A stretch of DNA of 27,030 nt from a virus: the IMG/VR virus record IMGVR_UViG_3300032331_003377, positions 1 through 27,030 of that record; one strand, written 5' to 3'. Numbering within the stretch: position 1 is the first letter of the stretch; the number at the start of each line of letters is the position of its first letter. The position numbers and the translations under genes are program-made. The notes beneath the pieces are model-generated. The model ran no database searches and was not told the DNA's origin. It saw nothing but the letters and a program-made list of their open reading frames with translations. This document shows, in pieces, positions 1 through 27,030 of the stretch.

Positions 1-192
1 ATACATCCTAGAGCGTGGCGTCCTCATTATTACTACTATCCACAACCGCAACCACAACCTAGACCTCAACACCCCAGAGTATATAACTTTCCATCACATC
101 CTAGACAACAACCACAACCCTTACCTCAACCACAACAACATCAACCAATTCAAGCGCCAATACGCAGATTTTCTCCAAAGCGCGATGGTTAA
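1..192 (+). CDS. C-terminal part of a Pro/Gln-rich protein (5' end outside window)
   Basis: Frame 1 is open from the first base to a TAA at 190-192 and encodes at least 63 residues. The visible part is extremely rich in Pro, Gln, His, Tyr and Arg. It has a run of four Tyr near the start and alternating Pro-Gln pairs, then ends in a basic tail (RRFSPKRDG). Such composition suggests a disordered tail rather than a folded domain, and no family is recognisable. Its base composition is less AT-rich than the virion genes downstream. The start lies outside the window, so length and function are unknown. Confidence 0.55.
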   Translation: MHPRAWRPHYYYYPQPQPQPRPQHPRVYNFPSHPRQQPQPLPQPQQHQPIQAPIRRFSPKRDG

Positions 193-205
193 GTTCCATT
201 TAACC
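187..205 (+). terminator. Weak hairpin at the end of the Pro/Gln-rich gene
   Basis: GGTTAA (187-192) can pair with TTAACC (200-205) across a 7-nt loop, and the hairpin is followed by CATTTTAAAT. The stem includes the stop codon. The helix is short, A/U-rich and followed by only four T, so termination is possible but not convincing. Confidence 0.25.
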
Positions 206-257
206 CATTTTAAATCACTTTGCAATATTTCAAAGATCTCTTTTAAATAACTTTTTT

Positions 258-437
258 ATGTCGACAAAGTATATCCAGGATAGTCTCCTACTTACAAAAG
301 AAGCCATCGCTAATCATATATTAAAACAACGTGTTGAACAAGCTAAGCGCTATAGTCTAACGTTGGAAGAGTTTATGCAAGCCGTTATTGAGGGGAAAAC
401 TGTTGTTCAATCTTCTCCGCCAACAGGCAGTTTGTAA
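258..437 (+). CDS. Small hypothetical protein, 59 aa
   Basis: The ATG at 258 opens a 59-residue frame ending in TAA at 435-437. The product begins MSTKYIQDSLLLTKEAIANH, is mostly predicted helix with alternating charged residues, and ends in a short Ser/Pro tail (SSPPTGSL). No family is recognised. It runs towards the minus-strand gene at 385-906 and overlaps its 3' end by 53 bases. That overlap is uncommon and lowers confidence, although codon choice looks coding-like. There is no Shine-Dalgarno sequence; the start follows a T-run (CTTTTTT). Confidence 0.45.
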   Translation: MSTKYIQDSLLLTKEAIANHILKQRVEQAKRYSLTLEEFMQAVIEGKTVVQSSPPTGSL

Positions 438-906
438 AATCCCTACCTAAATCCTCAATTACTCGTTGCGCCGTCACCGAATCAATTCTAAACATTTCTC
501 TATTATCCGCTACTCTATATTGACTCAGGTGTTCATGCACTCGTTGCTCAAGTATATATGAAGCATAACATTTTAGTGCCCAAACAGGCACCCACGGTGT
601 TGGAATACCAGTTGCTCTATTAATATCACGCGCACGTTTTACTGGAGTATCAGTAGTCATTCCTATCTTTACCATACCAGGCATTGATTTATTTACTAAC
701 ACATACACATACTCCGTTGCTCGCACACCACCACTAGCATCCATTACTGGTTCTTTTAAATATACTACATCTTCCCAACCTTCTTTAAACCCAATATCGG
801 TAGTAGGAATAAGAGCAAAATGAGTAGCAAGACTATATTCACCAGGCTCTAATCGAATATAAAATTGCATATCCTCAATTGATACGCGTGTAAAATTTCT
901 TTTCAT
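385..906 (-). CDS. T5orf172/MUG113-family GIY-YIG-related protein
   Basis: This 173-residue protein has a variable N-terminal part (about 1-62) followed by a T5orf172/MUG113-like domain. The domain signature is visible as YVYVLVNKSMPGMVKIGMT (67-84), Arg91 in the following helix, TGIPTPW (99-105), a Glu/His helix ILEQRVHEHL (118-127) and NREMFRI (135-141). The family is a GIY-YIG nuclease relative common in phages; a DNA-processing role is family knowledge, and the substrate is unknown. It is the only minus-strand gene in the window. Sampled lines are about 37-48% GC against about 22-30% in the virion genes, which suggests a separate origin. The start at 906 lies 12 bases downstream of a sigma70-like promoter candidate. 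Confidence 0.75.
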   Translation of the reverse strand: MKRNFTRVSIEDMQFYIRLEPGEYSLATHFALIPTTDIGFKEGWEDVVYLKEPVMDASGGVRATEYVYVLVNKSMPGMVKIGMTTDTPVKRARDINRATGIPTPWVPVWALKCYASYILEQRVHEHLSQYRVADNREMFRIDSVTAQRVIEDLGRDFTNCLLAEKIEQQFSPQ

Positions 907-913
907 ACAATAA

Positions 914-941
914 AATATAAGTTATTTATTTGGACAGTCAA
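914..941 (-). promoter_or_regulatory. sigma70-like promoter candidate for the minus-strand gene
   Basis: Read on the minus strand, TTGACT (936-941) and TATATT (914-919) are separated by 16 bases, close to the sigma70 consensus. The -10-like box ends 7 bases before the ATG at 906, leaving almost no leader. It sits in the divergent gap (907-964) between the minus-strand gene and the small plus-strand gene at 965. AT-rich DNA throws up such matches by chance, so this is tentative. Confidence 0.3.
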
Positions 942-964
942 AACGAATTAAATAGATTTAAATC

Positions 965-1135
965 ATGAAAAAACATTTAGTTACATTATTAGGGCATATT
1001 GCGCTTGCTACACTCCATTATTATGTTATGTTAAATAAGGGTGTTGATGGATTGCAACTTTTTTCTTTTATATTTGCACATGCCATATGGCATGGTTTAA
1101 TGAGGCGAGCATTTCGTATATACGGATTGAAGTAG
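965..1135 (+). CDS. Small membrane protein, 56 aa
   Basis: The ATG at 965 gives a 56-residue basic, hydrophobic protein ending in TAG at 1133-1135. Two hydrophobic stretches are visible, roughly residues 5-22 (LVTLLGHIALATLHYYVM) and 30-46 (LQLFSFIFAHAIWHGLM). They are separated by a short polar loop (NKGVDG) and followed by a positively charged end (RRAFRIYGLK). This suggests two membrane passes. Small size and membrane segments could fit a holin or superinfection protein, but nothing specific identifies it and no lysis partner is adjacent. It is transcribed divergently from the minus-strand gene. Confidence 0.5.
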   Translation: MKKHLVTLLGHIALATLHYYVMLNKGVDGLQLFSFIFAHAIWHGLMRRAFRIYGLK

Positions 1136-1180
1136 TGGGTTAAGTAGTCATGATACTATATAGGGGATTATTTTCTGTAC

Positions 1181-1188
1181 ATATTTAT
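1181..1188 (+). promoter_or_regulatory. nATATTTAT start-proximal motif, copy 1
   Basis: ATATTTAT lies 10 bases before the ATG at 1199, and is followed by TATAAACACA. The same core occurs upstream of six other starts (1892, 3221, 6246, 9556, 15797, and with a last-base change 18853). Candidate promoter or translation-start element. Confidence 0.35.
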
Positions 1189-1198
1189 TATAAACACA

Positions 1199-1717
1199 AT
1201 GGCTACATTTAAAATAAAGCTTGAGGATAAAGCTGCTTTTTTGAATCGCATGGAAAAACAAGGCGAGACTATTAGTAGTGAGCAGATTAAAGATAATAAA
1301 CTTGAAGATTATTTTGAAGTTGATATTATCAATCCTAAGCAATTAGAAGTAGCTAAAGTAATTTTAAAGAAATCCCCAAAAATAAACACAATAAAAGAAA
1401 TGAAAAAGAAATTAACTAAGGATCAACTAAAAGAAATGATCCGTCAAGAATTATCAGGTGTAATAGCTGAAAAAAAGAAAATGAAGGATGTAGATAAAAA
1501 ACAAAAATTAGATGAAATGAGTTTAGGTGGTATTGATTTAAATCAATTACTTAATATGACAGATCATGAATTAGGAGTTTTTATAGCTGGTGTATCTACA
1601 ATTTTAGGTGTAGGTGGTCTTTTAGGTGGTGCTTTTATTAAAGATTTTAGAAATAAAATTAAAAGCGGTGAAATTAAATCTAAAGAAGATGTTATTGATG
1701 CTGTTGAAAACAAATAA
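1199..1717 (+). CDS. Hypothetical membrane-anchored protein, 172 aa
   Basis: The product has three visible parts. Residues 1-60 are a mixed alpha/beta-looking, charged N-terminus. Residues 62-106 form a Lys-rich helical segment containing KKLTKDQLKEMIRQEL, a type of segment I have seen in other phage small proteins but cannot tie to a function. Residues 125-147 are a Gly-rich hydrophobic stretch (ELGVFIAGVSTILGVGGLLG) that looks like one membrane segment, followed by a charged tail. The gene stands alone: a motif copy precedes it and a good terminator follows 24 bases after its stop, so it is probably a single-gene transcription unit. No family recognised. Confidence 0.7.
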   Translation: MATFKIKLEDKAAFLNRMEKQGETISSEQIKDNKLEDYFEVDIINPKQLEVAKVILKKSPKINTIKEMKKKLTKDQLKEMIRQELSGVIAEKKKMKDVDKKQKLDEMSLGGIDLNQLLNMTDHELGVFIAGVSTILGVGGLLGGAFIKDFRNKIKSGEIKSKEDVIDAVENK

Positions 1718-1738
1718 TATATTTAATTGCTTATAAAA

Positions 1739-1807
1739 GTAGGGCGTCTTGAAAAAGATGCCCTTCTTCTTTGGAAGTATAAAATTTCTTCCGTAACTTC
1801 GCCCTAC
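1739..1807 (+). other. Alternative RNA fold overlapping the terminator
   Basis: GTAGGGCG (1739-1746) is exactly complementary to CGCCCTAC (1800-1807). If these pair, they close a three-way arrangement with a small hairpin TCTT-GAAA-AAGA (1747-1758) and a hairpin GGAAG/CTTCC (1773-1777 with 1788-1792). This fold uses the same bases as the left arm of the terminator hairpin, so the two are mutually exclusive. It may be a structured leader or small RNA, or chance. The complementarity is seen; the function is inferred. Confidence 0.35.
1741..1772 (+). terminator. Rho-independent terminator
   Basis: AGGGCGTCTT (1741-1750) pairs over all ten positions, with one G-U wobble, with AAGATGCCCT (1755-1764) across a GAAA tetraloop. 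It is followed by the pyrimidine run TCTTCTTT. It lies 24 bases after the stop at 1717 in DNA otherwise very poor in G and C. It probably ends the transcript of the 172-residue protein and insulates the next gene. Confidence 0.75.
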
Positions 1808-1809
1808 GA

Positions 1810-1859
1810 GGGTTAGGGGAATGAGGGAATAAGAGAGCGCCGAGGGGTTGGGGAACGGG
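1810..1859 (+). other. G-rich tract with six G-runs, possible G-quadruplex or RNA element
   Basis: Runs of three or four G occur at 1810-1812, 1816-1819, 1824-1826, 1844-1847, 1850-1853 and 1857-1859. Bases 1801-1860 contain 29 G and 8 C (62% GC by hand count) in a genome of roughly 25-30% GC. The strand is strongly purine-biased and no coding frame is evident. The tract lies between a terminator and the next motif copy, so it would be in an untranscribed gap or a leader. Two groups of three runs are separated by 17 bases, so a single compact four-run G3 quadruplex would need one long loop; two-layer forms are also possible. Confidence 0.55.
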
Positions 1860-1868
1860 AAGTAGCAT

Positions 1869-1876
1869 ATATTTAT
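1869..1876 (+). promoter_or_regulatory. nATATTTAT start-proximal motif, copy 2
   Basis: TATATTTATA precedes the ATG at 1892 with 15 bases between the core and the ATG, and is followed by TATAAACA as in copy 1. It lies directly after the G-rich tract and downstream of a terminator, where a new promoter is needed, which strengthens the promoter reading. Confidence 0.4.
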
Positions 1877-1891
1877 ATATAAACATATATT

Positions 1892-2089
1892 ATGAAATAC
1901 AAAAACAACGTTGCCGAAAAATTAACACAATTAGAAGCAACAGCAAACAGAATTCAATTTCAAGTAAATAGAAACGCTGATCAAGATTCAACTTTAGAAT
2001 CTGTTAGTGATTTAAAAGAACAAATTGAAAAAATTCAAGAAATGATTTCTTTAGAACAAGACGATTTTGCTCAACAATTTAATGGGTAA
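1892..2089 (+). CDS. Small coiled-coil protein, 65 aa
   Basis: A 65-residue acidic protein made almost entirely of predicted helix. Heptad-like spacing of Leu/Ile/Val is visible in KLTQLEATANRIQFQV and in VSDLKEQIEKIQEMISL, separated by a polar break around residues 28-35 (NADQDSTL). The C-terminus is short and polar (QQFNG). No known family is recognised. It is followed after two bases by a membrane protein gene and then by the late sigma factor, so the three may be co-transcribed from the motif at 1869. An oligomeric or scaffolding role would be guesswork. Confidence 0.6.
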   Translation: MKYKNNVAEKLTQLEATANRIQFQVNRNADQDSTLESVSDLKEQIEKIQEMISLEQDDFAQQFNG

Positions 2090-2091
2090 TT

Positions 2092-2364
2092 ATGATGTGG
2101 ATTTGGTTAGTAATAATTCATCTAATTGAGATTATAGGAATAGGAATATTTTTTCTTATTAGACGTAATAATGTACTAGAAAAAGCAGTTATTGATCAAC
2201 AGCAATATATTGATGCCATTAGTATAATAATTGCTGATTCTGATATGCGTTTAAGAGAACTAGATACTATGGGTGCTTTTGAATCTGATGATGAAGTAGG
2301 TACCTTCTTTAAAAATCTAAGAGAAATACAAACTAGCATCAGTCAATTTAATAATAGAAAATAA
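2092..2364 (+). CDS. Small single-pass membrane protein, 90 aa
   Basis: Residues 3-23 are strongly hydrophobic and are followed directly by Arg-Arg (IRRNN), indicating an N-terminal membrane anchor with the rest probably in the cytoplasm. The remainder is helical and ends with an acidic motif, GAFESDDEVGTFFKNL, followed by a short helix. My recollection is that an ESDDEVG-type motif occurs in hypothetical proteins of other T4-like marine phages, but I could not check this. ATG codons at 2092 and 2095 are both possible starts. It sits between the coiled-coil gene and the sigma factor gene. Function unknown. Confidence 0.65.
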   Translation: MMWIWLVIIHLIEIIGIGIFFLIRRNNVLEKAVIDQQQYIDAISIIIADSDMRLRELDTMGAFESDDEVGTFFKNLREIQTSISQFNNRK

Positions 2365-2417
2365 TTTGGTTATGTGATTTTTCTCCCGTATATTGGGATT
2401 AAAAATAGGAAATCACA

Positions 2418-3191
2418 ATGTCATACTACGATACTTACGGCGCTGATATATTTGCAGATGAAAAAATATCCTTAACTAAACGAGGTCAACCGCGTAAACG
2501 CAAACCAAAAGAACCTCGTATCTATTTTACACAAGATACTGAGGATGCTATAGTAGAATATCTTATTACTACTGATATGCCTGAACGTAATCGCATCTAT
2601 AACGAGCGTATTGAATATGGCTTTTATAAATTAGCTGAAAATATTATTCATACGTTTAAATTTTACTATACGGATACAGATACGATAGAAGAACTTAAAC
2701 ACGAGGTTATTACATTTCTTCTTGAAAAATTACACCTATATAAACCAGAAAAAGGTAAAGCATTCTCCTACTTTGGCACTATTGCTAAACGCTATTTAAT
2801 CGTCTACAATGAAAATAACTACAAGAAACTTCAGGAAAAAGCTGATGTAGATGAGACTGATGATGATCAGATGCAATTGTATGAGAATGATAAAAATCTA
2901 GAAAATATATTTAATGAAAATACATTTATGGATCAGTATATTAAATATATTGACACTCATATATACAAATTATTTCCTAAAAAACAAGATGCTCAAACGG
3001 CAGACGCAATTGTTGAATTATTCCGTAAACGTGAAACATTAGAAATATTTAATAAAAAAGCACTATACATTTATATCCGTGAAATAACAGACGTATCTAC
3101 CCCTCAGATTACTAAGATTATTAAAAAACTCAAAGTAATATACGTTCAATTATATAATGAATATTACCAACACGGCTATATAAAAATTTAA
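2418..3191 (+). CDS. gp55: T4 gp55-like sigma factor for late transcription
   Basis: This 257-residue protein carries a sigma region-2-like block at about residues 65-130. LAENIIHTFKFYY (72-84) is followed by EELKHEVITFLLEKLHLYKP (91-110), then a KGKAFSYFGTIAKRYLI segment that corresponds to the core-binding and -10-reading helices. The N-terminus is basic (KRGQPRKRKPKEPR, 21-34), and an acidic linker lies at 143-165. In T4, gp55 binds host core RNA polymerase and, with gp33 and the sliding clamp gp45, drives late gene transcription from TATAAATA boxes. It is longer than T4 gp55 (185 aa), as in several marine relatives. It is placed directly upstream of the virion genes it would be expected to switch on. 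AGGAAA before the ATG is the nearest thing to a ribosome site. Confidence 0.82.
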   Translation: MSYYDTYGADIFADEKISLTKRGQPRKRKPKEPRIYFTQDTEDAIVEYLITTDMPERNRIYNERIEYGFYKLAENIIHTFKFYYTDTDTIEELKHEVITFLLEKLHLYKPEKGKAFSYFGTIAKRYLIVYNENNYKKLQEKADVDETDDDQMQLYENDKNLENIFNENTFMDQYIKYIDTHIYKLFPKKQDAQTADAIVELFRKRETLEIFNKKALYIYIREITDVSTPQITKIIKKLKVIYVQLYNEYYQHGYIKI

Positions 3192-3197
3192 TTATTT

Positions 3198-3205
3198 ATA
3201 TTTAT
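3198..3205 (+). promoter_or_regulatory. nATATTTAT start-proximal motif, copy 3
   Basis: TATATTTATT lies in the 29-base gap between the sigma factor gene and the first virion-module gene, 15 bases before the ATG at 3221. A second overlapping form (TATTTATA) starts at 3193. It is followed by GATAAACGCA, matching the TATAAACACA seen after copy 1. Candidate promoter for the hub/baseplate operon. Confidence 0.4.
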
Positions 3206-3220
3206 TGATAAACGCAATTT

Positions 3221-3607
3221 ATGTCTAATTTTGACGAAGTTACATTATTTGGTAATACATCTTTAGCTGATTTATTTAAACAAATACACCGAAATAATAA
3301 GGATATTGATAAACAAATTAATGAACTTATAGATAATATTAAGCCTTTAGCAACATCTAATGCAGGTTCCGCTGTAATGTTAATGCCTACTGTAAAAGAT
3401 TTAATTGACGTTAATGTAAAAAATAATGATCAATTACTTAAAATGGCAGGTATAGCACAACGTGCTGCATCTATTAATGCAAGTGCAGGTAATGAATTGA
3501 TTAATATGGATGAAATTAATGCTTTACTTGAAGATCAAAAAATAATAGAAGAACAAAGTCAAAAATTACTTCAACAAACTCCTGTAATACAAATAGAAGC
3601 TAAATGA
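3221..3607 (+). CDS. Hypothetical helical phage protein at head of virion operon, 128 aa
   Basis: An all-helical protein starting SNFDEVTLFGNTSLADLFKQ. Central segments are helical (DIDKQINELIDNIKPL), then a region SAVMLMPTVKDLIDVNVKNNDQLLKMAGI and a Gln/Glu-rich end (LLEDQKIIEEQSQKLLQQTP). I recall comparable 'LFGN-SL-D-FKQI' proteins in marine T4-like genomes beside baseplate hub genes, but without an assigned function. Its stop overlaps the start of the hub/spike gene (ATGA at 3604-3607), so the two are translationally coupled. A tail-assembly or chaperone role is inference only. Confidence 0.65.
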   Translation: MSNFDEVTLFGNTSLADLFKQIHRNNKDIDKQINELIDNIKPLATSNAGSAVMLMPTVKDLIDVNVKNNDQLLKMAGIAQRAASINASAGNELINMDEINALLEDQKIIEEQSQKLLQQTPVIQIEAK

Positions 3608-4782
3608 GGATAAGAGCAAATTTAGGATCCGTTGTATCTTCAATAGGTAAAAATAACTTTCAACCTTCTGCTAAATCTCAAGTAGGTAAAGTATATGGGG
3701 TAGTTACTACTGAAAATTCTCCTACTAAAGCTATGTTTGAAAAGGTAGGGGGTTTTAGTGGTATAGGGACTATATTTTATCTTGATTATGATCAGGCAAA
3801 AAATACAGTAGGAAATATAAGTGATACTTTTTTAAATGGCTGTAAAGTTGCTAAACCTCTTTATTCTCAATACCAATATTTTCCTATATTAGGAGAATTA
3901 GTACTTTTAGAAGATCTACCTTCTCCAACTTCTCAGTTAACTACTGCTGCAAATCAAAATCAAAAATATTACGTAAGTATTATTAATTTATGGAATAATC
4001 CTCAACAAAATGCTCAACCAACAACAGATAATGCTAGTTTAGGAGTTACATTTACAGAAAATCCTAATATTAGATCTTTATTATCTTTTGAAGGTGATCA
4101 TATATTACAAGGTAGACAAGGTAATGCTATACGATTTAGTACAACTACTAAACTCTACAATAAATTAAATGAATGGAGTGCTATAGGAAAAGATGATGAT
4201 CCCATTACTATATTATCAAATGGATTTGCTTATGTCCCTAATGAAAAATTTCATGTTGAAAAAATAAATGCAGATAAATCATCTATTTATTTAACCTCAG
4301 CTCAAAAAATACCTTTACAAACAGGTAAAACAGGAAATATAAATAATTTAACTAATCCTTTAAATGTACCTGATTATTTTAACGCTCAAGTTATTATTAA
4401 TAGTGATAGGTTAGTATTAAATTCTAAAAAGGATGAAGTAATGATATTTGCTCAAACTAATGTTGAGATTAATACTAAGAATATAATTAATTTAAATGCG
4501 GATACTAGAGTTCATTTAAACTCTCCTTCTATATTTTTAGGAACATACGATCCTAATAAATTACCCCAACCCGTATTATTAGGAAATGAAACAATAAATT
4601 TATTTCTTCATCTACAACAATCATTAGCTAATCTTGCTAGTATATTATCTAGTACTATAGGAGTTCAAGAAGGAACCCCCATGGTTAATCTAAACTCAGC
4701 CGGAAGAGAATTATCAGATGATATGAAAAGAGTAAGTGATTTATTAGAAAAAATAACCTCTAAAAACGTATTTACGACATAA
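3604..4782 (+). CDS. gp5-like baseplate hub/spike protein without lysozyme domain
   Basis: A 392-residue protein. The N-terminal region (about 1-120) has the look of the OB-fold part of gp5/VgrG-like spikes (SQVGKVYGVVTTENSPT, then YFPILGELVLLEDLPSP). A central segment, DHILQGRQGNAIRFSTTTK (about 164-183), matches the 'GR-GN-IRFG' block I know from marine gp5-type hub proteins. Near 278-313 there is short-strand repeat sequence (EVMIFAQTNVEINTKNIINL, LNADTRVHLNSPSIFLG) typical of the beta-helical needle. The C-terminus is helical. T4 gp5 has a lysozyme domain between the OB fold and the helix; none is visible here. That activity might be supplied by the GH19 gene at 8912. Confidence 0.68.
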   Translation: MRIRANLGSVVSSIGKNNFQPSAKSQVGKVYGVVTTENSPTKAMFEKVGGFSGIGTIFYLDYDQAKNTVGNISDTFLNGCKVAKPLYSQYQYFPILGELVLLEDLPSPTSQLTTAANQNQKYYVSIINLWNNPQQNAQPTTDNASLGVTFTENPNIRSLLSFEGDHILQGRQGNAIRFSTTTKLYNKLNEWSAIGKDDDPITILSNGFAYVPNEKFHVEKINADKSSIYLTSAQKIPLQTGKTGNINNLTNPLNVPDYFNAQVIINSDRLVLNSKKDEVMIFAQTNVEINTKNIINLNADTRVHLNSPSIFLGTYDPNKLPQPVLLGNETINLFLHLQQSLANLASILSSTIGVQEGTPMVNLNSAGRELSDDMKRVSDLLEKITSKNVFTT

Positions 4783-4783
4783 A

Positions 4784-6232
4784 ATGCCTACTAGAGAAGA
4801 TACAAACCCTACACAACAAACTCCTACTAGTGGAGGAACAAATCAATATAACGTTTCTCCTGCAATATCTCCTGATATTTTGGGTACAATATCTACATCA
4901 ACTGCTATTAAAACATTTGGAGCCCAAACAAAAGATCCAAATAAACAAAAAACCATAATAGGGGACCAATCAGCAACTTCTACTATACAAGTTAGAAAAG
5001 ATGAATTAACTCAAAGGGAAAAACAAGCAGGTATAGATAAAGATAATACTATAGCAAAAGCTCAAAATGATTATAATTCAGGACAAATTACAGCAGAGCA
5101 ACGTAGTGATATTGAAGCTAATGCTAATTTTACTTATGATACAGAAATAGCAGCTATTAAAGTAGAAAGAGAAAAACTTAAAAAAGATGAAGAGGCTATT
5201 AAAAACAATCCTAACGATAAAATAAAAGAACAACAAAAAGTAAAGGATGGAGAAATAAAAAAATCTAAAAACGATATAGCTAAAAAAGATAGTATCTCTA
5301 AAACAGATTTATCAAAACAAGTATTAACTAATGCTCAAAAAACATTAGTTCCTATTGTTACTCTTGGATTATCTAATTTATTTTTAACTTTACTTTCTGA
5401 AAGAAAAAAATTAGCAGAATTAGTAGATCAAGTAAATACCTATATTGATACACAAGTTAAAGATCAAGCAACTGTAGTAATAGCAACTAATTTAAGAAAT
5501 AATGCAATAGCTTTAATTAATAATAATATTAAAAAATTAGATGCTATAGCTGCTATTATTAAAACAATAAATACAATTTTAAAAATATTTGCCTTAGCAC
5601 TTAAAGTAATATCATTTTTTCCATTTCCCCTTCCTTATAAAGTTGTAAAACTATTATTAAGTGCAACTGCTATAATAATTGGATTAAGTGTAATATTAAG
5701 TGTAATTACAGTTTTATTAGCAAATGAAATAGCAAAGTTAATTGAATTAAGAGATAGATTAAAACTAGTTAGTTTAAAATTAGATGTAAAAGCTTTAGAA
5801 ACTTTAACTAATGGTCAACAAACACTAGTTACAGGAACTGGAGGTGCTGCTGTAGGGGGTGCAAGTGGAAGTGCAGCAGGAACAGGAGCCGGAGGAGGTG
5901 CAGGAACAGGAGCCGGAGGAGGAAATCGCCCTAACTTATCAGGTGCTGGTTCAAACCTATCTAATAATACTCTTGATCAACAATTATCTAATTTATCTAA
6001 TACTTTCCTTCCATTAGGAGGAGATTTTCCACCATATAAAGGATTTATATTTAAAATAAAAGAAGAAAATAATCCTAAATTTGTAGTAAGAGGTAATAAA
6101 CGCCGTTATGCCGCTGCTATTGACAAATATGGAGTAGAAATACTCATAAGTGAATATTCATTTACATTAGACCCACAAGATTTAGTAGACCAATTAAAAC
6201 TAGTTATAGACCAACGAAATTTAGAAGGATAA
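4784..6232 (+). CDS. Coiled-coil protein with hydrophobic core segments, virion/hub candidate
   Basis: A 482-residue protein with distinct blocks: a Thr/Pro/Gln-rich disordered start (1-50), a charged coiled coil (about 70-180), and a hydrophobic region at about 186-204 and 253-320 that could hold two to four membrane segments (LKIFALALKVISFFPFPLP, SATAIIIGLSVILSVITVLL). A Gly/Ala/Thr linker containing a tandem repeat follows (350-381), then a compact C-terminal domain (about 415-482: FPPYKGFIFKIKEEN, RRYAAAIDKYGVEIL, FTLDPQDLVDQLKLVID). Coiled coil plus hydrophobic segments recall tape-measure or ejected pore proteins, and the position between hub and wedge genes fits a tail-interior role, but the family is not recognised. 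Confidence 0.6.
   Translation: MPTREDTNPTQQTPTSGGTNQYNVSPAISPDILGTISTSTAIKTFGAQTKDPNKQKTIIGDQSATSTIQVRKDELTQREKQAGIDKDNTIAKAQNDYNSGQITAEQRSDIEANANFTYDTEIAAIKVEREKLKKDEEAIKNNPNDKIKEQQKVKDGEIKKSKNDIAKKDSISKTDLSKQVLTNAQKTLVPIVTLGLSNLFLTLLSERKKLAELVDQVNTYIDTQVKDQATVVIATNLRNNAIALINNNIKKLDAIAAIIKTINTILKIFALALKVISFFPFPLPYKVVKLLLSATAIIIGLSVILSVITVLLANEIAKLIELRDRLKLVSLKLDVKALETLTNGQQTLVTGTGGAAVGGASGSAAGTGAGGGAGTGAGGGNRPNLSGAGSNLSNNTLDQQLSNLSNTFLPLGGDFPPYKGFIFKIKEENNPKFVVRGNKRRYAAAIDKYGVEILISEYSFTLDPQDLVDQLKLVIDQRNLEG
5876..5922 (+). repeat. Two tandem copies of a 24-bp Gly/Ala-coding repeat
   Basis: Bases 5876-5899 (start GCAGGAACAGGAGCC) repeat at 5900-5922 with no mismatch over 23 bases, in frame, giving AGTGAGGG twice. 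The unit is GC-rich inside an otherwise very AT-rich gene. It lies in the flexible linker between the hydrophobic region and the C-terminal domain and is prone to slippage, which would change linker length by eight residues. Confidence 0.85.
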
Positions 6233-6233
6233 A

Positions 6234-6241
6234 ATATTTAT
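6234..6241 (+). promoter_or_regulatory. nATATTTAT start-proximal motif, copy 4
   Basis: AATATTTATA lies in a 13-base gap directly after the preceding stop codon, with only 4 bases between the core and the ATG at 6246. So short a distance would leave no leader if it were a -10 box. This copy therefore argues for a translational role or chance. Confidence 0.25.
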
Positions 6242-6245
6242 AATT

Positions 6246-6623
6246 ATGAATACTAAAGCATTTAAAAGATTAATTAAAGAAGCAGTAATTGATGCTATTC
6301 ATGAAGAATTACCATTCATTCTTGAAGAGCATATGGTTAAACAAGAAAAAAAAGCATTACGTGAAAGTAAAACAATGAATTTTACCAGTAATGATGTAAT
6401 ACCAGGTAATCCTGATGTTAGATCATCATTACGTGCTAAGATGGGTGAAGCATTTGGATTTAATCAACCACTACAATATCAACCAAGTATGCCTTTAGAG
6501 GTTATACGTGATCAAGTTGATGAATCAACAGGAGAACCTGTAAATCCATATTTAGCTTTTTTAGCAGACTCTGCTGCTAATATGACTCCTCAAGAAAGAG
6601 CAGGACTTAAAAATTTAGGATAA
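6246..6623 (+). CDS. Hypothetical small virion-operon protein, 125 aa
   Basis: The N-terminal third is an amphipathic charged helix (FKRLIKEAVIDAIHEELPFI, then LEEHMVKQEKKALRE). The remainder is polar and Pro/Asn-rich with few predicted strands (NFTSNDVIPGNPDVRSSLRA, NQPLQYQPSMPLEV) and ends NMTPQERAGLKNLG. It is followed after one base by the gp25-like gene, so it is part of the baseplate operon. No family recognised. A small wedge accessory or assembly factor would be consistent with position, but no residue-level evidence supports it. Confidence 0.62.
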   Translation: MNTKAFKRLIKEAVIDAIHEELPFILEEHMVKQEKKALRESKTMNFTSNDVIPGNPDVRSSLRAKMGEAFGFNQPLQYQPSMPLEVIRDQVDESTGEPVNPYLAFLADSAANMTPQERAGLKNLG

Positions 6624-6624
6624 A

Positions 6625-7035
6625 ATGCCAATACCCCAAAGAATACGAGTAAATCCGTTAGATTTACAAAAGAATATTGCTGTTGGGGTGTCGTTACCTT
6701 TTAATGGGCCTGGAGTATTTAATAGTACTTACTCTACTAAGGAACAAACTAAATCAAATTTAGTTAATTTATTATTAACTAGTGCAGGAGAAAGAATAAT
6801 GAATCCTAATTTTGGAACAGAATTAAGAAATTTTTTATTTGAAGGAATTAATGAAGATAATATAGGACTTTTAAAAACAAGTTTATTAAATAGTATAACA
6901 ATATATGTTCCTGGTATAACAGTAACAAGTATTGATGTAGCATCCAACCCAGACTATAATTTAATAAATCTAAGTGTCAATTATTTATTAGACATTTCTC
7001 AAACTCCTGACGAAGTAACAATACAACTTATATAA
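6625..7035 (+). CDS. gp25: Baseplate wedge protein, GPW/gp25 family
   Basis: At 136 residues this is the usual length for gp25-type proteins. The family core is clear: TKSNLVNLLLTSAGERIMNP (43-61), then NFGTELRNFLFE (62-73) in place of the classical N-P-x-F/Y-G-(T/S)-x-L block, and a C-terminal strand pair (ITVTSIDVASNPDYN, INLSVNYLLDI). In T4, gp25 is a wedge component at the start of the sheath, resembling the sheath handshake domain. It sits one base after the preceding gene and two bases before the gp6-like gene. The gp25-gp6 pairing is conserved in contractile tails. Confidence 0.88.
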   Translation: MPIPQRIRVNPLDLQKNIAVGVSLPFNGPGVFNSTYSTKEQTKSNLVNLLLTSAGERIMNPNFGTELRNFLFEGINEDNIGLLKTSLLNSITIYVPGITVTSIDVASNPDYNLINLSVNYLLDISQTPDEVTIQLI

Positions 7036-7037
7036 TA

Positions 7038-8894
7038 ATGGCCACTAACGAAGATAAAAATATATCCTATTTAAATAAAAGTTTTGGTGATTTTAAAACA
7101 TCACTACAAAACTATGCTAAAACTTATTTCCCATCAACGTATAATGACTTTTCAGAAGCATCTCCTGGAAATTTATTTATTGAGATGGCTTCATATGTTG
7201 GTGATGTAACATCTTTTTACCTAGATACTCAAGTACAAGAAAATTTCTTATTATACGCTAAGGAAAAAGAAAATCTATACGCGATGTCATATGTGATGGG
7301 ATATCGTCCCAAAGCATCGTATGCCTCAACTACTAATATTGATATATATCAATTAATTCCTGCTCGTAATCTAGGAGATGGTCAATTCATTGCAGACTCA
7401 GATCAATATGGTTTAGTAATCCCTGCTAATACTATTTTAACTTCAACAAGTACTGGTTTAAAATTTTTAACTACTGATTTAGTAGATTTTACTGATAGAA
7501 GTGATACTGAAATTTCTTTTGTAGATAATAATTTTTATCTATTTAAAAAATCAATTCCTATTATATCAGCAGAAATAAAAACAACTACTTTAACTTTTCA
7601 AGGAAATCAAAAATTTGCAACAGCTAACATTGCTGATACTAATATATTACAAATATTAAGTATTACAGGCAGTGATGCTAATAAATGGTATGAAGTTCCA
7701 TACCTAGCTCAATCATCTATATTCTTAAAAACAGATAATCCTGATCATAATCAGGCTAATTCAAATCTCCCTCCATACCTTATTCAACTCCAAAATGTTC
7801 CTCGTCGATTTGTATCTAGAATACTTTCAGATAATACTTTACAATTAGAATTTGGAGCAGGATTATCATCAAATAAAACAGACTCTCAAATAATTCCTAC
7901 CCCAGATAGTATTCAATTAGGTCGAGTACCCGGAATTTCCCTACTAACTAATAATTACAATAATGCTTCTGTAATGTTTACTCAAGAGTATGGGTTAGCT
8001 CCATCTGGAAATTATAATATAAAATATTTAGTAGGTGGAGGAGTAGAATCTAATGTACCTGCTAATGATATAACTACTATAACCACATCAGGAATCTATT
8101 TTAAAAATGGAAATCCAGGAGGTAGACTTTCAACTACTGTACTAGCTAGTATAGCATGTAATAATCCTAATCCATCAACTGGTGGAAGAAATGGTGATAC
8201 TATAGATGAAATAAGACAAAATGCTTTAAACTCCTACTCAACACAATTAAGAGCAGTAACAAAAGAAGATTATGTTGTTAGGGCATTATCAATGCCCTCA
8301 TATTATGGTAATATAGCTAAAGCCTATATATCACAAGACTTTACTAGAGAAGATCTTCAACAAACAACAGCCTATACTCAGCCAGGCAATCCTCTTACAT
8401 TGGATTTATATATATTAGCTTATAATAATAATAAACAATTAACTATTGCTACAACTCAATTAAAACAAAATCTAGTAACCTATATTAATCAATATAGAAT
8501 GGTTACTGATGCTATTAATATTAGAGATGCTTTTTATATTAATATAGGAATTAATTTTGATATAATAACATTAAGTGGTTATTCAAATCAAGATGTATTA
8601 ACAAATTGTATATCTGCTTTAAAAGATCATTTTAATATAGACAAATGGCAAGTAAATCAACCAATTATACTATCAGATATTATTTCTAAATTATTACAAA
8701 TAAAAGGAGTACAATCTGTAGTTAAAATAGATATTGTAAATAAACAAGATAATACAGGAAATACTTACTCACAATATGGATATGATATAGCAGGAGCTAC
8801 TAAAAATGGAAATATATATCCTTCCCTAGATCCATCTATATTTGAAATTAGATACCCTGATACAGACATACAAGGCCGAGTTGTAGTAGGATAA
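7038..8894 (+). CDS. gp6: Baseplate wedge protein, T4 gp6-like (baseplate J related)
   Basis: A 618-residue protein, similar in length to T4 gp6 (660 aa). The N-terminal region has the characteristic helical block (SFGDFKTSLQNYAKTYFP, 15-32; SPGNLFIEMASYVGDVTSFY, 42-61; NFLLYAKEKENLYAMSYVMG, 69-88). A baseplate-J hallmark appears near 402-430 (AVTKEDYVVRALSMPSYYG, then KAYIS). The C-terminal domain (about 497-575) carries FYINIGINFDI and VNQPIILSDIISKLLQIKGV. In T4, gp6 dimers form the ring that holds the baseplate together and trigger the shape change. It directly follows gp25, as in many contractile systems. Confidence 0.87.
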   Translation: MATNEDKNISYLNKSFGDFKTSLQNYAKTYFPSTYNDFSEASPGNLFIEMASYVGDVTSFYLDTQVQENFLLYAKEKENLYAMSYVMGYRPKASYASTTNIDIYQLIPARNLGDGQFIADSDQYGLVIPANTILTSTSTGLKFLTTDLVDFTDRSDTEISFVDNNFYLFKKSIPIISAEIKTTTLTFQGNQKFATANIADTNILQILSITGSDANKWYEVPYLAQSSIFLKTDNPDHNQANSNLPPYLIQLQNVPRRFVSRILSDNTLQLEFGAGLSSNKTDSQIIPTPDSIQLGRVPGISLLTNNYNNASVMFTQEYGLAPSGNYNIKYLVGGGVESNVPANDITTITTSGIYFKNGNPGGRLSTTVLASIACNNPNPSTGGRNGDTIDEIRQNALNSYSTQLRAVTKEDYVVRALSMPSYYGNIAKAYISQDFTREDLQQTTAYTQPGNPLTLDLYILAYNNNKQLTIATTQLKQNLVTYINQYRMVTDAINIRDAFYINIGINFDIITLSGYSNQDVLTNCISALKDHFNIDKWQVNQPIILSDIISKLLQIKGVQSVVKIDIVNKQDNTGNTYSQYGYDIAGATKNGNIYPSLDPSIFEIRYPDTDIQGRVVVG

Positions 8895-8911
8895 AAATAA
8901 AAAATAAATAT

Positions 8912-9511
8912 ATGAACTTAGATAAATTAAAAAGACACATACCTGATGTTGTTATAGCACAACTACCAGATACAATTACTAAATTTGAATTAAATACTCC
9001 TTTACGACTAGCACATTTTTTGGCGCAAGCTGGCCATGAATCAGGCGGATTTAAAGCGTTAAACGAAAATTTAAATTACGGCGCGAAAGGATTAGTGACC
9101 ACGTTTAAAAAATATTTTCCAACAGAAGATTTAGCTAAGCAATATGAAAGAAAGCCTGAAAAAATAGCTAATAGGGTGTATGGTGGTAGAATGGGTAATG
9201 GTGAAGAAATAACAGGTGAAGGATATAAATTTCGCGGACGTGGTTATATTCAATTAACTGGTAAAGACAATTATAAGGCGTTTGATGCCGTTGTTACTGA
9301 GTCTATTATTGATAATCCCGACTTAGTTGCTACAAAATACCCATTATTATCTGCAGCTTGGTTTTTTTATAAAAATGGTTTACATAAATTAGCTGATGGT
9401 GGTGCAACAGATGCTGTAGTAACATCTATTACTAAACGTGTTAATGGTGGTACAATAGGTTTACCTGATCGTATTAAACACTTTAAAGAATATTACACTG
9501 CATTGTCATAA
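8912..9511 (+). CDS. GH19 (chitinase-like) muralytic enzyme/endolysin
   Basis: A 199-residue single-domain GH19 protein. Visible family features are HFLAQAGHESGGFKALNENL (35-54) with the catalytic acid Glu43 and the second acidic residue Glu52, NRVYGGRMGN (87-96), and GYKFRGRGYIQLTGKDNY (104-121). Phage GH19 enzymes cleave the cell-wall glycan. No signal peptide is seen, so release would need a holin or delivery on the virion. It lies inside the baseplate cluster and the upstream spike lacks a lysozyme domain, so it may act as a tail-associated lysozyme, as the endolysin, or both. Its first part is more GC-rich than neighbours (GGCGCAAGCTGGCC), suggesting later insertion. Confidence 0.88.
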   Translation: MNLDKLKRHIPDVVIAQLPDTITKFELNTPLRLAHFLAQAGHESGGFKALNENLNYGAKGLVTTFKKYFPTEDLAKQYERKPEKIANRVYGGRMGNGEEITGEGYKFRGRGYIQLTGKDNYKAFDAVVTESIIDNPDLVATKYPLLSAAWFFYKNGLHKLADGGATDAVVTSITKRVNGGTIGLPDRIKHFKEYYTALS

Positions 9512-9528
9512 AATAGATTTGTAGTTAC

Positions 9529-9552
9529 CATATTTATATGTAGTAATTACTA
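9529..9552 (+). promoter_or_regulatory. Two adjacent palindromes, overlapping nATATTTAT copy 5
   Basis: CATATTTATATG (9529-9540) is an inverted repeat with a 2-base centre and is immediately followed by the perfect 12-bp palindrome TAGTAATTACTA (9541-9552). The ATG at 9556 begins three bases later. The motif core ATATTTAT is at 9530-9537, 18 bases before the ATG. The arrangement looks like a promoter with an abutting operator. It falls in the only sizeable gap (44 bases) in the middle of the virion module. Confidence 0.42.
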
Positions 9553-9555
9553 ATT

Positions 9556-10656
9556 ATGGCCGTTTACAAAATATTTCCCGAAAAGAGTGCTACTCTCTAT
9601 TCATACTATCCTGCTCTTAATACAGGGTTAGATGAAATTTTAGAACTTAGTACCTATTATTCTTATGATAGTACTAATGAAGTATCTCGCCCTGTTATTA
9701 AATTCCCATCAGATCAAATTTCTGATATTATTACTAATAAAATTAGTGGAAGTAATTTTGATGCTTATTTAAGATTATATCTAGCTAAGGCTTCCGAAAT
9801 TCCATTAAATTATACATTATTTACCCATCCATTATCTAAAGATTGGAATATAGGTACAGGAAGATTTTCAAATTCACCTATTACTACAGATGGAGTAAGT
9901 TGGAAATATACAAATCAATCAGGAAGTATAAATTGGATTAGTGGAAGTTTTACTTCAGGTACAACAGGATCATATTATATAAGTGGATCTGTAGGTGGAG
10001 GTACATGGTATACAAGTTCAACTTATCAATCAACTCAATCATTTACTAATATATCTTCAAAAGATATTACAACTAAAGTAACTAACACTGTATTAGCTTG
10101 GAATAGTAGTTCAATAGCTAATTATGGGTTTATTTTAAAACATTCTTCATCTTTAGAATTTACAACAGCTTCTAAATTTGAACTAAAATATTTTTCAGGC
10201 ACTACTCATACTATTTACCCCCCAGCTCTTGAATTTAGATGGGATGATTCATCATATACTACTGGTTCTTTAACAGTAGTAACTTCTAGTTTATTTTCTC
10301 TTACATTAGGAAATAATAAAGGTGAATTTCAACAAAATTCAATCCAACGTTTTAGAGTAAATGTTAGAGATCAATATCCATCAACAATATTTAGAACTAC
10401 GTTAAGTTATGCTAATTCAAAAGCTTTACCTTCTTCTTCCTATTGGGCGATAAGAGATTTGGATACTGAAGAAATTGTCGTAGATTACGATACATCTTAT
10501 ACTAAAATAAGTTGTGATAGTAATGGTAATTATTTTGACATTTATATGGATGGTTTAGAACCTGAACGTTATTATAGATTACTTATTAAAACAATAATTA
10601 GTAATAAAGAAACAATAATATCTGATAAGGATTATATTTTTAAAGTTATAAGATAA
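9556..10656 (+). CDS. Tail/baseplate protein with DNRLRE-like N-terminal domain
   Basis: A 366-residue, beta-rich, Ser/Thr/Tyr-rich protein. Residues 1-215 resemble the DNRLRE/CBM96-type fold: it opens with KSATLYSYYPALNTGLDEIL (10-29), then RPVIKFP (45-51), DAYLRLYLAKA, and later LAWNSSSIANYGFIL. Related domains are found in secreted and surface proteins and may bind carbohydrate. Residues about 240-366 form a separate beta-sandwich-like part (QRFRVNVRDQYPSTIFRTTL, YFDIYMDGLEPERYYRLLIK). Position between gp6 and the 1340-residue wedge/adhesin candidate suggests a baseplate periphery protein. Its stop shares a base with the next start (TAATG). DNRLRE assignment is by eye. Confidence 0.6.
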   Translation: MAVYKIFPEKSATLYSYYPALNTGLDEILELSTYYSYDSTNEVSRPVIKFPSDQISDIITNKISGSNFDAYLRLYLAKASEIPLNYTLFTHPLSKDWNIGTGRFSNSPITTDGVSWKYTNQSGSINWISGSFTSGTTGSYYISGSVGGGTWYTSSTYQSTQSFTNISSKDITTKVTNTVLAWNSSSIANYGFILKHSSSLEFTTASKFELKYFSGTTHTIYPPALEFRWDDSSYTTGSLTVVTSSLFSLTLGNNKGEFQQNSIQRFRVNVRDQYPSTIFRTTLSYANSKALPSSSYWAIRDLDTEEIVVDYDTSYTKISCDSNGNYFDIYMDGLEPERYYRLLIKTIISNKETIISDKDYIFKVIR

Positions 10657-10991
10657 TGTCTAAAATACCAATACAAAAAACCGTATTTAGTAAAGATTCT
10701 TATAGCAGGCTAGTTAATACCCAATTTAGCCAGTTATTAAATCAAGGAGTTGTAGAAGAAACACCAACTTTTACAATTGATGATTTTTTTAGACTATATA
10801 ATCAGTTATTTTATCAAATGCCTAGAGAAGGAGATACTAATTCCCATATGGCTCTTTTAAAAAGAGAAGCTGATTATTTAGGTATTAGTATATCTCAAGA
10901 TGATATTCAAGCTTTGTTAGATGAAATTACATCATTACGTCAACAATTGCTTGATACACAAACAACAGTAAATGAATTGATTAAACAATAA
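10656..10991 (+). CDS. Small helical virion-operon protein, 111 aa
   Basis: Residues 1-40 are polar and Lys/Gln-rich. Residues 40-80 contain an aromatic-rich helix (FTIDDFFRLYNQLFYQMPRE), and 81-111 form a coiled coil (DDIQALLDEITSLRQQLLDT) ending NELIKQ. Both ends overlap neighbours by one base (TAATG at 10654 and 10989), so it is translated together with the DNRLRE-like protein and the 1340-residue protein. A linker or oligomerisation role between them is plausible but inferred. No family recognised. Confidence 0.65.
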   Translation: MSKIPIQKTVFSKDSYSRLVNTQFSQLLNQGVVEETPTFTIDDFFRLYNQLFYQMPREGDTNSHMALLKREADYLGISISQDDIQALLDEITSLRQQLLDTQTTVNELIKQ

Positions 10992-13900
10992 TGGCGGATA
11001 ATATTAAAATAGTAGGTAATATTGTAGAGGTCCAACAGATATCTCGTTATTCTGAGGAAGATCTTAGGTTACTTGCTACTCAAGTTATAAAAGAAGATTT
11101 TGGAAAACAAAATGATTATATTGAATATTTTGTTTATGACGCTGGCAAAAATCTTTTAGATACAAATTATAGCTATAAAGATTTTAAATTACCTACTACT
11201 TCTTATATAGATCCTGTTAGTGGAACTTTACCTATTATAGAAATAGATCCTGTTATGGATCTACAAAATTTGGGCTACTCATCAGGAGAATTTATAGTTC
11301 AGTATAATTTTCTAAACAATAAAATTTCAAATTCAACTCAAACAGGATTATTTTTAAAAGAAATATCTCCTGATAGAACTGAAATAAGAATAGGATCTAC
11401 TGTATTAACTAATGAGCAAATTGAAAGTGGATCTTTAGCTCTTATAAGTGAGGCTTCTAGTTCTTCATATTTTGTTGATTATCTTGTTGATTTTGGAAAT
11501 AATATACAAGCGGTAACAGTAAATACTGCCTTAAATAAAGTTGAAACTGGATATGAAATTTTATTTAAGTTATACCAACCATTACCCCCCGAAATTCAGG
11601 AAAAATCTACATTGTGGGTTGTAAAAGAAAAGGTAACTCCTTATTCTTTTAATATTAATTTAGACAAACTTATTACACCCGCTCCAGGTCCTCAATTAAG
11701 AGGTCCTAATTTTGATATAGATGTACCTAATAGAAATAATGTAGGTACTTCTTACCAAACCTATGGTGGGTTATTAGATAATCTTAAAAATGTATCATCC
11801 TCATATCAACAACTTTTAAGTATTATTACTTCACAAAGTATTGATATTAATACAGATTATAGTGATTTTAATAACTTTGTATTTTTTAGCTCAGCTAAAC
11901 AAAGAGTTGTTAATTTTTACAATAAAGTAAAAGAAATTGAAGATTTAAAAAATACGTTAATAACTTATACTCCATTAACATCTAGCTATCCCAACTTAAT
12001 TACTGATTATAACTTAGTAACATCTAGTATTAATAATATTATAGCTAATTTTGATGGATTTGAATATTATCTGTACTTTGAAAGTGGATCTTTAACTTCT
12101 TCTTTAAATTATGGTATAACACCATATCCTAAAACTAATTCGTTAAAACCATTTCCTTTACAATCAACAGGTTCTGTTTCATCTTCTTTATGGTTTAATA
12201 AATCAACTTCTAGTGCTGCTGATTATGACAGTTATAATCAAAATAATTTAATTTATACTGTACCTACCTTTATTAAGGATGATGGTAATAATGATCAATA
12301 TATTACTTTCCTTAATATGATTGGTCATTATTTTGACAATATTTGGATATTTTTAAGTGCGGTTACTGATATTAATCTAGCAAATAATAATTTAGAACAA
12401 GGTATATCTAAAGATTTAGTATACACTACATTACAGTCCTTAGGAACTAAACTATATAATCGATACGGAAATTCAAATAATACTTTATTTTTAGTAGGTA
12501 GTAATGGTAGTTCTAGTTTTGATAATAATTTTACTCCTACAGGTTCTTATTTAAATGCAATTCCACGTAAAGATTTACTTGCTGAAACTTATAAACGTAT
12601 TTATCATAATTTACCTTTGTTATTAAAAACTAAAGGTACAACTTATGGATTACAAACATTAATTTCTACCTTTGGAATTACTGGTAGTATATTAAGTGTT
12701 AAAGAATATGGTGGTGATTTAAAAAGCCAAATGTTAGATGAATATAATAACGATAAGGTTAGAATAATATCTTCTAGCATAGTAACAGGTAGCGTCTTAT
12801 CACCTTATATTAGCTTATTAGTACAGCCTACATCTTCAACTCAATTTAGAAGAGATGATTTACATTATTTAGATATTTCATTCTCTCCTGAAACTCAAAT
12901 TGACACTTATGCTTCTGCTTCTATAGTTAAAGCTAATCCAACTTGGAGTCTAGATGATTATATAGGTGATCCTAGACAATTATATAGTGCTTCTTATAAT
13001 GATTTAAATACTCAAAGAAATACCTATTATAATTTTACAGCATCAAATATGGACTATGCCGGATTTATTCGCTTAATCCAGTTTTTTGATAATTCATTAT
13101 TTAAAATGATAAAAGATTTTGTTCCTGCAAGAACAAATCTTTCAACTGGTATTACAATTAGTTCTCCTGTATTAGAAAGAAATAAATGGGTATATGCTAA
13201 CCCATCCACTACAGGTAAATTAGGAGTAATGGATGCTAATTTAAAAGGTCCATCAATTAGTACTCAATATACAAGCTTATATACTTATTTAACAGGAAGT
13301 AAAGTAGCATATTATACAGGACAATTTAGTGGAAGTATAATTAATTATGGTAATAGTTGGATAGAAAACAATTTTAATCCTTATTTGCACCCTTCTTCTA
13401 GCTTAACAGATAATGATATCAATGTATTTAATCATTCTGAATATAATGTATTATTAAATAATGTATCTGCAAGTAGATTATCTCTTCTTAGGCAAGATAT
13501 AGAGTATGTATATGGCACTTCAAATAGCATATTAACTCCTGCTTATTTACAAGATTCAAATGAATCTCTTACTACATATCAAAGATCAAGATATGATGGG
13601 GCTAAAGTAGTTAGTTTACAATATAATACCTACACTAGCGGAGCTTATACAGGATCAGATGGAAATTTTATTCAAAGTAGTATTGATTACAATGGTGATT
13701 ATTCATATGGTAAAACAGCAGCAATTGACAAATTAGTAAGACAATTAGGACTATTTACTTTAATAGAAACTTCTTCATATCTTCCTGGGCGCAATAGGGT
13801 AGCTTTAAAATATCTTGTAGATGAATTTGGAGGATTAACAGAATTAAATCAACGTAATAAACATTGGGAAGATATACAAAGAATATTTCTTGCTGGTGAT

Positions 13901-15013
13901 TATTTAAATATTTCTCAATTTGATAATCAACAATCAAGTAATCAAAAAACAACAGATGGTAATAAATTAATTTTTAATAGTGGGTATAGTTATTCACCTA
14001 TACTTTATTTTTCTAGTTGTAGTGTTGATCCTACTATTTATTTTGAAAATTTAGGAGCCATTAATTATTATATAGCAACTGCTAATAATTTTAGTTCATC
14101 TTATTATCTTAGTGGATCTTCTAATAATATTATTGGATTTCCTATAAGTGAAAGTTATGTTACTAATATATTTAACCATGCTATAATAGGTCCTTCATTC
14201 TTTTATACATCGTCTTTAACATCACCCCCAACATATTCGGCCCAACAAACAGAAAACTATCTTGTGAATGCTGGATTTGATATGAATGTTGTTATAGCTG
14301 ATGGACAATACCTTACTGGGTCTTTGCAATTATTTAAAAATGGAGTTTTATATGCTACTGCAAGTCAAATATTTGGCCAACCAGTAACACCAACACCATC
14401 CATTACACCATCAATAACACCTACTAGAACCCCATCTGTAACACCATCATTATCAGTAGGAGCATCTTCACCAGTAACACCTACAACAACACCATCAACA
14501 ACAAAAACTCAAACACCTACAGCAACACCTTCTAAAACAACAACAGCTACACCATCATTAACACCATCAATAACAGTTTCTACATCAGTTTCTGCAACAC
14601 CTCCATCAACACCAGCAGTAACATCAACACCAAGTCCATCTGTGTCATCTGCAGCTGCGTCACCAACCCCATCACCTTCAACTGTACCAAGTACATTTAC
14701 GGTTAACGTTTATGGAAAAAGAGCTGGTGTTATAACCTACTTATTTGGTAACCTTGGCTCATCTAGTATGACTTTAATAGGAACTTTAACCGCTGGAGGT
14801 ACACTTAAAAAGACATGGACTGGAGTTACTTCTGGAGATATAGTATATCTTGTATGTACTGATGGTAGTGGAGATGCTGCGACAGGAGTATGTGAAACTG
14901 GAGCTCAGGAAGGATCTTATCCAACAGCAGGTACTTGCCAGGCATATTTATCTTTTGTTATAACAGCAAATACAAACATATATGTTTATGGAAATGCAGC
15001 TAACTTGTGTTAA
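10991..15013 (+). CDS. Giant baseplate wedge/adhesin protein with mucin-like stalk and Cys-containing tip
   Basis: The longest protein here (1340 aa). A block at about 536-570, YHNLPLLLKTKGTTYGLQTL followed by FGITGSILSVKEYGG, contains the Lys-Gly-Thr (548-550) plus Gly-Leu pattern seen in tail protein I-like wedge proteins. This suggests the N-terminal half is the gp7/gpI-type wedge partner of gp6, which is an inference. Residues 570-1130 are beta-rich and Ser/Tyr/Asn-heavy. Residues about 1131-1234 are an almost pure Thr/Pro/Ser stalk. The last about 105 residues form a compact beta domain (FTVNVYGKRAGVITYLFGNL onward) with Cys at 1289, 1301, 1316 and 1340, the last residue. The layout suggests a receptor-binding tip on a flexible stalk. 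Gene and operon overlap the preceding small gene by one base. Confidence 0.72.
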   Translation: MADNIKIVGNIVEVQQISRYSEEDLRLLATQVIKEDFGKQNDYIEYFVYDAGKNLLDTNYSYKDFKLPTTSYIDPVSGTLPIIEIDPVMDLQNLGYSSGEFIVQYNFLNNKISNSTQTGLFLKEISPDRTEIRIGSTVLTNEQIESGSLALISEASSSSYFVDYLVDFGNNIQAVTVNTALNKVETGYEILFKLYQPLPPEIQEKSTLWVVKEKVTPYSFNINLDKLITPAPGPQLRGPNFDIDVPNRNNVGTSYQTYGGLLDNLKNVSSSYQQLLSIITSQSIDINTDYSDFNNFVFFSSAKQRVVNFYNKVKEIEDLKNTLITYTPLTSSYPNLITDYNLVTSSINNIIANFDGFEYYLYFESGSLTSSLNYGITPYPKTNSLKPFPLQSTGSVSSSLWFNKSTSSAADYDSYNQNNLIYTVPTFIKDDGNNDQYITFLNMIGHYFDNIWIFLSAVTDINLANNNLEQGISKDLVYTTLQSLGTKLYNRYGNSNNTLFLVGSNGSSSFDNNFTPTGSYLNAIPRKDLLAETYKRIYHNLPLLLKTKGTTYGLQTLISTFGITGSILSVKEYGGDLKSQMLDEYNNDKVRIISSSIVTGSVLSPYISLLVQPTSSTQFRRDDLHYLDISFSPETQIDTYASASIVKANPTWSLDDYIGDPRQLYSASYNDLNTQRNTYYNFTASNMDYAGFIRLIQFFDNSLFKMIKDFVPARTNLSTGITISSPVLERNKWVYANPSTTGKLGVMDANLKGPSISTQYTSLYTYLTGSKVAYYTGQFSGSIINYGNSWIENNFNPYLHPSSSLTDNDINVFNHSEYNVLLNNVSASRLSLLRQDIEYVYGTSNSILTPAYLQDSNESLTTYQRSRYDGAKVVSLQYNTYTSGAYTGSDGNFIQSSIDYNGDYSYGKTAAIDKLVRQLGLFTLIETSSYLPGRNRVALKYLVDEFGGLTELNQRNKHWEDIQRIFLAGDYLNISQFDNQQSSNQKTTDGNKLIFNSGYSYSPILYFSSCSVDPTIYFENLGAINYYIATANNFSSSYYLSGSSNNIIGFPISESYVTNIFNHAIIGPSFFYTSSLTSPPTYSAQQTENYLVNAGFDMNVVIADGQYLTGSLQLFKNGVLYATASQIFGQPVTPTPSITPSITPTRTPSVTPSLSVGASSPVTPTTTPSTTKTQTPTATPSKTTTATPSLTPSITVSTSVSATPPSTPAVTSTPSPSVSSAAASPTPSPSTVPSTFTVNVYGKRAGVITYLFGNLGSSSMTLIGTLTAGGTLKKTWTGVTSGDIVYLVCTDGSGDAATGVCETGAQEGSYPTAGTCQAYLSFVITANTNIYVYGNAANLC
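14381..14692 (+). repeat. Degenerate ACA-CCA-TCA repeat coding for the Thr/Pro/Ser stalk
   Basis: About 312 bases are built from short imperfect in-frame repeats based on ACACCATC(A), for example CCATCATTAACACCATCAAT. They encode TP/TPS/SP runs with scattered Val, Ala and Lys. There is no regular spacer, so this is low-complexity coding sequence. Its C content is far above that of the flanking coding DNA, and it can expand, contract or recombine. Confidence 0.85.
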
Positions 15014-15032
15014 TAAATTAGAAGTAAAATAA

Positions 15033-15752
15033 ATGGCAAACCAAACAAAAACAATTAATATAAGTGTAAGTGATGTAGCACTAGTGCCAGGTGATCAACT
15101 ATCCTTTAAATTTCAAATATTAAATCCTACTACAAATAATTTTACTGCTTCTTTTATTCCTGTTGCGGCCGCACAAATGACTATTCAAACCCAAGCAGGA
15201 AATACAGGATATAACTCAACTAACTGTGCCTATTTTAACACAGGAGCAATGGCTTCCTCTACTAATACAATTACACTAAGTACAGGATTGAGTAATTATT
15301 ATGGTAGTCAATATTTATTTACTCCAAATCCTATAGCAAATTTAAATAATAGTTTATATAATATATATGGTAATACAGATTATACTTTTAATCCTAAACC
15401 CAATGATATAGTATTTACATATCTATCAGATGGTACATATAAAGAAAATACCATAATACAAGTATCTACTTCTGGGAGTTCATTGGTGTTAAAATTAGAT
15501 TCTGATATAACTAATCTATATAAAAGTGATTTAATAAATGGTACATATAAAAGATTTTTAATATTATCTAGAGTAGAAGATGAAACTAATGCTTATGTAA
15601 CATTTAAAAAACGAGACGGATCAACATCATATGGCTTTATAATACCTTCAAACATTGCTCCTAGTGTTTTAGCTAATATAGATACAATTACTAAAGAAGT
15701 TAAATTAAAACTACTAGCAGATCAATCAGGAATAACAATAAATACTTTTTAA
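15033..15752 (+). CDS. Hypothetical virion structural protein, 239 aa
   Basis: A beta-rich, Asn/Thr/Ser-rich protein with no signal peptide. It begins MANQTKTINISVSDVAL and continues with GDQLSFKFQI, which looks like an immunoglobulin-like strand pattern. Middle parts carry NTITLSTGLSNYYGSQYLFT and NIYGNTDYTFNPKPNDIVFT, and the C-terminal quarter has alternating strands (KRFLILSRVEDETNAYVTFK, TITKEVKLKLLADQSGITI). It lies 19 bases after the giant adhesin gene, in the same direction. No family is recognised. Given composition and location it is probably a minor tail or fibre-associated protein; an accessory to the adhesin is a guess. Confidence 0.6.
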   Translation: MANQTKTINISVSDVALVPGDQLSFKFQILNPTTNNFTASFIPVAAAQMTIQTQAGNTGYNSTNCAYFNTGAMASSTNTITLSTGLSNYYGSQYLFTPNPIANLNNSLYNIYGNTDYTFNPKPNDIVFTYLSDGTYKENTIIQVSTSGSSLVLKLDSDITNLYKSDLINGTYKRFLILSRVEDETNAYVTFKKRDGSTSYGFIIPSNIAPSVLANIDTITKEVKLKLLADQSGITINTF

Positions 15753-15768
15753 AAATTAACAATTTAAT

Positions 15769-15776
15769 ATATTTAT
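15769..15776 (+). promoter_or_regulatory. nATATTTAT start-proximal motif, copy 6
   Basis: TATATTTATAG lies in the 44-base gap before the ATG at 15797, with 20 bases between the core and the ATG. The spacing would allow a short leader, so this is one of the better promoter candidates, possibly for the four genes up to 18826. Confidence 0.4.
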
Positions 15777-15796
15777 AGTATATACAATAGAATAAT

Positions 15797-16459
15797 ATGG
15801 CAATTTTAAACCCTACAACAGTTACTGTAGACGCAATATTAACCACAAAGGGCCGTGAATTATTGGCTCGCAATGATGGTTCATTCAAAATTACACAATT
15901 TGCATTAGCTGATGATGAAATTGATTATACTTTATATAATCCAACTCATCCATCTGGATCTGCATTTTATGGTGAAGCAATTGAAAATACTCCTGTAATA
16001 GAAGCATTTCCTGAAGATTCACAAATAATGCGTTATAAATTAGTAACACTTCCTCGTGGTACTTCACGTTTACCTATTCTTAATATTGGATACAATAGTA
16101 TTATACTTAAACAAGGTGCTTCATTAACAATTACTCCACAAACACTTAATTATTTAGGTGCTACAAGTACATTTGAGGCAAATGGATATGTAGGAACTAT
16201 TGCTGATTCTCGTTTAGTGTCTTCCTTTACTGGAACTGGTATAACAACAACTACTCCAATCCAAGGATTAAATACAACAACAGGAACTGTATTATCTGTA
16301 ACTCAAGTAGGTACTTCATTTACTCTAACGGGCACAACAATTAATACTTTATTTGGATCTACATTAACAACTTTAACTACTACTATTACCTTTATTGGTA
16401 GAGATAGTGGTGCAAGAGTTACTATACCTTTAAATATTCAAAAAGTACCAACAATATAA
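15797..16459 (+). CDS. Conserved phage virion protein ('LTTKGRELLARNDGSF' type), 220 aa
   Basis: The N-terminal half is distinctive: DAILTTKGRELLARNDGSFK, then ITQFALADDEIDYTLYNPTH, PSGSAFYGEAIENTPVIEAF and MRYKLVTLPRGTSRLPIL. I recall nearly the same block in structural proteins of uncultured and marine T4-like phages, without an assigned role. The C-terminal part (about 125-220) is a Thr/Gly/Ile-rich beta region (TGTGITTTTPIQGLNTTTGT, TTTITFIGRDSGARVTI) that may be an Ig-like or tail-tip domain. It is followed after eight bases by the first of two paralogous structural genes. Recognition of the family is from memory. Confidence 0.68.
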   Translation: MAILNPTTVTVDAILTTKGRELLARNDGSFKITQFALADDEIDYTLYNPTHPSGSAFYGEAIENTPVIEAFPEDSQIMRYKLVTLPRGTSRLPILNIGYNSIILKQGASLTITPQTLNYLGATSTFEANGYVGTIADSRLVSSFTGTGITTTTPIQGLNTTTGTVLSVTQVGTSFTLTGTTINTLFGSTLTTLTTTITFIGRDSGARVTIPLNIQKVPTI

Positions 16460-16467
16460 TTTAACAT

Positions 16468-17412
16468 ATGTCATTTTCAAGATATAATACAGAAGATCAA
16501 GTAGTAAGCTCAGAAACAGTAGTACGTGGTTTATGGAGTGGAGATAGTAATCTATTAACCACTTATTTTACTCAAAGTGGATATACTGAATATTATTTAG
16601 ATGTATTTAATCAACCTGTAAGCCAATCAGGATCTCTTCAATTTGATATTCAATTTGGTAATTTATACGGATCTGGATCTACTTTAATTAATGCAAGTGT
16701 TACTGGAAGTTCACCTTCTCGTATTGTATATGGTCAATATAGAAATTTAGTTTATGGAACAGAAAATACAAATTTTTCATTTAATTCTTCAGTAACAGCA
16801 AGTAGTATTTATGTAATTAATGTTGCTCGTTCTCGTTATAAAGAAGCTTTACTTCCTGGTTCTTTTGAATTAACTTTGGTTAGTGGATCTAACAGTATTA
16901 CTTTAATTGATGATAGTACAACAACTAATTTATCTCGTTTCTTAGGGGAAAATAGATATTATAATGTTATTAGTGGAAGTATAACAGGAGGATCATTCAG
17001 CACAGCCACTAATTATGGATTTTTCCTCCCAGACCTAGGAGTTATAATTTTAGATTCAAGCAGTTTATCTCCATATATAGCACCAGTATCTTCATCTATG
17101 AATCATATAAATTTACTTAAAGCAATAGATGCTGGAGATAATTTTAAATTAAAATCCTCAGAAACAGTTTCATCAACTTATTTCTTTACAAGAGTAAAAA
17201 ATAGTGAATTTAATTATACTACTAATCCATCTATTATAGATGATAATGGTAATTTATTGTATACTACTTTAATTAATAGTCCTCAAACATATCCAACAAC
17301 TGTAGGATTATATAATGATAATAATGAATTATTAGCTGTAGCTAAAATGAGTAGACCTTTAACAAAAGATTTTACTAAAGAAGCATTAATAAGAGTTAAA
17401 ATAGATTACTAA
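16468..17412 (+). CDS. Virion structural protein, paralogue A, 314 aa
   Basis: A beta-rich protein. Notable segments are ETVVRGLWSGDSNLLTTYFT near the start, a central VYGQYRNLVYG, INVARSRYKEALLPGSFELT, and a C-terminal block FFTRVKNSEFNYTTNPSI followed by YPTTVGLYNDNNELLAVAKM. The C-terminal block matches the end of the next gene, whose product has the same length of 314 residues. This indicates duplication and divergence. 'RYKE-LLPGS' and 'LYND-NELLAVAK' are features I associate with uncharacterised virion proteins of T4-like marine phages. A pair of fibre or neck subunits is possible. The gap to the next gene is seven bases. Confidence 0.66.
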   Translation: MSFSRYNTEDQVVSSETVVRGLWSGDSNLLTTYFTQSGYTEYYLDVFNQPVSQSGSLQFDIQFGNLYGSGSTLINASVTGSSPSRIVYGQYRNLVYGTENTNFSFNSSVTASSIYVINVARSRYKEALLPGSFELTLVSGSNSITLIDDSTTTNLSRFLGENRYYNVISGSITGGSFSTATNYGFFLPDLGVIILDSSSLSPYIAPVSSSMNHINLLKAIDAGDNFKLKSSETVSSTYFFTRVKNSEFNYTTNPSIIDDNGNLLYTTLINSPQTYPTTVGLYNDNNELLAVAKMSRPLTKDFTKEALIRVKIDY

Positions 17413-17419
17413 TTTATGT

Positions 17420-18364
17420 ATGGGATCATTCAAAAAGCTAAGCAAATCAGACGTTACCGTTGTACCCTATCATGCTAATAAGCAATGGGCTTTTACTAGC
17501 TCTTCATACTCTACATATTCTAACCTCTACCAGGGTACAAATATTAAAGATCTTTTTGTATCATCAAGTGATCCTATAACAAACGGACAATATGAAAGGT
17601 TAGTATATACTCAAATAAATCAATTATTTTATCAATCATATTCTGGTTCTTTAAATACATCTTCTTTAGCAAATTCAATTTATTATGAATCTGCTTCTCA
17701 ATATCGTCCGACCTCTTCTTATTTTATATACAATGATAATGCTAGGTTAGTTAAAAACTTTCCTACAGAATTTGGAGCTACTATTCAAGTTTTAGCTATA
17801 AATCAAGATATATTTGGTAATAAAATACTTCCTTATACATTCAATATATCTTCTTCTAATTATTTTATTTTTGATGATGGATATGGAAATCTTATAGGAG
17901 CTAAAACATCAACTATAGGCCAATATATAAAAGATGGTTATTTTAATCCTTCTGATTATTTTCTTAGTTCATCTAATGAAAGTACTGCTTCTCAATATAT
18001 AGGAAATATTTTTTACCCTCAAGGACTATGTATAATAACCAGTCAAACTGCTTCTTATCAACAAATATTTTCTTACGAAAATTATGCAGTGTCATTTAAA
18101 AATGAACATATTATATATGAACATGAAGTTCGTTGTGTAGTTAAAGAAAGTGATTTTAATTTATCCTATAACCCAACACTAGTAAATAATTATGCTAGTG
18201 GATCTGTAAAAGATTTTGCTACTGGTTCTAATTTTTATACCTACGCTACTGCATTAGGTTTATATAATGATAATAATGAATTATTAGCAGTTGCTAAATT
18301 TGGTAAACCAATGTTAATATCCCCAGATACAGATATGACGTTTGTAGTTAAATACGATACTTAA
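17420..18364 (+). CDS. Virion structural protein, paralogue B, 314 aa
   Basis: The C-terminal part (EVRCVVKESDFNLSYNPTLV, then TALGLYNDNNELLAVAKFGK and DMTFVVKYDT) parallels paralogue A. The N-terminal parts differ: here it starts with a basic GSFKKLSKSDVTVVPYHANK, followed by NDNARLVKNFPTEFGATIQV and YIGNIFYPQGLCIIT. The conserved end may be the shared assembly interface and the N-terminal parts may attach to different partners; that is inference. An out-of-frame ATG at 17416 just upstream is a less likely start because its reading frame would not give this protein. Confidence 0.66.
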   Translation: MGSFKKLSKSDVTVVPYHANKQWAFTSSSYSTYSNLYQGTNIKDLFVSSSDPITNGQYERLVYTQINQLFYQSYSGSLNTSSLANSIYYESASQYRPTSSYFIYNDNARLVKNFPTEFGATIQVLAINQDIFGNKILPYTFNISSSNYFIFDDGYGNLIGAKTSTIGQYIKDGYFNPSDYFLSSSNESTASQYIGNIFYPQGLCIITSQTASYQQIFSYENYAVSFKNEHIIYEHEVRCVVKESDFNLSYNPTLVNNYASGSVKDFATGSNFYTYATALGLYNDNNELLAVAKFGKPMLISPDTDMTFVVKYDT

Positions 18365-18373
18365 AATAAGTTT

Positions 18374-18826
18374 ATGAATAATTGGTTATGGCATCTTGAT
18401 GATGGAAGTCTAGAAATGTTTTCTGAAGAACATACTGCTGGATATTATGGTTTTATTTATATAATTACTAATTTAAAAACAAATAAGTTTTATATAGGTA
18501 AAAAAGCATTTATACATAATAAAAAGAAAAAACTTACTAAAAAAGAAATAGCTGAACATACAGGCGTTGGTCGTAAACCAACTACTCGAGTTGACAAAGT
18601 AGATAGTGGGTGGAAAAACTATTATGGGTCATCTAAAGAATTACTTGCAGATGTTAAATTATTAGGTGAGGATAATTTTGAACGTGTTATACTTAAATTT
18701 GCTAAAAATAAAAAACAACTTACATTTTTTGAATTAGAAGAACAAATAATACATAACGTATTATTTAACGATAATAGTTATAACGATAATATAGCAGGTA
18801 AATATTTCCGTAAAGACTTTGTCTAG
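18374..18826 (+). CDS. GIY-YIG-type endonuclease-like protein
   Basis: A 150-residue protein with both halves of the GIY-YIG signature: GFIYIITN (26-33) and FYIGKKAF (39-46). They are followed by a long basic insert (KKKKLTKKEIAEHTG), then GWKNYYGSSKELLADVKLLG (79-98) and a Glu-rich helix LTFFELEEQIIHNVLF (116-131) where the metal-binding Glu of the family is expected. Phage homologues of this shape are often annotated as Seg-like or putative nucleases, and some are mobile. It sits exactly at the border between the structural genes and the glycan cassette, 9 bases after the preceding stop. Confidence 0.78.
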   Translation: MNNWLWHLDDGSLEMFSEEHTAGYYGFIYIITNLKTNKFYIGKKAFIHNKKKKLTKKEIAEHTGVGRKPTTRVDKVDSGWKNYYGSSKELLADVKLLGEDNFERVILKFAKNKKQLTFFELEEQIIHNVLFNDNSYNDNIAGKYFRKDFV

Positions 18827-18841
18827 CAAAAATTAATTTAT

Positions 18842-18849
18842 ATATTTAG
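18842..18849 (+). promoter_or_regulatory. nATATTTAT-like motif, copy 7 (ATATTTAG)
   Basis: TATATTTAG precedes the ATG at 18853 by three bases and differs from the other copies in its last base. It lies in the 26-base gap before the glycan cassette. If this is the promoter -10/-7 element the cassette mRNA would be leaderless. TATATTTAG also resembles the Bacteroidota -7 element TAnnTTTG. Confidence 0.28.
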
Positions 18850-18852
18850 TTT

Positions 18853-20109
18853 ATGAATACTATTTTTATTTCTATAGCATCCTATAGAGATCCTGAATTA
18901 TTATCTACACTACGTGATTGTATTAATAATGCTAGTTATCCTGAAAATCTAACATTTGGTATAGCTTGGCAACACAATATTGAAGATAAATGGGATACTC
19001 TAGATGACTTTAAAAATAACTCTAGATTTAAAATTATTGATATTGACTATAAAGATTCTAAAGGTACTTGTTGGGCTAGAAATAAAATTCAAGAACTATG
19101 GAATAATGAGACTTATTATTTACAATTAGATTCACATCATCGTTTTACCAAAGGTTGGGATACAACACTAATTGAACTACTAGAACAACTTAAAACTCAA
19201 CACCCAAAACCTCTTTTAACAGCCTATTTACCAGGATTTTTTCCTAATAATGATCCTGCAGGCAGAGTTAATGAATGTTGGAATTTAGAATTTGATAGAT
19301 ATATGCCTGAAGGACCTATATTTATAAAACCTCATACTCTTGAAAATTGGGAAAAATATAATTCCCCTATCCCAACAAGATTTATCTCAGCTCATTTTAT
19401 TTTTACTTTAGGTAAATGGGCTGAAGAGGTAAAATATGACCCTTATTTTTACTTTCATGGTGAAGAACCTTCATTAGCTGCTAGATCTTATACATATGGT
19501 TATGATTTATTTCAACCTCATAAACCCATTATATGGCATGAATATACTAGAAATGGTAAAATAAAACAATGGGATGATGATAAAGAATGGACAGAAAAAA
19601 ATAAAATATCATATTCTAGATATAGAGCATTACATGGAATGGGTAATGTAATTGAAGGTACAACTACTGATTTGTTTAAAAAATATGGTTGGGGAAAAGA
19701 ACGTACTTTAGAAGAATATGAAAAATACGCTGGGGTTAAATTTGTTACAAAACAAGTCCATCGACATACAGCAGAATATAAATTACTACCTGTACCTCAA
19801 GATGATTTTGAAAAAAATTTACTTAATAGAATTAAAGTTTGTATTGATGTTTGGAAAGGAGCTTTAACTGAAACTGATTATGATACTTTTGCTGTAGCAA
19901 TTTTAGATAAAGAGGGGAATGATATTTTTAGACAAGATATGGATATGGATGAATTTAATAAATTATTAAATTTAGATCCACAAGATCAATTCATTCATAT
20001 TTGGAGAGAATATGATGATGATAAACAACCTTCTTTTTGGAGAGTATGGCCACATAGTATTTCAAAAGGATGGGCTGACAGAATAGAAAACAATATACCT
20101 TATGAATAA
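18853..20109 (+). CDS. GT60-like glycosyltransferase (GlcNAc-transferase family), copy 1
   Basis: A 418-residue protein with the hallmarks of the GlcNAc/GT60 family (relatives of the Skp1 hydroxyproline GlcNAc-transferase). IFISIASYRDPELLSTLRDC (4-23) is followed by FGIAWQHN, CWARNKIQELW (73-83), and the metal/nucleotide-binding motif QLDSHHRFTKGWD (91-103), with Asp93 in a D-S-H triad replacing the usual DxD. A second conserved stretch near 202-235 includes GEEPSLAARSYTYGYDLF. The C-terminal 100 residues are a separate module found also in the next gene. It most likely transfers a sugar (GlcNAc by family precedent) to an unknown acceptor in the cytoplasm; there is no signal or membrane segment. 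It overlaps the next gene by 8 bases. Confidence 0.8.
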   Translation: MNTIFISIASYRDPELLSTLRDCINNASYPENLTFGIAWQHNIEDKWDTLDDFKNNSRFKIIDIDYKDSKGTCWARNKIQELWNNETYYLQLDSHHRFTKGWDTTLIELLEQLKTQHPKPLLTAYLPGFFPNNDPAGRVNECWNLEFDRYMPEGPIFIKPHTLENWEKYNSPIPTRFISAHFIFTLGKWAEEVKYDPYFYFHGEEPSLAARSYTYGYDLFQPHKPIIWHEYTRNGKIKQWDDDKEWTEKNKISYSRYRALHGMGNVIEGTTTDLFKKYGWGKERTLEEYEKYAGVKFVTKQVHRHTAEYKLLPVPQDDFEKNLLNRIKVCIDVWKGALTETDYDTFAVAILDKEGNDIFRQDMDMDEFNKLLNLDPQDQFIHIWREYDDDKQPSFWRVWPHSISKGWADRIENNIPYE

Positions 20110-21349
20110 AAAAGAAACTATATTAGTTCACCTACCAGCATATAGAGATCCTGAATTGATTCCTACAATAAAGGATGCATTACAACAGGCTAAATATCCT
20201 GAAAGAATACATTTTGGTATTTGTAGACAATATCATCCTGATGATAAATTTGATGATTTATCTGAATATAAAGAAGATAAACGTTTTAAGATATATGAAT
20301 GTCTGTATGATGAAGCTAAAGGCTTACCTTGGGCTCGATCAATTATTAACGAGCAACTATTAACTGATGAAGACTATATTTGTCAATTAGATTCACATCA
20401 TCGTTTTGCTCCTGAGTGGGATGAAATCCTAATTGAAATGCATAATAATTTAGAAAAAAAAGGATATAAACCCATTATAGCAGGATATTCTCCCCTATAT
20501 GATCCTTTTAATGACCCAGCAGGGCGTTCAATGGAACCTTGGCAATCACAATTTGTATGTTTTTACCCTCATGGAACTATCTTTATTAGACCAGGTTTAT
20601 TACATGGATATCAAGATATGACTGAACCACCAATGTCAAGATTTTTGTGTGGACATTTTGATTTTGCTAGATCAGAATGGGCAAAAGAAATTAAACATGA
20701 TCCTGATATTTATTTTAGTGGAGAAGAAATAAATCTTACTGTTCGTTCTTATACTCATGGTTATGATATATTTCATCCTCATAAAATAGTTGTTTGGCAT
20801 TCTACAATGCGTGAAGAAAGATCTGGTATGTTAAAATGGGACGATGATGCTAAATTAGGAGTTGATTGGTGGGGTAAACAAGAAAAAGCCCGGGCTAAGA
20901 TTAGACAATTACTTCGTGTTGAAAATAATGGATTTGATTTAACAGGATATGATTTAGGAACAGTTAGAACAATAGAAGACTATGAAAAATATGCTGGTGT
21001 TAATTTTAAAACTAAATCAGTACAAAAATATACTATAAATAATGGGTATCCTGCTACACCTATAGATAGTCCTTGGCTTAAATCTTTTTATTATTTAGTT
21101 ACTATATATAGACGTGAATTACCTGAAAATGATTATTCATCTATATTAGTAGCATTTGATGATGAAAATGGAATAGGTATTTATTCTAAAAATATAGAAG
21201 GACAAGAATTACAAAATTTTTTAAATAATGAAGGTCCAATTCATTATGAAGAAATGTTTCAATATATAGATAAAGAACCAACTAGAATGGTAGCATGGGC
21301 CTATAGTGAAGAAAGAGGATGGACTGAAAGAATAGAACATAAAATATGA
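20102..21349 (+). CDS. GT60-like glycosyltransferase, copy 2 (paralogue)
   Basis: A 415-residue tandem paralogue of the preceding gene. Matching blocks are LPAYRDPELIPTIKDAL (11-27), FGICRQYH, LPWARSIINEQ, QLDSHHRFAPEWD (95-107) with Asp97, and SGEEINLTVRSYTHGYDIF. The C-terminal modules also align (EDYEKYAGVNFKTKSVQKYT against EEYEKYAGVKF in copy 1; RGWTERIE against KGWADRIE). The N-terminal acceptor-side segments have diverged, so the two may add successive sugars. Its start lies inside the last codons of copy 1 and its stop overlaps the next start (ATGA at 21346), so the cassette is translationally coupled. Confidence 0.8.
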   Translation: MNKKETILVHLPAYRDPELIPTIKDALQQAKYPERIHFGICRQYHPDDKFDDLSEYKEDKRFKIYECLYDEAKGLPWARSIINEQLLTDEDYICQLDSHHRFAPEWDEILIEMHNNLEKKGYKPIIAGYSPLYDPFNDPAGRSMEPWQSQFVCFYPHGTIFIRPGLLHGYQDMTEPPMSRFLCGHFDFARSEWAKEIKHDPDIYFSGEEINLTVRSYTHGYDIFHPHKIVVWHSTMREERSGMLKWDDDAKLGVDWWGKQEKARAKIRQLLRVENNGFDLTGYDLGTVRTIEDYEKYAGVNFKTKSVQKYTINNGYPATPIDSPWLKSFYYLVTIYRRELPENDYSSILVAFDDENGIGIYSKNIEGQELQNFLNNEGPIHYEEMFQYIDKEPTRMVAWAYSEERGWTERIEHKI

Positions 21350-22278
21350 AGACAAAATTAGTAACAAGTTATTATGCTTTTCATAGTGGTGAACCCTATT
21401 GGGGACAAAATGGAAGAGATAGATGGTACAAGTATTCTTTAGCTTGTCTTTGTGAAATGGGAATAGATATAGTTTGCTATACAGATATAGAAAATCTAGG
21501 TTATAATCAATTAATAGAATTAAAAGAAAAATTTAAACTAGATAATTTAACTATTAAAATCTATAATTTAGCTAATAATCCCTATCAAGAACGAGTTTAT
21601 AAAATTAGAAAAGCCAGCGAAGAAAAATATAATAGCCCGGAATCATGGCATTACTATACAAGATCACCACAGATTTATTGGATGAAATACCATTTTTTAG
21701 AAATGGAATATGAACCTAATATTAATTTATATTGGATTGATGCAGGATTATCTCATACAGGATTATTTCCTTTATTTACTAGTAAATATTATGAAGTAGA
21801 AGGATATAAAAATTACTATCAAAACCATCCTGATGGATTTATGTTACACGAACATGAGTATTATTGGTTTGATAAGGCCTTTACACCATTAACTATAAAG
21901 AGAATTAATAATTTTGCAAACAAAAAAATTGTTAACTTATATAGACATGGAGTAACAGATAATAATTTTGGTGAGTTTAATGAGAATCTAAAAGAACAAG
22001 TAGATTATGAAAATATATTTGTAGTAGCAGGTTTTTTTGGAGGTGATTCTAACTTAATGATACATTATATACAAGATTCAAAATATATAATAGAAAAATG
22101 TTTATCAACAGAAAATTATATATGTACAGAACAAGAAATCATGACCTATTTAAACGCAAAAGATAGAAGTAAATTTACTAATTTTAGATTTGATACTTTT
22201 TACCATGAAGAATGTATCGATATATATAAACCAGATATGATATCATTTTCTCATTTTTTTACTAAAGATTTAAAATAA
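21346..22278 (+). CDS. HtrL/YibB-like putative glycosyltransferase
   Basis: A 310-residue protein with features of the HtrL/YibB (WlaTC-like) family. An N-terminal strand LVTSYYAFH is followed by a long Tyr/Trp-rich segment and YTRSPQIYWMKYHFLEMEYE. The key motif YWIDAGLSHTG lies near 128-138, with the family's Trp-(I/L)-Asp-Ala-Gly; then VVAGFFGGDSNLMIHYIQDS and a Glu-Gln pair in TEQEIMTYL. The family is implicated in lipopolysaccharide/lipooligosaccharide assembly and is predicted to be glycosyltransferases; a reaction is not established for most members. A related domain is fused in the 23907 gene. Coupled to the upstream GT by an ATGA overlap; 10 bases precede the carbamoyltransferase. 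Confidence 0.65.
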   Translation: MKTKLVTSYYAFHSGEPYWGQNGRDRWYKYSLACLCEMGIDIVCYTDIENLGYNQLIELKEKFKLDNLTIKIYNLANNPYQERVYKIRKASEEKYNSPESWHYYTRSPQIYWMKYHFLEMEYEPNINLYWIDAGLSHTGLFPLFTSKYYEVEGYKNYYQNHPDGFMLHEHEYYWFDKAFTPLTIKRINNFANKKIVNLYRHGVTDNNFGEFNENLKEQVDYENIFVVAGFFGGDSNLMIHYIQDSKYIIEKCLSTENYICTEQEIMTYLNAKDRSKFTNFRFDTFYHEECIDIYKPDMISFSHFFTKDLK

Positions 22279-22288
22279 TAAAACAATA

Positions 22289-23914
22289 ATGGCAAATATA
22301 GCTTTTTATGGATCTCATAATGCATCATATGCAGTTGAAGAAAATGGGGAAATACTTTTAATATTAGAATTAGAAAGATTTCTTAATGAAAAAAATATTG
22401 GTTTAGCTCAATATAAATGCCCTAAAACAGAAGATATACTTTTCTTTGCTAAATATATTCCTAAATGGATAATGAATAAATTAAACATAACAGAATTTGA
22501 AAATTGCTATCATTTAAATTCTGATGTTATTATATATGAAAAACATTTTTTAGAACATGAAATCCCTGCTAAAAACTACATTCATAGCTTACATCATGAA
22601 GCCCATGCTGCTGGATGTTTCTATCAGTCTCCTCATCAAGAAATGTTAGTATTTTCTTTTGATGGAGGGGGTAATGATGGAAAATTTAATATTTACCATT
22701 GTATTAGAGGAGAATCACCTAAGTTATTAGAAGCAGTTCTTAATCCTATTAATCGAATTAATTTTGAATATTATGATTTAGGATTTCCTTATATGGTAAT
22801 TGGTCATTATTTAGATGATATTAAATATCAAGACTTAGGAACAGGAAATCTAGTATACCCTGGTAAGTTAATGGGTTTATCTTCTTATGGTAAAGTTAAA
22901 AATGAATGGTTACCTGCTTTTTTAAACTTTTACAAAAGTGACCCCAATGGATTAAATTACCAGGAAAAAATAAATGTATTAGGCGAAGCAATTAATATTA
23001 TTTTTGATCAAGAAAATAGAATAAAAGGAGAAACAGCTTGGGATATAGCTGCAACTTCACAAAGAGCATTTGAAGATAGTTTTTTAGAAATAGCTTTACC
23101 ATATATGAATCAATTTCCAAATTTACCTATTGGTATAGCTGGAGGGTGTGGTTTAAATATTTTATTAAATACTCGTTTAGTTGAGGAATTTGATAAAGAA
23201 GTGTTTGTAGGTCCTGATCCGAATGATTGTGGTATAGCATTAGGATTATTATTAAATCATTTAAAACCTGAAAAACCATTTGATAGCACATATTTAGGTA
23301 CTACTTTACTAGATTTAGATAATTTAACAAATTATATTCAAAATATTTTTCATAACGGTACTTCAAATTATTTAAATGAAGAAACATTAATAGATGATTT
23401 AGTAGATGGAAAAATAGTAGGAATAGCTAGAGGTAGAGCAGAACATGGTCCTAGAGCTTTAGGTAATCGAAGTATATTGTGCAACCCTTTTCTTACTGAA
23501 ATGAAATCTATATTAAATGAAAAAGTAAAACATAGAGAGTGGTATAGACCCTTCGCACCAGTAGTTAGATTAGAAGATGTAAATAAATATTTTGAATGGA
23601 ATAAAGAATCTAGATGGATGAGTTTTTGTCCTAAAGTAAAAGAAGAATGGAAAGATAGATTAAGTGCTATTACTCATATTGATGGAACTGCTAGAATTCA
23701 AACAGTAACTAAAGAACAAAATGAGTGGTTATATAACTTAATAACTAAATTTGAAGAAAAAACAGGGATTGGTGTATTATTAAATACATCTTTTAATGTT
23801 GATGGTAAACCTATATTATCAACTGCTAAAGATGCTCTTACTATACTAAGTACAACAGATATGGATTGTCTTGTTATTGAAAATTATTATTTTAAAAAAA
23901 TACAAAATGGGTGA
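22289..23914 (+). CDS. NodU/TobZ-type O-carbamoyltransferase
   Basis: A 541-residue protein with full-length family architecture. The N-terminal Kae1/ASKHA-like domain begins IAFYGSHNASYAVEENGE (4-21), has ELERFLNEKN, the metal-binding HHEAHAAGCFYQSP (102-115) with His102/His103/His106, and FSFDGGGNDG (122-131). The C-terminal domain carries GIARGRAEHGPRALGNRSIL (about 378-397), VKHREWYRPFAPVV and LNTSFNVDGKPILST. Members use carbamoyl phosphate and ATP to place a carbamoyl group on a hydroxyl, usually of a sugar (Nod factors, antibiotics). Here the substrate is probably a sugar added by the neighbouring transferases. Phage homologues are also known beside DNA-hypermodification genes. It overlaps the next gene by 8 bases. 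Confidence 0.88.
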   Translation: MANIAFYGSHNASYAVEENGEILLILELERFLNEKNIGLAQYKCPKTEDILFFAKYIPKWIMNKLNITEFENCYHLNSDVIIYEKHFLEHEIPAKNYIHSLHHEAHAAGCFYQSPHQEMLVFSFDGGGNDGKFNIYHCIRGESPKLLEAVLNPINRINFEYYDLGFPYMVIGHYLDDIKYQDLGTGNLVYPGKLMGLSSYGKVKNEWLPAFLNFYKSDPNGLNYQEKINVLGEAINIIFDQENRIKGETAWDIAATSQRAFEDSFLEIALPYMNQFPNLPIGIAGGCGLNILLNTRLVEEFDKEVFVGPDPNDCGIALGLLLNHLKPEKPFDSTYLGTTLLDLDNLTNYIQNIFHNGTSNYLNEETLIDDLVDGKIVGIARGRAEHGPRALGNRSILCNPFLTEMKSILNEKVKHREWYRPFAPVVRLEDVNKYFEWNKESRWMSFCPKVKEEWKDRLSAITHIDGTARIQTVTKEQNEWLYNLITKFEEKTGIGVLLNTSFNVDGKPILSTAKDALTILSTTDMDCLVIENYYFKKIQNG

Positions 23915-26210
23915 TTTATTTACACTAGTAGAAAAATATGGTACTGATAAATCACTAAGTGGTTATACGTTTACTTATTCTGATCTATTTACTCCTATAA
24001 AAGATCAAATAACATCAGTTTTAGAAATAGGAATAGGTACTTTAAATCCTAAAATTCCAAGTTCTTTTTTTGGCAACACTCAACATTTTGATTATTATGA
24101 ACCTGGTGGGTCTTTAAAAGTATGGAGAGATTTTTTTTCAAATGCTACTGTTTATGGTGTTGATATAGCTAAAGATTGTATGTTTGAAGAAGAAAGAATT
24201 AAAACTTTTTTATTTGATTCTTCTGAAAGTGAATATACTGATTATTATTTAAATGATTTAACATTTGATATTATTATTGATGATGGAAACCATGACCCAA
24301 AATACCAGGTTAAAACATTAAAAAATTTATTCCCAAAATTAAACAAAAATGGTTACTATATTATAGAAGATATTGGAGGTTACCCAGGTACCGAAGAATT
24401 ATTAATAGAATATTTAGATGAATTTAATTTAGTAACTAAAGGATATCAAGTTACAAATAAAGGAAATCACATTGTTATACAAAAAACAAAGTTACAAGAT
24501 ACAATACCTACTAGTAATGAAAGTATTACATTAGTAACAGGATTATGGAATATAAATAGACCGGGAAGAGATTTTGATCATTATATTGAAAACTTTAAAA
24601 AATTCCTAGATATTCCCCTTAATATGTTTATTTACATACCAGCTAAATATGAATATTTAGTATGGGAAAAAAGGTCTAAAGAAAATACATTTGTTAAAGT
24701 ATATGAATTAGATGATATAAAAACTTTATATAGTCCTTTTTGGGATAAAACTCAACAAATAAGAACTAATCCTGAATGGTATAATCAAACGGGAGAAAAT
24801 GGATGGTTAGTAGGATCACCACAAGCACACTTAGAATGGTATAACCCAATAGTACAATCAAAAATGTTTATGCTAAATGATGCTACTATATGGAATCCCT
24901 TTAATAATGAATATTTTGTATGGTTAGATGCAGGTATTACAAATACAGTATATGAAAAATATTTTACTGATGATAAGGCTTTAGATAAAATAATACCTCA
25001 TTTAGACACATTTTTATTTTTAAGTTATCCATATGAAGCTTCAAGTGAAATTCATGGATTTAATTTTAAAGCAATAAACCGCTTTGCAGGTAAAAAAGTA
25101 AAATATGTTTGTCGAGGTGGATTATTTGGAGGAAGAAAAGAAATAATTAATCAAGCTAATGGTTTGTATTATTCTTTACTTGAAAATACCTTAGGAGAAG
25201 GATATATGGGTACTGAAGAAAGTATTTTTACTATTATGTCTTATAACGAGCCTGAAAAATATAGACGTTATGCTTTAGATGGAAATGGACTAGTTGTTAA
25301 ATTCATCCAAGCATTATTAGAAGATAAAGTTGAGCTAGAGCCTATACCTAAAAATAGAGTATTTTTAAAACCTAAAAATTTAAATACATCTAAATTAAAA
25401 ACCTCCCTATACATGCTCACCTTCAACTTCCCAGAACAAGTTGAGCACACAATAAAAACATGGAATGACAGCTCTTCAGATTGGCTTTTAAAACCGCATA
25501 AAAAAATATTAATTGATAATTCTAATAAACCCGAAGCAATAGAAGGTAATAAATTAATTTGTGAAAAATATGGTTTTGAACATATAATAACAGGGGAAAA
25601 TTTAGGTATTAATAGAGGTAGACAATATGCTGCTGAACATTTTGATAAATCAGATAGTGATTTTTATTTTTTCTTTGAGGATGATATGGGACTTTATTCA
25701 TCTGTTGAAGATGGCGTTTGTAGGAATGGATTTAAAAAACATATGCCTAATCTATATGATACCGTTCACAAAATTATGCTAAAAGAAGATTTTGATTTTT
25801 TAAAACTATCTTTTACTGAGGTCTATATGGATAATAATATTCAAGTATCATGGTATAACGTGCCTCAAAATATTAGAACCGAAATGTGGCCTAAATACGA
25901 TAAATTACCTATCCAGGGTATAGATCCTAACGCTCCTAGAACTAAATTTAAACATATTGACGTACTTAATGAGTTAAGTTATATATCCGGAGACATATAT
26001 TATGCTAATTGGCCTATGATAGTTAGTAGAGAAGGTAATAGAAAAATGTTTTTAGATACAACATGGGCTTATCCTTATGAACAAACATGGATGTCACATA
26101 TGTTTCAAGAAACAGTTCAAGAAAATATTAAACCAGCTGTTTTACTTGCTTCTCCAATTTGCCATAATAGAATATCTCATTATAAAGCAGAAGAAAGACG
26201 AGAAAACTAA
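23907..26210 (+). CDS. Three-domain methyltransferase-HtrL-like-glycosyltransferase fusion
   Basis: A 767-residue protein from the ATG at 23907. An earlier in-frame ATG at 23871 would add 12 residues that fit neither the family N-terminus nor the tight gene overlap. Residues 1-195 are a class I SAM methyltransferase of the macrocin/MycE-like sugar O-methyltransferase type: EKYGTDKSLSGYTFTYSDLF, SVLEIGIGT (37-45), VYGVDIA (82-88), DIIIDDGNHDP (121-131). Residues about 206-480 are HtrL/YibB-like (ITLVTGLWNINRPGRDF; FVWLDAGITN near 338). Residues about 497-767 are a GT-A-like transferase (SLYMLTFNFPEQVEHTIKTW; KKILIDNSNK; ENLGINRGRQYAAEHF; FFFEDDMG near 588 with the DxD-like acid pair). It probably adds and methylates a sugar on the same glycan. 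Confidence 0.78.
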   Translation: MGDLFTLVEKYGTDKSLSGYTFTYSDLFTPIKDQITSVLEIGIGTLNPKIPSSFFGNTQHFDYYEPGGSLKVWRDFFSNATVYGVDIAKDCMFEEERIKTFLFDSSESEYTDYYLNDLTFDIIIDDGNHDPKYQVKTLKNLFPKLNKNGYYIIEDIGGYPGTEELLIEYLDEFNLVTKGYQVTNKGNHIVIQKTKLQDTIPTSNESITLVTGLWNINRPGRDFDHYIENFKKFLDIPLNMFIYIPAKYEYLVWEKRSKENTFVKVYELDDIKTLYSPFWDKTQQIRTNPEWYNQTGENGWLVGSPQAHLEWYNPIVQSKMFMLNDATIWNPFNNEYFVWLDAGITNTVYEKYFTDDKALDKIIPHLDTFLFLSYPYEASSEIHGFNFKAINRFAGKKVKYVCRGGLFGGRKEIINQANGLYYSLLENTLGEGYMGTEESIFTIMSYNEPEKYRRYALDGNGLVVKFIQALLEDKVELEPIPKNRVFLKPKNLNTSKLKTSLYMLTFNFPEQVEHTIKTWNDSSSDWLLKPHKKILIDNSNKPEAIEGNKLICEKYGFEHIITGENLGINRGRQYAAEHFDKSDSDFYFFFEDDMGLYSSVEDGVCRNGFKKHMPNLYDTVHKIMLKEDFDFLKLSFTEVYMDNNIQVSWYNVPQNIRTEMWPKYDKLPIQGIDPNAPRTKFKHIDVLNELSYISGDIYYANWPMIVSREGNRKMFLDTTWAYPYEQTWMSHMFQETVQENIKPAVLLASPICHNRISHYKAEERREN

Positions 26211-26213
26211 TAC

Positions 26214-26227
26214 TTTGCTCAGGCAAA
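26214..26227 (+). terminator. Weak hairpin at end of glycan cassette
   Basis: TTTGC (26214-26218) pairs with GCAAA (26223-26227) across TCAG, three bases after the cassette's last stop, followed by ATTATTT. The five-pair stem is too weak for a firm terminator call and there is no long T-run. It may only partly separate the cassette from the primase gene. Confidence 0.25.
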
Positions 26228-26248
26228 ATTATTTCGTACATTGAAGTT

Positions 26249-27030
26249 ATGGACAATACAGCTCTATTATTCCTAGCCGAATCAGTACTAGGTAAAGGAC
26301 AATCTACAAGTAAAGGCAATTATGCTTTTAAATGTCCCTTCTGTACCCATCATAAAAATAAAATGGAAGTTAATTTGCGTACAACAGCTAAACGTGAAAA
26401 TTTTTGGCATTGTTGGATATGTGGTGCAAAAGGTAAAACATTACTTTCATTATTTAAAAAAATAAAAGTACCTACTAATAAAATAGCAGAATTAAATATA
26501 TTAGTTGTTCCTGAAAATGTTAAAAATATTGAGATAAGTACATTACATCTACCTAAAGAATTTATTTCATTAATTAATTCTATTGAAGATAGAGTAGCTC
26601 AAATTGAAGCAAAACACGCTTTAAAATTTTTAAAGCAAAGAGGATTAAAACAAGATGATATTTTAAAATATAATATTGGTTTTTGTAAAGATGGTAAATA
26701 TGGAGGTCGTGTTATTATTCCTTCATATGATGAAGATAGAAAGTTAAATTATTTTATAGCTAGAGACTATAAAGGTGAAACACCTCAAAAATACAAAAAT
26801 CCACCGGTAGCGGCTAAAGACGTTATTGGTTTTGAACTATATATAAATTGGGATGCACCAATTATACTTGTTGAGGGTATGTTTGATGCATTAACAATTA
26901 AACGTAATGTTATTCCTTTATTTGGAAAAGCAATACATAGTAGATTATTACAAAAATTAGTTAAGTCTTCTGTTGATAGAATTTATATTGCTTTAGATAA
27001 TGATGCTAGGCGTGATGCTTTAAAACAAGC
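26249..27030 (+). CDS. DNA primase, CHC2 zinc-finger and Toprim type (3' end outside window)
   Basis: The ATG at 26249 opens a frame that runs to the window edge (260 codons visible). An N-terminal zinc-binding module is visible: CPFC (29-32) and CWIC (55-58), with WHCWICGAKGKTLLSLFKKI typical of CHC2-like primase fingers. A middle segment (about 110-175) contains ALKFLKQRGLKQDDILKYNI and RVIIPSYDEDRKLNYFIARD. A Toprim domain follows with VEGMFDALTIKRN, carrying the metal-binding Glu-Gly, and IYIALDNDA with the Asp-x-Asp pair. It would make RNA primers for lagging-strand replication with a helicase partner outside the window. Replication genes resume here, so the glycan cassette is inserted between virion and replication modules. 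Confidence 0.85.
   Translation, partial: MDNTALLFLAESVLGKGQSTSKGNYAFKCPFCTHHKNKMEVNLRTTAKRENFWHCWICGAKGKTLLSLFKKIKVPTNKIAELNILVVPENVKNIEISTLHLPKEFISLINSIEDRVAQIEAKHALKFLKQRGLKQDDILKYNIGFCKDGKYGGRVIIPSYDEDRKLNYFIARDYKGETPQKYKNPPVAAKDVIGFELYINWDAPIILVEGMFDALTIKRNVIPLFGKAIHSRLLQKLVKSSVDRIYIALDNDARRDALKQ

Follow-up and report, generated by a model that had tools for sequence, protein, structure and literature searches.

What is a strongly G-rich tract doing in the genome of an AT-rich phage, and which of its properties are retained when its sequence changes? The window analyzed here, that is, the whole stretch of DNA under study (a 27,030-base IMG/VR virus record), contains 29 G and 8 C between positions 1801 and 1860. 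It also holds six runs of three or four G (1810-1812, 1816-1819, 1825-1827, 1844-1847, 1850-1853 and 1857-1859), which are grouped as two clusters of three. The number of G and the six runs within 1810-1859 given in an initial annotation were both exact on recount, and the strand bias it described is supported. When the window was resampled 300 times with a Markov-1 model and both strands were scored, no 60-mer exceeded 27 G and no 50-mer exceeded five G-runs, compared with 30 and six in the window, so that the tract is a genuine compositional extreme of the window. It is also non-coding, as initially described: no ORF of at least 60 aa extends over it, and no upstream ORF is conserved in relatives, where frames and lengths differ and the number of ATG triplets is about that expected by chance.

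The features of the locus are compiled in the following table.

Features of the G-rich locus; coordinates refer to the window
Feature	Position	Strand	Remarks
Upstream gene (ORF)	1199-1717	+	Before the hairpin
Terminator-like hairpin closing ORF 1199-1717	1741-1764	+	10-pair stem, 5 G-C pairs
Bacteroidota sigmaA-type promoter	1770-1801	+	Sequence match; TTTGG at 1770-1774, -7 box TAACTTCG at 1794-1801
G/A-rich, C-poor tract	1806-1862	+	About +1 to +57 of the predicted transcript
AT block with late-promoter-like motif	1866-1890	+	ATATTTAT at 1869-1876; imperfect palindrome; 90% A+T
65-aa small ORF (MKYKNN...), conserved	1892-2089	+	First gene behind the leader
90-aa ORF	2092-2364	+	Second gene; N-terminal hydrophobic stretch
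Second sigmaA-type promoter	2365-2396	+	TTTGG...TATATTGG; precedes the sigma-like gene
Sigma-factor-like protein, 257 aa	2418-3191	+	PHROG, Foldseek

A hairpin similar to that preceding the promoter was seen in several close relatives. Neither the 65-aa nor the 90-aa ORF matched any PHROG or Pfam family, and the second promoter is followed by a short leader without a G tract. With regard to the third gene, 7 of 13 members of its family matched the PHROG for RNA polymerase sigma factor weakly, and the top Foldseek matches of its structural model, which is of moderate confidence (pLDDT 71), were mostly sigma factors, none of them significant (best E 0.13). The sigma assignment is no more than probable; the protein is a candidate for a late sigma factor of the phage, with a role like that of gp55. 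Baseplate-like genes are located downstream in the window. Through this gene, the cultured Flavobacterium phage immuto (L244; T4-like annotations) was recognized as a distant relative (46% identity). Immuto also carries annotated 7-deazaguanine DNA modification genes (QueC, QueD, QueE, QueF, FolE and DpdA). Just upstream of the module, a T5orf172/MUG113-domain protein (GIY-YIG-like) is encoded on the opposite strand (385-906).

In the initial annotation, the tract was placed between a strong terminator and a promoter-like motif. Both flanks were recovered, but a promoter situated between the hairpin and the tract had been missed, and hence the tract lies downstream of a promoter and not only upstream of one. 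The -7 box of this promoter deviates at one position from the flavobacterial consensus TAnnTTTG, which occupies -12 to -5 (PMC9723704), and the required upstream TTTG is present. Furthermore, TTTGG and the TA..TT of the -7 box are invariant or nearly so across 51 aligned relatives. Setting the -7 box at -12 to -5 predicts A1806 as the +1 position, where the host polymerase would initiate an RNA beginning with ACGAGGGUUAGGGG... Most likely, then, the tract is a transcribed 5' leader. Its predicted length is 86 nt, with the six G-runs falling at +5 to +54; the median flavobacterial leader measures 24 nt (PMC9723704).

Relatives were gathered by searching with the sigma-like protein, the upstream protein and the promoter pattern. 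The 65-aa ORF family was found behind such a promoter in 87 distinct sequences. Of these, at least 54, mostly from uncultured T4-like phages, combined a long leader (at least 76 nt) with the AT block and retained the order promoter, tract and AT block, the tract being G/A-rich and 50-70 nt long. The tract is therefore not isolated, as had been proposed, since the same place is occupied in all these relatives, and its presence in independent contigs also excludes an assembly artefact of this one contig. Every element found was located upstream of the 65-aa ORF family, an association that is partly due to the design of the search, which was anchored at the ORF locus or at the promoter pattern. 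Deeper relatives mostly had short leaders with neither tract nor AT block. Among the closer ones, L202 possesses the tract without the AT block, and in L017, L018, L019 and L022 the promoter, AT block and ORF are intact and the tract is shortened to about 30 nt. These last four are natural deletion variants and useful as controls. In G005 (132 kb) no such tract was detected at the locus or elsewhere, so that relocation of the tract within this genome was discarded. A blastn search against phage DNA records returned nothing similar to the region and, as the open literature searched yielded no description of the element for T4-like Bacteroidetes phages, it is apparently undescribed in those papers.

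We then compared how the individual parts of the element evolve. A cleaned set of 47 loci was used for the folding, identity and shuffle tests; minus-strand matches, which arose by chance from the near-palindromic AT block, have a slight diluting effect on the averages of the four-run-motif survey. The promoter core and the AT block are near invariant among 51 non-redundant aligned sequences. Over 1081 pairs of long-tract sequences, mean identity was 0.76 for the promoter, 0.54 for the tract and 0.96 for the AT block, and 0.60 for the third codon positions of the ORF. The composition of the tract stayed within narrow limits in the 47 loci (69-88% purine, 25-52% G and 0-13% C, with means of 77% purine and 7% C). 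The tract thus changes at about the pace of nearly free sites while keeping its composition, and the simplest reading of these alignments is that selection acts on composition. In addition, G-runs of at least three averaged 4.30 against 2.49 in composition-matched shuffles and exceeded expectation in 43 of the 47 loci, with L030-L032 having few to almost no G-runs. In the comparison with relatives proposed in the initial annotation, neither absence nor random variation of the tract in close relatives was found: the exact G-runs vary, but the tract stays rich in purines, low in C and clustered in G. Chance, an assembly artefact or inherited neutral sequence would each have to explain a tract unmatched in 300 resamplings, present in at least 54 distinct sequences on separate contigs, and holding its composition while sequences diverge to about 50% identity, and we regard this group of explanations as highly improbable.

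The clustering of G-runs beyond composition and the high G4Hunter values of the tract would be consistent with a G-quadruplex switch, formed by the leader RNA or the displaced strand of the DNA and controlling expression of the early operon, as the initial annotation had suggested among other functions. A canonical quadruplex motif, defined as four runs of at least three G with loops of 1-7, was nevertheless present in only 15 sequences; in most loci, and also in the window, four runs separated by short loops are missing. ViennaRNA with quadruplexes enabled predicted one in 34% of the loci versus 20% of their shuffles, and predicted none in the window, although 48% of the window's own shuffles gave one. 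With L030-L032 almost devoid of G-runs as well, a quadruplex switch does not hold as a conserved property, and we consider it an improbable function of the tract. We conclude that the tract is real and conserved and is not primarily a quadruplex. A possible bearing of modified guanine (DpdA/TGT) on quadruplexes was also considered and dropped, as a TGT-family gene was absent from five large related contigs.

A structured RNA of the Watson-Crick type, another of the functions initially proposed, was not substantiated either. The consensus RNA fold comprised only the AT palindrome, with no pair showing compensatory change, and Rfam yielded no match at the gathering score and nothing relevant at relaxed thresholds. 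On the contrary, the leader was less stably folded than shuffled versions of itself in 39 of the 47 loci (mean difference 1.9 kcal/mol, ViennaRNA). This weak folding leads to the main rival of the reading that we prefer below, namely that an unstructured purine leader acts on the mRNA, the C-poor tract keeping the 86-nt early leader unpaired. Such a leader could serve ribosome access or mRNA stability, or provide a site for a single-strand RNA-binding protein of phage or host, which might be encoded by the operon itself. The constant position of the tract ahead of the 65-aa ORF family fits this proposal, and so does flavobacterial translation, which proceeds without Shine-Dalgarno pairing and responds to the structure of the mRNA (PMC6847099). 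However, what is known to act positively in Flavobacterium is adenines close to the start codon and not distal G-runs (PMC6847099). Moreover, G-richness is an odd route to unpairedness in a genome of about 28% GC, where an A-rich leader would suffice, the clustering of G-runs is superfluous for it, and deeper relatives have the same ORF behind leaders of 15-40 nt. We therefore judge an effect on the mRNA rather unlikely, while keeping it as the nearest alternative; if true, it would represent an unusual early phage leader in bacteria whose translation dispenses with Shine-Dalgarno pairing.

As G clusters are reported to initiate R-loops (Roy and Lieber, as cited in PMC4489302), and a transcript of AGGAG repeats forms R-loops in an orientation-dependent manner (PMC3770058), the propensity of the tract for RNA:DNA hybrids was evaluated. 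The difference between RNA:DNA and DNA:DNA energies was estimated from nearest-neighbour tables. By this measure, the tract was the best site of its own locus in most loci and the best ORF-free site in two contigs of 155-169 kb; the sense RNA gains 14.3 kcal/mol and the antisense RNA loses 7.6. The tract had no advantage over shuffles, and thus its hybrid energy follows from composition alone. We also applied the QmRLFS initiation-zone rule (three runs of at least three G or two runs of at least four G, gaps of 1-10 and at least 50% G). The only two matches in the window, on either strand, lie in the tract, which in this respect resembles the G-clustered R-loop sequences of the QmRLFS model. 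An initiation zone was present in 27 of the 47 relatives' tracts. Unlike in full QmRLFS sequences, an elongation zone (100 nt or more with a G content of 40% or higher, within 50 nt) is not expected because the downstream DNA is AT-rich (about 30% G+C).

The AT block lies within the least stable, most easily melted 0.04% of the window's 30-bp stretches. The promoter-like motif noted there initially proved to be real, as its core is enriched upstream of genes in related genomes. In three related contigs (G001-G003), TATTTAT occurred at most 60 bases upstream of 29 of 179, 27 of 164 and 42 of 185 ORFs, against about 5, 5 and 9 expected, which corresponds to an approximately five-fold enrichment. 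The idea that the AT block is a motif unique to the element was consequently rejected, since ATATTTAT is common ahead of genes; an extended version, TATTTAT-n-ATAAAC (gap 1-4), appeared just 1-3 times per contig. Between the tract and the AT block, L044, L120 and L147 contain CAAACGTTTG-like palindromic stretches, and the leader of L057 (804-940) contains nested inverted repeats, ATGTTTGGT...ACCAAACAT. The repeats in these four loci are possibly protein-binding.

Another alternative is that the region controls the late promoter, with the tract, chiefly its 3' part GGGAAC-GGAAA, binding a factor or shaping the DNA beside ATATTTAT. The retention of GGGAACxxAAA in the shortened L017-L019 and L022, and also in L032, is in line with such a role, as is the conservation of the AT block, which here is far above what the motif itself needs. 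Other late-promoter-like sites in the same genomes, however, have no purine tract, and most of the tract turns over freely, so that this control function seems to us even less probable than a quadruplex switch.

Taken as a whole, the sequence evidence leads us to favor, tentatively, a leader that forms a promoter-proximal R-loop and possibly primes replication in the manner of T4 oriF. The preference arises from the combination, within 125 bp, of a promoter, a purine RNA with clustered G and easily melted DNA, as in oriF and oriG, and from the known ability of purine transcripts to form R-loops. Under this R-loop reading, a clade of T4-like Bacteroidota phages would share an early operon with the tract as its promoter-proximal 5' leader, and selection would keep the leader RNA purine-rich, C-poor, G-clustered and unpaired instead of maintaining one fixed sequence. 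The nascent purine RNA would re-anneal to the pyrimidine-rich template behind the polymerase, giving rise to a short R-loop adjoining the easily melted AT block, with the displaced G strand perhaps engaged in hybrid RNA:DNA quadruplex contacts. Its most specific use would be that of an R-loop origin of the oriF kind, in which the RNA serves as leading-strand primer and which would be shut when transcription from the adjacent late promoter takes over. A replication-related role, also listed in the initial annotation, is possible. What the sequences establish is where the tract lies, that it is conserved, its composition and G clustering, its weak Watson-Crick folding and the promoter motifs on either side; transcription, the R-loop and the priming of replication are inferred from these. 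The fully specified version is doubtful: a single-copy R-loop replication origin in uncultured T4-like Bacteroidota phages, where the G-clustered, composition-selected purine leader makes the hybrid and the adjacent late promoter acts as both unwinding element and off-switch.

According to a T4 replication review (PMC3016281), oriF and oriG span about 100 bp and consist of a promoter and an A+T-rich unwinding element, the transcript forming an R-loop that primes the leading strand, and their promoters are shut off by late transcription. The element studied here similarly combines a compact promoter and an easily melted A+T-rich element within about 100 bp in a T4-like phage. A promoter directed into the element is present by sequence in the 51 aligned relatives, and an A+T-rich stretch (90%) follows downstream, except in L202. 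It differs in that oriF and oriG have MotA-dependent middle promoters, whereas the promoter here is of the host sigmaA type; oriE is reported with an early promoter in the same review (PMC3016281). The passages of the review consulted describe no G/A tract, while one is present here. The review also places a skew shift or a divergence of transcription near oriE, oriF and oriG, with oriA and oriC outside such regions (PMC3016281). No such signature was found at our element: in three contigs of 155-183 kb there was neither a strand switch nor an origin-like skew inversion, the genes being co-directional, and a skew shift downstream is opposite in sign to that expected of a rightward fork. GC skew was hence set aside as evidence for an origin. 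Also counted against the R-loop reading are the relatives without a full tract (L017, L018, L019, L022 and G005) and L202, which lacks the AT block, together with the scarcity of G-runs in L030-L032, the presence of an initiation zone in just 27 of 47 tracts and a hybrid energy no better than that of shuffles. Four of five related contigs encode a 5'-3' exonuclease belonging to a broad class able in principle to process a primer of this sort, a point in favor; RNase HI was looked for and not found, a point against.

The arrangement of a promoter followed by a G-rich transcribed stretch is likewise found in human mitochondrial CSB II and in ColE1 RNA II, neither of whose primers is related in sequence to the element. 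The ColE1 primer region is a structured RNA, in contrast to the leader here, which avoids Watson-Crick structure. ColE1 uses an R-loop primer; the present element is at most a candidate site for such priming or for termination. In the case of CSB 2, the RNA makes a hybrid quadruplex with the nontemplate strand (PMC5027508). The sequence rules for R-loop formation at a phage origin are posed as an open question in the T4 replication review (PMC3016281). Some 50 aligned elements, with drifting sequence but fixed purine content, C-poverty and G clustering, constitute a test set for such rules.

Elsewhere in the window, several other regions were recorded. Positions 10991-15013 encode a 1340-aa structural-type ORF whose C-terminal part is Ser/Thr/Pro-rich and repetitive, with a higher local G+C. 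Behind the structural genes, ORFs resembling glycosyltransferases, together with a methyltransferase-like domain, were recognized by eye at 18853-26210, and a carbamoyltransferase-like protein (22289-23914, also by eye) lies within the glycosyltransferase-like run.

Follow-up and report, generated by a model that had tools for sequence, protein, structure and literature searches.

A viral gene cassette that probably encodes mucin-type O-glycosylation of phage tail or baseplate proteins

What do five tightly packed transferase genes in a viral genome build together, and on which acceptor? The question is raised by a 27,030-nucleotide stretch of DNA, called the window here at its full length, from the IMG/VR virus record IMGVR_UViG_3300032331_003377. 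A reading of the letters alone (the original prediction) had assigned these genes to glycan-building and glycan-capping families in a single operon, proposed that they make a decorated, multi-step glycan, and named a host surface polysaccharide, a virion protein and a DNA base as acceptor options. We found the five open reading frames at the predicted positions, all on the plus strand and with the predicted spacing (an 8-nt overlap, a 4-nt overlap, a 10-nt gap and, with the last gene starting at the ATG at 23907, another 8-nt overlap), and the domain searches back the family calls, the operon and the multi-step glycan. The cassette is probably a phage-encoded mucin-type O-glycosylation module acting on the phage's own structural (tail/baseplate) proteins. 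Its genes and the proposed acceptor are the following:

10991..15013, plus strand: g11, 1340 aa, tail/baseplate region, proposed acceptor, carrying a mucin-like tract
14369..14716, plus strand: Ser/Thr/Pro tract in g11, 116 residues (S24, T32, P23; 16 TP and 4 SP dipeptides)
18853..20109, plus strand: GT60a (PF11397, 2.8e-70; phrog_24687, 1.7e-144)
20102..21349, plus strand: GT60b (PF11397, 3.6e-48)
21346..22278, plus strand: HtrL1, stand-alone GT-A-like protein of the HtrL kind (hhalign to HtrL domain)
22289..23914, plus strand: CarbT, O-carbamoyltransferase of TobZ/NodU type (PF16861, 3.3e-66; PF02543, 4.2e-24)
23871..26210, plus strand: last open reading frame, MTase-HtrL-GT-A fusion (start TTG; ATG at 23907)
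23907..24521, plus strand: MTase domain of the last gene, sugar O-methyltransferase-like (matches to solved methyltransferases in the PDB)
24522..26210, plus strand: HG part of the last gene, HtrL_YibB plus C-terminal GT-A domain (PF09612, 8.4e-12)

Both members of the predicted tandem GT60-like pair pass PF11397, with 238 and 165 bits against a Pfam cut-off of 21. The motif Q[LI]DSH is present in all 81 GT60 sequences compared (those of 80 loci plus GT60a of the window), and GT60b has QLDSHHR at residue 95; we take the DxH motif of GT60 to be its metal site, with a catalytic role known from related enzymes. The GT60a-GT60b pair was also found in L004, L005, L020, and L103, and a PDB search by sequence found no solved relative of GT60a. 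In the available parts of the literature, GT60 is described as the protist polypeptide alpha-GlcNAc-transferase family, which initiates mucin-type O-glycans (PMC8724618, PMC6939170), and its characterised members are said to act on polypeptides (PMC8724618). From its sequence, we propose that GT60a is a UDP-HexNAc:polypeptide transferase responsible for the initiating step. PF11397 is common to the phage cassette and to the protist enzymes of mucin-type O-glycosylation in Trypanosoma cruzi and Dictyostelium and Gnt1 of the Skp1 pathway, and the likeness to mucin-type systems extends to the Ser/Thr/Pro-rich candidate acceptors that the phage co-encodes. Later steps of the Skp1 pathway are fused in one protein (PMC8724618, in its available portion), and the phage cassette likewise has multi-domain extension enzymes. 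Unlike the protist systems, these are phage and bacterial genes with a tandem GT60 pair, an HtrL-GT tandem protein and carbamoyl- and methyltransferase genes, and their donor and acceptor are candidates only. A literature search that left most subscription papers and all preprints outside its scope yielded no publication about phage-encoded GT60.

The remaining genes would serve to extend and cap a glycan. CarbT, predicted to be a TobZ/NodU-like O-carbamoyltransferase, is above the cut-offs of both PF16861 (222.5 bits; cut-off 27) and PF02543 (86.1 bits; cut-off 24), and its PDB matches include decarbamoylnovobiocin carbamoyltransferase (9s2t, 1.6e-48), GdmN (1.2e-43), and TobZ (5.5e-42). While the TobZ/NodU/GdmN enzymes are its sequence relatives, CarbT scores 151 bits against the NodU equivalog NF041651 (cut-off 1000), and by this measure it is a relative of NodU and not NodU itself. 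The methyltransferase domain of the last gene, predicted as sugar-O-methyltransferase-like, matches the PDB entries 3ssm ("Methyltransferase", 2.4e-15 over residues 24-157), which we take to be MycE, and 8ia9, a demethylmacrocin O-methyltransferase (5.1e-14); its matches to Pfam methyltransferase models are all below cut-off. MycE-type and demethylmacrocin sugar O-methyltransferases are thus sequence relatives of a domain whose own acceptor sugar is hypothetical.

The predicted stand-alone HtrL/YibB-like gene, HtrL1, has no Pfam match; in a profile comparison by hhalign it pairs with the HtrL domain in the last gene at a probability of 99 (E 4e-18). Comparisons of its predicted structure (pLDDT 76, pTM 0.81) would relate it to alpha-1,3-galactosyltransferase/ABO synthases by the best rows of VIA-align (1g8o, Z 14.9, rmsd 3.4, 202 aligned) and to nucleotidyltransferases by those of Foldseek (RmlA, E 5.8e-5, TM 0.37), and since the two programs rank different families first, we keep to a GT-A-like fold for HtrL1. 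The fused HtrL/YibB-like domain of the last gene is recognised by Pfam HtrL_YibB (PF09612) at 45.7 bits against a cut-off of 24.1; with 44.6 bits against TIGR02192, the NCBIfam YibB equivalog (cut-off 264.9), it appears to be a relative of YibB and not YibB itself. The last gene also has an extra GT-A domain at its C-terminus (residues about 493-767, corresponding to HG residues 288-562), which the original prediction had overlooked. In the predicted structure of HG (pLDDT 90.6, pTM 0.56), this domain resembles B4GALNT1 (Z 15.7), and the best Foldseek rows for HG are LH3 (4.8e-10) and COLGALT1 (3.4e-8), whose rmsd is near 20 across both HG domains, so that a common two-domain architecture is a lead only. 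The HG profile found no relative among solved structures (one row, E 0.78). GT60 and HG form a conserved pair, with an end-to-end match to HG in one protein at 65 of 80 GT60 loci.

Among the three acceptor options, we favour the virion protein because Ser/Thr/Pro tracts are co-encoded with GT60, the cassette lacks a membrane segment and virion glycoproteins are reported for the related phage XacN1; the other two stand as rivals. Glycosyl-, carbamoyl-, and methyltransferase genes serve surface polysaccharides too, and enzymes such as these might alter that of the host, changing a receptor or excluding superinfection. We consider this distinctly unlikely, given that hydropathy finds no membrane segment in the five cassette proteins (19-residue maximum 1.28), that none of the 19 window proteins scanned was recognised as a flippase or a polyprenyl-phosphate transferase, and that the characterised GT60 members have polypeptide acceptors.

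The candidate virion acceptor in the window is g11. Its Ser/Thr/Pro tract, which the first reading of the sequence did not mention, is 68% Ser/Thr/Pro versus 24% in the remainder of g11, and none of 2000 shuffles of g11 reached the tract criterion; a dense Ser/Thr(/Pro) tract in a co-encoded candidate acceptor, as in mucin-type systems, is therefore present at 14369-14716. No match to g11 was found in PHROG, NCBIfam, or Pfam, and a homologue (33.5%) is a hypothetical protein of Flavobacterium phages immuto. From the position of the gene, downstream of a gp6-like baseplate wedge gene (7038-8894), we infer that g11 is a virion protein, and its tract is likely a glycan acceptor of the cassette. 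Two observations count against this assignment: the tract lies about 4 kb upstream of the cassette and not in an adjoining gene, and g11 homologues carry a tract in 4 of 78 loci, the two with GT60 being one contig.

The broader evidence comes from other viral loci, in which GT60 genes co-occur with and adjoin such tracts. One scan of viral contigs found 246 GT60 relatives, 80 of which underlie the locus counts. A strict Ser/Thr/Pro tract (at most 3 Arg and at least 8 Thr, limits set after a looser criterion had scored random loci) is encoded at 60 of 80 GT60 loci versus 0 of 80 random viral loci from IMG/VR; by the looser criterion, 63 of 84 sources and 3 of 80 random loci, all Arg-rich, were positive. 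When GT60 loci were trimmed to the 8.4-kb mean of the random loci, 38/80 had a tract. These loci are redundant (81 GT60 sequences form 9 clusters at 70% identity, the largest with 54), several GT60 contigs are near-identical and the sets overlap, with L084, L108, and L126 being contigs of L004, L012, and L011; a tract is found in 8 of the 9 clusters. Counting against the association, 13/80 GT60 records, one of them 219 kb long, have no tract under either criterion. An ([ST]P)4 DNA motif occurs elsewhere in the record in 7 of 20 GT60 records with a tract-less locus versus 1 of 16 records without GT60 in which the stretch examined likewise lacked a tract. In 16 hand-picked and mostly long GT60 records, three of which (L022, L031, L041) were previously known to be positive, this motif was present in 14, and the protein criterion detects a tract in the other two (L103, L062). 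The motif was found in 1 of 11 carbamoyltransferase phages without GT60, a non-random set hand-picked for diversity in which the absence of GT60 refers, for ten, to the matches listed. Motif matches in Salmonella phage Munch and cyanophage Sf-FS3 comprise four overlapping ones each at a single place. A DNA alignment of two gene starts reflected chance and led nowhere.

The same tracts could instead be flexible linkers of a kind common in the fibres of large phages that share a variable fibre locus with the cassette, the enzymes then glycosylating virion proteins elsewhere, on the capsid or folded tail parts. Controls at a matched phage locus bear on this in both directions, as a tract is present in 11/11 loci with GT60 and also in 20/69 without it; among loci with 7 kb or more of downstream sequence, the counts are 11/11 and 10/26 (p 6e-4), and PF11397 was absent from the complete records of the 69 same-locus controls (positive control 12/12). 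The g15-segE-primase stretch varies among relatives, as the linker explanation would have it. A reverse search from Ser/Thr-Pro motifs, which gave at least 80 viral loci, 52 of them with a strict tract and 49 searched after three GC-rich ones were dropped, found PF11397 in 5 of the 49 tract-bearing records, leaving 44 with a tract and no GT60; a tract is thus no predictor of GT60, and our claim rests on the direction from GT60 to tract. Against the linker explanation, the tract lies in the gene directly upstream of GT60 in 26 of 78 cases and directly downstream in none of 78, and a bacterial chromosome has GT60 and HG next to a Ser/Thr/Pro repeat protein. We regard glycosylation at such other sites as improbable, and from the co-occurrence of GT60 with Thr-Pro tract proteins we conclude that phages with GT60 probably sugar-coat their own tail proteins.

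The bacterial chromosome is that of a Saprospiraceae member (L438), where GT60 and HG adjoin the gene of a (SPTPTTSVSPSNSI)n protein that carries a secretion-tail domain, in surroundings with UvrB, CarB, and Omp85 genes. Its HG homologue is above the cut-offs of PF09612 and PF00535 (GT2) and reaches 17.7 bits, below the cut-off of 27.5, against TET-associated glycosyltransferases, which are of the DNA-modifying kind. This sub-threshold match counts against a protein acceptor, and DNA hypermodification by phage glycosyltransferases is known from work that PMC12619734 cites. That the cassette places sugars on a modified base is nonetheless highly improbable: the 19 window proteins scanned include none recognised as a base hydroxylase or a nucleotide-synthesis enzyme, albeit in a short record, GT60 is a polypeptide family, and the genomic link runs to Ser/Thr/Pro proteins. 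Two Saprospiraceae clusters have a tandem GT60 alongside a PF13640 oxygenase, which would suit action on hydroxyproline in Pro-rich tracts after a prolyl hydroxylase, and the GT60 enzyme Gnt1 of the Skp1 pathway is described as requiring hydroxyproline (PMC6939170, in part). The oxygenase scan that the original prediction had called for covered this one family, PF13640, and found it in just 3 of 38 GT60 phage records and in 0 of 10 window proteins scanned with Pfam, which makes a hydroxyproline route very unlikely.

In the mucin-type scheme, the module would modify the phage's structural proteins while they are in the host cytosol. The first step would be the addition of an alpha-linked HexNAc (GlcNAc in the family members already known) by GT60a and GT60b, at Thr or Ser residues within Thr-Pro-rich tracts, here that of g11; HG, the tandem GT-A protein, would lengthen the chain next, and HtrL1, CarbT, and the methyltransferase domain would form an exchangeable group of enzymes for its extension and capping. 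The result may be a variable brush of sugars, stiff and resistant to proteases, with which the phage could adjust its adsorption or mask epitopes on its tail. Donor sugars, linkages, step order, acceptor, and benefit are all inferred here, and a variable carbamoyl/methyl decoration of virion O-glycans is our best reading of the capping genes.

A wider proposition, which we hold to be evenly balanced, is that true mucins occur in many large aquatic phages and in some Bacteroidota, built by the GT60 and HtrL-GT pair together with fast-changing capping genes. Long Thr-Pro-rich tracts would be densely O-glycosylated, with capping (carbamoyl, methyl, further glycosyltransferases) varying between close phages. 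If so, prokaryotes and viruses would have their own equivalent of the eukaryotic mucin system, with a common initiating enzyme family; mucin-type O-glycosylation would not be confined to eukaryotes, and phages would apply it to tail/baseplate proteins, with possible effects on adsorption, environmental stability, and immune recognition. A concrete acceptor is thereby proposed for a kind of glycosyltransferase cassette that is widespread in phages, and the HtrL/YibB domain, labelled as of unknown function in Pfam, would gain a functional setting.

The claim can be tested in an isolated phage, XacN1, for which at least two virion glycoproteins are reported and whose ORF334 is already named a glycosyltransferase; the account, in its available part, names neither an acceptor nor the GT60 family nor the tract (PMC5852040). 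Sugars on virion proteins are also reported in mycobacteriophages, where the C-terminal ends of capsid subunits and tail tube subunits carry them (Freeman 2023, cited in PMC12619734), whereas here they are proposed on Ser/Thr/Pro tracts via GT60. In complete jumbo phages with GT60, the motif occurs in 3/3, which are sister phages, with 8-10 sites each, versus 1 of 14 jumbo relatives without GT60, a non-random set hand-picked for diversity. The jumbo phages XacN1, RAS14, and CM1 have genes for GT60, a carbamoyltransferase, an HtrL1-like protein, and HG grouped in one run, as in the window; they differ in a swapped order of HtrL1 and carbamoyltransferase, a single GT60, and no methyltransferase fusion. 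The XacN1 cassette comprises ORF330-334, with ORF331 being an additional small gene, and in XacN1 and RAS14 the cassette lies at most about 5 kb from a giant protein that bears a Ser/Thr/Pro tract. Counting ORFs as stop-to-stop frames, with a frame split at a piece boundary (100002) counted once, XacN1 has about 16 tract-bearing ORFs; two ORFs of 103 aa (431-739 and a repeat copy), which fit a version of the criterion lacking the Arg limit, were left out as apparently out of frame.

The five genes of the glycan cassette and their spacing match the original prediction: two GT60 glycosyltransferases (PF11397; GT60a and GT60b), an HtrL-type protein (HtrL1), a TobZ/NodU-type carbamoyltransferase (CarbT), and a fused last gene. 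The window is an entire IMG/VR virus record of 27,030 bases and is probably a fragment; its gp6-like baseplate wedge is nearest to that of Flavobacterium phages immuto (46%). The relevant features are:

10991-15013, g11, a protein with a Ser/Thr/Pro-rich mucin-like tract near its C-terminus
14369-14716, the g11 tract, 116 residues (S24 T32 P23)
up to 18364, tail and baseplate-type genes
18374-18826, GIY-YIG SegE-like gene (Pfam: SegE GIY-YIG)
18853-26210, glycan cassette, five genes
23907-24521, sugar O-methyltransferase-like domain (best solved match 3ssm, 2.4e-15)
24522-26210, HG (HtrL_YibB plus C-terminal GT-A domain), the last two parts of the fusion
from 26249, primase, directly after the cassette

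The best PHROG of the SegE-like gene is phrog_447, whose label "NAD synthetase" looks wrong against Pfam. An endolysin-like gene (8912-9511, PHROGs) separates the gene for the baseplate wedge from g9. The stretch from g15 to segE/primase (18364-26249 in the window) differs among relatives (loci L084-L163) and can contain fibre-like, Ser/Thr/Pro, and GT genes.

The last gene consists of a methyltransferase-like part, an HtrL_YibB part, and a third part, the C-terminal GT-A domain, that had been overlooked. HG is modeled confidently (pLDDT 90.6), with a pTM of 0.56 that makes the relative placement of its two domains uncertain. LH3 and COLGALT1 were the top Foldseek hits for this model, B4GALNT1 is the closest structural match of the C-terminal domain (Z 15.7, rmsd 3.4, 205 aligned), and a bacterial homologue of HG scores above the Pfam cut-offs for HtrL_YibB and GT2 alike. 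Stand-alone HtrL1, a relative of HG's HtrL domain, has a predicted GT-A-like fold (Z 14.9, rmsd 3.4, 202 aligned against alpha-1,3-galactosyltransferase).

A viral-contig scan with GT60a returned 246 relatives, of which the best 80 loci were counted. A single protein matches HG end to end in 65 of these 80, the match extending over the methyltransferase part in 5 of the 65; HtrL1 is matched in 24/80 and the carbamoyltransferase in 9/80. The closest relative among them (L004, GT60a 91% identical) keeps GT60a, GT60b, and HG, with two different genes in place of HtrL1 and CarbT, one of them in the Rhamnosyl O-methyltransferase/CmcI family (25 bits, cut-off 23.2); the fused methyltransferase is absent from its cassette. 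These frequencies and this gene swap mark GT60 plus HG as the core, with capping genes that look exchangeable.

The tract is the proposed O-glycan acceptor. Our strict criterion (a 40-residue stretch with ≥8 Thr, ≥8 Pro, ≥26 S/T/P, and ≤3 Arg) was fixed after a looser version scored 3 Arg-rich random loci; it was reached in 0/2000 shuffles of g11 and in none of 25 other window proteins tested. A strict tract occurs in 60 of the best 80 of 246 GT60 loci versus 0/80 random loci, which were picked by a made-up 14-mer and average 8.4 kb; with GT60 loci trimmed to 8.4 kb around GT60, the count is 38/80. Seven of the 20 GT60 records that are tract-less in the fetched stretch carry ([ST]P)4 elsewhere, compared with 1/16 tract-less records without GT60, and 13/80 GT60 records show no tract by either measure. 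One locus with GT60 and HG (L073, 5831-6607 and 9971-15404) lacks a strict tract throughout the 21 kb examined and lacks ([ST]P)4 in its 219-kb record; a PF13640 oxygenase lies ~3.4 kb from its GT60 on the opposite strand.

A matched control used loci fetched through the neighboring structural gene g13, which sample one phage region in GT60-bearing and GT60-less versions. Tracts were present in 11/11 with GT60 versus 20/69 without (Fisher 8e-6), in 11/11 versus 10/26 with ≥7 kb downstream (6e-4), and in 4/4 versus 5/34 closed by segE or primase (0.0017), p-values that overstate the evidence because these loci share ancestry. PF11397 was absent from the entire records of all 69 GT60-less loci, in a search that detected 12/12 known cases. 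Among the best 80 of 246, the tract lies in the gene directly upstream of GT60 in 26/78 loci, the second gene upstream in 9/68, and the gene directly downstream in 0/78. The window deviates from this adjacency, its tract being in g11, ~4 kb upstream, and g11 homologues carry a tract in only 4/78 loci. Homologues of g11 (32% identical) with Ser/Thr/Pro tracts occur in L163 and L141, two short fragmentary records that have no GT60. Tracts commonly occur in the absence of GT60, which is missing from 44 of the 49 motif-found tract-bearing records searched, so tracts may also function without sugars or be substrates of other GTs.

PMC8724618 and PMC6939170 describe GT60 as the protist family that initiates mucin-type O-glycans; its target in the Skp1 pathway is hydroxyproline, modified in the cytosol. 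The DSH motif is conserved in 81/81 GT60 sequences and the cassette proteins have no membrane segments by hydropathy, which fits a soluble polypeptide glycosyltransferase fed by host nucleotide sugars. Family membership and co-occurrence suggest that GT60a/b would act first, on Thr/Ser of tail-protein tracts; from domain function, HG would follow, then HtrL1, CarbT, and the methyltransferase in an undefined order.

A genome scan whose reach is limited to close relatives found one bacterial relative, a Saprospiraceae contig (L438) whose surrounding genes include UvrB, carbamoyl-phosphate synthase, and Omp85. It carries GT60 and HG plus, divergently oriented, the gene of a protein with an (SPTPTTSVSPSNSI)n stretch, a secretion-tail domain, and an N-terminus that is signal-like by eye. 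A family search found PF11397 in 5/398 genomes (this one counted, one match weak). Three further loci were read. GT60 and HG are also present in L451, cut by the contig end. In the other two, the Saprospiraceae genes L452:8482-14285 (1516 aa) and L453:5140-11021 (1533 aa), fuse an O-fucosyltransferase, tandem GT60, and another GT domain, each adjoining a PF13640 2OG-Fe(II) oxygenase, a bacterial combination that recalls the Skp1 hydroxyproline pathway of eukaryotes. In L453, a (VSPT)n protein lies ~6 kb from the GT60-oxygenase pair; the stretch of L452 examined has no such repeat protein.

Among 50,697 phage records, GT60a matched only Xanthomonas phage XacN1 and Stenotrophomonas phages RAS14 and CM1. 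The order in XacN1 and RAS14 is GT60, carbamoyltransferase, HtrL1-like, HG, with the HtrL1 and CarbT positions swapped relative to the window. Both encode a giant tract-bearing protein within ~5 kb of the cassette; in PA5oct, CBB, and Phosso its homologues come after the gene for the baseplate wedge, and the annotation of the PA5oct homologue cites mass-spectrometry evidence. The tract motif occurs in 1/14 GT60-less jumbo relatives versus 8-10 sites in each of three GT60 sister phages, and in 1/11 carbamoyltransferase phages in which no GT60 was found. XacN1 has ~16 ORFs with a tract; its authors' paper, PMC5852040, names ORF334 (the GT60) a glycosyltransferase and reports at least 2 virion glycoproteins. 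Six successive open frames in XacN1 (AP018399.1, 124051-133110) each carry a Thr/Ser/Pro tract, and three have exactly 435 codons; they may form a mucin-like protein family arranged in tandem. In Synechococcus phage S-SCSM1 (L003, 5205-25841), four annotated 2OG-Fe(II) oxygenases, a protein O-fucosyltransferase, GDP-sugar enzymes, many GTs, and a carbamoyltransferase perhaps form a cyanophage hydroxylation-plus-fucosylation pathway.
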